Shown: piece by piece, positions 1 through 62,463 of the stretch
How the letters are laid out: every line of letters starts with the position of its first letter
Numbering within the stretch: position 1 is the stretch's first letter
DNA from: an uncultured Verrucomicrobiota bacterium
Lineage (GTDB): Bacteria > Verrucomicrobiota > Verrucomicrobiia > Opitutales > UBA9783
Reading direction: 5' to 3'
DNA: 62,463 nucleotides
Assembly: GCA_946186275.1 (NCBI GenBank)
Contig: CAMHMO010000007.1
Location: 1-62,463 of the forward strand
The notes under the pieces: generated by a model
Databases searched by the model: none
What the model was told of the DNA's origin: nothing
What the model saw: the letters and a program-made list of their open reading frames with translations, nothing else
Translations under genes and position numbers: made by a program

Positions 1-475
1 CATCCTTCGTATCGCCGAACAGTTCCTCCAACGACGTACCGACGGCGGGATTGCGGTCGTTTAAAATCATCAAACCGTGACAGCGCGTTTCCGACAGCCC
101 CAATTCATCCGCACTGCACATCATGCCGCACGATTCGATGCCGCGCATGACGGTTTTCTTCAAAATCCGATCCCCCAAACGCGCGCCTTCCAATGCCACG
201 GGCACTTTGTCGCCGACTTTGAAATTGGTCGCGCCGCAAACGATTTGCAACGGCTCCGTCTGCCCGACATCCACCGTACAAACGCTCAAATGATCCGAAT
301 CGGGATGCGGAATTTTTGTTTTCACCTGCCCCACCACCAGCGATCCGCTTCCGCAATAACCGCGAGGCTCCGTTCCGTCGATTTCAAATCCCAACCGCAC
401 CAATGCTTCCGAAATTGCTTCAAACGACTGCGGTGCAGGCAGGTATTGGTTTAAAAATTTCAACGAAAACTTCAC
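1..475 (-). CDS. pheT: Phenylalanyl-tRNA synthetase beta subunit, N-terminal part (runs off left edge)
   Basis: About 158 N-terminal residues of the beta chain of the alpha2-beta2 cytoplasmic enzyme that charges tRNA-Phe. The reverse-strand reading frame stays open to the window edge. It starts with GTG at 475-473, giving VKFSLKFLNQYLP, the usual PheT N-terminus. The tRNA-binding (EMAP-II-like) domain is visible: PHPDSDHLSVCTVDVG, then LQIVCGATNF and KVPVALEGA, followed by a VMRGIESCGMMCSADELGL segment, all in family order. No pheS lies upstream; the gene is preceded by about 590 bases of gene-free DNA. The catalytic-like core and anticodon-binding domains lie outside the window. The identification is firm because the CGAxN and MCSxxELGL motifs are characteristic; the GTG start is the only suitable one near the family start. 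Confidence 0.93.
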   Translation of the reverse strand, partial: MKFSLKFLNQYLPAPQSFEAISEALVRLGFEIDGTEPRGYCGSGSLVVGQVKTKIPHPDSDHLSVCTVDVGQTEPLQIVCGATNFKVGDKVPVALEGARLGDRILKKTVMRGIESCGMMCSADELGLSETRCHGLMILNDRNPAVGTSLEELFGDTKD

Positions 476-1068
476 GCTTTTATTTCAGTCGCAAAGCCCG
501 TAAGTGTCAACGACGGAAGGTTGCTTCAAACACGCCAAACGTCGAAAAAACAAAACACTCGATAATCGAATGTTTAACAAACGGAAACCTTCCGCGTGCA
601 CACACGGTTTTTAGGCGATGCACATGTTTTTTGCATGCTTTATGCAATATTGCCGTATCAGAAAATTTAATGATTTTTTCAAAGACAAACCAATATAACC
701 AAAACAACAAACTCGATTATCTTTAATCGAATTTCAACATTCAGCTTGTACTGCTTTGTCTTAGATAAACTGCTCTTCTTAAACAAAAGAGCCAAAATAA
801 CAAAAATTATAAAAATTCAATTCTGCATGCACTTACAAACATACGGGAACAAGATTCCCCAAAATACCAAAATTACAAAAACAATTCGAAAGTAACAAAA
901 ATTCATACATTTCCGCACGCAACCGACGGAACGATACGATTACGAAATCCCGTTCTTAACCGTCTTCCGCGACCCCAAACACACTTTTTGCTACTCGTAT
1001 TCGGAAATTTATGCCGAAAATTTATAATTCAAGTTGCAATAAGAATTTATTTCTCAAACAATTTAGTT
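476..1068. other. Gene-free AT-rich region between divergent pheT and LRR protein
   Basis: I see no credible gene here. The stretch is A/T-rich, as expected of a divergent promoter region. It holds short symmetrical elements: TCGATAATCGA at 559-569, TTGCAT with its inverted copy ATGCAA around a 5-base loop at 631-647, and TCGATTA/TAATCGA around a 4-base loop at 713-730. The first and third share the core CTCGAT...ATCGAAT. Open frames of 67-136 codons across the region have no family features and are treated as chance. Confidence 0.6.
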
Positions 1069-2730
1069 ATGAAACACTTCCGAATATCCGTTCGTCGCTG
1101 TCTGTCCCTCTGTTTTTTCGGTCTTTTGCCGTTCACGTCGAAAGCGAAACCGATCGAGATTACCTTTGACGCCAAAGCATACACGGAAGCAAAGGACTGG
1201 CGCAATTTCATCGCGGAACTTTGCAAAACACTGAAAGAAGCTCCGAATTATGAAAACGGAGATACGTTTCATTTGCGTATCGAAAACGGCACTATATTCG
1301 GTACGGTTCCCGAAGAGCCGAATGGCGGCAACGGGAAAGAGCCGACGGATACGGCGGAGATTCTTTCGGACGTCTCAACGCTCACGGTTGAAACGGAACA
1401 CTTTTCAACCGCATCTTTACGAAACGTTTTCCAGCGGACAAAAAGCCTGTACCTGCCGAACACCGAATATATTTCCGGGATTTCGCAAAAAATCGGTTTG
1501 CATATCGGTTCAAAAGATTTTCAAACGCTGTCGAACATGCCGAAAACGACCGCGTCCGAGGGTTATATCGAACCGGATTTGCGGTCGGTGTACGCTCCAA
1601 ACGTAACCAAAATTGCAAATGCCGCGTTTTTTCGGTTTGAAGAACTGCAACATTTCAACGATCTGGAACGTTTACCCGGCGAAGAACGCCCGACTTTTGT
1701 TTGCACCCCGCTTGAAGCCGATTATTTTGCCGCAAAACAGGCACCGAAACATACCGACATTTCTCCGATCGTTATTACGACAAAGCAAAAAAGTAACGGT
1801 AAAACCGTGAAGGAATACGGCGGAAAATCCGTAAAGATCGGTGCGTGCGCCTTTCTGGGGTGCCGTCGGCTGCAACATGTTTCCGCGCATGCTTCTTTCA
1901 TCGGCTCCGCCGCTTTTTCCGCTTCGGGAATAAAAAGCGCACATTTACTGCTTACGGCATCGGCTCAAATCGGCGATGACGTATTTTTTAACTGTTTTTC
2001 GCTTAAAGAATGTTTTATTTTGCTCGACAGGACGGAAGCCGGCAAGATTGGTTCCTGTTTAAACGGTTTCTTTTGGAATTGTTTTGCTTTGGAAACGGTT
2101 TGCATGCCCAACATAACGTTTTCTTTCTCAAAACGAAGAAAAGTCAAAAACACCCTCATGCCGAAAGATTACGAAAAGCGATCTCTCACCGTATTTACAA
2201 ACTGTTTTTCCCTAAAAGAACTCGATGTTCGATCTTTTTCGCGAGATTACAGAACAATACTGCCCTATTGGCTGACACAAAGCAATCTGCGGCTCCTCTC
2301 GGGAAAAGGAACGGAAAATACGAAAAAATATCGCAGTGCGGCACTTGCGGCGGATTACGTACCGGAAAATATCGCCGATTCGGAAAAAATTCGGGAATAT
2401 ATCCGTCTCTGTAGCCGACCGACGAGGAAACTCGTGAATTTATTCCAACACAAAGCTCCCGGCGAAAGCATTTACGGGAAACCTTACTGTGATTTGACGT
2501 TGCTCGCCGGTCCCGGCGATAAGCTTCAACAGATAAAATCACACCTAAACCGAAGCGCAATCGAAACCGTCATAGAAACGGATCCGTTTTCCTTTGATCC
2601 CGAGAAACCTTTTTTGGACTTGTTCGCACTTCAGGGACGAAAGGCATTTTTCAGATTTAACGATGCCTGTATGCGATGGTTTTCGTTTATGACCGAAAAA
2701 AACGGGCAATCGACAACGGAACAAAAGTAA
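1069..2730 (+). CDS. Secreted leucine-rich-repeat (BspA/LRR_5-like) protein
   Basis: 553 residues. The ATG at 1069 gives a basic start followed by a hydrophobic stretch (SLCFFGLLPFTSKAKP), a plausible Sec signal peptide ending near residue 25; longer starts upstream add an unlikely leader. The middle contains irregular repeats of the LRR_5/BspA kind, for instance IGACAFLGCRRLQHVS, IGSAAFSASGIKSAHL, IGDDVFFNCFSLKECFI and FTNCFSLKELDVRSF. The recurring pattern is a small residue, two aromatics, then NCFSLKEL. Such proteins are typically exported or surface-exposed and mediate adhesion or host contact. No membrane anchor or sorting motif is seen at the C-terminus. It stands alone, divergent from pheT and upstream of dnaK. 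Function is inferred from the repeat type only. Confidence 0.72.
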   Translation: MKHFRISVRRCLSLCFFGLLPFTSKAKPIEITFDAKAYTEAKDWRNFIAELCKTLKEAPNYENGDTFHLRIENGTIFGTVPEEPNGGNGKEPTDTAEILSDVSTLTVETEHFSTASLRNVFQRTKSLYLPNTEYISGISQKIGLHIGSKDFQTLSNMPKTTASEGYIEPDLRSVYAPNVTKIANAAFFRFEELQHFNDLERLPGEERPTFVCTPLEADYFAAKQAPKHTDISPIVITTKQKSNGKTVKEYGGKSVKIGACAFLGCRRLQHVSAHASFIGSAAFSASGIKSAHLLLTASAQIGDDVFFNCFSLKECFILLDRTEAGKIGSCLNGFFWNCFALETVCMPNITFSFSKRRKVKNTLMPKDYEKRSLTVFTNCFSLKELDVRSFSRDYRTILPYWLTQSNLRLLSGKGTENTKKYRSAALAADYVPENIADSEKIREYIRLCSRPTRKLVNLFQHKAPGESIYGKPYCDLTLLAGPGDKLQQIKSHLNRSAIETVIETDPFSFDPEKPFLDLFALQGRKAFFRFNDACMRWFSFMTEKNGQSTTEQK

Positions 2731-2873
2731 AAATAACGGAACAAAAATATAACGGAGGCGACGCAAAGCGGTTTTTTGCCGGTTAACGGAAGATCGCAAT
2801 GAGGAATTTTTGGCGTAAAATTCGGACATCCGTAAATGACGAAAAGATATCCGCCCGACTGCTCTGACCCGAC

Positions 2874-2978
2874 AGGTGTGCCACCCGACACACCTTGTGC
2901 CGAAAACCTGTGTCAAAACGGCACAAAATCGATACTTTGACACAGGCACGATTTTCGCTCATTCCGCTTTGGAAGCGG
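2874..2978. promoter_or_regulatory. Three successive inverted repeats upstream of dnaK
   Basis: Three perfect inverted repeats lie in the 105 bases before the dnaK promoter region. The first is AGGTGTG (2874-2880) with CACACCT (2889-2895). The second is CCTGTGTCAAA (2907-2917) with TTTGACACAGG (2936-2946), 11 bp arms around 18 bases. The third is CCGCTT (2964-2969) with AAGCGG (2973-2978). The second is long enough to be an operator or an extended RNA hairpin. The classical HrcA operator (TTAGCACTC, 9 bases, GAGTGCTAA) is not present, so this may be the heat-shock control site; that is inference. The first could also be part of a terminator for the LRR gene, although no T-run follows. Confidence 0.5.
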
Positions 2979-2988
2979 GACAAACAAC

Positions 2989-3005
2989 TTGGCACGATTT
3001 ATGCG
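2989..3005 (+). promoter_or_regulatory. Sigma-54-type promoter-like motif just before dnaK
   Basis: TTGGCACGATTTATGCG matches the sigma-54 consensus (TTGGCACG, 4 bases, TTGCA) including the invariant GG and GC with exactly 10 bases between them. One problem is position: a start site 12 bases downstream would fall at about 3016, two bases before the dnaK ATG at 3018, which would give a leaderless message. It may therefore be fortuitous. Confidence 0.3.
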
Positions 3006-3017
3006 TAATAAGAAAGC

Positions 3018-4976
3018 ATGAGCAACAAAGTTTCAAACAAGGTTTTGGGAATTGACTTGGGAACGACCAATTCCTGCATGTCGGTGATGGAAGGCGGTGA
3101 GCCGGTAGTGATCCCCAATGCCGAAGGGGCGCGCACAACGCCGTCGATTGTGGCATTTACGAAAACGGGCGAACGCCTGGTCGGGCAGGCGGCGAAGCGT
3201 CAGGCGGTGACAAACCCGAAGAATACCATTTTCTCCGCAAAACGTCTCATCGGGCGCAAATTCAGCGAAGTTCAGGATATTATTAAAACCCTTCCGTACA
3301 AAGTCGTCGAAGGCAAAAACGGCGATGCGGCGATTGAGTGTCAGGTAGGCGATAAAACCGAACGGTTTGCGCCGGAACAGATTTCGGCAATGGTATTGGC
3401 AAAGCTGAAAGCCGATGCCGAAGCTTATTTGGGTGAAGAAATTAAAGAGGCGGTCATTACGGTACCGGCGTACTTTAACGATTCGCAACGACAAGCAACA
3501 AAGGATGCCGGAACGATTGCGGGTCTGAATGTTTTGAGAATTATCAACGAACCGACGGCTGCGTCTTTGGCGTACGGACTGGATAAAAAGAAAGACGAAA
3601 CCATCGCGGTTTTCGATCTCGGCGGCGGTACGTTTGATATTTCGGTTTTGGAAATCGGCGACGGCGTTTTCGAAGTAAAAGCTACAAACGGTGACACGCA
3701 ACTCGGCGGCGACAACTGGGATGAAGCTCTCATCAACTGGCTTGCCGATGAATTTAAGCGCGAAAACGGCATCGATTTGCGGCAGGATCCGTTGGCACGA
3801 CAACGTTTGAAGGAGGAAGCGGAAAAGGCGAAGATTGCCCTTTCGTCGGCACAGGAGACGGATATTAACTTACCCTTTATCACGGCGGATGCGTCGGGAC
3901 CGAAACATCTCAATGTTCACCTGACGCGTTCCAAGATGGAACAGGTCTGTGACGATTTGTACGGTCGCTTGGGCGAGCCTTTCGAAAAGTGTCTGAAAGA
4001 TGCGGGTATCGCAACCAACGCCATTCACGAATTGGTGTTGGTCGGCGGTATGACGCGTTCGCCAAAGGTCGTTGACATCGCCGGTCGTTTGTCCGGCAAA
4101 ACACCGAACAAGGGCGTCAATCCCGATGAAGTGGTTGCCGTCGGTGCGGCGGTCCAGGGCGGTGTGTTAAAAGGCAATGTGAACGACATTCTGTTGTTGG
4201 ATGTCACGCCGCTGACGTTGAGCATTGAAACGGCGGGCGGTATTTCAACACCGATGATCGAACGCAACACCACCATTCCGACCAAGAAGTCGCAGACGTT
4301 TTCGACGTATGCGGACAATCAAACCGCGGTGGATATTCACGTGTTGCAGGGCGAGCGTCCGCTGGCGAAGGACAATAAAACCCTCGGAATGTTTCGTCTG
4401 GACGGCATTGCCATGGCACCGCGCGGTGTTCCTCAGATTGAGGTCACGTTCGATATTGATGCCAGCGGTATTTTGCACGTTACGGCAAAAGATAAAGCGA
4501 CGGGCAAGAACCAGAATATTACGATTTCGGGATCGTCCGGTTTGTCCGATGATGAGGTTGAAAAGTTGCGCAAAGAGGCGGAACAATTCGCCGAGCAGGA
4601 CAAGAAGGAACGCGAACGCATCGAAATTCACAATCGACTGGACAACTTCGTCTATCAGGCGGAAAAGCAACTGAAGGAATTCGGCGACAAGTTGCCGAAC
4701 GACAAAAAGGAGCCGATCCAGAAGAAGATTGATGAGGTTAAAAAGCTGTTGGAAGACAAATCCGCCGACTTGGAAACTTTAAAGTCGAAGGAATCGGAAC
4801 TGATGACGGCATTGCAGGAAATCGGTCAGGCAATGTACGCCAATCAACCGCAGGATGCCGCTTCGAACGCGGGTGCTTCCCAAACACCGCCGCCGAACAA
4901 TGTCAACGCTTCCGGCGACAAAGGAAAAGTGGTTGACGCCGATTTCGAGGTGGTTGACGATGGGAAAAAGCAATAA
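3018..4976 (+). CDS. dnaK: Chaperone protein DnaK (Hsp70)
   Basis: 652 residues, the usual Hsp70 length. This cytoplasmic ATP-driven chaperone binds exposed hydrophobic peptides and works with DnaJ and GrpE. All nucleotide-binding signatures are intact: [10 protein letters not shown] at 11-20, [16 protein letters not shown] near 146, [17 protein letters not shown], the [17 protein letters not shown] phosphate loop near 200 and [13 protein letters not shown] near 342. The substrate-binding domain begins near 392 ([17 protein letters not shown]). The lid ends in a Gln/Asn-rich tail and [13 protein letters not shown], a variant of the usual EEVD-like end. The ATG at 3018 has only a weak AAGAAAG ribosome site. 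dnaJ, grpE and hrcA are absent from the window; groES-groEL follow 139 bases downstream, so the heat-shock genes are clustered differently from the common hrcA-grpE-dnaK-dnaJ order. Confidence 0.98.
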
Positions 4977-5115
4977 GGGCTTACAAAGGTAACGCGTTTG
5001 CAGAAATGTCGTTAAACGGTACGGAAGCGGGGGCAGGGAGATTTTTTCGACCGAAGTTCTTTGTTCCCGCCGCGACCGCAGTTTTTTTAACAAAACAATT
5101 TTTTAAGAGATAACT

Positions 5116-5412
5116 ATGACACAAACAAGTATTCAACCGATCGGCGATCGCATTCTGGTGCAGCCGATGGAGGAAAACGAACAGGTGAAGGGCGGGATTA
5201 TCATTCCCGATTCCGCTAAAGAAAAGCCGCAAAACGCAAAGGTAATTGCGTTGGGAACGGGCAAAACCGACAAGGACGGCAAAAAAGTACCGTTTGAAGT
5301 CAAAGTCGGCGACATCGTGCTCATCAGCAAGTACGGCGGAACGGAAGTCAAACTCGACGGCGAGAAATTCACGCTGTTGCGCGAGGATGACGTTTTGGGA
5401 ATTATTAAATAA
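5116..5412 (+). CDS. groES: Co-chaperonin GroES
   Basis: 98 residues, full length for Hsp10. The heptameric lid caps the GroEL cavity during assisted folding in the cytoplasm. Recognisable features are [18 protein letters not shown] at the start, the mobile loop [16 protein letters not shown] that contacts GroEL, the AKVIALGTG strand, [34 protein letters not shown] at the end. A purine-rich AAGAGA site precedes the ATG. It is followed after 21 bases by groEL, and the two form an operon. No CIRCE operator is seen in the 139 bases between dnaK and this gene. Confidence 0.98.
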
Positions 5413-7098
<1,686 letters not shown>

Positions 7099-7150
7099 GG
7101 CCTGCGCTGAACCGTCGGTGCAATTCCCGGTAACTGGTCACACCGCAAAA

Positions 7151-7176
7151 GGGAGCCGAAAGGCTCCCTTCTTGTT
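7151..7176 (+). terminator. Rho-independent terminator of groES-groEL
   Basis: GGGAGCC (7151-7157), loop GAAA, then GGCTCCC (7162-7168), followed directly by TTCTTGTT. This is a perfect 7-bp GC-rich stem with a GNRA tetraloop and a T-rich tail, placed 52 bases after the groEL stop. Confidence 0.88.
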
Positions 7177-7218
7177 GGTTGCCGGAACGCGTTGGGTCGA
7201 AAATTAAAGATAAAACAG

Positions 7219-8742
7219 ATGTCACTCGTACCAAGCCAATCCGATGTCGGAGCAACTGAAACAGTGCCGGCACTTTCTTTGGGTTTTTCTTTTTTGAAAC
7301 AAAACGCGGTGAACGGAAAATTTGTTCAAAAACTGAGCATCAGCAATTTTTATTGCTTTCGGCTCGCCGAAAAAGAGGATCGTTCGGATGCATTTTATGT
7401 GAACTTCAATATACCGAACGGTCACGGCGGCTCCGGGTTGACGGTTTTGATCGGAGAAAATAACGGCGGGAAATCAACCGTACTGCGGGCAATTGAGTTA
7501 TTCTCAGGACGGGCTCCGAGTCCTCATACATACACGCTGAATGCGGAAGGTCAAAGGAATGATGCGGAAATAAAGATAACTGCAGGCGACGGTAACGAAT
7601 TTTCCTTAAAAACAAAAACCAACGGAGATTCGCTTGAATGGGGAAAAAAAGGAGAGTTGAGATGCGTTAAAGCAAATAAATCGGTTACGCAAATTTTTGA
7701 CACAGTGCGTTTTATGAGCGAACTCATGAGTGTCATTTTGGATTCGCCGGAGCTCTTTCCACAATCGGCGGAAACAACGCGCACAGCGAAGAGCATTAAA
7801 AAAACCCTGGATAACGTTCAATCTCCTGAAATCAGTTCCTTTTTTAAAGGAGTTTTCGCGTATGCAAAAATCGGCCGTGAATTTTTGAAAAATGTGTTCA
7901 ACGTTACGCTGGCAGACGGTTGCAAGCGCATACCCTCGGATCCCGAGGTTATCGAAAAGAAACCGCACGGGCACGCCGTACCCGTTTGGCAGACGGGGGA
8001 CGGTGCTCTGCTTGGCAGCCATTTAATCGGTATCGTTCAAAAACACCGGGAAGACGGTTGTCGCCTCTTTCTTTTGGACGAACCCGAACAAAATCTTCAC
8101 CCGAAAGCCGTCGAGGCTCTCATCAAAGAATTGTGGGAAATCAGCAAAGATACGCAGATTATCCTCACGTCTCATTCACCCGTTTTGGTTGAAGCCGTTT
8201 GTCGCAAGGCTCAAACCGCCCTCCTGCACGGAACCGGCGGAAAACCCGAAGATTACTTTCGAATTCTTTCCAAAGATGCCGGAACGGGTAACATTCGATC
8301 GCAACCGGCAAAACCGTTCCTCCTCAATCCCGTATCCGCCGATGAAATCAACTACTGCGCATTTGATTGTATAAGGGAAAATTACTTCGTGCAGTTGTAT
8401 GACATATTGCAATACAGATGGGCACAACTCCGCGAGAAAGAAGAATTGCGACAACGGGAGATGGATGAGATTTTTAATGAAAAAGGTTATCCGTCAGATC
8501 AAACGGCAACATTAAAAGATAAAGAAACAAAAGAAACCATCTTCACGTATCAGCGCAATGCCCTTGCTCACCCCACAAACAAAAGCCGAACGTTCAAGTC
8601 GGATAAACTGGAATACTGCGTTGAGGAACTCAGAAAATTGCTGAAGGAAGCCGATATCAAAATGAAGCCGTTTGCTTCGTCACAAATTTTACAATCTCAA
8701 CACGGAAAAAGTACCCAAATTAAGGAAGGGAACAAAGTGTAA
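7219..8742 (+). CDS. AAA ATPase (OLD/AAA_15-like) with C-terminal HEPN-like RNxxxH motif
   Basis: 507 residues from the ATG at 7219; a TTG at 7192 or a GTG near 7312 are alternatives. The fold is that of SMC/ABC-like AAA ATPases: the N-terminal strand KLSISNFYCF, Walker A GENNGGKST near 78-86, Walker B LFLLDEPEQNLHPKA near 283-297 and the switch histidine in ILTSHSP near 314-320. The last 130 residues are helical and contain YQRNALAHPTN, with R446, N447 and H451. This Arg-polar-x3-His spacing is the HEPN ribonuclease signature, and RN-x3-HP tails are known on related ATPases. ATPase-HEPN fusions such as PrrC and RloC are phage-defence nucleases, so a defence or toxin role is possible, but this is inference. 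The gene is alone, between the groEL terminator and convergent rluD. Confidence 0.75.
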   Translation: MSLVPSQSDVGATETVPALSLGFSFLKQNAVNGKFVQKLSISNFYCFRLAEKEDRSDAFYVNFNIPNGHGGSGLTVLIGENNGGKSTVLRAIELFSGRAPSPHTYTLNAEGQRNDAEIKITAGDGNEFSLKTKTNGDSLEWGKKGELRCVKANKSVTQIFDTVRFMSELMSVILDSPELFPQSAETTRTAKSIKKTLDNVQSPEISSFFKGVFAYAKIGREFLKNVFNVTLADGCKRIPSDPEVIEKKPHGHAVPVWQTGDGALLGSHLIGIVQKHREDGCRLFLLDEPEQNLHPKAVEALIKELWEISKDTQIILTSHSPVLVEAVCRKAQTALLHGTGGKPEDYFRILSKDAGTGNIRSQPAKPFLLNPVSADEINYCAFDCIRENYFVQLYDILQYRWAQLREKEELRQREMDEIFNEKGYPSDQTATLKDKETKETIFTYQRNALAHPTNKSRTFKSDKLEYCVEELRKLLKEADIKMKPFASSQILQSQHGKSTQIKEGNKV

Positions 8743-8746
8743 TTTC

Positions 8747-8789
8747 ACGGTTCTCGCAATGCGGTAAAAATCCAAAGTCCAAGAACCGT
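8747..8789. terminator. Candidate bidirectional hairpin between convergent genes
   Basis: ACGGTTCT at 8747-8754 and its exact inverted copy AGAACCGT at 8782-8789 lie between the ATPase stop and the convergent rluD stop. The 27-base loop is long and the run of T begins only about 20 bases later, so this is a weak terminator call. Confidence 0.3.
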
Positions 8790-8812
8790 ACCGTGCCTTT
8801 CCTGCCGTTTTT

Positions 8813-9757
8813 TTACGCGATCCTTTCAAGTTCCGTACCTTTCTCAATCATTTCCCGTTTCTCCAAAAACGCCTTCGGCAACGGTGCGGTGAATAAACAT
8901 TTTCTCTTCGTTATCGGATGTTCGAATTCAATTCGGTAAGCATGCAAAAATAAACGTTCGCCCGTCGGATTTTCCTTCTTCCCGTACTTTTCGTCACCGA
9001 TGATCGGGTGCCCGATGTGTTTTAAGTGCACGCGAATTTGATGGGTGCGTCCAGTAATCGGTCGGCATATCAATAAAGCTTGGTTTGCGTTCGGGAAAGC
9101 TTCCAAACATTCCCAATGCGTGATAGCGGGACGTCCGCGGGTCGTGACGCACATGACGGTTCTGTCGTGCGTACTGCGACCAATCGGTGCGTCAATGATG
9201 CCCGAATGCAATTTCGGAATGCCGTGCACAAACGCATAATACGTTTTATGAATGCGGCGTTCGGCAAACATTCGCGTCAGTTCCCGATAGGCAATGTCGG
9301 TTTTGGCAAACAACATCACACCCGATGTGGCTTGATCCAAACGATGCACCACTCCCGGACGCAATGCTCCCGCCGCTGTACTGAGCGGACAATGAGCCAA
9401 AACCGCTTCCACTAATGTTGTCCCCTGTTCTACACCGTTGCCGTAATGTACCACCTGCCCAGCAGGTTTATTGACGACCAGTAAATCGTTATCTTCGTAC
9501 AAAATATCCAAAGTGCTGTCATTCGGTTTTAAACGCACCTCTTCCATTGGTGCAATTTCTAACCGACAGCAGTCCCCCGCATGAACACAGGTGCGCGGCT
9601 GAGTAACAATGACACCCTTGATCGTCAAACCGCCGTCGAGGATGGACCTTTGAATGCGCGCCCGACTGCACTGCTCCTTGAGAATTGTTGCCAAAAATTT
9701 GTCGACACGCATGCCATCGTACTCGGACGGAACCGTACACTCAACAACCTGCTCCAC
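8813..9757 (-). CDS. rluD: RluA-family pseudouridine synthase (RluD-like)
   Basis: 314 residues. It isomerises uridine to pseudouridine in RNA; RluD acts on helix 69 of 23S rRNA. The N-terminal S4 RNA-binding domain (VDKFLATILKEQCSRARIQRSILDGGLTIKG, with the following hairpin) is present. The catalytic domain has ILYEDNDLLVVNKPAGQVVH and the family signature VVHRLDQATSG at about 137-146, where D141 is the nucleophile. GRTHQIRVHLKHIGHPIIGDEKYG near the end is also typical. The combination of S4 and RluA domains with this length fits RluC/RluD; RluD is the best guess, but exact target cannot be read from sequence. It is transcribed alone, convergent with the ATPase gene. Confidence 0.88.
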   Translation of the reverse strand: MEQVVECTVPSEYDGMRVDKFLATILKEQCSRARIQRSILDGGLTIKGVIVTQPRTCVHAGDCCRLEIAPMEEVRLKPNDSTLDILYEDNDLLVVNKPAGQVVHYGNGVEQGTTLVEAVLAHCPLSTAAGALRPGVVHRLDQATSGVMLFAKTDIAYRELTRMFAERRIHKTYYAFVHGIPKLHSGIIDAPIGRSTHDRTVMCVTTRGRPAITHWECLEAFPNANQALLICRPITGRTHQIRVHLKHIGHPIIGDEKYGKKENPTGERLFLHAYRIEFEHPITKRKCLFTAPLPKAFLEKREMIEKGTELERIA

Positions 9758-10056
9758 GAAAAGAGACTATAAAAATTTCCGCCATCCTGCAGGTCTTTTT
9801 GCAAAACAAACCGCCTCAGACGGTCAGGGAAACACCATGATAAGCTGTTGCAAATGACGCGAATGCGAAAAACTTCGACGGAATGCCACAAACGCCACGC
9901 GGGGCATTACGCTCTCATGTGACTTTGCAACCGTACAACTCTCTTTATCTCGTTGCTAATCAGCGAAATAATGCAATTTTCCCGTGACGGATACTTCAAG
10001 AATCCAGAACATGCTCCAACCGCGTAAAATATCCGCGCCGCATTCAAACCACCGCC
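9758..10056. other. Gene-free stretch upstream of rluD
   Basis: 299 bases between the rluD start and the stop of the kinase gene, both on the minus strand. No gene, tRNA, repeat or strong hairpin is seen; it presumably carries the rluD promoter. Confidence 0.5.
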
Positions 10057-10893
10057 CTATTTTACCTTCTCCGGCAGCTGAATTTCGGGATGATTTTTTC
10101 GAATGTACGCAATATATCGCTCTTCCACGTGGTTCCACAGGCGAACGATCTTCTCCGCCTGTTCCCGATCGACGGAACGGTGCATCAGGGAACGATAGGC
10201 TTCCAACAAAGGGCGTTTGAATTTTTCGGTGGTGCGTCCGATCATGCGCGAAATATCCGTGCAACGCCCCGAAATGCCGGAAAACGCAAAATCAATCACG
10301 CCGACAACGCGATCGTTTTCGTCAAGCAAAATGTTCCCGGGATTGAGATCGCCGTGTACCGTGTGCGGTTCGGTTTCCTCTTCACGCAACGGTGCCATCT
10401 TATCCTCATCGTAGGGCTTCCCGACAACCGTCGACAGTTCGTCCAAGAACTTCGAAACGTACATGTTGCAGGCGTTCGGCAAACGACGCGGATCGACTTG
10501 ATCCAGCTCTTTAATAAGGCGCACCACGTCGTAAGCCACGTTCGTTACCGCCTGTTGCGACAGGAATTTTAACCGCTCGCTCAATGACCAGCCGCGGATT
10601 TTTTTGTGCATGCTGAAAGGGCGATCGTTGTCGTAAAACAGCTGCAATTCCGGCACGCGAAAAGTGATTTTGTCCTTAATAAACGTGCAGAACGAATGAT
10701 CCTTCAGCATCATTCGCGCGAAGAAAGAATTGCGCGGAAAACGAAAAAAATACTCGTCCTTCCCGTCGGAAGCGCAGATGACGATGTTCGTCCAACCGGT
10801 TTTGATGAACGACACGGAGCTTTCAAGAACTTGCGGTACGTGTTGCCGAATGACGGCAAGAAAATTATCCTCGTTCGTAAAATACGACTGCAT
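10057..10893 (-). CDS. Aminoglycoside phosphotransferase (APH)-fold kinase
   Basis: 278 residues of the APH/choline-kinase superfamily, which transfers phosphate from ATP to small molecules. The catalytic loop HGDLNPGNILLD (H180, D182, N187) and the metal-binding VGVIDFAFSG (D201) are clear. The N-lobe has a plausible nucleotide-binding beta sheet: SFIKTGWTNIVICASDGKDEYFFRFPR. It then has ELQLFYDNDRPFSMHKKIRGWSL, where the hinge is expected. Substrate cannot be told from the sequence; homologues act on choline, methylthioribose, sugars, homoserine or antibiotics. It lies between rluD and the RtcR-like protein on the same strand, with gaps near 290 bases on both sides, so it is probably transcribed singly. 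Confidence 0.8.
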   Translation of the reverse strand: MQSYFTNEDNFLAVIRQHVPQVLESSVSFIKTGWTNIVICASDGKDEYFFRFPRNSFFARMMLKDHSFCTFIKDKITFRVPELQLFYDNDRPFSMHKKIRGWSLSERLKFLSQQAVTNVAYDVVRLIKELDQVDPRRLPNACNMYVSKFLDELSTVVGKPYDEDKMAPLREEETEPHTVHGDLNPGNILLDENDRVVGVIDFAFSGISGRCTDISRMIGRTTEKFKRPLLEAYRSLMHRSVDREQAEKIVRLWNHVEERYIAYIRKNHPEIQLPEKVK

Positions 10894-11180
10894 ACTTCCT
10901 TTTGGTTTTATGAACGGCTTTTGTCAAATTCAAACACAAACGACCGATTTTTCACAAAAACCGTTATCAAAACCGATGCTGCATACACAACGCGCCCCAA
11001 ACCCCCTTTCGCACCATTGACGGCAAAAGATGCCAAAGACCGCAATCGACAATTTCAATCCATCTGTCCCGTTCCCGCGAACGCAAAACAACTTTCCGCA
11101 TACGGCACATCACAACCCTTCGTGCCGCCGACGGCAAAAAGTGCCGCAAAAAGCGACGCTTTGTAACCGTTTACGCCGGC

Positions 11181-12095
11181 TCAATTCGGCAGTGCAAGGG
11201 TCGGAATCTGCAGAAATTCGTCTTCAGTGGTCGATACCGCCATAAAGTGACGGTCGGATTTCGACAAAAACGCGGTAATGTTGCTTTTCAATACTTCCGA
11301 CAATGCGTCGAATCCCGACAGCGACAAGTTCGCGTCCTGCTTCATCAATAATCCGTCCCGCACAAAGGTCTTTCCGTCCGTTTCCGCGTTATAACCCCAA
11401 AGCAGTTCGTTTGAAACGTTTTCGGGAATATCCGCGCAGTCAACATCGCGGTACGGGCTTCCGCTCGTCGAACAGTACAGGTGCATCGCCCGCGATACCG
11501 CTTTCTCTTGCGCCGCATCCCGCGTTTTCAGACAAAAAGCCTTGTTTTGATCCCACGTACGATACAGAAAATCCAGCTGTTTGGCTGAAAGAAAGGTCTT
11601 GTCTTCATCTTTGTCCGTCGCCGCATCGTGCCATTCGAACGCATCCTCTTCCGTTTGAAAAGCCTGTTGAACCCACGCGTCGGTCGGCGTTTCCGCCTGA
11701 CACACTTCCACCTTCTGCGGTAAAGACAGCGATAACAACAACAGGCAATCCAGGATCGGATCTTCCGCGGCGGACGGGAGCAAAAACGTCAAACGATCCT
11801 TCGCCTGCAAATCAGACGTTTCAACCTCCAGAACCTTTTTTAAACCGTTAAAAACTCCCTTGTACGACAACGACGGGATGCCCAATGCATACGATTGCAC
11901 CGCTTTCTTCGGGAAACGAACGGCAAACGCCCGCTCGGTCAGCGTGACGCTCAGCCGATAACCCGGCAGACCCAACAGAACAATTCTGTCAAAAGATCGC
12001 TCCCGCACCAGGCGCAAAACGGATCCTTCGTTACACTCATCACCCGCTGCGAACGGATCCGAACCATCGGGAATGGCAAATAGAATTCTCTTCAT
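11181..12095 (-). CDS. Degenerate RtcR-like regulator: CARF-type domain plus inactive sigma-54 AAA+ domain
   Basis: 304 residues from the ATG at 12095. Residues 1-135 resemble the CARF sensor of RtcR-type activators: KRILFAIPDGSDPF, EGSVLRLVRERSFDRIVLLGLPG, and a LTFLLPSAAEDPILDCLLLL segment where CARF proteins have the SSGTPQMQ ligand loop. Residues 189-293 align with a sigma-54 activator AAA+ domain without gaps at the start: LKTRDAAQEKAVSRAMHLY replaces the usual L-x-GETGTGKELVARAIH, so Walker A is lost, yet VSRAMH remains. SPYRDVDCADIPENVSNELLWGYN follows the family pattern PFVxVNCAALPENL-xx-ELFGH. The GAFTGA loop is missing (AETDGKT), and LSLSGFDALSE replaces LFLDEIDALP. The protein ends before a DNA-binding domain. 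It is either a decayed gene with an intact frame or a non-ATPase nucleotide sensor. Confidence 0.6.
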   Translation of the reverse strand: MKRILFAIPDGSDPFAAGDECNEGSVLRLVRERSFDRIVLLGLPGYRLSVTLTERAFAVRFPKKAVQSYALGIPSLSYKGVFNGLKKVLEVETSDLQAKDRLTFLLPSAAEDPILDCLLLLSLSLPQKVEVCQAETPTDAWVQQAFQTEEDAFEWHDAATDKDEDKTFLSAKQLDFLYRTWDQNKAFCLKTRDAAQEKAVSRAMHLYCSTSGSPYRDVDCADIPENVSNELLWGYNAETDGKTFVRDGLLMKQDANLSLSGFDALSEVLKSNITAFLSKSDRHFMAVSTTEDEFLQIPTLALPN

Positions 12096-12146
12096 GAGAC
12101 AACGGTTTTGCATTGAAACCGTTTTTTCCGTTTTTGCAAACAAAAA

Positions 12147-12833
12147 ATGATTTTTGAGAAAAAACCACCATCCCGACGGCAAAAATTACCCGCGCCGTCA
12201 GCCCTTACACAGTCTCAATGTCCCGTGTACGTTACACATCTTCAACGCGGCAACCATTTCCCGCTTGAACAACCCCGAAAAATTTCCTTACGTAAGAACG
12301 TGGCGCTGACGCTTTTGGCAATGCTTTTGGGAGCGGGGTTGCTCGCGTTCGGCGGCGGTTGCCTGCTCTTAAATGAAAAGCACGGCGAAGCATCCCTGAA
12401 AATTCTGCGCAACGAACGCCTTGGATTGTTGGTTTTTACCGTTGCGCATCTGTGGTTTTTCCTGAACCTCTGGCAGACGGATGCCAAGGAATGCGAAGAT
12501 TTCAAACTTGTGCTTACCTTGTTCTTCGGCTTTGCCTTCGTCGGTTGCATCCTTTACTGGAAGGATTTCCTCATCGTTCGCGGTATCGCCGTGTTGACGG
12601 TACTGTCCGTGCATCGCCTCCTGCAGATCGGCTACATGAGCGACCATGTCCTCCGACCGTACGTCTCGGGGCTGTTTTACTTTTGGATTGTGCTGTCGCT
12701 TTACTTCGGCGTATGCCCGTACCGTGCACGCGACCTCGTTCACACCCTCTTTCGCAACAACCGCCGTCGGCTCAAAACCGTCGCGGGGTGCAGTATCTTT
12801 TACGGTGTTTTGTTGGTTTGGCTTGCGTGCTGA
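12147..12833 (+). CDS. Integral membrane protein of unknown function
   Basis: Up to 228 residues. Five hydrophobic segments can be seen: VALTLLAMLLGAGLLAFGG, LGLLVFTVAHLWFFLNL, LVLTLFFGFAFVGCILYW, LFYFWIVLSLYFGVC and VAGCSIFYGVLLVWLA, with short basic loops (FRNNRRRLK) consistent with an inner-membrane topology. The N-terminal 50 residues are polar and basic and have no ribosome site before the ATG, so the start may lie further in, for example the GTG at 12300. No family is recognised. It is divergent from the RtcR-like gene and 180 bases upstream of gmk, and it may be co-transcribed with gmk. Confidence 0.55.
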   Translation: MIFEKKPPSRRQKLPAPSALTQSQCPVYVTHLQRGNHFPLEQPRKISLRKNVALTLLAMLLGAGLLAFGGGCLLLNEKHGEASLKILRNERLGLLVFTVAHLWFFLNLWQTDAKECEDFKLVLTLFFGFAFVGCILYWKDFLIVRGIAVLTVLSVHRLLQIGYMSDHVLRPYVSGLFYFWIVLSLYFGVCPYRARDLVHTLFRNNRRRLKTVAGCSIFYGVLLVWLAC

Positions 12834-13013
12834 CGAGCTCCGCCTTTGAAAGGAAGCGCATGATACGCACACGGAAAGGATCTTGTTTCGCATGATAAAA
12901 AATCGAATAACGAAAGGCCTTGCGCGCTTTTCACGGAACTCCGTTGAGGAACACCTCCGACGACACTCATCGAACCTTCTCCGATACCGCAGGCAATCGC
13001 AACGTTTTTTCTT

Positions 13014-13592
13014 ATGAGTTGCCCGCTTCTTATTGTCGTAACGGGACCTTCGGGTTGCGGAAAAACAACGCTCTGTCGGCGTTTTTTGGAAGAAATCCCG
13101 AATACAGCGCGCGTCATCACGACTACCACGCGTTCACCGAGAGCCGGCGAAGTTGACGGCGTCGATTATCACTTCATAACGCTGGAAACGTTCTCAAAAG
13201 CCCTCGAAAACGACGAGTTCCTGGAACACGCCCGCGTGTATGATCATGATTACGGCGTTTCCAAAGCGGTGTTACGGGAACACGGGGACAAAGATCTCAT
13301 TTTGAGCCTGGATGTCCGCGGCGCGCAGACCTTTCAACAAAACGCCCGCACGATGCTTACCGACCGCCGTTTGGTGACGATTTTCATCGAGCCCGATTCG
13401 TTGGAAACGCTGAAAGAGCGTTTATCTACGCGCGGAACCGATGATGCACCGACGATCCGAACACGCCTTCAAACGGCTGAAACGGAGTTGCGCCTGGCAT
13501 CACGCTTCGATTATCGCCTGCAAAGTCGCGATCGAGCGCACGATTGGCGCTGTCTGCAACACATTTATTACGCCGAAAAAATGCGGTCTTAA
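13014..13592 (+). CDS. gmk: Guanylate kinase
   Basis: 192 residues, normal length. It phosphorylates GMP to GDP with ATP in the cytoplasm, required for recycling of GMP and supply of GTP. The P-loop GPSGCGKTT lies at 11-19. The GMP-binding region TTTTRSPRAGEVDGVDYHFITLETF follows, then EHARVYDHDYGVSK (usually VYGNYYGT) and LSLDVRGAQTF (usually LDIDVQGA). Lid arginines are present in LKERLSTRGTDDAPTIRTRL. The D-H-D-Y in place of G-N-Y-Y is a mild deviation. The stop overlaps the stop of the convergent gene by 3 bases. Family assignment is secure. Confidence 0.93.
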   Translation: MSCPLLIVVTGPSGCGKTTLCRRFLEEIPNTARVITTTTRSPRAGEVDGVDYHFITLETFSKALENDEFLEHARVYDHDYGVSKAVLREHGDKDLILSLDVRGAQTFQQNARTMLTDRRLVTIFIEPDSLETLKERLSTRGTDDAPTIRTRLQTAETELRLASRFDYRLQSRDRAHDWRCLQHIYYAEKMRS

Positions 13593-13993
13593 GCAACATT
13601 TTTGTATTCCTTTCTGCGGTTTTCGGAACGCATCTGTTCCAAATGGTAGTACGCCAACCCGAGCTTCCCGAGGCGCGAATCGCACGAACATCTTAAAATC
13701 ACCTGCCCGTTTTCCTTCACCAGGCAACGACCCAAACCGTCGCGTTCGAACGTAATCGTCGAATCGTCCGCCTTGCGAAACTCTTCCAACAGCGGCTGTT
13801 GTTGAGCCTCTTCCAGCAGTTCCGTCTGCATTTCGCGAATAACCGATTCCTTACGTCCTTCTTTTTCCAAATGCGCCATAATTGCCCCGAAGTTAAAAAC
13901 GTATTTCTCGCTTTCCTTCTTCGGACGCAACGCCTGTTCCAAAAACGACGTCCCGATGTTCGCCAACCCGTTCACGATCCATGTATGCACCAT
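13589..13993 (-). CDS. Hypothetical protein, 134 residues
   Basis: Reading frame MVHTWIVNGLANIGTSFLEQALRPKKESEK onwards. It has an N-terminal amphipathic or weakly hydrophobic helix, then a charged helical stretch rich in Glu and Gln (EKEGRKESVIREMQTELLEEAQQQ), then a short beta-like part containing VILRCSCDSRLGKLGLAYYHLEQMR. Codon composition resembles neighbouring genes, and the frame tightly abuts gmk in convergent orientation with overlapping stops, which favours a real gene. I do not recognise a family. A role cannot be stated. Confidence 0.5.
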   Translation of the reverse strand: MVHTWIVNGLANIGTSFLEQALRPKKESEKYVFNFGAIMAHLEKEGRKESVIREMQTELLEEAQQQPLLEEFRKADDSTITFERDGLGRCLVKENGQVILRCSCDSRLGKLGLAYYHLEQMRSENRRKEYKNVA

Positions 13994-14427
13994 ACGCCTT
14001 AAATGTAAGCATAAATCGTGCCAACTTAAATCGCCTTACAATCCCGCTTCCAATCCCGATCTTGCCCGTTTCGTTCCAGCAAAACCCACCTTCGAAGCGG
14101 ATTTGTGTTTTATTTTCAGGAAAATTTTTCCATTTTAAGTGAAAAAAGAAATTTTTTTGCGACGCGATTGAAAATTTTTCCAAAAAGAAAAGATGATGCC
14201 GCACCAACCCAACGCAATCGCCGCAAAATCGTCGTGAACCGGGATTGGGAGCCAAAAAGAAGCATTTTAATATGTTTTTAAAAATCGTGTCATTTTTTCA
14301 TAAAAAAACAGGAAAGTTTTTCAAAAAAAGACAAAAAACGGCGATTTTTCGTGATAAAGAAGCGGGAAAGATGCGGGAGAAGATTTTTTTAAAAAAGTTC
14401 CAAAAAATGATTTCAAAAACTTTAAAC
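13994..14427. other. AT-rich gene-free region
   Basis: 434 bases between the hypothetical gene and the end of rsmG. Composition is strongly A/T-biased with many A- and T-runs. A plus-strand frame starting at 14245 runs into the rsmG gene and is only a lysine/phenylalanine-rich translation of the A-tracts. No RNA gene or repeat is seen. Confidence 0.55.
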
Positions 14428-15042
14428 TTATTTTCGATACCAAAGCAATTTTTTTGTAACGGCATACCGTCCGCGAAAAAAGGCTTCCAAATCGATAACG
14501 CGTGTATGTCCCCTCAGAGTTTTCGGAACCAAGGTTTCAACATCGCCGCCCGACCAGTAAAACACCGAACCGCGCGGTTTTAAGTGCTTTTGTGCTTCGG
14601 CAACAAAACGCTCGAACGCCGTCACGCCCCGCCCGACACAGGCATCGTAACGATCCGAAAGGTTCTCCAAACGTTCGCATACGACGCGCACGTTAGGTAA
14701 CGCGAGTTTTTCAGCCATATCGGCGACGGCAACGGTTTTTTTGCGAATCGAATCCAGCAATGTAAAAGAAACCTTCGGGAACAGGATCGCCAGCGGCATC
14801 CCCGGGATGCCTCCGCCCGTTCCGACATCCAGAACGCTCTTTAAATTGTCAAAGTATGCATGCACTTCGGTATCTTCCGCCGACGGCAGGATTGGAAGGA
14901 TATGATTTTCGAAAAAGTTCGTTTCTTTGCGGGAGATTAAATTCACCTTCCCGTTCCATTCCGACAGCAACGTCGCATATGCTTCCAGACGTTGCCACGC
15001 CTCGGAAGAAAGGGTTTTGAAAAAAGACGAATACGTTTGCAC
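14428..15042 (-). CDS. rsmG: 16S rRNA (guanine527-N7)-methyltransferase RsmG
   Basis: 204 residues, typical length. RsmG (GidB) methylates N7 of G527 in 16S rRNA using S-adenosylmethionine. The N-terminal helix LLSEWNGKVNLIS, the motif I SVLDVGTGGGIPGMPLAILFP near 70-90, FTLLDSIRKKTVAVADMAEKLAL and ACVGRGVTAFERFVAEAQKHLKPRG match the family in order. The common RAV after the binding pocket is here RGV. rsmG is often near oriC together with mnmE and mnmG in other bacteria; here mnmE is about 37 kb away. The ATP/ADP translocase gene lies 103 bases upstream on the same strand and could share a transcript. Confidence 0.93.
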   Translation of the reverse strand: MQTYSSFFKTLSSEAWQRLEAYATLLSEWNGKVNLISRKETNFFENHILPILPSAEDTEVHAYFDNLKSVLDVGTGGGIPGMPLAILFPKVSFTLLDSIRKKTVAVADMAEKLALPNVRVVCERLENLSDRYDACVGRGVTAFERFVAEAQKHLKPRGSVFYWSGGDVETLVPKTLRGHTRVIDLEAFFRGRYAVTKKLLWYRK

Positions 15043-15145
15043 GGTTTTGGACGAAAAACAGCGTTATAGTCGCTTAAAACGGTTAAAAAGACAACATGCG
15101 TTTTTAAACTTAATGCAAACAACGCCCCGCGCCGCACCTCCGCCG

Positions 15146-16654
15146 TTACGCCTCTTTCCCGTTTTCGATACGCCGATTGAGCCGAAATACGGCGAATATC
15201 CAGGCGACGGCAAGCAGCATGTAAATCGCACAGGCATACGGCGCCACATCATCATAGGTCGCCGGAAACTCCGAAAAACTGCCGAGAATCGTCAACATCA
15301 GCACCTGGAAGCCCGAGCCGAACGATTTCCCGAAGCGGTGCCCCATGCCGTCCACAAAAGCCTTCCCTTTCGCCTTTAAATCGTCGCTCAACGGAATAAA
15401 CGCAATCTCTTTGCTCATATCGAAGAACGACATCTTTCCGGAACGCCCGAGTACCATTATCACCAATCCGAATTGCACGATGGTGTGCGAAAAACCGGAA
15501 AGACCTCCGAGGGGTACCAACAGAAATTTTCGGAACAGAATCGTACCAAACAGTGCTATGCCGCCGATCAACATCACCGTCGGCGTCACCAGTGCCCCGA
15601 TTTTCCAAGGGAATTTTCGAAAAACCGCCGTCACGAAAAGCGTAAATACAATCGATAAAATCCCGTATCCCATGGTGTAATGACTGATAAACGTACAGTA
15701 GTCGTTCGGATTCGGGAAGCAAATGCTCACTTCGTGTTTCCAAAAATTTTCCAGCATGTTGTCCGTGAAGGCGTAACTGACCACCAAAATCGCCAACAAC
15801 GCCAGATACGGCGAATGCAACACCACACGAAGCTCGTCCCGCAAACGCACTTTCTTTTTGGCTTTGAGCCGCATCCCAGGCAGTTCGGGCTTGTCGTAAA
15901 AGCGTTTATCCGTCAGTACGCGACGATAAACCCAATGATATAAAAACATCGCAAGGCAACTTGTGACCGCAACCGTTCCGATCAACGCGTTTAACGTCCA
16001 TTGCCACGCATCCTGTCCCTTAGGTACATGACTGCGGATATCCGACGCCAGCCCGCCGACGTAGCCGGCTGCCGCAACCGCCAACTGCCCGAACACCAGC
16101 AAAAAACCGTAAGTACGCTTGGCTTCTTCCACCGCGGTGATTTGCGCCATAAACTGCCAAAACAAAATCGTCATCACGAAGGTACTCCACAGCTCGGCAA
16201 ATACGAAAAAAACGGCATAACTCCAACAGCCCCAAACGGAAAACAGCCAAAAAAGCGACGGATACGCCCTCTGGTACTCGACAACCGTCGGCAACAAGGG
16301 ATGCAAAACATCGCGCAACGGATACAAAACGGTCGCAAAAAGCACAAAAAAGGCGACAAACGTCCCTATCACCGCCGCGTATAAACGTTCGCCGTGCAAC
16401 CGATCGCTCACCTTTGTATAAAGAAACAAAAACAGCACGGTCATCGCCGGCATACAGAGCTTCAGAAAGGAAATCGCTTCCACGCCCGCCGCCGTAACAA
16501 TCAGCGAATCCTTCAAATTTTTCAAACAGTAGTGATTAAAAATGCAAAAGCAATGGATGAGCAGAAGCGGCAGGAATTTTTTCAGCTCATAACCGCGAAT
16601 CGGGAAAAAAAATTCCCGCAATGCCGAAAAAAAACGAACGATTTTTACCATCAA
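15146..16654 (-). CDS. ATP/ADP translocase (TLC/NTT family)
   Basis: 502 residues, the normal size of nucleotide transport proteins. These inner-membrane antiporters exchange bacterial ADP for host ATP, or import nucleotides with protons, and are almost confined to intracellular bacteria and plastids. The N-terminus YELKKFLPLLLIHCFCIFNHYCLKNLKDSLIV, with KNLKDSLIVTAAGVEAISFLKL, is the family hallmark. About eleven to twelve hydrophobic segments follow, with the conserved ELWSTFVMTILFWQFMAQI and the EEAKRTYGFLLVFGQLA segment. SKEIAFIPLSDDLKAKGKAFVDGMGHRFGKSFGS is the typical cytoplasmic loop (usually KEMAYIPLD...KGKAAID). Exact substrate and mode cannot be read from sequence. This single gene is the main evidence that the organism lives inside host cells. 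Confidence 0.92.
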   Translation of the reverse strand: MMVKIVRFFSALREFFFPIRGYELKKFLPLLLIHCFCIFNHYCLKNLKDSLIVTAAGVEAISFLKLCMPAMTVLFLFLYTKVSDRLHGERLYAAVIGTFVAFFVLFATVLYPLRDVLHPLLPTVVEYQRAYPSLFWLFSVWGCWSYAVFFVFAELWSTFVMTILFWQFMAQITAVEEAKRTYGFLLVFGQLAVAAAGYVGGLASDIRSHVPKGQDAWQWTLNALIGTVAVTSCLAMFLYHWVYRRVLTDKRFYDKPELPGMRLKAKKKVRLRDELRVVLHSPYLALLAILVVSYAFTDNMLENFWKHEVSICFPNPNDYCTFISHYTMGYGILSIVFTLFVTAVFRKFPWKIGALVTPTVMLIGGIALFGTILFRKFLLVPLGGLSGFSHTIVQFGLVIMVLGRSGKMSFFDMSKEIAFIPLSDDLKAKGKAFVDGMGHRFGKSFGSGFQVLMLTILGSFSEFPATYDDVAPYACAIYMLLAVAWIFAVFRLNRRIENGKEA

Positions 16655-16899
16655 ATGCTACGTTTTCTTTTGCCACTCAACAACGGTACCGTCAAGAATT
16701 TTCCTGTTTCACGCCGTAAAAACGGGTGTTGAAGCTTTCCGATATCTCCGAACAATGCCGCCAAAGTGTTGTTGCGAATTTCAACCGTTTTTGCTCGATC
16801 GCCTCCGATACCACATACACAATTTACGATAACCTTCCGAACACAAAAATCGCCTTCGTTACATCCCCAAAAACCGATCGATGTTCGTTGTTTCGCCCA

Positions 16900-17898
16900 T
16901 CAGTCTCTTAAATCGACATGCGCGGCACGGGTTAAACGATCATTCAGCGCACGTCCGATACCTTCGTTCGGTGCTGCTTCCGTCCAAATCGACTGCCACC
17001 CCTGCGTATCCAGCGTTTGGAGGCAGTCAAATAAGTGCGACGCGACTTCGTTTAGGTCTCCGTTTGGACTTAAAACACATTCACCTTCCCGCAACGGTCG
17101 CGATGGCGGGAATAAAAAGACACGCGCGGCACGTTCTTCGAAGATTTCTTTATAACGGAGCGGCGGTACGTAATCGGCGAGGTTTTTCACTAAATACAGC
17201 GGCGTTTGCGGACTGTAATGCTTTTTGTACAACCCGGGCGAAAGATGCGGCTTTTGCTCCGAAATCACACCCGACGACGTTACAATCGGACGTTGAAGAA
17301 ACACTTCCAACACTTCTGCCGTAATCGGTCCGTAACGCAACAGTGTCGGTTGTGCTTCGTCCAATAAAGATAAAATCGTTGATTCCAGACCGAACACACA
17401 CGCTCCGCCGTCCAGGATGTAGGGAATACTTCCGCCGAGATCATTTAAAACGTGCATGGCCGTTGTCGGACTGACGTGCTGAAAACGATTGGCACTCGGT
17501 GCAACGAGCGGCCCACCCGTCAAATCGATCGCCCGACGAAACAACGGTGCCTGCGGACAACGCACCGCCACGGACGGTTGCCACGCGGTAACGATATCCG
17601 AAACGCACGCTTTCTTCTTCAACACCAGCGTCAGAGGTCCCGGCCAAAACCGTTCCGTCAACGCCTGTACCAACGGCGTCGTCTCGGCAACGGTTTGAAG
17701 TTGCTCAAAACCCGAAACATGTACAATCAGCGGATTGTTCGTCGGTCTTTGTTTAACAAAATAAATTTTCCGTATCGTTTCTTCCGAAAACAACGGTGCC
17801 GCCAGCCCGTAGACGGTTTCGGTCGGCAACGCAACGGGCTCGCCGCGCTTCAGCCAACACACCGCTTCTTCAACGGAAGTTCCGATAATGGTTTTCAT
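16900..17898 (-). CDS. tsaC: Threonylcarbamoyl-AMP synthase, two-domain Sua5 type
   Basis: 332 residues from the ATG at 17898 (MKTIIGTSVEEAV). It makes threonylcarbamoyl-adenylate from threonine, bicarbonate and ATP, the first step of the t6A37 tRNA modification. The YrdC domain has LPTETVYGLAA, the catalytic KxR in VKQRPTNNPLIVHV, RFWPGPLTLVLKKK, VAVRCPQAP and LVAPSANRFQHVSPTTA. STILSLLDEAQPTLLRYGPI closes it. The extra 120 residues, starting SPGLYKKHYSPQTPLYLV, are the Sua5 domain, absent from the short TsaC form. The name sua5 or ywlC is equally valid. A longer frame upstream adds residues with no family match. Confidence 0.9.
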   Translation of the reverse strand: MKTIIGTSVEEAVCWLKRGEPVALPTETVYGLAAPLFSEETIRKIYFVKQRPTNNPLIVHVSGFEQLQTVAETTPLVQALTERFWPGPLTLVLKKKACVSDIVTAWQPSVAVRCPQAPLFRRAIDLTGGPLVAPSANRFQHVSPTTAMHVLNDLGGSIPYILDGGACVFGLESTILSLLDEAQPTLLRYGPITAEVLEVFLQRPIVTSSGVISEQKPHLSPGLYKKHYSPQTPLYLVKNLADYVPPLRYKEIFEERAARVFLFPPSRPLREGECVLSPNGDLNEVASHLFDCLQTLDTQGWQSIWTEAAPNEGIGRALNDRLTRAAHVDLRD

Positions 17899-18635
17899 GG
17901 TTTGGATTGTGTCCCGATTTTCCTCCGAAAACGAGGCAAAAAATACCGTCAGACGCGAGATTTTCCCTGAAGTTGCGCAACACCCGTTCATTTGTTTGGA
18001 TCACCGGAAAGTGTTTTGCAACTCTTCCCGTATGGTGCCTTTCTGCGACAAAGCATCGCTGTCGGGAGATAATTCCAACCACGGTATCTACCGATTCCCT
18101 TTCGGAACGGTTTTCTTTATGCACCTTTTTCTCCATCAGCATCGACGTATAACCGACAACCTAATCATTAACCGAAGTCAAGCGAACATCGAACGGTAAT
18201 TTTAAACGAAAAACACACCTTACCCTGCGGCGCGCCTCCGCCACCGTTTGCGTACATTTTGCGCGCGTGGTTCTCTTGTACGAGAGTATGCCGTCAAAAG
18301 GCGAAACCAACCGCCCTTCACGTTTCACGATACCGTCGCAGTGTTGTCGCTGTCAAAAAACACAACTCCGTTCGAAGAAGCTGCTTTGCCGGTTTACTTT
18401 ACGCAAAACTTTGCATGCACAGGTACGATAAAGCTTGCGTTTTTACGGTTTCGGGGTCAGAATAGGGATGTACAGGGCGGTTAAAATTGGTTTTACTGGA
18501 TGATACTTATCAACTAAAATATCAACGGACAAACGGACACGATCCTTGCGGAACCGAAAACCGCCGACTGTCGTTGACAAAAACATCTCTCTGTATGCGT
18601 ATGCGTCAGACAATCGCCCGCGAAAAAACGAAACA
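17899..18635. other. Long gene-free region upstream of tsaC
   Basis: 737 bases with no convincing gene on either strand. Open frames here have no hydrophobic pattern or family match. I looked for 4.5S RNA, RNase P, tmRNA and 6S core motifs and saw none. From about 18220 to 18490 the composition becomes more G/C-rich and mixed than usual spacer, so an unrecognised RNA or gene relic is possible. Confidence 0.45.
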
Positions 18636-18863
18636 ATGAAACGTTGGTTCAATTTAAAAACGTTCGGTTGGATTTGCACGACGATCGGATTAATCGGCAC
18701 GATATTTTATTCCCAAAACCTGATTACGCCGGCTTCCGTCCTGTGGTTCATCGCAAACAGCTCCTTTACGGTGTATAATCTGGTACAGGAGAAACCGCAA
18801 ATCGCACAAGCCGTCTTTTTCCTTGTGAATGCGATCCTGAACGCCATCCAACTGATGCATTAA
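18636..18863 (+). CDS. Small membrane protein, two to three TM segments
   Basis: 75 residues starting MKRWFNLKTFGWICTTIGL. Hydrophobic segments FGWICTTIGLIGTIFYS, ASVLWFIANSSFTVYNLV and AQAVFFLVNAILNAIQLM are separated by short polar turns (QNLITP, QEKPQI). The layout resembles half-transporters of the PQ-loop/SemiSWEET kind and YgjV-like or CBU_0592-like small membrane proteins, where an LWFxxNxxF helix is common. A longer frame begins at 18546 but the extension is basic and shows no membrane pattern. It is isolated, with gene-poor DNA on both sides. Function unknown; the transporter suggestion is by topology only. Confidence 0.55.
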   Translation: MKRWFNLKTFGWICTTIGLIGTIFYSQNLITPASVLWFIANSSFTVYNLVQEKPQIAQAVFFLVNAILNAIQLMH

Positions 18864-19140
18864 CCGAAATCGATGCCGTTAACAAACGGCTTCCAAACGC
18901 ACGGAGGATATTCGCAACAACGCTGCACGGTTGTCGAAGCAATCTCAGTCAACACCTCACTGGCAGAACAACACCCTCAATATACAACGTACAAAAGGTA
19001 CCCGCCAAGCATGGAAAAACACAAAACAGAGCATACAGGCACACAATCCGCTTTCTCAACGGTTACACCAGCCCCCAACGCTTTCGAAACCCAACAAAAG
19101 TTGCCTCAATTCCGACGACAACCCACTCCTCCGACCGCCG

Positions 19141-19332
19141 TCAGAGCATTTGGAGCATATTGCGCGCCTGCTTGACGATGCGCGTCAAATGCCGCTGTTC
19201 GTGCGCCGTTAAACGCGTTTTGCGTCGCGGCAAAATCTTACCCGTTTCCGTTACAAACCGTCGCAGTTTATCCGTATCGCGCCACGTTAAATCCAGCACC
19301 GACGGACGTTGTTCTTTTTTAGTATCGTTCAT
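19141..19332 (-). CDS. rpsR: Small ribosomal subunit protein bS18
   Basis: 63 residues from the ATG at 19332 (MNDTKKEQRPSVLDLTWRDTDKLRRF). LRRFVTETGKILPRRKTRLTAHEQRHLTRIVKQARNMLQML matches the bS18 core, where LRRFITERGKILPRR and the HQR-L-AIKRAR pattern are hallmarks. bS18 binds the platform of the 30S subunit with bS6. The family usually sits in rpsF-ssb-rpsR-rplI; here it is alone, divergent from thiE, which is unusual. It is shorter than the common 75-80 residues because of a trimmed N-terminus. A TTG start 12 bases upstream is possible. Confidence 0.88.
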   Translation of the reverse strand: MNDTKKEQRPSVLDLTWRDTDKLRRFVTETGKILPRRKTRLTAHEQRHLTRIVKQARNMLQML

Positions 19333-19463
19333 GCTTGTCAACAAACAGCCTTATTGAAGGCGGTTTCATGCAAAATGCAAGCTCAAAACCGCCGTTTCCG
19401 ACGGCATCGCTCACGGGCGCACGCGAAAATTGCCTTTTGTTGCAAAAATACGTACAAAAAGGC

Positions 19464-20114
19464 ATGTTTCGCCGCACGTTTAATAAAAAACAGCTCCTTC
19501 TCTACGCGATTACCGATCGCACTTGGTTGGAGGATAATTCACTGTATGAAGCGGTCGAGGAAAGTTTAAAGGGCGGCGTCACCTGCCTACAGTTGCGCGA
19601 AAAAAAACTGGATGCCGGACGTTTTTTGGAAGAAGCGCAACAGCTGAACCCCCTCTGCCGCAGGTACGGCGTGCCCTTTATTGTCAATGATAACGTCGAA
19701 ATTGCGTTAAAAAGCGATGCGGACGGTGTGCACATCGGGCAAAGCGACGGCGATATTGCCGGAACACGGGCGCGCATCGGACATGATAAAATCCTCGGCG
19801 TTTCCGCCGCAACCGTCAGAGAAGCGCTCGAAGCCGAACGCGCGGGTGCTGATTATCTCGGCGTCGGTGCCGTTTTCCCGACGAGCAGTAAAAACGATGC
19901 GGAGAACGTTTCGCTTTCGACGTTGCGGGATATTTGCAACGCCGTCTCTGTTCCCGTCGTCGCCATCGGCGGCATTACACTCGATAATGTTTCTTTACTG
20001 ACCGACAGCGGCATCTGCGGCATCGCCATCATCAGCGCAATTTATGCACAAAAGGATATTCAAACCGCCGCCAGACGATTGAGAACGGAAGCCAAAAGGT
20101 GCTTCGGAAAATAA
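19464..20114 (+). CDS. thiE: Thiamine-phosphate synthase
   Basis: 216 residues from the ATG at 19464; the frame is open to 19335 but the additional residues do not match the family. ThiE couples HMP-pyrophosphate with the thiazole phosphate to make thiamine monophosphate. Family motifs are LLYAITDRTWL, GGVTCLQLREKKLDAGRFLEEA (pyrophosphate and magnesium site), VPFIVNDNVEIALKSDADGVHIGQSDGD, ILGVSAATVREALEAERAGADYLGVGAVFPTSSK and VPVVAIGGITLDN. All key residues are in place. The gene is divergent from rpsR. thiD follows after a 573-base gap on the same strand. thiC, thiG and thiM are not in the window, so precursors may be salvaged. Confidence 0.93.
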   Translation: MFRRTFNKKQLLLYAITDRTWLEDNSLYEAVEESLKGGVTCLQLREKKLDAGRFLEEAQQLNPLCRRYGVPFIVNDNVEIALKSDADGVHIGQSDGDIAGTRARIGHDKILGVSAATVREALEAERAGADYLGVGAVFPTSSKNDAENVSLSTLRDICNAVSVPVVAIGGITLDNVSLLTDSGICGIAIISAIYAQKDIQTAARRLRTEAKRCFGK

Positions 20115-20687
20115 AAACCGCCTGCGGAAATTTAAACGAATATACTTATGAACGGATGTTACAGTATGATAGTCAGACAAAACAGATTTAAATGTGCTCC
20201 GGCAGGAATACCTGTGGAACCGTGCGGTTTAAGGGGATAGTGTAGCAGCTTAAGGGGGAAAATCTCTGCCGTCATAGATTTGGGAGTGCTTTGAACTTGG
20301 GCGATTGGCAAACGACCGTTGAGATTTGCAACACGGATATCGATATTACCATACCCTCGCGGGAATAATTCACTCGGGGTACCTTTGGGAGAATATACCC
20401 AAAAGCGGTTGTTTCTCGAAACGAATTTTTACAAACAAAGCATATACTCTTTGCGAAACGCGGATATTTCGGTACTTTTTTCGCCCGAAACCGCCTTCCG
20501 CCTCCGATGTCTTTGAAAATACCCGAAAGCACATCCGTTCTCGTAAAAAAACGAAGCTCCACGCCATTCGAATGCACATCCGACCCAATCTCCGAAAGCA
20601 GTTGCCTCTCCATTTCACGTAGGACGGCCTTTGTTCGCTCCCTCGATTTTCATACAATAATCTTTACCCTCCCCGCCTGCCCGATAT
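20115..20687. other. Gene-free region between thiE and thiD
   Basis: 573 bases without a supported gene. The first half is G-rich on the plus strand from about 20180 to 20300 and contains short hairpins such as CAGG-aata-CCTG near 20203-20214 and ACCG-tg-CGGT near 20219-20228. Around 20372-20400 the sequence GGGGTACC, TTT, GGGAGA, ATATACCC looks superficially like the 5' half of a thiamine riboswitch, but the second half is missing. Its function is unknown. Confidence 0.45.
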
Positions 20688-21500
20688 ATGTTATTTTCCG
20701 TGAAGACGGTTCTTACGATTGCCGGGAGCGATTGCAGCGGCGGAGCGGGCATCCAGGCCGATATTAAGACCATTCTTGCGAACGGAGCCTACGCGATGAG
20801 CGTTCTCACGGCGATGACGGCGCAAAATACGCTCGGCGTGACCGCCGTTCAACCGTCGACAACGCAGTTTCTCGCGCAACAGCTGGATGCGGTTTTTACG
20901 GATATTCATCCCGATGCCGTTAAAATCGGTATGGTTTTTTCTTCCGATTTGGCGCATATCATCGGCGAAAAACTGCGCAATTATCATGCAAAAAACATCG
21001 TTCTCGATCCCGTTATGGTCGCTTCGAGCGGCGCACAGTTATTACAATCGCAGGCTGTCGATGCGTTAAAGAAAGAACTCTTCCCCTTGGCGCGCGTGAT
21101 CACCCCGAACCTCCCCGAAGCCGAAGCCCTTCTCTCAAAGGAAATCCCCGACAAAGCCGCTATGGAAGCGGCGGCGAAACAACTGTCGGACACTTTCGGT
21201 TGCGCTGTTTTGCTCAAAGGCGGACACCGTTCATCCGACGCCGATGATGTGCTGTACGAACAGAGAACATTTCATTGGTTTCACGGCGAACATATTTCCA
21301 CTTCAAATACCCACGGAACAGGATGTACGCTGTCGTCCGCGATCGCCGTTTTTCTTGCAGAAGGTTGCAATCTGCCGACTGCCGTGCAACGCGCCAAGAA
21401 CTATGTAACGGGAGCATTAAAGGCGAACCTTTGTCTCGGACACGGTTGCGGACCGATCGATCACGGATGGGAAATAAAGAAGAACCTTTCAAATTCCTAA
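20688..21500 (+). CDS. thiD: Hydroxymethylpyrimidine/phosphomethylpyrimidine kinase
   Basis: 270 residues, typical length. ThiD phosphorylates HMP and then HMP-phosphate to HMP-pyrophosphate, the ThiE substrate. The ribokinase-fold signatures are VLTIAGSDCSGGAGIQADIKTI at the start, YAMSVLTAMTAQNTLGV, VKIGMVFSSD, VLDPVMVASSGAQLL, ITPNLPEAEALL, AVLLKGGHRSSDADDVL, and the anion-hole motif NTHGTGCTLSSAIAVFLAEG near the end. Everything expected for ATP and substrate binding is present. Together with thiE it indicates at least partial thiamine synthesis or pyrimidine salvage. A second start codon a few residues in would also be acceptable. Confidence 0.93.
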   Translation: MLFSVKTVLTIAGSDCSGGAGIQADIKTILANGAYAMSVLTAMTAQNTLGVTAVQPSTTQFLAQQLDAVFTDIHPDAVKIGMVFSSDLAHIIGEKLRNYHAKNIVLDPVMVASSGAQLLQSQAVDALKKELFPLARVITPNLPEAEALLSKEIPDKAAMEAAAKQLSDTFGCAVLLKGGHRSSDADDVLYEQRTFHWFHGEHISTSNTHGTGCTLSSAIAVFLAEGCNLPTAVQRAKNYVTGALKANLCLGHGCGPIDHGWEIKKNLSNS

Positions 21501-21654
21501 AACGCAACATCACGATGGCATGCTTCGAAAAAAGCATTCCTTCGGGTGAAAATCGGGAAAATGAACCTTTGAACATTTTGCCGCATCCCGGGTTTCGCCT
21601 CCCCGCAATCATCATTGACATTCCCTTCCGCATTCGTTTCCCTGGAAGCGGTCT

Positions 21655-22899
21655 ATGAAGAGTGATTTGTTGCCCGTTTTGGAGTACATGGAGCACGAAA
21701 AGGGCATTGCGCGCGCGGACATGATTGCTCTGATTGCCGAAGCTGTCAGCAGTGCCGCCAAAAAAAGTGCGGATTGCCGACAAACGGTGCGCGTGGAGAT
21801 TGACCCGAAGACAGGTGAGTTGAAAGCGTGGGCGCAATTTAAAGTGGTTGATTCGGTGACCGATCCCGACGGCGAAATTCATATTACGAAGGCGCGGCAA
21901 CAAAATCCCGAAATCAACCCGGGTGAAATCTTCGAACAGCCGATCGATCCGTCCGTTTTGGGGCGTATTGCCGCCAAGACCGCGCAACAGCTGATCATGC
22001 AGCAGGTGCGCTTTCACGAAAAACAGCACATTTACGAACAATTTCGCAATCGCATCGGCAGTATTCTTTCGGGCGTCGTTCGGTTTCAGGAGCGTGGCAA
22101 CACCACGATCGACTTCGGCAAGGCGGAAGGGACGCTGTTTCGCAACGAAGCGATTTGGAGCGAACATTTCAACCCCGGCGACCGTATCACTTGTTTATTG
22201 CAGGGCATTAAGGAAACGCCGCGCGGTCCCGAGCTGATGCTGACGCGGGCACATCCCGATTTCATTAAGGCGCTGATGACGTGCGAAATTGCGGAGTTGG
22301 CGGACGGTTTGATTGAGATTAAGGCGATTGCGCGCGATCCAGGATTTCGAACGAAGCTTTGCGTCGATACGCACGATTCGCGCATCGATCCGGTTGGCGC
22401 CTGCATCGGTTCGCACGGTTCCCGTATTAAAGGCGTTCTAAAGGATTTGGGGCAGGAAAAGGTTGATGTGGTGCGCTATTCCGAAGATATCCGAACGTTA
22501 GTTTTGGAGGTGGTACGTCCGGCAATTCCGCAGTCGTTGCACATCGACGAAGTCAATCGCGTTGTTTCCTTCAGCCTGGAGGAAAAAGATTTCGCAATTT
22601 TTGTCGGCAAAAGCGGTCGCAATTTACGATTGGCGTCGCGTCTCATCGGCTACGAAATCCAAGTTGAGCACCTGCAGCGCGTCGGTTTGAACTTTGAAGA
22701 TAAAAAGGCGCAGGCAATTCAAGTGCTGTTGCAATTGCCGAACGTTTCGGAAACCGTTGCCGAACATCTGGTGGAGACGGGCATTACGGATTTGGAAGCG
22801 CTTTCTGAAGCATCCGAAGAGGATTTGACCGCCGTCGGTCTGACGTCGGAAGAAGCCTGGGCGGTTCTTACAGCGGCGAAGGAGAAAGCCGCATCCTAA
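21655..22899 (+). CDS. nusA: Transcription termination/antitermination factor NusA
   Basis: 414 residues. NusA binds RNA polymerase and nascent RNA and modulates pausing, termination and antitermination. The N-terminal polymerase-binding domain is followed by an S1 domain near 135-200 (GSILSGVVRFQERGNTTIDFG), then PELMLTRAHPDFIKALM. The KH1 domain has ADGLIEIKAIARDPGFRTKLCV and RIDPVGACIGSHGSRIKGVLKDLGQEKVDVVRYSED. The KH2 domain contains AIFVGKSGRNLRLASRLIGYEIQV. A short helix-hairpin-helix-like tail (LVETGITDLEALSEASEEDLTAVGL) ends the protein. rimP, the usual upstream partner, is missing. infB follows after 6 bases and rbfA overlaps infB, so nusA-infB-rbfA form one operon. Confidence 0.95.
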   Translation: MKSDLLPVLEYMEHEKGIARADMIALIAEAVSSAAKKSADCRQTVRVEIDPKTGELKAWAQFKVVDSVTDPDGEIHITKARQQNPEINPGEIFEQPIDPSVLGRIAAKTAQQLIMQQVRFHEKQHIYEQFRNRIGSILSGVVRFQERGNTTIDFGKAEGTLFRNEAIWSEHFNPGDRITCLLQGIKETPRGPELMLTRAHPDFIKALMTCEIAELADGLIEIKAIARDPGFRTKLCVDTHDSRIDPVGACIGSHGSRIKGVLKDLGQEKVDVVRYSEDIRTLVLEVVRPAIPQSLHIDEVNRVVSFSLEEKDFAIFVGKSGRNLRLASRLIGYEIQVEHLQRVGLNFEDKKAQAIQVLLQLPNVSETVAEHLVETGITDLEALSEASEEDLTAVGLTSEEAWAVLTAAKEKAAS

Positions 22900-22905
22900 A
22901 AAACG

Positions 22906-25365
22906 ATGAACGAACAGAAGATCAGACTTTACATGGCGGCGCGCCGATTGGGCGTGTCAAATGAAGTTTTGATCGAAAAACTGCGTGCCGGCGGAATGTC
23001 CGTCAGAGGCGCCACCGACCTTGTTTCGGATCGCGAAGTGTCCGCGATACTAGAAAAGGTTCGTTCAAACGACACCCCGTCCTCCCCGACAGCAGAACAG
23101 ACCGCTTCGAGCGTACGTCTTCCGACACCGCGCGCTCCGCTTCGTTCGCCGCAGGTCGGATTACCGCGATCGCCGTTGTCAAGCGCACCGAAACCGCCCT
23201 TGACGATAATTCCGAAGGTTCAGATACCATCGAAACCGCCTTTGTCGCCCGTTTCGGGTTTCGGTTCTCAAAGGTCGTTAAAAAACACTCCGTCGCTGAC
23301 GGCACCGAAGCCTCCGCCTTTACTCTTTAAACCAAAACCGTCGGTCGCGCCGGAGTTAAACCCGTTCGCGTCCTCGGGAGCGGGAATGTTTGCGCCGAAG
23401 CCGAATGCGTTCGGTGCGAAGCCGAATGTTCCGCCGACGTCGTTCGTATCTTCGGCAACGGTCAAACCTTCGTTGTCCGCGCCGAAACCGCCGCCGTTGC
23501 CGAATTTTTCGAAACCCAAACCCCTGACGGCACCGCCCGTTCCGACGGATTTATTTCGGCGACCGAAGGTCGAAGAGGAGCCGTCGGAGCCGATTAAGAA
23601 AAAAACGCTTTCGGTTAAGCCGCCGCTGGTGTTGCGCGAGCTGGCGATGTTGCTGGACGTAAAGCCGTTCCGTTTGATTTCCGAGCTGATGCAACAAGGC
23701 ATTTTCGCCTCCATCAATCAGGTGATGGACGAAACCGTCGCCCAAAAGCTGGCGGCAAAGTACGGCGCGGAACTGATTTTCAAACGCCGCACGCAGGACA
23801 ACAGCACCCAAAAGCCGAAGGAAGCGCCGAAAATCGACGAATCGAAGTTGCTGGAACCGCGCCCGCCGATTGTGTGCATTCTCGGGCACGTGGATCACGG
23901 CAAAACGACACTTTTGGACACTATCCGCAAAGCGCATGTGGCGGCAAAGGAAGCGGGGGGCATTACGCAACACGTCGGTGCCTATCAGGTAGAGGCGAAC
24001 GGCAAAAAGATTACCTTTCTGGATACACCGGGGCATGCCGCTTTCTCGAAAATCCGACAACGCGGCGCGACGGTGACCGATATTGCGGTGTTGGTGGTGG
24101 CAGCGGACGACGGTTTCATGCCGCAGACGGAGGAAGCGCTGCGGTTCGCACAAAAGGAAAACGTTCCCGTGGTGGTGGCGATCAACAAAATCGATGCCAA
24201 AGGTGCCGATTTGGATCGCGTCAAACAGCAGATGCAGAAGCACGGCATCATGTCGGAAGACTGGGGCGGTCAAACGCTCTGCGTCGGCATTTCCGCTCTG
24301 AAAGGCACCAACGTCGATCAACTGTTAGAGTTGATTTTATTGCAAGCGGAAATGATGGATTTGAAAGCCAATCCGCAGGGCGCGGCGGAAGGTGTCGTCA
24401 TCGAATCCCGCATCGAAGCAGGGCGTGGTGCGACGGCAACCGTGATTGTCAATAAAGGAACCTTGCGTTCCGGCGATGCATTGGTGTGCGGCGGTTGTGT
24501 CTGCAAAGCCCGCGCATTGCTGGACGAGAACGACAAAACGCTCAAAGAGGCGCGACCCTCAACCCCCGTGCAGGTACTCGGTTGGTCGGATGCGCCGACG
24601 GCGGGCGCAACGTTTCATGCCGCCAAAAACGAAAAGGAAGCGCGGCGGGAAGCGGAAGAAACGGCGCGTTCCGAACAAGCCTCCGAAACGGGCGATGCAC
24701 GGAAAATCCAAAACATCGACGATCTGATGGCGGCACTGGACGCCAAAGAACAGAAAGTCTTGCGCGTCATTATCCGCGGCGACGTTCACGGCAGTGTCGA
24801 AGCATTGGTTGATTGTTTATCGGCAATCCAGAGCAAAAAGGTAGATTTGACGATTGTGGATGCCGGCGTCGGACAGATTACACTTAACGACATTCATCTG
24901 GCACACGCTTCCAAAGCGGTTATTGTCGGCTTTAACACAAGGCTCGAAAACGGTGCGCAGGCGGCGGCAAAGCACGACGGCGTACGCATTTTACAGCACA
25001 ACATTATTTACGAACTGATCGATGAGGTCAAAAACGCCATGCGCGAACTGCTCGATCCCGAGTGGTCGGAGAATAAACTCGGTTCGGCGGAAGTTCGCCA
25101 ACTGTTCACGGTGGCAAAGCGATCGATTGCCGGTTGCATGACGGTTGCCGGGAAGATGGTGCACGGCGCAATGGCGCGGTTGGTTCGTAAGGGGCAAGTG
25201 TTGGCGGATACGAAAATCATTACCCTGAAACGCTTCAAGGACGATGTGAACGAAGTCAAATCGGGGTATGAATGCGGCATTGAACTCGGCAACCCGTCGG
25301 AATCCTTGTGTGCGGGCGATGTCATCGAGTGCTACGAAAAGGTTTCGAAGTTACCTGACTTATGA
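22906..25365 (+). CDS. infB: Translation initiation factor IF-2
   Basis: 819 residues. IF-2 is the GTPase that places fMet-tRNA on the 30S subunit and promotes subunit joining. The N-terminal IF2_N domain (IRLYMAARRLGVSNEVLIEKL) is followed by about 170 residues of Pro/Lys/Ser-rich low-complexity linker (APKPPP and FGAKPN repeats) and a second IF2_N-like segment near 237-285. The G domain has G1 GHVDHGKTT near 326, the switch AGGITQHVGAYQV, G3 DTPGHAAF near 373 and G4 NKID near 427. The G3-adjacent segment reads SKIRQRGA where most have TxMRARGA. The beta-barrel and fMet-binding C-terminal domains are complete. It overlaps rbfA by 4 bases. Confidence 0.96.
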   Translation: MNEQKIRLYMAARRLGVSNEVLIEKLRAGGMSVRGATDLVSDREVSAILEKVRSNDTPSSPTAEQTASSVRLPTPRAPLRSPQVGLPRSPLSSAPKPPLTIIPKVQIPSKPPLSPVSGFGSQRSLKNTPSLTAPKPPPLLFKPKPSVAPELNPFASSGAGMFAPKPNAFGAKPNVPPTSFVSSATVKPSLSAPKPPPLPNFSKPKPLTAPPVPTDLFRRPKVEEEPSEPIKKKTLSVKPPLVLRELAMLLDVKPFRLISELMQQGIFASINQVMDETVAQKLAAKYGAELIFKRRTQDNSTQKPKEAPKIDESKLLEPRPPIVCILGHVDHGKTTLLDTIRKAHVAAKEAGGITQHVGAYQVEANGKKITFLDTPGHAAFSKIRQRGATVTDIAVLVVAADDGFMPQTEEALRFAQKENVPVVVAINKIDAKGADLDRVKQQMQKHGIMSEDWGGQTLCVGISALKGTNVDQLLELILLQAEMMDLKANPQGAAEGVVIESRIEAGRGATATVIVNKGTLRSGDALVCGGCVCKARALLDENDKTLKEARPSTPVQVLGWSDAPTAGATFHAAKNEKEARREAEETARSEQASETGDARKIQNIDDLMAALDAKEQKVLRVIIRGDVHGSVEALVDCLSAIQSKKVDLTIVDAGVGQITLNDIHLAHASKAVIVGFNTRLENGAQAAAKHDGVRILQHNIIYELIDEVKNAMRELLDPEWSENKLGSAEVRQLFTVAKRSIAGCMTVAGKMVHGAMARLVRKGQVLADTKIITLKRFKDDVNEVKSGYECGIELGNPSESLCAGDVIECYEKVSKLPDL

Positions 25366-25727
25366 AATCCTTTCGGCTCATCCGCATCAACGAACTGTTA
25401 AAACGCGCCATCAGCGACTATTTGCGAAAGCATTACACCGCGGAAGCGGTCAGCATCACGATCACGCAAGTCAAAACCGTTGATGATTTAAAAAAGGCGG
25501 ACGTCTATTTCTCGGTATTTCGCCCGGAAGATCGTACCTCCGCCTTCCAATTTTTAAAAAAAGAACGCAATGCCATTCAATTCGGCATCAGTAGAGAGGT
25601 ACGCTTAAAATACACTCCGCAACTGTTCTTCGTTTGGGATGCGCTGTTGGAGAAAACGCATCAGACGTGGAAGGTTTTGAGAGAGGTGGAGGAAAACACA
25701 GGAAAGCTTCAAAACGGAGATTGTTGA
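25362..25727 (+). CDS. rbfA: Ribosome-binding factor A
   Basis: 121 residues. RbfA binds the 30S subunit during late 16S rRNA 5'-end maturation. The KH-type fold is recognisable: RINELLKRAISDYLRKHY at the start, VSITITQVKTVDDLKKADVYFSVF (usual VT...V.vs.DL..A.vyvs), FQFLKKERNAIQFGISREVRLKYTPQLFFVWD (usual LR..L...l.lR..PeL.F..D). The ATG lies in the overlap ATGA with the infB stop, indicating translational coupling. It closes the nusA operon; no truB or rpsO follows, in contrast with many bacteria. Confidence 0.9.
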   Translation: MKSFRLIRINELLKRAISDYLRKHYTAEAVSITITQVKTVDDLKKADVYFSVFRPEDRTSAFQFLKKERNAIQFGISREVRLKYTPQLFFVWDALLEKTHQTWKVLREVEENTGKLQNGDC

Positions 25728-26006
25728 AACGATCGATTATTTTGAAGGCTGTTTCCGTACGTTTTTTGGTGTAAAGATTCTCACGAAAGTATTTTGAATC
25801 TTCGCTATCTAAAAAGAGGCATTAGGGGTGTATCGTTTTGTGATTTTAAGCTATATATCCGTACACAAGCACTATATATGCCCATAAACATTGCTGATAT
25901 CCATTCCTTTCCTTAAACTCCGTAAGATACTTTTTCTACTTCTCTCATACAACTCGTTTTTTGCCTTCCACTTCAAAACCAATTATAATTTTTCTGTATC
26001 CTTCTT

Positions 26007-28400
26007 ATGCCTCCAACCCCGTTCTCCGAAAAACAACCCTTCTCATCTTCCCCCTTCACCCCCTCCGATCTCCATCTCTTCACTCAAGGCACTCACGATC
26101 GCATATATGAAAAACTCGGGGCGCATGTAATGCGGTGCGGATACACAAACGGTTATTACTTCGCTGTTTGGGCACCGAATGCGCAATGTGTATCGGTGGT
26201 CGGTTCCTTCAACGGTTGGGATGATGCGGCTCACCCGATGGAACGCATCGGTTCGTCGGGGATTTGGGAAACGTTTATCGCCAACATCGAAGCAGGGGAA
26301 GCCTATAAATATGCCCTTATCGATTGCAACGGACAACGGCGACTGAAAGCGGATCCGTATGCTCGTTGGGGGGAATATGACAAAGGGCACGCGTCCATTC
26401 TCTGCGCGCCGTTGTCGGATTACGGTTGGCGCGACGGCGATTGGATGACGAAGCGGATAGAAAAAAATTCGTACGAACAGCCGCTGTCGATTTACGAAGT
26501 GCATGCGGATTCTTGGAAACGTAATGCCGACAACAAACCGCTTACCTATCGCGAACTGGCACATGAACTTGTTGCGTACTTAAAGCAGACGAGGTTCACG
26601 CATGTGGAATTCATGCCGATTAGTGAACATCCGCTGACCGCTTCCTGGGGATATCAGGTCACGGGATTTTTTGCGCCGACATCGCGCTACGGAACACCGC
26701 AGGATTTTCAGTATTTGGTCGATACGCTGCATCAAAACAATATCGGCGTTATTCTTGATTGGGTTCCGGGGCATTTTCCGAAGGACGATTGGGGGTTGGC
26801 GCGCTTTGACGGAACGGCTCTCTACGAACATCGCGATCCGCGGCAGGGCGAACAACCGGATTGGGGAACGTACATTTTTAATTTCGGTCGCAACGAAGTG
26901 CGCAATTTTCTCATCAACAGCGCACTGTTTTGGGCGGATAAATATCATGTCGACGGGTTGCGCGTCGATGCGGTTTCGTCCATGCTGTATTTGAATTTTT
27001 CGCGCAAAGACGGGGAATGGCTCCCCAACCGTTACGGCGGAAAAGAAAATCTCGAAGCCGTCGATTTCCTGCGTACCGTCAACGACTGCCTGCATCAACG
27101 CTTCCCGGGGTTCATTACGATTGCCGAAGAATCCTCTTCCTTCGGGCGCGTTTCGCAACCGACCGCCATCGGCGGGCTCGGGTTCGACTTTAAATGGAAC
27201 ATGGGGTGGATGCACGACACGCTTTCCTACCTCAAACGCGATCCGATCTCCCGCCGTTATCACCACAACCAAATGACCTTTGCGATGCTCTATCAATACT
27301 CCGAGCATTTCATGAACGCCTTTTCACACGACGAAGTCGTCTACGGGAAGTGTTCTTTGTTGCGCAACATGGGCTCTTGTTATGCGTCCGACAAATTCGC
27401 GACCCTGCGCGCACTGTACGGCTTCATGTGGGGGTGGCCGGGGAAGAAACTGCTGTTCATGGGCGATGAATTCGCGCAATGGGACGAATGGGATTTTCAT
27501 AAGGAATTGGATTGGTTTTTGTTGCAACACCCCGAACATGCCGGCGTGCAGAAGTTAATTTCGGATTTAAACCGCCTCTATCGGTCGCACCCGGTGTGGT
27601 ATCAATCGGATATGGAGCCCGGCGGTTTTTTCTGGATCAATCCCGATGATGCCGATAACAGCGTTTTTTCGTTCGTTCGCAAGGATCGCCGTCAGCGCAC
27701 CGAACTGGATAAACTTTCGGAAGCTCTGCAACCGCCGCAACCGTTCCGACCCGATGAACGCCTGCGGGATGTTTGCCGCGCATTGGGGGAAAGTGCGGAC
27801 GAAATCGGAACCGATGCTTTAACTGCCGACAGTTCGGATGCAACCGCCGCGATGGACGACGTCGAAACCAAAACCAACGCCACTGGCAAACAACATACAA
27901 TTTCCGAACCGACTGCCTCTTTCAGCAATGATCGTGCTTCGGAATGTAACGACTTTTCGACCGCGCCGACGGGCGATACAAAAAATTCAATCGGCGCCGA
28001 AAATACCCGCGACATAACGTGCGGAATATCCGCATCTGACGACAATACCTGTATTTGTTCGGATAAAGACACAACCGATGTCGAAAATATCTCTCCGACG
28101 GATATTCAATTCAATCATTCCGCCGATACAACGTCCGACACCGAACCGTTCGGCGAACCGCTGCTGTTTATTTCCAACTTTACGCCCGTCGAACGTTCTC
28201 ATTACAAATGCGGCGTTCCGTTAAGCGGTATGTGGCGCGAAATTTTTAACTCCGATGCGGGTATTTACGGCGGTCAAAATCGCGGCAACCTCGGCGGTGT
28301 TAAAGCACTGCCGGAACCGCACGACAATCAACCGTACACGTTGGATTTATGCCTGCCGCCGCTGTCGACGCTGATTTTGGAACATGTATCCGATGCGTAA
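26007..28400 (+). CDS. glgB: 1,4-alpha-glucan branching enzyme with C-terminal low-complexity insertion
   Basis: 797 residues; usual GlgB proteins have 620-730. It makes alpha-1,6 branches in glycogen. The CBM48 domain is seen at 40-130 (YYFAVWAPNAQCVSVVGSFNGWDD). The GH13 catalytic barrel holds HVEFMPISEHPLTASWGYQVTGFFAPTSRYG, VDGLRVDAVSSMLY with the nucleophile near 320, IAEESSS with the acid/base near 374 and FSHDEV near 440. The final beta domain is interrupted: after SVFSFVRKDRR near 560, about 148 residues of Ser/Thr/Asp/Asn-rich sequence with no structure precede LLFISNFTPVERSHYKCGVP near 712. The insertion keeps the frame and all catalytic parts, so the enzyme is probably active. Confidence 0.95.
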   Translation: MPPTPFSEKQPFSSSPFTPSDLHLFTQGTHDRIYEKLGAHVMRCGYTNGYYFAVWAPNAQCVSVVGSFNGWDDAAHPMERIGSSGIWETFIANIEAGEAYKYALIDCNGQRRLKADPYARWGEYDKGHASILCAPLSDYGWRDGDWMTKRIEKNSYEQPLSIYEVHADSWKRNADNKPLTYRELAHELVAYLKQTRFTHVEFMPISEHPLTASWGYQVTGFFAPTSRYGTPQDFQYLVDTLHQNNIGVILDWVPGHFPKDDWGLARFDGTALYEHRDPRQGEQPDWGTYIFNFGRNEVRNFLINSALFWADKYHVDGLRVDAVSSMLYLNFSRKDGEWLPNRYGGKENLEAVDFLRTVNDCLHQRFPGFITIAEESSSFGRVSQPTAIGGLGFDFKWNMGWMHDTLSYLKRDPISRRYHHNQMTFAMLYQYSEHFMNAFSHDEVVYGKCSLLRNMGSCYASDKFATLRALYGFMWGWPGKKLLFMGDEFAQWDEWDFHKELDWFLLQHPEHAGVQKLISDLNRLYRSHPVWYQSDMEPGGFFWINPDDADNSVFSFVRKDRRQRTELDKLSEALQPPQPFRPDERLRDVCRALGESADEIGTDALTADSSDATAAMDDVETKTNATGKQHTISEPTASFSNDRASECNDFSTAPTGDTKNSIGAENTRDITCGISASDDNTCICSDKDTTDVENISPTDIQFNHSADTTSDTEPFGEPLLFISNFTPVERSHYKCGVPLSGMWREIFNSDAGIYGGQNRGNLGGVKALPEPHDNQPYTLDLCLPPLSTLILEHVSDA

Positions 28401-28418
28401 CGGAAGGATTGCCGTTAC
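28397..28418. terminator. Hairpin overlapping the glgB stop codon
   Basis: GTAACGG (28397-28403) pairs perfectly with CCGTTAC (28412-28418) around an 8-base loop; the TAA stop lies inside the stem. No T-run follows on either strand, so termination is doubtful. Confidence 0.3.
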
Positions 28419-28485
28419 ACAAAAGCTTCAAAAACCAAGGTCTTCCCGTTATTCATCGATCGCGAAAGCGATGACACTGGCTTTG

Positions 28486-29415
28486 TCACGGATTGGCCAA
28501 CATCTCGAATCGGGTTTTATCGTTTGTCAATCGATTTTTTGTACCGATGCGATATGTCCCGACACGAAATGCCGATAACCCTACGGGATCGTCCGTAAAA
28601 CGTTCATTTTCCATATCGTACAAAACATTAAATCCGAGCCACAATTCCGTCTCCTGCCGATACATCAGAGAAAACAGCACCGTCGACGAAGCATTTCCGT
28701 CCGACCACGGATAACAAAAAACATATACGGTTGAGCGGAAAAATTTTGTCTGATCGTAAAACGCACGAACCGTGGCATCGCCCAAAAGTTTTCTCATAAA
28801 AACCTCGCTCGCCAACGTCTTGAAAACTTCCGACAGTTTCGGATACCATTCGTCTTTCCAGCAACCGTTCTTTTTTCGAACGGCGAAATCACGGCGATAT
28901 TTCCCGCATTGCATCAGTTCGTCAATATCCTCCGATTTTTGAACGGTCAGACCGTCGATTTTGATCAAAAAATCACCGTCGGCGAAATACCGGTGCAACC
29001 AACAGCGCTCATCACCGGCAATGTGCAAAAGATTTGCGTTTTCTTTTCCTTCTTCGTCTCTCTCCTCTGGTGAAAAAAAGTCTTTCTCCGACAAAGAAAT
29101 ATCCGAAAGCGTAATATCCGACAATGTGGTATTTAAAAACGGAACATCCGATACCGCAGTATTCGGCAATGCAATGAGGTTTCTTTCTTCGCCGACCAAT
29201 TTTCTCGGATCGGGTTGCCCCGAAATCCGATTCTTTTTCGCCTCTTCCAGAACCTCATAAAATAAACGTTTAAAGCGGGCACCGCCGTTACCTTCGTTAC
29301 CGACAAGATGCGCAAGGATTGTCTTCGGAGGCGGATAACCGCCGTACATGAAACCGTCTGCAATACACCATCCGAACATTGCAAGAAGAACCGACAAACA
29401 ATGGCAAATTTTCAT
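28486..29415 (-). CDS. Putative secreted protein, paralogue A
   Basis: 309 residues from the ATG at 29415 (MKICHCLSVLLAMFGWCIADG), a clear signal peptide. No known family is recognised. It aligns with the next gene upstream (29478-30395) along most of its length: YPPPKTILAHLVGNEG with YPSAKDVLRQLCGKKG; FKRLFYEVLEEA with FKQAFGTVLKEA; KIDGLTVQKSEDIDELM with KLNGTKISKADQIRAAV; LASEVFMRKLLGDATVRAFY with LLSERFAENLLGKKAVYALY; and WLGFNVLYDMENERFTDDPV with MIGFHFWYNVEKDPVDLQ. The middle part SDVPFLNTTLSDITLSDISLSEKD contains a short TLSD/SLSD repeat. It follows 62 bases after the paralogue and is probably in the same operon. The location between two glycogen genes may be incidental. Confidence 0.65.
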   Translation of the reverse strand: MKICHCLSVLLAMFGWCIADGFMYGGYPPPKTILAHLVGNEGNGGARFKRLFYEVLEEAKKNRISGQPDPRKLVGEERNLIALPNTAVSDVPFLNTTLSDITLSDISLSEKDFFSPEERDEEGKENANLLHIAGDERCWLHRYFADGDFLIKIDGLTVQKSEDIDELMQCGKYRRDFAVRKKNGCWKDEWYPKLSEVFKTLASEVFMRKLLGDATVRAFYDQTKFFRSTVYVFCYPWSDGNASSTVLFSLMYRQETELWLGFNVLYDMENERFTDDPVGLSAFRVGTYRIGTKNRLTNDKTRFEMLANP

Positions 29416-29477
29416 ACGTTTCCCAAAAAAATTTCCCTCACAACCCATACCGTTCGTCCCGATCGCCGTTGCGCGCT

Positions 29478-30395
29478 TTACTTTCTTCCGCGTTTCTTCC
29501 TGTGTTTCTTTTTACCGATTTTCGGGTTATCCTTTTCGTCTTCCGCCGCCTCGGGATAAAAATCAATCACACCGCTCTCCGTCGGGTTTTCCAACGCCGA
29601 AAGCAACTGTTTGTTCGTCAAACCGAACGTATGCGAACGGATTTGATAATCATTAATCCAGAAGCAACTCACCTCAACCGAACACGGAACACTGTTTTTT
29701 CTGACCCGATCCCATACTTTCATCGCAAAGCAATCCTTTTGGAGATCGACGGGATCTTTTTCGACGTTGTACCAAAAATGGAATCCGATCATAAACACCT
29801 GCCCCGATTGGTGCTGTTGCGAATACAAAATTCGGAACCAAAACACCCTCGGCTTTTCGTCATACGTATAACGATCGAAATTCACGCTGAAAGAAGAATA
29901 CGGTTTCTCTTTGCAATATCCGTAAAGCGCATAAACCGCCTTTTTCCCGAGAAGGTTTTCCGCAAAACGCTCGCTGAGAAGCGTTCGGCAAACTTTTGTA
30001 AGATTTTCGAGACCCTCTTTCGAAAGCGACAAATTCTCTTTTTCAACCGCCGCCCGAATTTGATCCGCTTTTGAAATTTTTGTTCCGTTGAGCTTCCAAG
30101 AAAATTCTCCCCAAATGCTGTCTGTTCTTTGCAAAACCGACGTTCCGAAAGGATCCAAATCCTTATCAAAGGCGATAATCAGTCCCTGTTTTTCTCCGAG
30201 GATCGGAAAATTTTCAAATCCGCCCTGCAACGCTTCTTTCAGAACCGTCCCAAACGCCTGTTTAAAGGTCGAATCCAACCCCTTTTTGCCGCACAATTGT
30301 CGCAACACATCCTTTGCAGACGGATAAGCGCCGTACGATACGTTGCATATCGATGCTAAACCGAGACAGCCCAAAAAACAGAAACATTTACCCAT
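29478..30395 (-). CDS. Putative secreted protein, paralogue B
   Basis: 305 residues with an N-terminal signal peptide (MGKCFCFLGCLGLASICNVSYG, probable cleavage after SYG). It is homologous to the downstream gene at 28486-29415, as listed there, and the pair clearly arose by tandem duplication. The C-terminus ends in a highly basic tail, KIGKKKHRKKRGRK, absent from paralogue A. Aromatic residues are frequent (FWYNVEKD, VFWFRILYSQQ), as in beta-rich exported proteins. Neither lipobox nor membrane anchor is obvious. The gene is divergent from glgP with 157 bases between. I do not recognise the family; it could be lineage-specific. Confidence 0.65.
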   Translation of the reverse strand: MGKCFCFLGCLGLASICNVSYGAYPSAKDVLRQLCGKKGLDSTFKQAFGTVLKEALQGGFENFPILGEKQGLIIAFDKDLDPFGTSVLQRTDSIWGEFSWKLNGTKISKADQIRAAVEKENLSLSKEGLENLTKVCRTLLSERFAENLLGKKAVYALYGYCKEKPYSSFSVNFDRYTYDEKPRVFWFRILYSQQHQSGQVFMIGFHFWYNVEKDPVDLQKDCFAMKVWDRVRKNSVPCSVEVSCFWINDYQIRSHTFGLTNKQLLSALENPTESGVIDFYPEAAEDEKDNPKIGKKKHRKKRGRK

Positions 30396-30552
30396 ACGGC
30401 TTCACGCTATGTGTAATTTTTTCCAATGTAAAGAAAAATTTCCTGTTTGCACTGCTCACGTTTAAAATATCACCGAGATCGGTTGCGAAACATGTCATTT
30501 CTTATTAAAATAGGTATGTACTTACGCAATTTCATTTGAACGTTACATATCC

Positions 30553-33045
30553 ATGAAACCATCCGCGAACAACCGCCATTCCGTTTCTCAAAAGCCGTCA
30601 TCGTCGGAACCGCCGCTGTCACAGGCTTCTTTAAAAGAGGCGATCGTCCGTCACCTGCATCAAACGGTGGCGCGAAACGAAGCGGACGCGCGACCTCACG
30701 ACTGGTGGCTCGCGACGTGTTATGCCGTTCGCGACCATCTGTTGCAACGGATGACCGAAAGCCAGGAAGAACAGGTGCAACGGGACGACAAACGCGTCTA
30801 TTATTTTTCGCTCGAATACCTCATGGGGCGTCTGTTACAGACGAACCTCGATAACCTGGCGATCGAAGTACCGTTGGCGGCGGCGTTAAAGGAACTCGGG
30901 CAGAATTACGAAAAACTGCGTTGCGAAGAAGACGACCCGGGGCTCGGGAACGGCGGTTTGGGACGTTTGGCGGCGTGCTTCATGGATTCGCTGGCGACGC
31001 TGGACATTCCGGCGATCGGTTACGGAATTTTGTACGAATTCGGTCTGTTCAGGCAGGCAATTGTGAACAACAGACAGGAAGAAATGCCCGACAACTGGCT
31101 GCGTTTCGGCAATCCGTGGTGTCTGATGCGTACCAGCCGCACGCAAACGATACACTTCGGCGGACGCATCGAAACCGTTTGTACCGACCGCGGCGACACG
31201 GCGGTGCGTTGGGTCGACACCCAAAGCCTCGTCGGAGTACCGTGGGACGTTCCCGTTGCCGGTTACCGCGGACAAACCGTCAACTTCCTGCGTTTATGGC
31301 AAGCACGCGCTTCGGAGGAATTTAACTTCAAGAAATTCGACGAAGGCGGCTACATTGAAGCAGTTCGCGACAAAACGTACGGCGAAACGGTTTCAAAAAT
31401 CCTCTATCCCAACGATAAGCTGGAAGACGGGAAAAAGTTGCGCCTGTTGCAACAATACTTCTTTGCCTCCTGTTCGCTGCAGGATATTCTGCGCCGTTAC
31501 CAGGCATCCCATAAAACGTGGGACGAATTTCCGAAAAAAGTTGTTATTCAGCTCAACGACACGCATCCGTCGATTGCCGTTCCGGAACTGATGCGCCTGC
31601 TCATCGACGAAGAAGGTTTCGCCTGGAAAGGCGCCTGGAAGCTGTGTCGTTCCGTTTTCGCCTACACCAACCATACGCTGTTGCCGGAAGCCCTCGAAAA
31701 ATGGAGCGTTCCGTTAATGCGGTTGCTGTTGCCGCGCCATTTGCAGCTCATCTACGAAATCAACGATTGGTTTCTGAGGAATGAAGTCGAAAAACAATGG
31801 CCGGGCGACGATGGCAAAAAGCGCGAATTATCGCTCATCGAAGAAGGCGATCCGCAATACATCCGCATGGCATACCTGGCGATTGTCGGCAGTTTTTCCG
31901 TGAACGGCGTCGCCGAACTGCACACGCGACTCCTTCGACAACGGCTGTTCCCGGGTTTCGATACCCTTCATCCGAACAAATTCAACAACAAAACCAACGG
32001 CATTACCCCGCGCCGCTGGCTGCACATCGCCAATCCGCACCTGTCGAATTTAATTACGGAAGCCCTCGGCAACGAGCAATGGGTGAAAGATTTGGAACAA
32101 CTGCAGGGCTTGGAAAAATTTGCGGAAGACGATGCGTTTTTGGAACGTTACCGCGCGGTCAAACAGGCCAATAAAGCGGATTTCGCCCGTTGGTTATGCG
32201 AAAAATTCAAATTTCCCGTCGATCCGAACGCGCTGTTCGACGTTCAAGTGAAGCGCATCCACGAATACAAACGGCAACATTTAAAGTTACTGCACTGCCT
32301 GAAGTTGTATTTCGACCTGTTGCACGGCAACGCGTCGGATGCTCCGAAACGCGTCGTATTGATTGCCGGGAAAGCGGCGCCGGGATATTTGTTCGCGAAG
32401 GAAATCATCCACGCGATCAACGTCGTTGCGCAACGCGTCAATAACGACCAACGGCTGAACGGGAAACTGCAAATCTTTTTCCTGCCCGACTACAATGTTT
32501 CGCTCGCCGAACGCATCATTCCGACCGCCGATCTGTCGGAGCAGATTTCCACCGCCGGCAAGGAAGCGTCCGGCACCGGCAACATGAAGCTCGGTCTCAA
32601 CGGCGCCTGCACCATCGGTACGCTCGACGGCGCCAACGTCGAAATGCTGGAACACGTCGGAGCCGAAAACATTTTCATCTTCGGTCACACCGTCGAAGAA
32701 TTGGAAGACCTGCAACAAGACGGCTATCACCCGTACGATGTGTACAACACCGATCCCGAATTGAAGTGCCTGCTCGACTGGATGGCAGCGGACTGTTTTG
32801 AAGACAACGGTCGTTATCCGTTACGCGCCGTCCGCAATTCACTGCTCGACGGCGGCGATCCGTTCTTTGTCCTGGCGGATTTCCGCGCCTATTGCGACAC
32901 ACAGCAGTTATGCGAACGTTTGTATCGACAGCCGCGTGTTTGGACACAAAAGGCACTGTTCAATACCGCGCGCCTCGGGTATTTTTCGAGCGATAGGACG
33001 ATAAGGGAGTATGTAAGGGATGTGTGGGGGGAGGGGACTAAGTAA
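30553..33045 (+). CDS. glgP: Glycogen/alpha-glucan phosphorylase
   Basis: 830 residues, standard length. It degrades glycogen from non-reducing ends to glucose-1-phosphate with pyridoxal phosphate as cofactor. YYFSLEYLMGRLLQTNLDNL, GNGGLGRLAACFMDSLATL, GYGILYEFGLFRQ and VIQLNDTHPSIAVPELMRLLID are family blocks. The cofactor lysine is in EASGTGNMKLGLNGACTIGTLDGAN (K679). RIHEYKRQ and NKTNGITPRRWL are also in place. With glgB it gives glycogen turnover; glgA and glgC are outside the window. A strong terminator starts 28 bases after the stop. Confidence 0.97.
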   Translation: MKPSANNRHSVSQKPSSSEPPLSQASLKEAIVRHLHQTVARNEADARPHDWWLATCYAVRDHLLQRMTESQEEQVQRDDKRVYYFSLEYLMGRLLQTNLDNLAIEVPLAAALKELGQNYEKLRCEEDDPGLGNGGLGRLAACFMDSLATLDIPAIGYGILYEFGLFRQAIVNNRQEEMPDNWLRFGNPWCLMRTSRTQTIHFGGRIETVCTDRGDTAVRWVDTQSLVGVPWDVPVAGYRGQTVNFLRLWQARASEEFNFKKFDEGGYIEAVRDKTYGETVSKILYPNDKLEDGKKLRLLQQYFFASCSLQDILRRYQASHKTWDEFPKKVVIQLNDTHPSIAVPELMRLLIDEEGFAWKGAWKLCRSVFAYTNHTLLPEALEKWSVPLMRLLLPRHLQLIYEINDWFLRNEVEKQWPGDDGKKRELSLIEEGDPQYIRMAYLAIVGSFSVNGVAELHTRLLRQRLFPGFDTLHPNKFNNKTNGITPRRWLHIANPHLSNLITEALGNEQWVKDLEQLQGLEKFAEDDAFLERYRAVKQANKADFARWLCEKFKFPVDPNALFDVQVKRIHEYKRQHLKLLHCLKLYFDLLHGNASDAPKRVVLIAGKAAPGYLFAKEIIHAINVVAQRVNNDQRLNGKLQIFFLPDYNVSLAERIIPTADLSEQISTAGKEASGTGNMKLGLNGACTIGTLDGANVEMLEHVGAENIFIFGHTVEELEDLQQDGYHPYDVYNTDPELKCLLDWMAADCFEDNGRYPLRAVRNSLLDGGDPFFVLADFRAYCDTQQLCERLYRQPRVWTQKALFNTARLGYFSSDRTIREYVRDVWGEGTK

Positions 33046-33072
33046 AAATTTGAAGCTTTGAAAAAAGGTTGC

Positions 33073-33104
33073 GCAATCGACTGCAGGGCAGATTGCTTTT
33101 TTTT
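33073..33104 (+). terminator. Rho-independent terminator of glgP
   Basis: GCAAT (33073-33077) pairs with ATTGC (33092-33096) and inner CTGC (33081-33084) with GCAG (33088-33091), followed directly by eight T residues. The stem is interrupted by a 3-base bulge on the 5' side. Confidence 0.82.
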
Positions 33105-33190
33105 GCTGTTCTATAGAATTGTTTTCTTGGCAACCGCTTCACAGCGAGAAAAATTGGAACCGATCCGTCAAGATTGTTTGAGAAGGAACC

Positions 33191-33307
33191 ATGGAGGAAA
33201 GGGAAAACCTCGCCATCCTTCACAAATGCAGTAGAATCTTCCCTGGAACGACGGCTCGTCTTCTCAAAGACGACCATTTGTCCACAATCGTTGCAATCTC
33301 ACAATGA
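33191..33307 (+). CDS. Candidate 38-residue ORF coupled to the histidine kinase
   Basis: A short frame, MEERENLAILHKCSRIFP through LSTIVAISQ, starts with ATG at 33191 behind an AGAAGGA ribosome site at 33181-33187. Its TGA stop overlaps the kinase ATG as ATGA. The ribosome site fits this start, whereas the kinase itself has none, suggesting that kinase translation is coupled to this small frame. No family resemblance. It could be a leader peptide or an artefact of a wrongly placed kinase start. Confidence 0.4.
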   Translation: MEERENLAILHKCSRIFPGTTARLLKDDHLSTIVAISQ

Positions 33308-34830
33308 AGTCCAGCGCCCGCAACAAACAACTCCACCGTCAAACACCGCTACCCGATAGAAACGCTCGCTCATCGGCTTTATCATCCCTAAATCGCGAAC
33401 GAAAACGCCTGCGTGCTATTTTTCATCTGTTGCACGAAGCCGTTTTGTTGGTTGATGCAAAAGGAAAAATCTCATTTTACAACCGCACGGCTCAACAACT
33501 GCTGGCGTTACCGAAAACAGCCAAACGTATACCGCACCTGTGGCACTGGATACCGACACTGAAAAGTTTTTTTACACAACCCGATCTTAAAGCACGTCCT
33601 GGTATATTGATAACGGAAACCGAACTAATCTATCCCGAAAAACGCTTTGTCCGATTGCGTCTGCAACCGTTTTCGGAAGTTAACGATAAATCTGTGTTTA
33701 TTGTGTTGCTTCAAGATATCACGCAGGAACGAACGCAATCCGAAGAGCAACTTTCTCAGGACTGCCTTGATTCCGTTACGCAACTTGCCTCCGAACTCGC
33801 TCACGAACTCGGGAACCCGCTCAATGCCATCGGTATTCATCTGCAGCTGGTTCAACGCGCGCTGAAAAGTCTTTTTTCGACAGCCGATGTCACTACACAT
33901 GCCGAAAAACAAACACACGGAACGGCGGGAACAACCACAATATCGCCGATAACGACGCTCTCTGGTTTGAAAAATACCGCAAAGACTGTGCCCTCGAATT
34001 ATCCTGTTTTGCCTGTTTGTCCCGCACAAACCGCCGAAACAAACACTATTTCAACAACAAAACAACTTACGACAACATCGGAAATTTTCGGCACCGCTAT
34101 CGTTCCAATCGCAACGACAGCTATTGTTCCGATACTCGAACAACAATCCCCCTTACAACATTTTCCATCCCCTCAGACAGCGGCACTTTTCCAAAAACTT
34201 TGGCAATCGCTGTCCATATGTCAGTCGGAAGTACAACGATTGGATGCACTGGTACAACAGTTTTTGAAATCCGTTCGTCCGCAGTCCTTGGAGTTGAAAC
34301 GAGACAGTATTCTTCAGCCGTTGAAGAAAGTTCTGGCGGTACTGAAACCGCAACTGGATGATGCGCATATTACAGTCAAACTCCGTATCTCCAATCCTCT
34401 TTCTTCCGTTTTTATGGATGCCGATCGTCTGCATCAGGCATTCTTTAATGTGCTGAAAAATGCACGCGAAGCCATCGGAGCCAACGGGAGAATCGCTATT
34501 TCCTGCGAACAAGACGAACGGTACCTGATACTTTCGTTTGCCGATTCCGGCGGCGGATTTCCAGAAACGCAGGCAATACAACCATTTTCCGCGACAAATA
34601 CCACCCAAAAACCGAACGGTCACGGCATCGGTATGCTCATTGTGCAACGAATCATGCGCGAACACAACGGGTTCGTTGAAATCCAAACCAAAGCCTCAGT
34701 CGGCTCCGTTGTTTCTTTAAAATTCCCGCTCCCGGAACCGATGATGCGAAAGATTGAGACAGAACGGTCGGGAACGGTCGAAAAAAGAGGGAAGACAAAA
34801 AATCACAAAGATCGCAAGCAGGAAAGATAA
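33304..34830 (+). CDS. PAS-containing sensor histidine kinase (NtrB-like) with insertion in the DHp domain
   Basis: 508 residues, no membrane segment, so a soluble sensor. A PAS domain spans about 38-145 (LLHEAVLLVDAKGKISFYNRTAQQLL). The phospho-acceptor helix is ASELAHELGNPLNAIGIHLQLV with H167. The catalytic domain has the N box NVLKNAREAI, G1 DSGGGF and G2 NGHGIGMLIVQRIM. Between the two DHp helices, about 95 residues rich in Thr, Ser and Pro (roughly 193-290) are inserted, which would enlarge the hairpin turn of the four-helix bundle. This H-box and domain order resemble NtrB/AtoS-type kinases, which often control sigma-54 activators. No response regulator is adjacent. moxR starts 120 bases downstream. 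Confidence 0.85.
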   Translation: MKSSARNKQLHRQTPLPDRNARSSALSSLNRERKRLRAIFHLLHEAVLLVDAKGKISFYNRTAQQLLALPKTAKRIPHLWHWIPTLKSFFTQPDLKARPGILITETELIYPEKRFVRLRLQPFSEVNDKSVFIVLLQDITQERTQSEEQLSQDCLDSVTQLASELAHELGNPLNAIGIHLQLVQRALKSLFSTADVTTHAEKQTHGTAGTTTISPITTLSGLKNTAKTVPSNYPVLPVCPAQTAETNTISTTKQLTTTSEIFGTAIVPIATTAIVPILEQQSPLQHFPSPQTAALFQKLWQSLSICQSEVQRLDALVQQFLKSVRPQSLELKRDSILQPLKKVLAVLKPQLDDAHITVKLRISNPLSSVFMDADRLHQAFFNVLKNAREAIGANGRIAISCEQDERYLILSFADSGGGFPETQAIQPFSATNTTQKPNGHGIGMLIVQRIMREHNGFVEIQTKASVGSVVSLKFPLPEPMMRKIETERSGTVEKRGKTKNHKDRKQER

Positions 34831-34949
34831 TTCTCCGCATATATCCGCCTGCGTCATTCCACATAGTCCGAAAATGATCGTTCCATATCAAAATCCCCTT
34901 GCCCTTTTACCCCAAAATCCACTAAAATGACGAAGGGTACATTTTGTCT

Positions 34950-35951
34950 ATGGCACAAACATCTCAGATCTCTTTAAGCGAGCTCAACGAACAAATTCAG
35001 GCGAAAACCGCCTGGATTGAAGCGCTTCGCACGGAAATCGGCAAGGTCTATATCGGGAACAAACAGGTGGTTGACATGCTACTGGCCGGATTACTCGGGG
35101 ACGGGCACATATTGCTGGAAGGGTTGCCGGGGTTGGCGAAAACGCTCGTCATCAAGACGTTCGGGCAGATTTTTCAACTGCAATTTCAACGCATTCAGTT
35201 CACGCCCGATTTGTTGCCGTCCGACATTATCGGAACCATCATCTATAACCCGAACAAGGGAGAATTTACGACTAAAAAAGGTCCGATTTTCACCAATCTG
35301 CTGCTGGCGGACGAAATCAACCGTGCGCCGTCCAAGGTACAAGCGGCATTGCTGGAAGGCATGCAGGAGCGGCAGGTGACGCTGGGTGAAAACACCTATG
35401 CGCTCGAAAAGCCGTTTTTGGTGTTGGCGACACAAAACCCGATCGAACAGGAAGGTACCTACACATTGCCGGAAGCGCAGTTGGATCGTTTCATGATCAA
35501 GTTGAAAGTCACGTATTCCTCGTGGGAAGAGGAGCGGAAAATTTTGGAAATCAAGACCACGTTGCAGACGAAGGAGGAGGCAAAACCGCTGTTGTCGCCG
35601 AAAGAAATTTTCGAAAGCCGCACCTGCATCGATAAAATCTACGTGGACGGCAAGATTAAGGATTACATCGTGGATCTTATATACGCCACGCGCACGCCGG
35701 AACGTTATCATCTGCCGATAAAGAGCATGTTGCGGTTCGGCGCATCGCCGCGTGCCACGATTGCACTGACCATCGGCGCGAAAGTATGGGCGTTCCTCAA
35801 CCGCCGCGGGTATGTCATTCCGCAGGACGTAAAGGCGATGGCATTGCCGATTTTGACGCACCGCATCGGCTTGTCGTACGAGGCGGAAGCGGAGGAAACG
35901 ACCGCCGAACAAATTATCGAAAAAATCCTTGAAACGGTTCCGGTTCCCTGA
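34950..35951 (+). CDS. moxR: MoxR-family AAA+ ATPase
   Basis: 333 residues from the ATG at 34950; a TTG two codons earlier is also open. MoxR ATPases are chaperone-like AAA+ proteins that act with von Willebrand factor A proteins encoded beside them. Walker A is GLPGLAKT near 57-64, preceded by HILLEGLPG; Walker B is LLLADEINRAPSKVQAALLEGMQERQVT near 117; sensor 1 is VLATQNPIEQEGTYTLPEAQLDRFM. The lid domain contains YHLPIKSMLRFGASPRATIAL, typical GASPRA. Its stop overlaps the start of the DUF58 gene by one base. It begins the moxR-DUF58-DUF4381-batABCDE-murJ unit. Confidence 0.93.
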   Translation: MAQTSQISLSELNEQIQAKTAWIEALRTEIGKVYIGNKQVVDMLLAGLLGDGHILLEGLPGLAKTLVIKTFGQIFQLQFQRIQFTPDLLPSDIIGTIIYNPNKGEFTTKKGPIFTNLLLADEINRAPSKVQAALLEGMQERQVTLGENTYALEKPFLVLATQNPIEQEGTYTLPEAQLDRFMIKLKVTYSSWEEERKILEIKTTLQTKEEAKPLLSPKEIFESRTCIDKIYVDGKIKDYIVDLIYATRTPERYHLPIKSMLRFGASPRATIALTIGAKVWAFLNRRGYVIPQDVKAMALPILTHRIGLSYEAEAEETTAEQIIEKILETVPVP

Positions 35952-36847
35952 TGCTCGACGAAGCAAAAGTTCGCGCGGTTCTGCAAAAGGTTCGCGCCAT
36001 TGAAGTTCGCACCCGCAAGGTGATGAACGAGGGCATTTCCGGCTCCTGGCGCAGCCATTTCAAGGGGCGCGGCATGAATTTCGAAGAACTGCGCGATTAC
36101 ACGCCAGGCGATGAAATTCGAACCATCGACTGGAATTCCACCGCCAAACTCAACCGTCCCGTCGTCAAGGTGTTCCGCGAAGATCGGGAGCTGGTTTTTA
36201 TTCTGGTGCTGGACGTCAGTGCTTCCGACGAATGCGGTTCCGTCGGGCAGTCAAAGCGCGAATTTGCGTCCGAAATCGCCAGCGTTTTGGCACTTTCGGC
36301 GCTGAAAAATAACGATAAGGTCGGTCTGTTTTTGTTTTCGGATCAAATCGAAAAATTTATCCAGCCGCAGAAGGGACAGGCACAACTGTTGGCGGTCGTT
36401 CGCGAAGCCTTGTTTTTCAAGCCGCAACATACGCAAACCGATTTGGTCGGCTGTCTGAAATCCCTGCAACAGATGCTGAAAAAAAAGGCAATCATCTGCT
36501 TTTTGTCGGATTTTCTGCCGACACGAACGGTTGACGCGAATGAATTGATGAAAACACTCGGCAATCTTTATCATCGCCACGATGTGATGTGCATCCGCAT
36601 CGCCGATCCGCGCGAAAGGGAATTGCCGAACGTGGGTTTCGTTGCTCTGACCGATGCCGAAACGGGCGAAACCGCCTATGTGGATACTCGCGCGGCTTCC
36701 GTTCGTAAAGCCTATACCGACGAACGCAACCGCTACTGGGAAAATTTTCAAAACGCCTGCAAACATCACGGCATTGGGGTCTTAACATTGACCAACGGGC
36801 AACCGTACATGCAACAACTGCGGACATTTTTCGTACAGCGCCGCTAG
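35951..36847 (+). CDS. DUF58 domain protein
   Basis: 298 residues. The DUF58 signature is GRGMNFEELRDYTPGDEIRTIDWNSTAKLNRPVVKVFREDREL near 38-80. This is followed by a von Willebrand A-like segment with VLDVSAS in place of the metal-binding DxSxS, ALSALKNNDKVGLFLFSDQ, and LKSLQQMLKKKAIICFLSDFLP. Such proteins accompany MoxR and Bat proteins in many Gram-negatives; their role is thought to be in assembly or activation of envelope proteins but is not firmly established. Start and moxR stop overlap as TGATG. Confidence 0.9.
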   Translation: MLDEAKVRAVLQKVRAIEVRTRKVMNEGISGSWRSHFKGRGMNFEELRDYTPGDEIRTIDWNSTAKLNRPVVKVFREDRELVFILVLDVSASDECGSVGQSKREFASEIASVLALSALKNNDKVGLFLFSDQIEKFIQPQKGQAQLLAVVREALFFKPQHTQTDLVGCLKSLQQMLKKKAIICFLSDFLPTRTVDANELMKTLGNLYHRHDVMCIRIADPRERELPNVGFVALTDAETGETAYVDTRAASVRKAYTDERNRYWENFQNACKHHGIGVLTLTNGQPYMQQLRTFFVQRR

Positions 36848-36858
36848 GGAATAAAGAG

Positions 36859-36993
36859 ATGAAAATGCACAAAGACAGCTTTCGACACCCGAATTTTTCG
36901 GCGGTTGCGATGGCTGTTTGTGCGTCCCGAAACAATGCGCGTTTGTATCCGTTTTACACGGATGTCGACGGCGGAAAGGAGGCGGAATTTTAA
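36859..36993 (+). CDS. Candidate 44-residue ORF coupled to the DUF4381-like gene
   Basis: Frame MKMHKDSFRHPNFSAVAM to GGKEAEF begins 11 bases after the DUF58 stop and ends in TAA overlapping the next ATG by one base (TAATG). Purine-rich AAAGAG directly precedes the start but is too close for a good ribosome site. It fills the only sizeable gap between DUF58 and its downstream partner. No family match. Coding status uncertain. Confidence 0.3.
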   Translation: MKMHKDSFRHPNFSAVAMAVCASRNNARLYPFYTDVDGGKEAEF

Positions 36994-38333
36994 TGGAGGA
37001 ACGGGGAAAAAGCACTGATTTTTCACGTCGCCGTTTATGCTTAAAACATGCTTGGTGCGCCCTTCTCGCGGTTTCGTTGCCGACGGCAAGTAATGCCCTG
37101 CGCGGCGAAGAGGGTTCGGGATTACCCGAAAACACTCACTCTGCCCCTAACGGCTCCGCTTTGTCCGCAAACACCGTTGCAAGTTCGGCAAATACGTCTG
37201 TTCCTGCCTCGGCAAACGGCTCGGGTTCGTCCTTAACGGGCATCACGGTACAGGACGCCGAGGCGAATTCTCCAAGTGCTGTCGGTACGCAAGCCGTTGC
37301 TTCCAACACGACGTCCTCTGTCGGAATTTCCGCTTCAAATACGGCAAGTCCGTTTCAAGCATCCGTCCTTCCGATAAAAACCGCTCCGACAAACACTTCC
37401 AACAGTGTTTCCCCGGCTTCACCAGTTACGACTTCGACAACGGCTTCGGGCATAATGCCCGCAACCGCAATAACCTCGGCGGCACCTTCGAGATCAACAG
37501 ACGCGACAACAGCCGCAACGGGTGTAACAGCTTCGGCGGTAACGGATGTTGCAATTTCGGCAAATCCCGCAACGGGAGCAATCACGAGTGCAACGAACGC
37601 AACGAATTCGATAACTCCCGCGGCAGGAACCGCTTCGGACACACCTCCGAACACCGCAAATCCGCCTCAAACGCCGCCGACACCGACAAACATCCCACTC
37701 GGTTTGGCGGCGGGTTCGGGCGCAAACAATGCCGCTCCAACGCCAGAAGAAGAGGAACCGCAGGATCTCGGGGATATTTTCGATCTGCGTCCGGCAGCGG
37801 AATTAAAAGTATCACTTTTGCCGTGGATCGTTGCGCTTTTGACGGTTCTTGCGGCGGTCGGTTTGTGGTTTTTGCTGAAACGGAAGCGGCGCGGAAAAGC
37901 GAAAAAAGAAAAACCGACGAAGTCGATCGATCCCTACGAAGCGGTTTTGCAGGCATTGAAGGAAGCTTCGAAAAAGCTGGACGTTACCAATCCGAAACCC
38001 TTTGCGTTTTTCCTGACCGATGCGGTGCGTTTATATCTGTCGCGCGTGTTTCGACTTCCCGCTCCCGAATGTACCACGCAGGAATTATTGCAACAACTGT
38101 CGTGGTGTACGGAATTGACGGACGATCTGAGAACGAACATCACGCAGTTTCTTCAACGATGCGATCTGGTAAAATTCACAACCATGCCGTTTGATGAACC
38201 TTTTTTGCTTCAACTGCACCAACAGGCGGAAGCGATTGTTGCCGCATCTCACGAAATCACCAAGCCCAAACCTGCGCCCGCCGCAACGTGTGTCGCGTCG
38301 TCATCCAAATCCGAAAAAATATCAAAAAAATGA
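36993..38333 (+). CDS. DUF4381-like membrane protein with long Ser/Thr/Ala-rich exported segment
   Basis: 446 residues from ATG 36993, which has a full AGGAGG site at 36977-36982. Residues 13-36 form a basic plus hydrophobic export signal (RRRLCLKHAWCALLAVSLPTASNA). About 40-255 is low-complexity, rich in Ala, Ser, Thr, Asn and Pro with repeats such as TTATGVTASAV and ITSATNATNSIT. One membrane segment follows near 273-292 (LLPWIVALLTVLAAVGLWFLL), then KRKRRGKAKKE and a cytoplasmic helical domain containing FAFFLTDAVRLYLSRVFRLPAPECTTQELL and FLQRCDLVKFTTMPFDE. That last part and its position between DUF58 and batA match the DUF4381 component of Bat operons. The exported low-complexity part is not typical of the family. 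Confidence 0.7.
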   Translation: MEERGKSTDFSRRRLCLKHAWCALLAVSLPTASNALRGEEGSGLPENTHSAPNGSALSANTVASSANTSVPASANGSGSSLTGITVQDAEANSPSAVGTQAVASNTTSSVGISASNTASPFQASVLPIKTAPTNTSNSVSPASPVTTSTTASGIMPATAITSAAPSRSTDATTAATGVTASAVTDVAISANPATGAITSATNATNSITPAAGTASDTPPNTANPPQTPPTPTNIPLGLAAGSGANNAAPTPEEEEPQDLGDIFDLRPAAELKVSLLPWIVALLTVLAAVGLWFLLKRKRRGKAKKEKPTKSIDPYEAVLQALKEASKKLDVTNPKPFAFFLTDAVRLYLSRVFRLPAPECTTQELLQQLSWCTELTDDLRTNITQFLQRCDLVKFTTMPFDEPFLLQLHQQAEAIVAASHEITKPKPAPAATCVASSSKSEKISKK

Positions 38334-38514
38334 ACCTTTATTTCAAATTTTACGGGTTGGAAACGACGAAAACACCTTCGGGCGCGGGAAGGACGATGTT
38401 TTTTTTCGTTAAAGTGCTTCGGCGGTTTTTTGACGCAGAGAAACCGCTCGAACGCTTCAAAACAAACCCGCAACCGCACTTTAAATCCTCAACCGCGCTT
38501 TGCGCCGCTTCGCA

Positions 38515-39465
38515 ATGACCAACGTCAGTTTTTCGTTCCATTACCCGTGGGTGTTGCTCGGTTTATTGCTGTTGCCGCTGTGGTATATGACGGCGTTTCG
38601 TGTGTGGCGCGCCAAACGTTTCATCACGCATTCGTCCGTACAGCCGTTTCAAAAATTAAAGGCTCAACCGCAACGCCTTCCGTTGCTGTTGCGAACGCTG
38701 GCACTGGCGAGCATTATTACCGCGTTGGCGCGCCCGCAGAGCGTTTATGAGGTCATTAACAATAATACAAACGGTGTGGACATGATGCTGGCGCTGGATT
38801 TATCGTCGTCCATGCTCATTCCCGATTTTACGGATGCCATGCGGCGGCGTACCACGCGTATCGAAGCCGCCAAGAACGTATTAAAGGACTTTATTGAACA
38901 ACGCGACAGCGATCGCATCGGACTGGTTTCGTTCGCGCGTTATCCCTATCTCGTCAGCCCCTTGACCCTCAACCACGAATGGCTGTTGCAAAATTTAAAG
39001 CGTCTGAACGCCGGCTCTATCGAAGACGGAACCGCCATCGGAAGCGCCGTCACCATGTGCCTGAACCGCCTGAAGGAATTGACCGCCAAAACGCGCCTCA
39101 TCATTCTTCTGACGGACGGTGTCAATAACTTCGGCGACGTCACGCCGACGCTGGCGGCAACGATTGCCAAGAGTTTTCAGACGAAAATTTACGCCATCAT
39201 GATCGGCAACGACCAGGTATTCCCGACGGATGAACAAACGCTGGCATCAATGGCGGAAACCACGGGCGGACGTTTTTATCGCGCGTACGACATGAAAAGT
39301 CTGCAGGGCGTTTATAAAGAAATCGATCAGTTGGAAAAGACGGAGGTCGAAACGGAGAGCACCAAGACCTACGGCGAGCTGTTTCTCTACTGCCTCTATG
39401 TCGCTGCAGCTTTACTGTCCGCGGAATTTTTTCTTAAAACCCGCCGTTATCGGATTGTCGCATGA
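38515..39465 (+). CDS. batA: BatA-type von Willebrand factor A membrane protein
   Basis: 316 residues from the ATG at 38515. Two N-terminal membrane segments (YPWVLLGLLLLPLWYMTAF and LLLRTLALASIITALARPQ), then the VWA domain with metal-site MLALDLSSSML near 93-101, RIEAAKNVLKDFIEQRDSDRIGLVSFA and LIILLTDGVNNFGDV, and a C-terminal membrane segment (GELFLYCLYVAAALLSAEFF). The ARPQ after the second helix is typical of BatA. Bat proteins were first described for aerotolerance in Bacteroides, though their biochemical role is unresolved. It overlaps batB by 4 bases (ATGA). Confidence 0.9.
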   Translation: MTNVSFSFHYPWVLLGLLLLPLWYMTAFRVWRAKRFITHSSVQPFQKLKAQPQRLPLLLRTLALASIITALARPQSVYEVINNNTNGVDMMLALDLSSSMLIPDFTDAMRRRTTRIEAAKNVLKDFIEQRDSDRIGLVSFARYPYLVSPLTLNHEWLLQNLKRLNAGSIEDGTAIGSAVTMCLNRLKELTAKTRLIILLTDGVNNFGDVTPTLAATIAKSFQTKIYAIMIGNDQVFPTDEQTLASMAETTGGRFYRAYDMKSLQGVYKEIDQLEKTEVETESTKTYGELFLYCLYVAAALLSAEFFLKTRRYRIVA

Positions 39466-40478
39466 CCTTTGTTAATCTCAGTTTCGGTCTTATCCTCCTC
39501 ATCACCTGCCTGGAAAGTCTTTTCACGCTTTGGCGAAGCCGTCGCAAACGAAAAAAGCTTTTGGCACAGTGGGGCAGTGTTGTTCCGTACGAACCAACCC
39601 GCATCCAAAAATGGCGTTCGCGGTTGCGAACCCTCTGTTTGTGCGTCGCCGCCGTTTGTTTCTGCATTGCCGCCGCCCGCCCGCAGTGGGGCTTTAAAAT
39701 GGAGCGCCGTCAGCACGTCGGCGTGAACATTTTATTCGCGATTGATACCTCCAAAAGCATGCTGGCAACCGACGTGCGTCCCAATCGCCTTGAGTTGGCA
39801 AAAATGAGCATTTTGGAACTGTTAAAGTCCATTCGCGGCGCACACGTCGGACTGATTGCCTTTGCCGGGACTGCCTTTTTGCAATGCCCGTCCACCAACG
39901 ACATCGGCGCGTTTAAAGCCGCCCTGAGCGTTCTGGACGTGAACACCATCAAGCGCGGCGGTACGAATTTATCGGCGGCAATGAATATGTCCCTGGAACT
40001 GTTTGACGACCAGGCGAACCATAAGCAGATTATTCTGTTAACGGACGGCGAAAATTTGGCGGGCGACGTTTTGAAGACCGCCAAAAAACTGGCGTCGCGC
40101 GGCATCGTCGTGCATACGGTCGGCATCGGAACGCCGAACGGCAGTACCATCAGCCTGCCGACCGGCAAAGGCATCGGAGGCGGGTTTTTAAAAGATCCGA
40201 GCGGGAAAGTCGTGATTACGAAGCTGGACGAAAAAACGCTCAAATCCGTTGCCGAAATCACCAAAGGCTTTTATGCACCGCTCGGAAATGCCGGCGACGG
40301 GTTGCAGGTGATTTACAATCTGGCACTCAAAAATTTGCCGAAGGAAAGCTTTGAAAGCCTGGAGAAAGTGCCGATCGAACGCTACGGCTGGTTTTTGGGC
40401 GCGGCACTGCTGTTTTTGGCACTGGAACCGTTGCTGTATTCGTGGAAACCGCTTAAAAAGAAAGGCAAACGCGCATGA
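39462..40478 (+). CDS. batB: BatB-type von Willebrand factor A membrane protein
   Basis: 338 residues. Layout is the same as BatA: an N-terminal membrane helix (LSFGLILLITCLESLFTLW), RRKRKKLLAQW, a second helix ending in AAARPQWG, and a VWA domain with FAIDTSKSML near 92-101, RLELAKMSILELLKSIRGAHVGLIAFAGTAFLQCP, KRGGTNLSAAMNMSLELF and IILLTDGEN. It ends with the membrane helix YGWFLGAALLFLALEPLLY. The metal-binding DxSxS is complete, unlike in the DUF58 protein. It overlaps both neighbours by 4 bases, so translation of batA, batB and batC is coupled. BatA and BatB probably form a pair in the inner membrane. Confidence 0.92.
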   Translation: MTFVNLSFGLILLITCLESLFTLWRSRRKRKKLLAQWGSVVPYEPTRIQKWRSRLRTLCLCVAAVCFCIAAARPQWGFKMERRQHVGVNILFAIDTSKSMLATDVRPNRLELAKMSILELLKSIRGAHVGLIAFAGTAFLQCPSTNDIGAFKAALSVLDVNTIKRGGTNLSAAMNMSLELFDDQANHKQIILLTDGENLAGDVLKTAKKLASRGIVVHTVGIGTPNGSTISLPTGKGIGGGFLKDPSGKVVITKLDEKTLKSVAEITKGFYAPLGNAGDGLQVIYNLALKNLPKESFESLEKVPIERYGWFLGAALLFLALEPLLYSWKPLKKKGKRA

Positions 40479-41410
40479 AACCGCTTGCGTTAAGCGTATT
40501 GCTTCTTGTCGTCGGGCTTCTTCGGTTCGAGATACCCGCGTCTGCGGTCGAAAATAATGCCCAAAAATTGCCTCAAAAGATTGCGAAAGCGAACAAAGGC
40601 GGTTCCGCAGATAATGTTGTCGGTAAAAAATCTGTCGCAATGCCCTCCGTGGGAGGTATGACCGTACCGAATGCCGCCGTTATTCCGAACGGATTGCCCG
40701 TCCCACCGTCCGATGTCGCGTCGCCGAACGCTCCCGCTCCGAATGCCGAACCGAAGGAAATCAAAAACCTGAAATCCTATTGCAAGCATCACCCGAACGA
40801 CTGGGAGGGCTTTTACAATTTGGGCATCGAACAGTACAAATTGATGGATTACAATGCCGCGCAACAATCCTTTTCACAGGCGTTGCAGAACTGTTCCGAT
40901 CCGAAGGAGCAGGAGAAAATTTTCTACAATCTCGGCAACGCGGGCTTTCGTTTTTCGCAGTCCCAATCGGTCGACCAACAGGTGCTCGGTTTTAAGGAAA
41001 GCCTGCAAAATTACGAAAACGCGCTTGCCATCAATAAAGAGGCAAAGGATACGCAACACAACATCGAGGTCGTGAAGCGTTATCTGAAGCGGGCGGAGAA
41101 ACAGCAACAGCAGGAGCAACAGAACAAGAAGGACGATAAAAAGGACAACAACAAAAAGCTGACCAACATGGAAAAAGACAACGATGCGTCCGACAACAAG
41201 GATAAGGACAAGGACAAGGATAAAGATAAAGACGACAAAGACGACCCGAAAAACGACCAACAAAACAACCAGGGCGACAAAGATGTTGATTTGGAGCAAA
41301 AAGAAATGGATAATATCCTTAACCGCGCAAAGAAAGTCGAAAAGATGTTGCCTCCGTCTTCTTTAAATCCGCAATCGGGCGGCAAGGATCCCGTCATTCG
41401 CGATTGGTAA
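40475..41410 (+). CDS. batC: BatC-like TPR protein with Lys/Asp repeat tail
   Basis: 311 residues. An N-terminal signal peptide (MKPLALSVLLLVVGLLRFEIPASAVE) is followed by a Pro/Ala/Asn-rich spacer to about residue 105, then TPR helices (DWEGFYNLGIEQYKLMDYNAAQQSFSQALQNC, KEQEKIFYNLGNAGFR, GFKESLQNYENALAINKEAKDTQHNIEVVKRYL). The tail is very polar: Gln/Lys-rich then KDKDKDKDKDD repeats, encoded by near-identical hexamers, and QQNNQGDKDVDLEQKEMDNIL. It is presumably periplasmic. TPR plus acidic-basic tail between batB and batD is the standard BatC arrangement. Confidence 0.88.
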   Translation: MKPLALSVLLLVVGLLRFEIPASAVENNAQKLPQKIAKANKGGSADNVVGKKSVAMPSVGGMTVPNAAVIPNGLPVPPSDVASPNAPAPNAEPKEIKNLKSYCKHHPNDWEGFYNLGIEQYKLMDYNAAQQSFSQALQNCSDPKEQEKIFYNLGNAGFRFSQSQSVDQQVLGFKESLQNYENALAINKEAKDTQHNIEVVKRYLKRAEKQQQQEQQNKKDDKKDNNKKLTNMEKDNDASDNKDKDKDKDKDKDDKDDPKNDQQNNQGDKDVDLEQKEMDNILNRAKKVEKMLPPSSLNPQSGGKDPVIRDW

Positions 41411-41411
41411 T

Positions 41412-43178
41412 ATGAAAAAAACGCTTGTTTTTCTGTTTTGGATTGCGATCGCACCGCTGTTCGGAGCGGATGCCCCGAGAATTCATTTCGTAACGGACGT
41501 ACAGCCGAACCCGGTCGTTGTCGGAGAATCGGCGCGTTTTACGGTCGTTGCCGATGCGAACATACAAGACGATTATCCGTTTTCGCCGTTTGAGACAACA
41601 GATGGCATTCAGTTGGGACTTTCAGGCGTATCTTGGGAAAGTCGCAACATTAACGGCGAAGAAACCGCATTGACAATGTGGACGTTCGATTTGCAGGTAC
41701 CTGCGGCGGGAACGTTCACCATACCCGAAACGGAAGCAACCATCGACGGAAAAACCTTCAAAGTCCCCGCAACGGAATTTACCGCCAAGGAAGATCCGAA
41801 ACCGAAAACTCCGGCGCCGTCGACACCCAAAAAACCGGCTCTTTCGCCCATCGATACGAAGTTTGTTTTGGCGGGATCCTTCCCGAACCGCTGGTACGTC
41901 GGTCAATGCTGTCCGGCGAACATTCAGTTGCTGATCGGCTCCTCCGTCCGCGGACAGTTGACCAGCTATCCGCAAAAGGACGGCGACAAATTCTCCGCTT
42001 CGCAATTGCTGTCGGATCCGCAAAAGAACACGGTGCATCGCGACGGGCGCGCCTACGCCGCCTTCGAATGGTCGACGTTGCTTACGGCGTTGCAGTCGGG
42101 AACGGGGGCGCTTTCGTTTGCCGTCAACATGGAGCTGGAACGACCGATGATGACGGGCGGTCTGTTCGATGATGACGATCCGATCAACATGCTGACGAAA
42201 GGGCTCGGCGTACGTTCCGTGGAACCGCGAACGCTGTCGACGGATCGAAAAACCGTCAATATTCTGCCGTTGCCGACACCGCAACCGCAAAACTTTACGG
42301 AAGCCATCGGGGAATTCCAACTGCTTCCGCCGAAAATGCTCGAAAAGGAATTCATCCAAAACGAACCGATGACATTGGTGGTCGACGTCACGGGAAGCGG
42401 CAATTTCGAAGCCATCCGCGCACCGAAGTTGGTATGCCCCGACGATCAATGGCGCACCTACGAACCGCAAATGAATTTTGAGGCAAAAGACAAGCTCGGA
42501 TACGAGGGCACCATTCACTTTACCTACACGCTGGTACCGTTGAAAGACGGAAACGTACCGTTGCCAACCGTCGAATTTTGTTATTTTCAACCGATTAAAG
42601 GTCAGTACGAAACGCTGACATCCGTTCCGGAAACGCTCTCGGTCAAACCCGCCATTCGTCAATTTTCGCCATCGAGCGTTACGTCGCCGACCGACGCTCC
42701 GACGAAGGCAAAACCGAAGCCTGCCGTACAACACGAACACACAATCACCATGGAGCCGATTACGCAGGTCTCGGCGCCGTCGTCGTTGGTCTTCTGGGCA
42801 ATCCAGTGTCTCATCGGAATCATCCTGTTCCTCGGAACATTGTGTTATCGCAAGACGCACACGACGAAATACGTTGCGCAGAAGGCATCCAAACAGCAGT
42901 CGAACACACTGCGTAAAGCGTTGGATGAGGCATTTGCGAAGAAGGACGGCGCGGCGGTGTATGCGGCGGCGCATGCGTGGATTGAATTCGTGTTAAAGCA
43001 AAAGCAGACGTCCGTTGACGCGCTGTTGCAAAACCCGCAGTGTCCGTTATCGGATGCACAGAAAAATCAACTGCGAACCTTGGAACAAACCTATCAACAA
43101 AGCCGTTTCGGGTGTATGAAGATTGACTGTCCGAGTTCGTTGGATGAAATTCTGAAACTGTTGGAGACACTTTCATGA
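41412..43178 (+). CDS. batD: BatD-like protein
   Basis: 588 residues. Signal peptide MKKTLVFLFWIAIAPLFGADA, then a long periplasmic beta-rich part with family features VQPNPVVVGESARFTVVADAN, NGEETALTMWTFDLQVPAAGTFTIPETEATIDGKTF, LVVDVTGSGNFEAIRAPKL and LGYEGTIHFTYTLVPLKDGNVPLPTVEFCYF. One membrane helix near 457-478 (LVFWAIQCLIGIILFLGTLCY), then a cytoplasmic helical region (LRKALDEAFAKKDGAAVYAAAHAWIEFVLKQ). The mix of bacterial Ig-like domains and a C-terminal anchor is typical of BatD/oxygen-tolerance proteins. The start lies 1 base after the batC stop; the stop overlaps batE. Confidence 0.9.
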   Translation: MKKTLVFLFWIAIAPLFGADAPRIHFVTDVQPNPVVVGESARFTVVADANIQDDYPFSPFETTDGIQLGLSGVSWESRNINGEETALTMWTFDLQVPAAGTFTIPETEATIDGKTFKVPATEFTAKEDPKPKTPAPSTPKKPALSPIDTKFVLAGSFPNRWYVGQCCPANIQLLIGSSVRGQLTSYPQKDGDKFSASQLLSDPQKNTVHRDGRAYAAFEWSTLLTALQSGTGALSFAVNMELERPMMTGGLFDDDDPINMLTKGLGVRSVEPRTLSTDRKTVNILPLPTPQPQNFTEAIGEFQLLPPKMLEKEFIQNEPMTLVVDVTGSGNFEAIRAPKLVCPDDQWRTYEPQMNFEAKDKLGYEGTIHFTYTLVPLKDGNVPLPTVEFCYFQPIKGQYETLTSVPETLSVKPAIRQFSPSSVTSPTDAPTKAKPKPAVQHEHTITMEPITQVSAPSSLVFWAIQCLIGIILFLGTLCYRKTHTTKYVAQKASKQQSNTLRKALDEAFAKKDGAAVYAAAHAWIEFVLKQKQTSVDALLQNPQCPLSDAQKNQLRTLEQTYQQSRFGCMKIDCPSSLDEILKLLETLS

Positions 43179-44161
43179 GGATGTTTTTTAAAATGTTACG
43201 AAGGCTTTTTCAACGTTTCGAAGGGGCGGATGCACAAAACCCGTCCGACGGGCAGATTGGGGTCATCCGTTATCTTCCAAAGGGCTCTGAAATAAGGGGA
43301 AATGTGATCGGCAATACAGGGGACTGTTGGGAAAGTGCCAAAAATCGCTCTCTCAACCCGATTTTTTCTTTCCTTCGGAGACATTTCCGTTGCTTGATGG
43401 CTCTTTTCGGCAAAAAATTCCCGTTCTCCAACCCGTTGCGGATCGCCATGGTACTCGGAACGTTCTGTCTCACCGTCAATCTGCATGCCGATGCCCTGTC
43501 GGAAGCGCGACAGTTGGCACAGATCGGGAACGGGTATTTCGGCGAAAAAAAGTTCGACCTTGCCGTCGAGTCTTACCAAAAAGCTTTGGCACTCGTAAAA
43601 AGTCCGCAGTTGTATCACAACCTGGGTCAAACGTACGCGAACCTTTCCAAGCCGGGACATGCGTTGGCGTGTTTTTTAAAAGCCGAAACGCTCAAACCGC
43701 GTTGGGCACTCAATAAAAAAGCGCTTACGGAACTTTTCGAGGAATATCCCGGTCTTTCGAAACCGCCGTTCCCGTTGTACTATACGGCATTTCGGGTACT
43801 TTCCAAATGCACCTGGTGTTGGAGTTGCGCCGCGTTTTTCTGGATTTTCGTCGGTTTTGCGCTGTATCATTGTGTCGTAAAGAAAAGCAAAGTTCTCTTA
43901 ACATTCGCCGTAATGTGTTGCGGTTGTTTCGTCGTAACTTTGGCGCTGATTTTCCTGAACAAACCGTACGAAAATCTTTGTCTGTTGCCGGAAAAGACCG
44001 TCGGGCATTACGCACCCGGCGACAACAGTCCGATGCGTTACGACTGGGCGGCGGGCACCTGTTGCAAAATTCGTTCCGAAGCGGCGGATTTTTATTTTGT
44101 CAGCACGCTCAACCAAGAGGACGGTTGGGTAAAAAAGGATGCATTGATCCCGCTCAACTGA
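43175..44161 (+). CDS. batE: BatE-like TPR/SH3 protein
   Basis: 328 residues if started at the ATGA overlap with batD. Residues 75-105 look like an export signal (MALFGKKFPFSNPLRIAMVLGTFCLTVNLHADA), so translation may instead begin at the ATG at 43397; the first 74 residues are arginine-rich and match nothing. TPR repeats follow (GNGYFGEKKFDLAVESYQKALALVKSPQLYHNLGQTYANL, GHALACFLKAETLKPRW). Two membrane helices (CWSCAAFFWIFVGFALYHCVV and LLTFAVMCCGCFVVTLALIFL) precede an SH3-like end (DGWVKKDALIPL). This order of TPR, two helices and SH3 identifies BatE. murJ begins 4 bases downstream. Confidence 0.85.
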   Translation: MRMFFKMLRRLFQRFEGADAQNPSDGQIGVIRYLPKGSEIRGNVIGNTGDCWESAKNRSLNPIFSFLRRHFRCLMALFGKKFPFSNPLRIAMVLGTFCLTVNLHADALSEARQLAQIGNGYFGEKKFDLAVESYQKALALVKSPQLYHNLGQTYANLSKPGHALACFLKAETLKPRWALNKKALTELFEEYPGLSKPPFPLYYTAFRVLSKCTWCWSCAAFFWIFVGFALYHCVVKKSKVLLTFAVMCCGCFVVTLALIFLNKPYENLCLLPEKTVGHYAPGDNSPMRYDWAAGTCCKIRSEAADFYFVSTLNQEDGWVKKDALIPLN

Positions 44162-44165
44162 CGCA

Positions 44166-45686
44166 ATGAGCGCCCTGCTCAAGCTGATGACGGGGACTCT
44201 CTGTTCGCGCATTCTGGGGTTTTTAAGGGACATTGTTTTTTTCGCCGTTCTGGGATCTTCGCGGGAAGCCTCCGCATTTTTAATCGCCTTCGCGCTTCCG
44301 AATTTATTCCGTCGGTTGTGCGGCGAAGGGGCTCTGAGTGCCGCGTTTATTCCCGTTTTCGCGCAACGTTACGCGCAAAAACCACAGACGGTCGGCGATT
44401 TTTTGAACCGTTTCTTCACGCGCTTCGGCGTTTGGCTGGGACTTGCCGTCGGTGTCGGAATGCTTGCCACGGGTATCGGGCAAACAATAACAATGTCGCT
44501 AAAATGGCAAACGGTACTGTTTTTGACCTTGTTAATGTTGCCGTATTTATGGTTCATTTGCACCGCGGCGTTGCTGAACGGCGCACTGAATGTACTTAAT
44601 AAATTCTCGCTGACGGCATTTTCGCCCGTTTTGCTGAATTGCTCCTTTCTCGTCGGTCTTGCCCTGTGCCCGCTGTGCGAAACACCGCATACGCAGGTTT
44701 CGCTGTTGTCCGTCTGCGTGGTCATCGGCGGTTTTTGGCAGTACTTTCTCCCGAAACTTCAACTAAGACGCAACGGCTTTCGGTTAAAGTTCCGTTTGGA
44801 AAGCGACGAAGACGTCATGCGCGTCGGACAATTATTTCTGCCGGGCGTTTTCGGAGCGGCGGTGTTTCAGCTGAATGCACTGCTCGGGCGTTTCTTCGCC
44901 TACACGGTCGATGACGGCGGTGCGTCATTTCTGTATCTTGCCAATCGTTTTCTCGAATTGCCGCTCGGGTTGTTTTCGTTCTCGATTTTTTCGGTCGTTT
45001 TTCCGCAACTGTCATTGTTAATTGCCAAAGACGACGCCCGTTCCGCAAGGGTCTTGCTTCAAAACGGCATCCGTCTGTTGCTGTTGCTTCTTATCCCCGC
45101 CGCAATCGGGCTGTTTATCCTTGCGGAACCAATTTTGGATCTCTGCTTTCGTTGGGGAAAATTCTCGCAAACCGACATTCGGCAGGTCGTGCCGTTGCTG
45201 AAAATTTTCGCCGTTGGTCTGCCTTTATTCGGGGTAACGGCACTGTTCGCACGCATCTTTTACGCGCATAAAGATACCAAAACGCCCGTGAAGATTTCCG
45301 TTTATACCCTTGTTGCCTACGTACTTTGCGCCGTTCTTTTGATGAAACCGTTCGGCGTCGCGGGTCTCGCACTCGCTTCGGTTTTAAGCAACGTCCTTCA
45401 ATGGTTTCTGCAAATTTATTTTCTGCATCAAAAATATCCCGACCTCCGCGGTATGTTGCGAGTTCTCCGAAAATTACCGTGGCTCGGCTTTATTTTATTC
45501 ACAATTTTCCTTTATTTTTCCTCAAACGCCCTCCCGTTGTCGTGCGATAAAATCCGCGATGCGTTGCGTTTAGGCACGTTAATAACCGCCGCCGTTGCGT
45601 TTTACCTTGTTTTATTAAGAGTTTTTGACAAAACGTCGTTTCGACAACTGATACGGTTTCGGTTGGATGCGAAGACGGGGATGTAG
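44166..45686 (+). CDS. murJ: Lipid II flippase MurJ
   Basis: 506 residues, 13-14 hydrophobic segments of the MviN family. It flips lipid II across the inner membrane for peptidoglycan synthesis. The conserved N-terminus SRILGFLRDIVFFAVLGSSREASAFLIAFALPNLFRRLCGEGALSAAFIPVF matches the family closely, including the RxxGxxRD segment and the FRRLxxEGAxxxAFxP motif. GVFGAAVFQLNALLGRFFA, YLANRFLELPLGLFSFSIFSVVFPQLS and VTALFARIFYAHKDTKTPVKISVYTL are also characteristic. Its presence with rodA indicates that a peptidoglycan-like wall or septal material is still made. It follows batE by 4 bases and is probably co-transcribed; its stop lies 4 bases from convergent trmB. Confidence 0.95.
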   Translation: MSALLKLMTGTLCSRILGFLRDIVFFAVLGSSREASAFLIAFALPNLFRRLCGEGALSAAFIPVFAQRYAQKPQTVGDFLNRFFTRFGVWLGLAVGVGMLATGIGQTITMSLKWQTVLFLTLLMLPYLWFICTAALLNGALNVLNKFSLTAFSPVLLNCSFLVGLALCPLCETPHTQVSLLSVCVVIGGFWQYFLPKLQLRRNGFRLKFRLESDEDVMRVGQLFLPGVFGAAVFQLNALLGRFFAYTVDDGGASFLYLANRFLELPLGLFSFSIFSVVFPQLSLLIAKDDARSARVLLQNGIRLLLLLLIPAAIGLFILAEPILDLCFRWGKFSQTDIRQVVPLLKIFAVGLPLFGVTALFARIFYAHKDTKTPVKISVYTLVAYVLCAVLLMKPFGVAGLALASVLSNVLQWFLQIYFLHQKYPDLRGMLRVLRKLPWLGFILFTIFLYFSSNALPLSCDKIRDALRLGTLITAAVAFYLVLLRVFDKTSFRQLIRFRLDAKTGM

Positions 45687-45690
45687 CGTC

Positions 45691-46323
45691 TTAAATACAA
45701 ACCGGCTCCGTCGTATTGTCCGCCGCCGGCTCACCTGCCTTCACACACGCAAACACCGCATGTTTTCCGTTTCGCCCCGTGCGCTCGGCAAAAATCGTCT
45801 CGACCGTATAAAGATGTTCGTCGGTTTGTTCCCAATTCGGATGTTGCGCGACACACTCGCAAACCGCTTCGAAGTAATCGCCGTCGTCGGTTTCAAAATG
45901 CAACCGCGCATTCGGAACGACACACTTTGATAATTGCGACAAAAACGCTTCCTGCAACAGCCGATGCTTGTGATGGCGTTTTTTCGGCCACGGATCGGGG
46001 TAAAAGATGAGAATTTCGTTCCACAAAAAACCGATCGGCAGACATTCGAGTAATTCCTCCGCGCGCGCTTTCAGAAAGTGAACATTCGATACTTCCGCCC
46101 GTTGCGCTTTGCGTTCCGCCGCCGCCAGACGTTGCGCAATCAAATCAATTCCCAGGCAAAACCGTTCCACATACATTTGCGCGTAACGCACCAGAAAGTG
46201 TCCGTGCCCGCAACCGATTTCCAGGGTTTTGTAAATTTCTCCCGTCGGCAATAATTGCAGCAGTTTTTCCCTCAATGCCGCTTTGCGTGCGGCGGTTTGT
46301 GCTTCGTAGACTTCCCGCGTCAT
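45691..46323 (-). CDS. trmB: tRNA (guanine46-N7)-methyltransferase
   Basis: 210 residues. It methylates G46 in the tRNA variable loop using S-adenosylmethionine. The SAM-binding motif is TLEIGCGHGHFLVRYA near 33-48, then LGIDLIAQRLAAAERKAQ, VHFLKARAEELLECLP, and the family-specific ILIFYPDPWPKKRHHKHRLLQEAFL (YPDPWPKxRHxKRR). HFETDDGDYFEAVCE (usually FKTDNxxLF) follows. The C-terminal TGRNGKHAVFACV is slightly different from the usual kGxxIyrl. The ATG at 46323 is 145 bases from divergent giant protein 1, whose promoter lies in this gap. Confidence 0.93.
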   Translation of the reverse strand: MTREVYEAQTAARKAALREKLLQLLPTGEIYKTLEIGCGHGHFLVRYAQMYVERFCLGIDLIAQRLAAAERKAQRAEVSNVHFLKARAEELLECLPIGFLWNEILIFYPDPWPKKRHHKHRLLQEAFLSQLSKCVVPNARLHFETDDGDYFEAVCECVAQHPNWEQTDEHLYTVETIFAERTGRNGKHAVFACVKAGEPAADNTTEPVCI

Positions 46324-46411
46324 CTTGTTTTTTCAAAAGAATTTAATAATAATAAAATCATGTCCGATATATCCAAGTAACGAAATGTTAAAAAAAATCT
46401 TTAAAAAACAC

Positions 46412-46439
46412 TTGACATGATTTTCCTTTCCCCGAAAAT
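46412..46439 (+). promoter_or_regulatory. Sigma-70-type promoter for giant protein 1
   Basis: A perfect -35 box TTGACA (46412-46417) is followed after 16 bases by GAAAAT (46434-46439), four of six matches to TATAAT. It lies 30 bases before the ATG at 46469, in an A-rich gap. Confidence 0.45.
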
Positions 46440-46468
46440 AGGTAGCAGTGTAAAGAAAGTTTAAACAT

Positions 46469-49400
46469 ATGGAGTCAAAAGAAATCTTGAAAGAGTTTGC
46501 CGGGAAGCTTGCCGGATTGTCGGCGGCGGCAAAGGTGGTTGCCATCGCGGGTGCGGTCAGCACATACAGCGGAACGGGACATGCGGCGGAGAATGCCGTT
46601 AAAGCGGAAAATCGGCTTATAACGGCTGTCGAACCTCGGAAGAGCGATGCTTCGTCCGATGCGAAGAAAGAAGAGAGCGTTGTCGCAAAAACCGAGGCGG
46701 TTGTCGCGCCGAAAGTTTCGGAAGCAACCGTGAATGCGCTTTTGGCGAGCAAAGAAAAGGACGTTGCGAAAGCGTCGGACACGAAGGTAACGGCAGTTGC
46801 CAAAGCGAACGTTTCGCCGAAGAACGAATCGAAAACCGCACCGAAGTACGATACGCGATATTATCAGGCACCCGGGACGACAAAACCGTCCGATCGGACA
46901 TCCCGTCCGGCGCGTTCCTCTTATCGGTCTTCGCCGTCTTATTCGTCGTCTTACGATTACAATTACAACAGTGCACCGACGGCTCCGTCCTATGCGACGT
47001 CAACGTCCGATAACGCGTTCGGCGAAACAGCTTCGTCTTCGAGACGGTCTTCGGGGTATTCGTCTTCGTCAAGACGCCCCTACGCTTCCGGAAGTTACCG
47101 TTCGTCGCGTTCGCGGTCAACGGAAACCGACGAGACACGTTTGACAAGCGTCGGCGAATCTCTTGCAAGCGGAAAAAAAGGAAGCGATGCGGGAGCAACG
47201 GCATCTTCGTCTTCGAAGTCCGGGCAGTCGGCGTTGAATTCTTTTCAGGGTTTCGGTTTCGGCGGTACTCAAACGGTCTACAAAGACCGCGTCGTTGAGA
47301 AAGTCGTCAGCAGCGAAGAGGCGGAAGAAGCATTAAAAATCGTTCAAGCGGCAAAAGAAAAAGGGTTGAATGCGGAAGCGTTGGCGGAAAAAATCAAAAA
47401 CTTTGAGCAAGACAATACGCAGATCGGATCCGATGCCGATGCGGAAAAAATTCACGCGTTGGAACATGAATTGCAGGTCGAAAGAACGCAGAATGCAAAC
47501 TTGCGCCAACAGGTGCAACAGGCGGCAAACGCAAATGCACAACCGCAGGGCATCAATGCCGTAATTCCTCCTCCTCCTCCGCCGCCGCCGGGGGTTATTG
47601 CGCAGGGTGGCAACGGCGTTCCGTTACCTCCGGGAGTTCCTCCGCCTCCGGGAGTTCCGGGTATTCCGGCGGCTCCGGGAGTTCCGGGTATTCCGGCGGC
47701 TCCGGAGTTGCCCGTGGATGAACACGGCATTCCTTTACCGCCGCCGTTGCCGGAGGCACCGACGGTGTCGGTCGGCGTTCCTCAGACTCCGAAAGGAAAG
47801 AGCGCAATGAACCTGTTGGATGATCTGGTTCATGACGTAGATAAGAAAGAGCGGAAAGAGCGGATGAAGCTTAGACAGGAAGAAATGGAGGAGCAACGGG
47901 CTGAGGAGGATTTCGTTGGAACCGCGAATGCGTTTTTCAAAAAAATCGACGAAGCCGGGAGCAGTAAACAGACCAATCTGTTAATCAATGTTGCAAAGAC
48001 TGATTATTCCCGCAAGCAGATCGGGAGAGTGCTGAGGATTAACCGCAGAAAAAAAGGAACGTATGCTTTTTATGAAGGTCTGATCCGAGCACTGTCGAAC
48101 TTCGCAAACAAAGATTTTGCAGATGTCGCGAATCTGAATCCGGCAGATGAGAAAGATGAGAAAGCATACAATCTCAAAATTGCAAAACGCTACGGTTGCA
48201 CAACCTTGCTGAAAGACGCCTGTCCGGAAATTCTGAGGGCGGTCGCTTACTTTGAACGAAACGATAAGGATGTGTTGCTCGCCGCATGGAAAGAATGCAT
48301 GAAGGCGGAAAGATTACCCGAGTTTCTCCCGGACGCATATAAATATAAGGCGGGAGATTATTATGCGTTGTGTGCCGATTGTTTCAAAAAATACGACGTC
48401 AGTTTATCCTATGCAACGGACGCCGTTATAAGCAGGCTTGCGAGAAAGATGCTTGACGAGGAATGTGTCAGCAAAAACAAAGGCGATGCCAAATTCCGTC
48501 GGGAACAATTTCAGAACGCGGTCGAGGCTGCCGTATCGTTTCTGGAAAAAGACGATCCGAGCGTTGATAAGGAGCGGATTGCAAAGCGGATTGTAGGCAA
48601 ATATCTCGAAGACATCGAAGAAATTGACCTGAATGAGGTAAAAAACGAAAAAACGTTCTTCGAATACGCAGACTATTGGGAAATGGCGGACGCGTTGAAG
48701 GTATTGAAAGACAAAGGTGTCCCGGACAATAATGTCGCGTTCGATGCGGATAACGGCGTTCAGGGGAAGGGAAGCGCTTTGGATCGTGCCCTTCTGGCGA
48801 TTGTGAAGGATTCGAAGGCAAAACAGTGGTACGATGACGCAACGATAGAAAAAATGCTTCGGGAAAGCAGGAATGAGTTTGTTCTGGAGAACGATAAAAA
48901 AGTCATGGATCCGCCGACGAAGCGGCAATTGTTGGATTTGCTTCGCGAATTCAACATGGCTTTTCTGTTTTCGTGTTTCAATGATAAGTATCTGACAGGC
49001 GAAATAAAAAGGATTGCCGGTCAACAGGCAGTTCTTCGAACCCGGCTCAAGGCAATGCTCAAAACCATTCAGGTTTCTTCGTTGATAAAGGTCGAAGACG
49101 AGTTAAAGCAGGAATGGGACAAATGGATAGAGCACAGCGGAGGCAAGAATGTTCTTTTCAAAAAAGGAAAAGGCATTTTCAAGGAAATGGATGATCAGTT
49201 TAAGTCGTTGTTGTCCGATCTCAAAAAAGACCGCGAAACGGGACTGGCGAAATACGAGGAACAGCAGACTTATCCAATTATTTCGAAGATTCGAAAAGCA
49301 GCCATGACGGGCTCCGGAGAACTGTTAAAGCTTGCGATTACCGGCGAAGAGGAAACGGAACTTATGCTCAACAACAAGAGGTTCATGGGTAAAGTTCTGC

Positions 49401-50923
49401 AGACCGCACTGTTGTTCTCGAAGAGTAAAAGATGGTGGCTGAAGGGTCAATGGGTCGGAAGGTTTTTGAAAGACCTACCTTTGAAAACAGCGGGAGTAAC
49501 CTATCTGGCACTGGAAGATTCTTCGTTCAATAAACTGGAATCCCTGAACGACTGTTCGACGCTCGAGATCTTAAATTTCGTGAAGGTGAATTTTTACGAA
49601 AATGCGCTCAACGGTTTGAAACTGCGTAACGCGAAGCTGTATTTCATGGATGTAAAGAACACCGATACGCTCTATACGCATGAAGGTATTCTGAAACGTC
49701 TGGCGGACGCGAATGTTGAGATGTTTTTCAAAAAGTGCCCGTGGGCCGTGAACGGTGTAAAGCAGCCCGTCGCAGCCGATCCGGCTCAGGGAGGTCTTCC
49801 GGGTCTTCACCACGTCGGCGGCGGTGGCAATAACAATGTCGCCGGGGTTGTTCCGGGAGGAAATCCCTTCGGTGTGAACTTAAAGAAAGGGTCGCAGAAT
49901 AATGGGAACGCCGTTGCAGGGGGCTTCCAATTACCGGCTCTCAAGAAAAAAGGCGAAATAAATGCAGGTGAGAAAGTAATACTGAAAGGACGCGGTGAGG
50001 TACAGGATCATGCCGTGGATATGATCAATCAGATACGAAATCGAATGAAAGCACTTCCTGAGGATGCAAATCTCGGTGATGAGTTCTTTGCGAACTGGAA
50101 AGCAATCTGGGAAAGCGATGATGTCGAAACGATCGAGGCGGATCTTCCGGGTGCCATGTTTGAGTCGAGAGTAAATGTCGAAGAATTCTTCAATACGGCT
50201 GTTGCGATTGCGAACCAAGCAGGCAAGCCTCTGGTCCTTATCGGAAGATTTGAAACGGCATACCGTTGGGATTCTGAAAACAAAGGCAGAGTGGCTCGTG
50301 CGTTGCTGAAACTGAAAAGTCCTCTTAAAATCGCTTCCACGTCCCAGTATGGTACCGATGTGGTCATGTTGAACGAGCTTTTGACTACAATGGCGGATCT
50401 GAAGAAAGACGGCATGCAGTTGAAATCCGTCGAGTTGGATCGTATTGTGAGTGCAGGCACTCCGGCTGAAAATCAAAAGTTGTTGACGTGTTTGGGAGAT
50501 CTTGGTGTGGAAACAGTCATCTTCTCGCATCTGGATGATGCGGCGATGGAAGTAAGGCAGGAAGTAACAAATGCTCAGGGGAAGAAAGGATACAAGATGG
50601 TCTTGGAAAAATTCAACGCCTGGAAGGATTCATTTGATTTTGCCGGTGAAAACAGCGATGCATGGAAGCATTTGTTCAAGAAGATCAAAGTCGTGGATCT
50701 TCGAAATAATGACGATATATCCGTCGAGCGTTTAAATGACCTGAAGGCACGTCTTGAGGAGATCAAGAATGAAAGGGTTGCCGTTGCCGGGAACGCCGAC
50801 GAAGCTCCCGGTGCTCAGCAACCCGAAAAGATCGCATTGCAGTCCGTTCTTTTGCCGGACAATGCGGATGCGGGATTGGCAACGGAAATCAAGAATCTCG
50901 TGGATGAATTAAAGGGAAATTAA
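46469..50923 (+). CDS. Giant polyproline protein 1 (1484 residues)
   Basis: No family is recognised. From the ATG at 46469: an N-terminal hydrophobic stretch (LAGLSAAAKVVAIAGAVSTYSGTGHAA) that could be a Sec signal; a Ser/Tyr/Arg-rich disordered region about 115-260 (SSYRSSPSYSSSYDYNYNS); a coiled-coil stretch near 280-350 (EEAEEALKIVQAAKEKGLNAEALAEKIKNFE); polyproline blocks about 365-430 (PPPPPPPPG, then two identical GVPGIPAAP repeats); a charged segment KKERKERMKLRQEEMEEQ; then roughly 1000 residues of helical and LRR-like sequence, for instance VTYLALEDSSFNKLESLNDCSTLEILNF and MQLKSVELDRIV. A Gly/Asn-rich linker lies near 1110-1160. It resembles giant protein 2 in plan. A role at the host interface or as cytoskeletal element is inference from architecture. 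Confidence 0.8.
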   Translation: MESKEILKEFAGKLAGLSAAAKVVAIAGAVSTYSGTGHAAENAVKAENRLITAVEPRKSDASSDAKKEESVVAKTEAVVAPKVSEATVNALLASKEKDVAKASDTKVTAVAKANVSPKNESKTAPKYDTRYYQAPGTTKPSDRTSRPARSSYRSSPSYSSSYDYNYNSAPTAPSYATSTSDNAFGETASSSRRSSGYSSSSRRPYASGSYRSSRSRSTETDETRLTSVGESLASGKKGSDAGATASSSSKSGQSALNSFQGFGFGGTQTVYKDRVVEKVVSSEEAEEALKIVQAAKEKGLNAEALAEKIKNFEQDNTQIGSDADAEKIHALEHELQVERTQNANLRQQVQQAANANAQPQGINAVIPPPPPPPPGVIAQGGNGVPLPPGVPPPPGVPGIPAAPGVPGIPAAPELPVDEHGIPLPPPLPEAPTVSVGVPQTPKGKSAMNLLDDLVHDVDKKERKERMKLRQEEMEEQRAEEDFVGTANAFFKKIDEAGSSKQTNLLINVAKTDYSRKQIGRVLRINRRKKGTYAFYEGLIRALSNFANKDFADVANLNPADEKDEKAYNLKIAKRYGCTTLLKDACPEILRAVAYFERNDKDVLLAAWKECMKAERLPEFLPDAYKYKAGDYYALCADCFKKYDVSLSYATDAVISRLARKMLDEECVSKNKGDAKFRREQFQNAVEAAVSFLEKDDPSVDKERIAKRIVGKYLEDIEEIDLNEVKNEKTFFEYADYWEMADALKVLKDKGVPDNNVAFDADNGVQGKGSALDRALLAIVKDSKAKQWYDDATIEKMLRESRNEFVLENDKKVMDPPTKRQLLDLLREFNMAFLFSCFNDKYLTGEIKRIAGQQAVLRTRLKAMLKTIQVSSLIKVEDELKQEWDKWIEHSGGKNVLFKKGKGIFKEMDDQFKSLLSDLKKDRETGLAKYEEQQTYPIISKIRKAAMTGSGELLKLAITGEEETELMLNNKRFMGKVLQTALLFSKSKRWWLKGQWVGRFLKDLPLKTAGVTYLALEDSSFNKLESLNDCSTLEILNFVKVNFYENALNGLKLRNAKLYFMDVKNTDTLYTHEGILKRLADANVEMFFKKCPWAVNGVKQPVAADPAQGGLPGLHHVGGGGNNNVAGVVPGGNPFGVNLKKGSQNNGNAVAGGFQLPALKKKGEINAGEKVILKGRGEVQDHAVDMINQIRNRMKALPEDANLGDEFFANWKAIWESDDVETIEADLPGAMFESRVNVEEFFNTAVAIANQAGKPLVLIGRFETAYRWDSENKGRVARALLKLKSPLKIASTSQYGTDVVMLNELLTTMADLKKDGMQLKSVELDRIVSAGTPAENQKLLTCLGDLGVETVIFSHLDDAAMEVRQEVTNAQGKKGYKMVLEKFNAWKDSFDFAGENSDAWKHLFKKIKVVDLRNNDDISVERLNDLKARLEEIKNERVAVAGNADEAPGAQQPEKIALQSVLLPDNADAGLATEIKNLVDELKGN
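47648..47701 (+). repeat. 27-bp tandem duplication in the polyproline region
   Basis: Two identical 27-base units (starting CCGGGAGTTCCGGGTATT) lie back to back and encode two copies of the nonapeptide GVPGIPAAP. Such in-frame repeats can vary in copy number. Confidence 0.8.
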
Positions 50924-50950
50924 AAGTCCACACAAGGGAATGCATTGTAG

Positions 50951-50983
50951 GCGCGGGTTTTCATGACCCGCGCTTTTGCTTTT
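50951..50983. terminator. Rho-independent terminator after giant protein 1
   Basis: GCGCGGGT (50951-50958) pairs with ACCCGCGC (50966-50973) around a 7-base loop, followed by TTTTGCTTTT. It sits 28 bases after the stop. The perfect 8-bp GC stem makes it a strong terminator for the plus strand. Confidence 0.88.
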
Positions 50984-51270
50984 CGGGGGATATACTCCAA
51001 ATGGAAAAAATAAAGCGACTATATTTCTCCCGTCAAATTCAAATCATCACCGATCTCACACTTTTAAAGATACGGCATGTGAACGAAGGCATGCCGTCGG
51101 AACACCTGTGCCACTCGGTTGCATTTTCCGCTTTTTCACACCGTTTTTTTGATTTTCAACGATTTTCCTTGTGTTTTTTTAAATTACTCCCACAATTCTT
51201 TCCTTTAACTCACGGCTTTCGGAAAATCATAACCGTCGAAAGAAAATTTCGAAGTAAGCTTCAAAACGCT
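50984..51270. other. Gene-free region downstream of mnmE
   Basis: Between the terminator and the mnmE stop I see no gene or repeat. A plus-strand frame from 51001 runs into mnmE and is a shadow of it. Confidence 0.5.
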
Positions 51271-52833
51271 CTATTTCCCGATACAAAACTTCGAAAAGAC
51301 CTTATCCAAAACCTGCTCGTAATCAACGCGCCCGACAATCGCTTCCAGGGATCTCAGAGCTTCCTTTAAATCCGCCGCCAGGCAATCGTCGGAATTTCGT
51401 TGTTCCAAAAGCATCGAAGCATGTTTCAACGATTGATACGCCTGACGCAACGCTTCCGCATGCCGTTCGTGCACCAAAAAACCGACGTTGGAAACGTCTT
51501 TGTAACGTTCGTCCAGAAATGCTTTTAACCGTTGCCGCAGAATCGGCAAACAGGCTTCATCTTTAATGGAAAGTGCCAAGACGGGCGAAAGAAATCCGTC
51601 AGAGGGTGTTGCTTTTCCCTCAAAATCCGACGATGTTGTTTGCTTTAAATTAGATAATGTCGCCGTTTCTCTTGTCTCAACATCCGAACACTCCGTCGCT
51701 TTTCCCTCCGTAACTGCCGAAGTCCCTTCCTCTTCTGCCTTTAACATTCGGAGCACGTCATCGATCTTCGGAAATTGCTCCGCCACCGACGGATGTACCC
51801 CCCAATCGGCTTTATTCAGCAAAACAAGCACCTTTTCGGGCGGCACTTTTGCTTTCAACGCCTCCAAATCGTCCTTCCACGGTTGAGAACCGTCGATGAC
51901 CCACAGGATCAAATCCGCCTTTTGAAGCTGTTCCCACGTTTGTTCAATCCCCAGGCGTTCGATGTCGTTGTCGGTATCGCGCAAACCCGCCGTATCCACC
52001 AAACGCAGGGCGTAGGGTTCGAACGAGAGGGTTTCGGCAATAAAATCGCGCGTCGTCCCAGGAACGAAACTGACAATCGCGCGTTCAAATCCAAGCAATC
52101 GGTTAAAAAGCGTACTTTTCCCGGCATTCGGCAAACCGACAATCACCGTACAAATACCGTCTTTCAGCGACACATAGGCTTCGTGCGCGCACAAGAGACG
52201 TTCAATGGTCTGCATGAGAGCAGATTGTTGCTCCAAAAAACGCTTGCGATTTTCCTCCGGCAAATCTTCTTCCGGAAAATCCAGATACGCCTCAATTACG
52301 GAAATTTGATCGGTTAACTGTTGAATAAAAGCGTCGATTTCACGGCTGAAAGACCCCGATAACTGCTTTTGCGCCAGATTTAAAGCTTTTTCCGATTGCG
52401 CGTGAATGACATCCGCGACCGCTTCGGCGCGGCAGAGATCGATTTTGTGATTAAGAAACGCGCGGCGCGTAAATTCCCCGGGTTCTGCCTGCCGACAGCC
52501 GCGTTCAAACGCATCTTTCAATAATTGACGTACAATCAGCGGATTGCCGTGACAGGAAACTTCCAGCATTGGTTCTCCCGTATAAGAGGAACTTTTTTCG
52601 AAAAACGTCCAAATAACCTCATCCAAGGGTTCGCCCGACACCAAACGATAAAACCCGTGATACGCTCGACGCGGATCAAAGGTTTCTTTCCCGAAAATCT
52701 CCCGTGCCAGTCGCTCGCAGTCCGAACCGCTGAAACGCACCACGGCAATCCCCGAAACGCCGTAAGGTGTTGAGAGTGCCGCAATGGTATCCACGTTATT
52801 ATCAAATTCTGAAAACGACGTATTCGCAAGCAC
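51271..52833 (-). CDS. mnmE: tRNA uridine-5-carboxymethylaminomethyl GTPase MnmE
   Basis: 520 residues, longer than the usual 450. With MnmG it modifies U34 of certain tRNAs. N-terminal folate-binding domain: DTIAALSTPYGVSGIAVVRFSG, SYTGEPMLEVSCHGNPLIVRQLL, EPGEFTRRAFLNHKIDLCRAEAVADVIHAQ. The G domain holds GLPNAGKSTLFNRLLG, PGTTRDFIAE, the switch DTAGLRDTDNDIE and LLNKADWG. A 50-residue Thr/Glu/Ser-rich insertion (AEEEGTSAVTEGKATECSD...) sits between NKAD and the G5 loop (ALSIKDE). The C-terminus DKVFSKFCIGK is canonical, with the catalytic cysteine. mnmE often neighbours oriC; here a DnaA-box cluster lies immediately upstream. Confidence 0.94.
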   Translation of the reverse strand: MLANTSFSEFDNNVDTIAALSTPYGVSGIAVVRFSGSDCERLAREIFGKETFDPRRAYHGFYRLVSGEPLDEVIWTFFEKSSSYTGEPMLEVSCHGNPLIVRQLLKDAFERGCRQAEPGEFTRRAFLNHKIDLCRAEAVADVIHAQSEKALNLAQKQLSGSFSREIDAFIQQLTDQISVIEAYLDFPEEDLPEENRKRFLEQQSALMQTIERLLCAHEAYVSLKDGICTVIVGLPNAGKSTLFNRLLGFERAIVSFVPGTTRDFIAETLSFEPYALRLVDTAGLRDTDNDIERLGIEQTWEQLQKADLILWVIDGSQPWKDDLEALKAKVPPEKVLVLLNKADWGVHPSVAEQFPKIDDVLRMLKAEEEGTSAVTEGKATECSDVETRETATLSNLKQTTSSDFEGKATPSDGFLSPVLALSIKDEACLPILRQRLKAFLDERYKDVSNVGFLVHERHAEALRQAYQSLKHASMLLEQRNSDDCLAADLKEALRSLEAIVGRVDYEQVLDKVFSKFCIGK

Positions 52834-52841
52834 TCATCCGC

Positions 52842-53090
52842 TGTGAATAATCTGTGGATAAGTCGGAAATAACGTATATTAAAACTGTTGATAACTCGGA
52901 AAGGCAGATTTTTATTCACCGCCGTCCTCACTTATTCACATTACATTCACAACATGTTTTTCACAACCGTCGCTGTTTTGAACAAGGATTGGCGGTTGGA
53001 AATCAAGTTATTCACACGTATAAGAAGACGGTTAATTTTTAAAATTAAAGAAATTATTCTTATAAAAAAGCTCTACGGTTTCATCGAAAA
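52842..53090. other. Candidate replication origin (oriC): DnaA-box cluster and AT-rich stretch
   Basis: Four perfect DnaA boxes of the type TTATNCACA occur within 175 bases: minus strand at 52842-52850 (TTATTCACA) and 52853-52861 (TTATCCACA), plus strand at 52932-52940 and 53008-53016 (both TTATTCACA). Single-mismatch copies lie at 52886-52894 (minus), 52912-52920 and 52957-52965 (plus). The boxes face in two groups. Immediately right, 53031-53078 is almost pure A/T (TTAATTTTTAAAATTAAAG and similar), a good DNA-unwinding element. The expected number of such boxes by chance here is below 0.02. It lies between divergent mnmE and folE. dnaA itself is not in the window. Confidence 0.78.
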
Positions 53091-53107
53091 ATGCTAGAAG
53101 GAGAACA

Positions 53108-54094
53108 ATGGATGAACCTCCGATCGTTCGCGAATGTTTAAAGGAACTTTTCGAACAGTGCGGTGAAGATCCGCAACGGGAAGGGTTGCAAAAAACACCG
53201 ATGCGTTTTTTAAAAGCTTTCGAAGAGTTGACGCAGGGTTATCGTCAAACGTTGCAGGACGTAATGAACGATGCGTTGTTCGAATGTGACAACAATGCGC
53301 CCGTTGTTGTTGAAAATATACCCTTTTATTCCCTGTGCGAGCACCATCTTTTGCCGTTTTTCGGACACTGTACGATCGCCTATAGTCCAAACGGAAAGGT
53401 GCTAGGGGTATCAAAGCTCTATCGCATCGTCAATCTGTTTGCCCGTCGGTTACAGTTGCAGGAGCGTTTAACGCAGCAGATTGGTGAAAGCATTCGTGAA
53501 GTGACGGGTGCGCGCGGGATTTTTGTGGAAATGATTGGCGAACATTTGTGCGTCGCCATGCGCGGCGTTCAACGGTACAACTCAAAAATGCGTACCTTTT
53601 ACCGCTTCGGAGAGCCGATTGAGGATTTTCCGCGACCGTCGGCATCGGATGCGTCGGATTTCGGATACCTTTGTACAAAAGCCGAAGCGGTTTCGGGGAA
53701 TGTCGGCGGTTGCAACGAAAAGCACGATGCGTCTTCACTAGGGCTCTTAACGGTTACCACAAAGGAGTTTCCGTTAAAGATCGGCTGTTATTCGGAGGAA
53801 CAAACGCGAACGACGCCTGTGACCTTGAGCCTCGAACTGAAACTGCCTGATGATTACGGAACCGCGGATGATTTAAGTTGCACGGTCGATTATGACACGC
53901 TGATACAGCATCTGGAAAAAACCGTCCTACAACAACAGTTTCAACTTTTGGAGTACGCCGCTCGGAAAATTTACGAAGCGATCCGAAGTTTTCTGCAAGC
54001 GTATTGCAAGCAGGCGAAAGTGCGCGTGACATTGACGAAAACGCTGTCGCACGCGCTGTTACGGGACAGTCGCTTTACGTACGGGGATTTTTAA
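53108..54094 (+). CDS. folE: Fusion of GTP cyclohydrolase I and dihydroneopterin aldolase
   Basis: 328 residues; normal FolE has about 190-220. Residues 1-180 are GTP cyclohydrolase I, which makes dihydroneopterin triphosphate: GEDPQREGLQKTPMRFLKAFEELTQGY, the zinc site SLCEHHLLPFFGHCTIAY, GVSKLYRIVNLFARRLQLQERLTQQI and EHLCVAMRGVQRYNS. After a low-complexity linker of about 35 residues, 216-328 match dihydroneopterin aldolase FolB: KIGCYSEEQTRTTPVTLSLELKL, DDLSCTVDYDTLIQHLEKTV, QQFQLLEYAARKIYEAI (catalytic region) and VRVTLTKTL. One polypeptide thus carries an early and a later step of folate synthesis; folQ, folK and folP are not seen here. AAGGAG precedes the ATG. Confidence 0.88.
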   Translation: MDEPPIVRECLKELFEQCGEDPQREGLQKTPMRFLKAFEELTQGYRQTLQDVMNDALFECDNNAPVVVENIPFYSLCEHHLLPFFGHCTIAYSPNGKVLGVSKLYRIVNLFARRLQLQERLTQQIGESIREVTGARGIFVEMIGEHLCVAMRGVQRYNSKMRTFYRFGEPIEDFPRPSASDASDFGYLCTKAEAVSGNVGGCNEKHDASSLGLLTVTTKEFPLKIGCYSEEQTRTTPVTLSLELKLPDDYGTADDLSCTVDYDTLIQHLEKTVLQQQFQLLEYAARKIYEAIRSFLQAYCKQAKVRVTLTKTLSHALLRDSRFTYGDF

Positions 54095-54100
54095 GAAGTG

Positions 54101-55342
54101 ATGTTCACAAAGCTTTGGAACCCTCTTTGCGAACGCCTGCGGTTTTGGAAAGAACAGTGGAAATTTTTGGATAAAAAACCGCTTCCGTGGGATCGCGTGA
54201 CACCGTGCGTCATGCTGGTATTGAGCCTTATCGGGATTGCTTTTATGTACGCCGTTCAGCAGGACGGCGGCGGTCACAAGTGGAAAGCGCAGGTGATGTG
54301 GCTGTGTTTGGGCGGCATCATATATTATGTGACCGCCAAAATTCCCTACCATTGGTTTTCCGTCCGCGCGCACCTTTTTTATGCGGGTTCCGTCGTTTTG
54401 CTGTTGTTATTGTGGACGCCGTTGGGACGTCGCATCGGCGGCAGTCGGCGCTGGCTGAATTTGGGCATCACCTTTCAACCGTCGGATGTTTGCAAACTCA
54501 CGACCTTGCTGTTGATCGCCGCAACGTTGATGCGCAGTCGGCTGAGGACATGGCGCGAAGCTTTACCGACGGTGCTTTTTGTGTTGTTTGTCGGTGCGTG
54601 TTCGTTCTTTCTTATTTTCCTGCAGCCGGATTTGGGTTCCGCCATGGTGATTCCGGTGCTTGTTTTCGGTCTGTTGTTCGTTTCCCGATTGACGTTGAAG
54701 TTTTTCTTCGGATTGGTTTTGCTTTTCATGATTGCTTTAACGCTCATTGTTTGCGACACGCGCGGTTATTATTGCCAACTAAAACAACAGCTTTCTGTTT
54801 TTAAGCCTTTTCTGCCGTTGAAAGATTACCAACGAAACCGTATTTTGGCGTTTGCCGTACCGACGGCAATCGATCCCGATGGCATCAAAGTCGGTTGGCA
54901 TCGGAAACAGTCGCTGATCGCCGTCGGATCGGGCGGTTTATTCGGCAAAGGCTGGAAGCACAACACACAGGCGCGTTTGGGATTTTTGCCGAAAGCGGCG
55001 TCGTTGGATGATTTTATTTTTTCCGTTCTGGCGGAAGAAACGGGTCTGTGCGGCTCCTGTTTTGTGCTTGCGCTCTATGCGCTTCTCGTTTTCGCTGATC
55101 TTGTGGTCGCTCAGAAGGCGCGCGATCGCTTGGGGTGTTATTTGTGCGTTGGTGTCGGATTATTGACGATGAGCCACATGTGGATCAACGTCGGAATGAC
55201 GCTCGGGCTGATGCCGATTACCGGTTTGCCGGCGCCGTTTCTCAGTTACGGTGGTTCGTTCCTGCTGACCTGCTGTTTCGCGCAGGGATTGGTTCAGAGC
55301 GTGTATCGGTTTCGTCGGATGGACGGTTGGGCAAACGGGTGA
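54101..55342 (+). CDS. rodA: Peptidoglycan glycosyltransferase RodA (SEDS family)
   Basis: 413 residues with about ten membrane segments. RodA polymerises lipid II during elongation together with PBP2. Family features: RWLNLG in RIGGSRRWLNLGITFQPSDVCKL, QPDLGSAMVI near 177-186, the extracellular GWHRKQSLIAVGSGGLFGKGWKHNTQARLGFLPKAASLDDFIFSVLAEETG (with the catalytic region before EETG), and the C-terminal LMPITGLPAPFLSYGGSFLL. All motifs are those of RodA rather than FtsW. The N-terminal basic stretch is longer than usual. A GTG at 54098 is one codon upstream. It starts 6 bases after folE-folB. Confidence 0.94.
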   Translation: MFTKLWNPLCERLRFWKEQWKFLDKKPLPWDRVTPCVMLVLSLIGIAFMYAVQQDGGGHKWKAQVMWLCLGGIIYYVTAKIPYHWFSVRAHLFYAGSVVLLLLLWTPLGRRIGGSRRWLNLGITFQPSDVCKLTTLLLIAATLMRSRLRTWREALPTVLFVLFVGACSFFLIFLQPDLGSAMVIPVLVFGLLFVSRLTLKFFFGLVLLFMIALTLIVCDTRGYYCQLKQQLSVFKPFLPLKDYQRNRILAFAVPTAIDPDGIKVGWHRKQSLIAVGSGGLFGKGWKHNTQARLGFLPKAASLDDFIFSVLAEETGLCGSCFVLALYALLVFADLVVAQKARDRLGCYLCVGVGLLTMSHMWINVGMTLGLMPITGLPAPFLSYGGSFLLTCCFAQGLVQSVYRFRRMDGWANG

Positions 55343-55512
55343 TTTTTTTATACAAAACGGGTGCCTTTGTGAAAATTTTGCCGAAAATTGCGGGACGGTT
55401 GTTAAAAATCAATAAAATGCGGCAACGACGTGTATCGAACGGATGAGTGAAATAAGCGGTGCGGTTACGGACGAAAGGTCTTCGCGAAGGACTCGGGAAA
55501 AGGGAGAAATAA

Positions 55513-62463: not shown

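What the first reader, a model, noticed from the sequence alone, without database searches (positions are those of the whole stretch)
52834..53107. Probable chromosomal replication origin between mnmE and folE-folB
Four perfect TTATNCACA boxes, three single-mismatch boxes and a nearly pure A/T stretch lie in 274 bases between divergent genes. That density is far above chance. mnmE is a known neighbour of oriC in many bacteria, but dnaA, rpmH and mnmG are not next to it here, so the local arrangement would be new for the lineage. Alternatively these boxes may regulate mnmE or folE.
Basis: partly seen in the sequence, partly recalled or inferred. Interest (0 to 1): 0.82.

Follow-up and report, generated by a model that had tools for sequence, protein, structure and literature searches.

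The report
Replication origin between mnmE and folE
This 274-base gap is very probably the place where an uncultured gut Opitutales bacterium starts copying its chromosome, an ordinary DnaA-type origin that sits far from the dnaA gene and keeps its layout in relatives even where the neighbouring genes have changed.

Summary
The gap 52834-53107 holds four perfect TTATNCACA boxes and three one-mismatch boxes, the densest cluster in the readable 873 kb of this 1.02 Mb, 16-contig Opitutales assembly. It also holds an A/T stretch that is the third least stable 50-bp site there. (1) A leading/lagging codon classifier trained on other contigs places the strand switch exactly at mnmE|folE in the window, and exactly there in one same-genus genome (one gene away in the other). 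(2) In a second genus, GC3 skew switches exactly at the same gap in both species. (3) In two more genera the same layout sits at the skew switch although mnmE, or both neighbours, have been replaced; this argues against a mere mnmE or folE regulatory site. (4) The layout is textbook: distal boxes point outward, the last box points to the unwinding element 15 bp away. dnaA, dnaN, rpmH and mnmG lie on other contigs, and the dnaA contig shows no strand switch. Separation of dnaA from the origin is not new: a closed genome from another family has it too. About 14% of the genome is masked and no replication assay exists. New member of a known kind.

The parts
52834..53107 (.). oriC-type region, whole gap between mnmE and folE-folB
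   Evidence: densest box cluster of the readable genome; strand switch at 52833|53108
52842..52850 (-). DnaA box TTATTCACA (distal, points outward)
   Evidence: 9/9 bases identical in three same-genus species
52853..52861 (-). DnaA box TTATCCACA (distal, points outward)
   Evidence: 7/9 identical
52886..52894 (-). DnaA-like box TTATCAACA
   Evidence: 8/9 identical
52912..52920 (+). DnaA-like box TTATTCACC
   Evidence: 9/9 identical, inside an 18-bp identical run
52932..52940 (+). DnaA box TTATTCACA
   Evidence: 9/9 identical, inside a 15-bp identical run
52957..52965 (+). DnaA-like box TTTTTCACA, poorly conserved
   Evidence: only 4/9 identical, may not be functional
53008..53016 (+). DNA-unwinding-element-proximal DnaA box TTATTCACA, points toward the A/T stretch
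   Evidence: part of a 45-bp identical run 53005-53049; composite box-NN-KATAA occurs once in the readable genome
53017..53031 (+). 15-bp spacer CGTATAAGAAGACGG between last box and A/T core
   Evidence: KATAA in the same register in six relatives
53019..53068 (.). predicted DNA unwinding element: least stable 50-mer of the gap
   Evidence: nearest-neighbour energy -50.1 kcal/mol against a genome median of -69.8; third least stable site
53032..53048 (.). palindromic A/T core TTAATTTTTAAAATTAA
   Evidence: identical in three species
51271..52833 (-). mnmE (tRNA-modifying GTPase), leading strand of the left fork
   Evidence: Pfam TrmE_N, MMR_HSR1, MnmE_helical; codon call 'lead'
53108..54094 (+). 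folE-folB fusion, leading strand of the right fork
   Evidence: Pfam GTP_cyclohydroI and FolB; codon call 'lead'
54098..55342 (+). rodA/ftsW family gene, conserved right flank in genera g1, g3, g4
   Evidence: Pfam FTSW_RODA_SPOVE
55513..57216 (+). rne/rng (RNase E/G), conserved right flank in genera g1, g3, g4
   Evidence: Pfam RNase_E_G

Best explanation
The gap is the chromosomal replication origin (oriC) of this Opitutales bacterium. DnaA, encoded on another contig, binds an array of boxes whose left members point left and whose right members point right. The filament growing from the last box (53008-53016) melts the A/T element 53019-53068. Helicase is loaded there and two forks leave, one through mnmE and one through folE-rodA-rne, both read co-directionally with the fork. 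Shown: the sequence elements, their conservation and the strand-composition switch. Inferred: DnaA binding, melting, helicase loading and actual initiation.
For: Box cluster unique in the readable genome. Third least stable 50-bp site, 15 bp beyond the last box, which points toward it; published origins have 8-18 bp and this orientation, with distal boxes outward (PMC5043019). Codon classifier trained without the window contig (leave-one-contig-out accuracy 0.89/0.91): 15 of 16 genes from 28 to 52.8 kb say '-' leading, all 4 genes to the right say '+' leading; optimum split 52833|53108, 4/5000 permutations. G005: optimum split 19641|19914, the same gap, 0/5000; G006 one gene off, 0/5000. In genus g4 the GC3-skew split is exactly mnmE|folE in G008 (59500|59780) and G007 (43455|43641), 0/500 each. 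In g3 (G004) and g2 (G001) the same layout sits at the best GC3 split with other neighbours. The dnaA/dnaN contig C2 shows no switch.
Against: GC3 skew alone does not place a switch inside the window contig: only 9.4 kb lies to the right and its genes have near-neutral GC3. 14% of the assembly is masked and 8% missing, so a competing cluster cannot be excluded there; raw GC3 hinted at an origin-type flip across the masked part of C4, though the codon classifier removes it except for one giant biased gene. g4 origins keep only one perfect box. The composite signature is absent from G002 and G003. Permutations ignore autocorrelation, and the G004 contig is too short for significance (95/500). 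No replication data.
Confidence: 0.92

Rival explanations
1. The boxes are a DnaA-regulated promoter region: DnaA represses or activates mnmE and/or folE-folB, and replication starts elsewhere.
For: The gap is a divergent promoter region and DnaA boxes can regulate genes; the dnaA upstream region in this family has its own conserved pair of boxes.
Against: The layout persists at the strand switch where mnmE is replaced (G004: RNase HII-side genes) or where both flanks are different (G001: malQ-like and mla-like genes). Strand composition flips at this gap in the window and in G005, G007 and G008. Seven boxes plus a top-ranked unstable element are more than a promoter needs.
Confidence: 0.04
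2. It is a DnaA-titration or reactivation site (datA/DARS-like) that does not initiate replication.
For: Dense DnaA boxes in a non-coding region can act as titration sites (established knowledge for E. coli datA/DARS).
Against: Titration sites lack an adjacent highly unstable element and do not coincide with the switch of leading and lagging strands; both are met here.
Confidence: 0.02
3. Ancestral origin: the gap was oriC when the strand composition was set, but initiation has since moved in this genus, for example into the masked part of C4.
For: Right-flank genes of the window genus have near-neutral GC3; raw GC3 on C4 suggests an origin-type flip across its masked 72 kb.
Against: Boxes and the 45-bp box/A-T block are still under constraint in three same-genus species; the codon classifier shows the switch at the gap in the window and G005, and no switch on C4.
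Confidence: 0.02

Closest known systems
Bacterial chromosomal oriC of the DnaA-box/DUE type (E. coli oriC, Epsilonproteobacterial oriC2; PMC5043019)
   Same: Cluster of TTATNCACA boxes, last box pointing to an A/T-rich unwinding element 8-18 bp away, distal boxes pointing outward, location at the strand-composition switch.
   Different: Not next to dnaA or dnaN; flanked by mnmE and folE-folB. E. coli oriC is flanked by mioC and mnmG (gidA) (PMC4446571, abstract). Box number and spacing are specific to this genus.
Basal unwinding system (box, spacer, DnaA-trios; PMC8287927)
   Same: A last box is followed by A-containing triplets (TAT AAG AAG) 2 bp downstream; g4, g3 and g2 relatives have TAT/GAT-AAN runs in the same register.
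   Different: Only three triplets in the window and a spacer shorter than the usual 10-13 bp; A/T-rich sequence gives such triplets easily, so assignment is uncertain.
oriC region of closed Opitutales relative G012 (another family of the order)
   Same: Strand switch in a gap with weak DnaA-like boxes, about 17 kb from mnmE, and far from dnaA.
   Different: Neighbour is dnaN and the boxes are degenerate (TTGTTCACA, TTATCCATA, TTATTCACG).

Membership tests
Bacterial chromosomal oriC (DnaA type) | Cluster of DnaA boxes well above chance, the main cluster of the genome | tested here: met
   readable 86% of the assembly
Bacterial chromosomal oriC (DnaA type) | A/T-rich, helically unstable element next to the last box (8-18 bp), last box pointing to it | tested here: met
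   criterion from PMC5043019
Bacterial chromosomal oriC (DnaA type) | Switch of leading and lagging strand composition at the site | tested here: met
   window, G005; G006 one gene off; G007, G008; G001 and G004 best split at the cluster. GC3 alone was inconclusive in the window contig
Bacterial chromosomal oriC (DnaA type) | Site conserved in relatives at the equivalent replication position | tested here: met
   7 of 9 family genomes, four genera. G003 lacks the close rodA homologue that flanks the origin in genera g1, g3 and g4, so the region is probably missing from its assembly; G002 not found
Bacterial chromosomal oriC (DnaA type) | Cognate DnaA with the TTATNCACA-reading domain IV | tested here: met
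   single dnaA, E=6.8e-75; translation contains GGRDHGTVIHACKAVE near its C terminus, the domain IV signature type (signature from own knowledge)
Bacterial chromosomal oriC (DnaA type) | Initiation in vivo (marker frequency, autonomous replication) | not testable with these tools
   no reads or cultures
Basal unwinding system (DnaA-trios) | At least three NAN triplets within 16 bp of a box | tested here: inconclusive
   TAT AAG AAG after a 2-bp spacer; low information in A/T-rich DNA, strand of the motif not established
dnaA/dnaN- or mnmG-linked oriC (the common gene order) | dnaA, dnaN, rpmH or mnmG adjacent | tested here: not met
   all four on other contigs; mnmE alone is adjacent. In g4 mnmE-mnmG adjoin the origin
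DnaA-titration site (datA-like) | Box cluster without an unwinding element and off the strand switch | tested here: not met

The most novel reading that the evidence does not exclude
In this family the origin is a self-contained module that holds its place at the strand switch while the genes beside it are exchanged (mnmE|folE in two genera, RNase HII side|folB remnant in a third, malQ|mla in a fourth). Part of this exchange is inversion across the origin, and dnaA stays elsewhere with its own DnaA boxes.
Probability: 0.55. Interest if true: 0.45.

Novelty: new member of a known kind. Interest (0 to 1): 0.38.

Why it matters
I found no paper describing an origin for this uncultured gut lineage; library searches for Opitutales or Verrucomicrobia origins returned nothing specific. 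The coordinates fix where replication starts, so read-depth growth-rate estimates (peak-to-trough) can be anchored for these rumen and gut species. The set of relatives shows an origin keeping its internal layout while its neighbours change, useful for separating what the origin needs from what merely sits beside it.

Tried and rejected
(a) Raw and GC3 skew on the window contig alone: the left 52 kb is clear, the right 9.4 kb too short and neutral; replaced by a synonymous-codon classifier. (b) C4 as rival origin from raw GC3: driven mostly by one giant biased gene, not supported by the codon classifier. (c) dnaA upstream region as origin: 2 perfect boxes, but no strand switch anywhere on its contig. 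(d) parS search for an origin-proximal marker: only two 2-mismatch sites, on C6; no use. (e) KOPS-like octamers: too few on C7. (f) Origin next to mnmE across the whole order: 27 of the 30 mnmE loci fetched are from other families and none of these has a cluster. (g) G038 local switch: confounded by a 41-kb gene. (h) No Rfam RNA element in the gap and no promoter signal above shuffles. (i) The dnaA coordinates first tried were in the wrong frame.

Full report
WHAT WAS CHECKED. The window is a complete contig (C7, 62463 bp) of a 1.02 Mb, 16-contig, 92%-complete assembly. Its closest relatives by MnmE are rumen Opitutales/Verrucomicrobia genomes at 82-83% identity. Shuffles of the same 274 bp never reach the observed numbers. 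Over the readable genome (872.7 kb; C1:8001-80000, C4:16001-88000 and C16 read N) this is the strongest 300-bp cluster, with 4 perfect and 3 one-mismatch boxes. The runner-up is the dnaA upstream region with 2 perfect and 1 one-mismatch box.

ANATOMY. From left to right: boxes 52842, 52853 and 52886 read on the minus strand, pointing left. Boxes 52912, 52932, 52957 and 53008 read on the plus strand, pointing right. Then comes a 15-bp spacer and an A/T element with a palindromic core 53032-53048. The 50-mer 53019-53068 is the third least stable site of the readable genome by nearest-neighbour energy. Published origins have the last box pointing toward the unwinding element at 8-18 bp and distal boxes pointing outward (PMC5043019); the window has exactly this. 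Among three same-genus species the block 53005-53049 (last box, spacer, A/T core) is identical over 45 bp. Five of the seven boxes are conserved at 8-9 of 9 positions, 52853 at 7, and 52957 is not conserved. Overall, box positions are only mildly better conserved than the rest of the gap (Fisher p = 0.04).

STRAND SWITCH IN THE WINDOW'S GENUS. In this genome, genes on contigs of one polarity show third-position GC skew of 0.26 (leading) against 0.00 (lagging). On C7 the left 52 kb is uniformly 'minus strand leading', but the short right arm is neutral by GC3, so GC3 alone finds no switch. I therefore trained a synonymous-codon classifier on C2, C3, C5 and C6 (leave-one-contig-out accuracy 0.89/0.91 with the left part of C7 included as a fifth test contig). 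Applied to C7 from a model that did not see C7, 15 of 16 genes between 28 kb and the gap say minus-leading and all four genes after the gap say plus-leading. The best change-point over the whole contig is 52833|53108 (4/5000 permutations). The same model gives 19641|19914, the same gap, in G005 (0/5000), and a point one gene away in G006 (0/5000). No other contig has an origin-type switch of similar support. C1 has a terminus-type switch near its masked stretch (4/5000). C2, which carries dnaA and dnaN, has no switch. The polarity labels of the training contigs come from their own GC3 skew; the permutations ignore autocorrelation and are a guide only.

OTHER GENERA OF THE FAMILY. In g4 (G008, G007) the mnmE|folE gap keeps one perfect box plus degenerate ones. 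GC3 skew alone switches exactly there: 59500|59780 and 43455|43641, 0/500 permutations each. In g3 (G004) three minus boxes then three plus boxes lie left of a folB remnant, rodA and rne. The left neighbour is no longer mnmE but a short gene next to an RNase HII gene, and the best GC3 split is at the cluster (9 genes only, 95/500). In g2 (G001) five boxes lie between malQ-like and mlaEFD-like genes, with the best split at the cluster (8/500) (the malQ and mla names are from reading the translations, not from a family search). The composite 'last box, two bases, KATAA' was defined after seeing these alignments. It is found once per genome in six genomes, twice in G006, and not in G002 or G003. 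G003 has no close homologue of the flanking rodA, so its origin region is probably missing from the assembly.

REARRANGEMENT. murJ lies 7 kb left of the gap in the window (44166-45686, plus strand) and about 5 kb right of it in G008 (64439-65962, minus strand). It keeps its orientation relative to the fork, as an inversion across the origin would do (identity in G008 judged from its translation). mnmG lies on the folE side in G005 and is adjacent to mnmE in g4; in the own genome it is on C8.

WIDER ORDER. Among 27 mnmE loci fetched from other families, none has a cluster next to mnmE. In the closed genome G012 (another family) the skew minimum lies between 2.21 and 2.34 Mb and gene-level analysis puts it at 2293276|2293555, next to a dnaN-like gene, with three degenerate boxes, about 17 kb from mnmE (2275171). 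dnaA is at 680 kb. In G038 the skew switches between 4.09 Mb and the record start, around mnmE at 4.24 Mb, with dnaA at 2.29 Mb near the opposite switch. So an origin near mnmE and far from dnaA is older than this family; the folE neighbourhood appears specific to it.

ALTERNATIVES. A regulatory role for mnmE or folE is not excluded as an extra function, but it does not explain the strand switch or the persistence of the layout beside other genes. A titration site explains neither the unwinding element nor the switch. A moved origin in the masked part of C4 is the remaining serious caveat and is not supported by the codon classifier.

CONCLUSION. A DnaA-type chromosomal origin, confidence about 0.92; initiation itself is inferred. 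New member of a known kind; moderate interest for its separation from dnaA and its changing neighbours.

Noticed in passing
G000 C2:87922-88158 (L017 7922-8158) and G001:C21:102075, G002:C21:51090, G003:C12:21383, G004:C65:1408: Pairs of TTATTCACA about 220-240 bp apart. In G000, G001, G003 and G004 they lie just upstream of dnaA (not checked for G002), so probably dnaA autoregulation; no strand switch on the dnaA contig of the own genome.
   Followed up: partly
window 46469-50923 (+) and 57467-62365 (-): Two very large proteins (1484 and 1632 aa, Pro-rich stretches) flank the origin on both sides; no convincing Pfam hit (one sub-threshold WTAP match).
   Followed up: no
window 44166-45686 versus G008:C12:64439-65962: murJ and neighbouring genes lie on opposite sides of the origin in two genera with the same orientation relative to the fork, as expected from inversion across the origin.
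   Followed up: partly
L125 (G004:C28) 10224-10505: Where the family has a folE-folB fusion, G004 keeps only a short ORF resembling the folB end (93 aa, no Pfam hit) next to the origin: apparent loss of folE in that genus.
   Followed up: no
L123/L124 (G001:C22) 16008-25425: Run of minus-strand genes resembling phage structural and terminase genes about 9 kb from the origin of a related genus: a likely prophage.
   Followed up: no
G000 C6:32887 and C6:39340: Two parS-like sites (2 mismatches to TGTTTCACGTGAAACA) 6.5 kb apart; would be expected near the origin if real, but the contig order is unknown.
   Followed up: no
G000 C4:7080-15596: An 8.5-kb open reading frame with strongly biased composition (GC3 skew -0.14) that misleads simple skew analysis.
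   Followed up: partly
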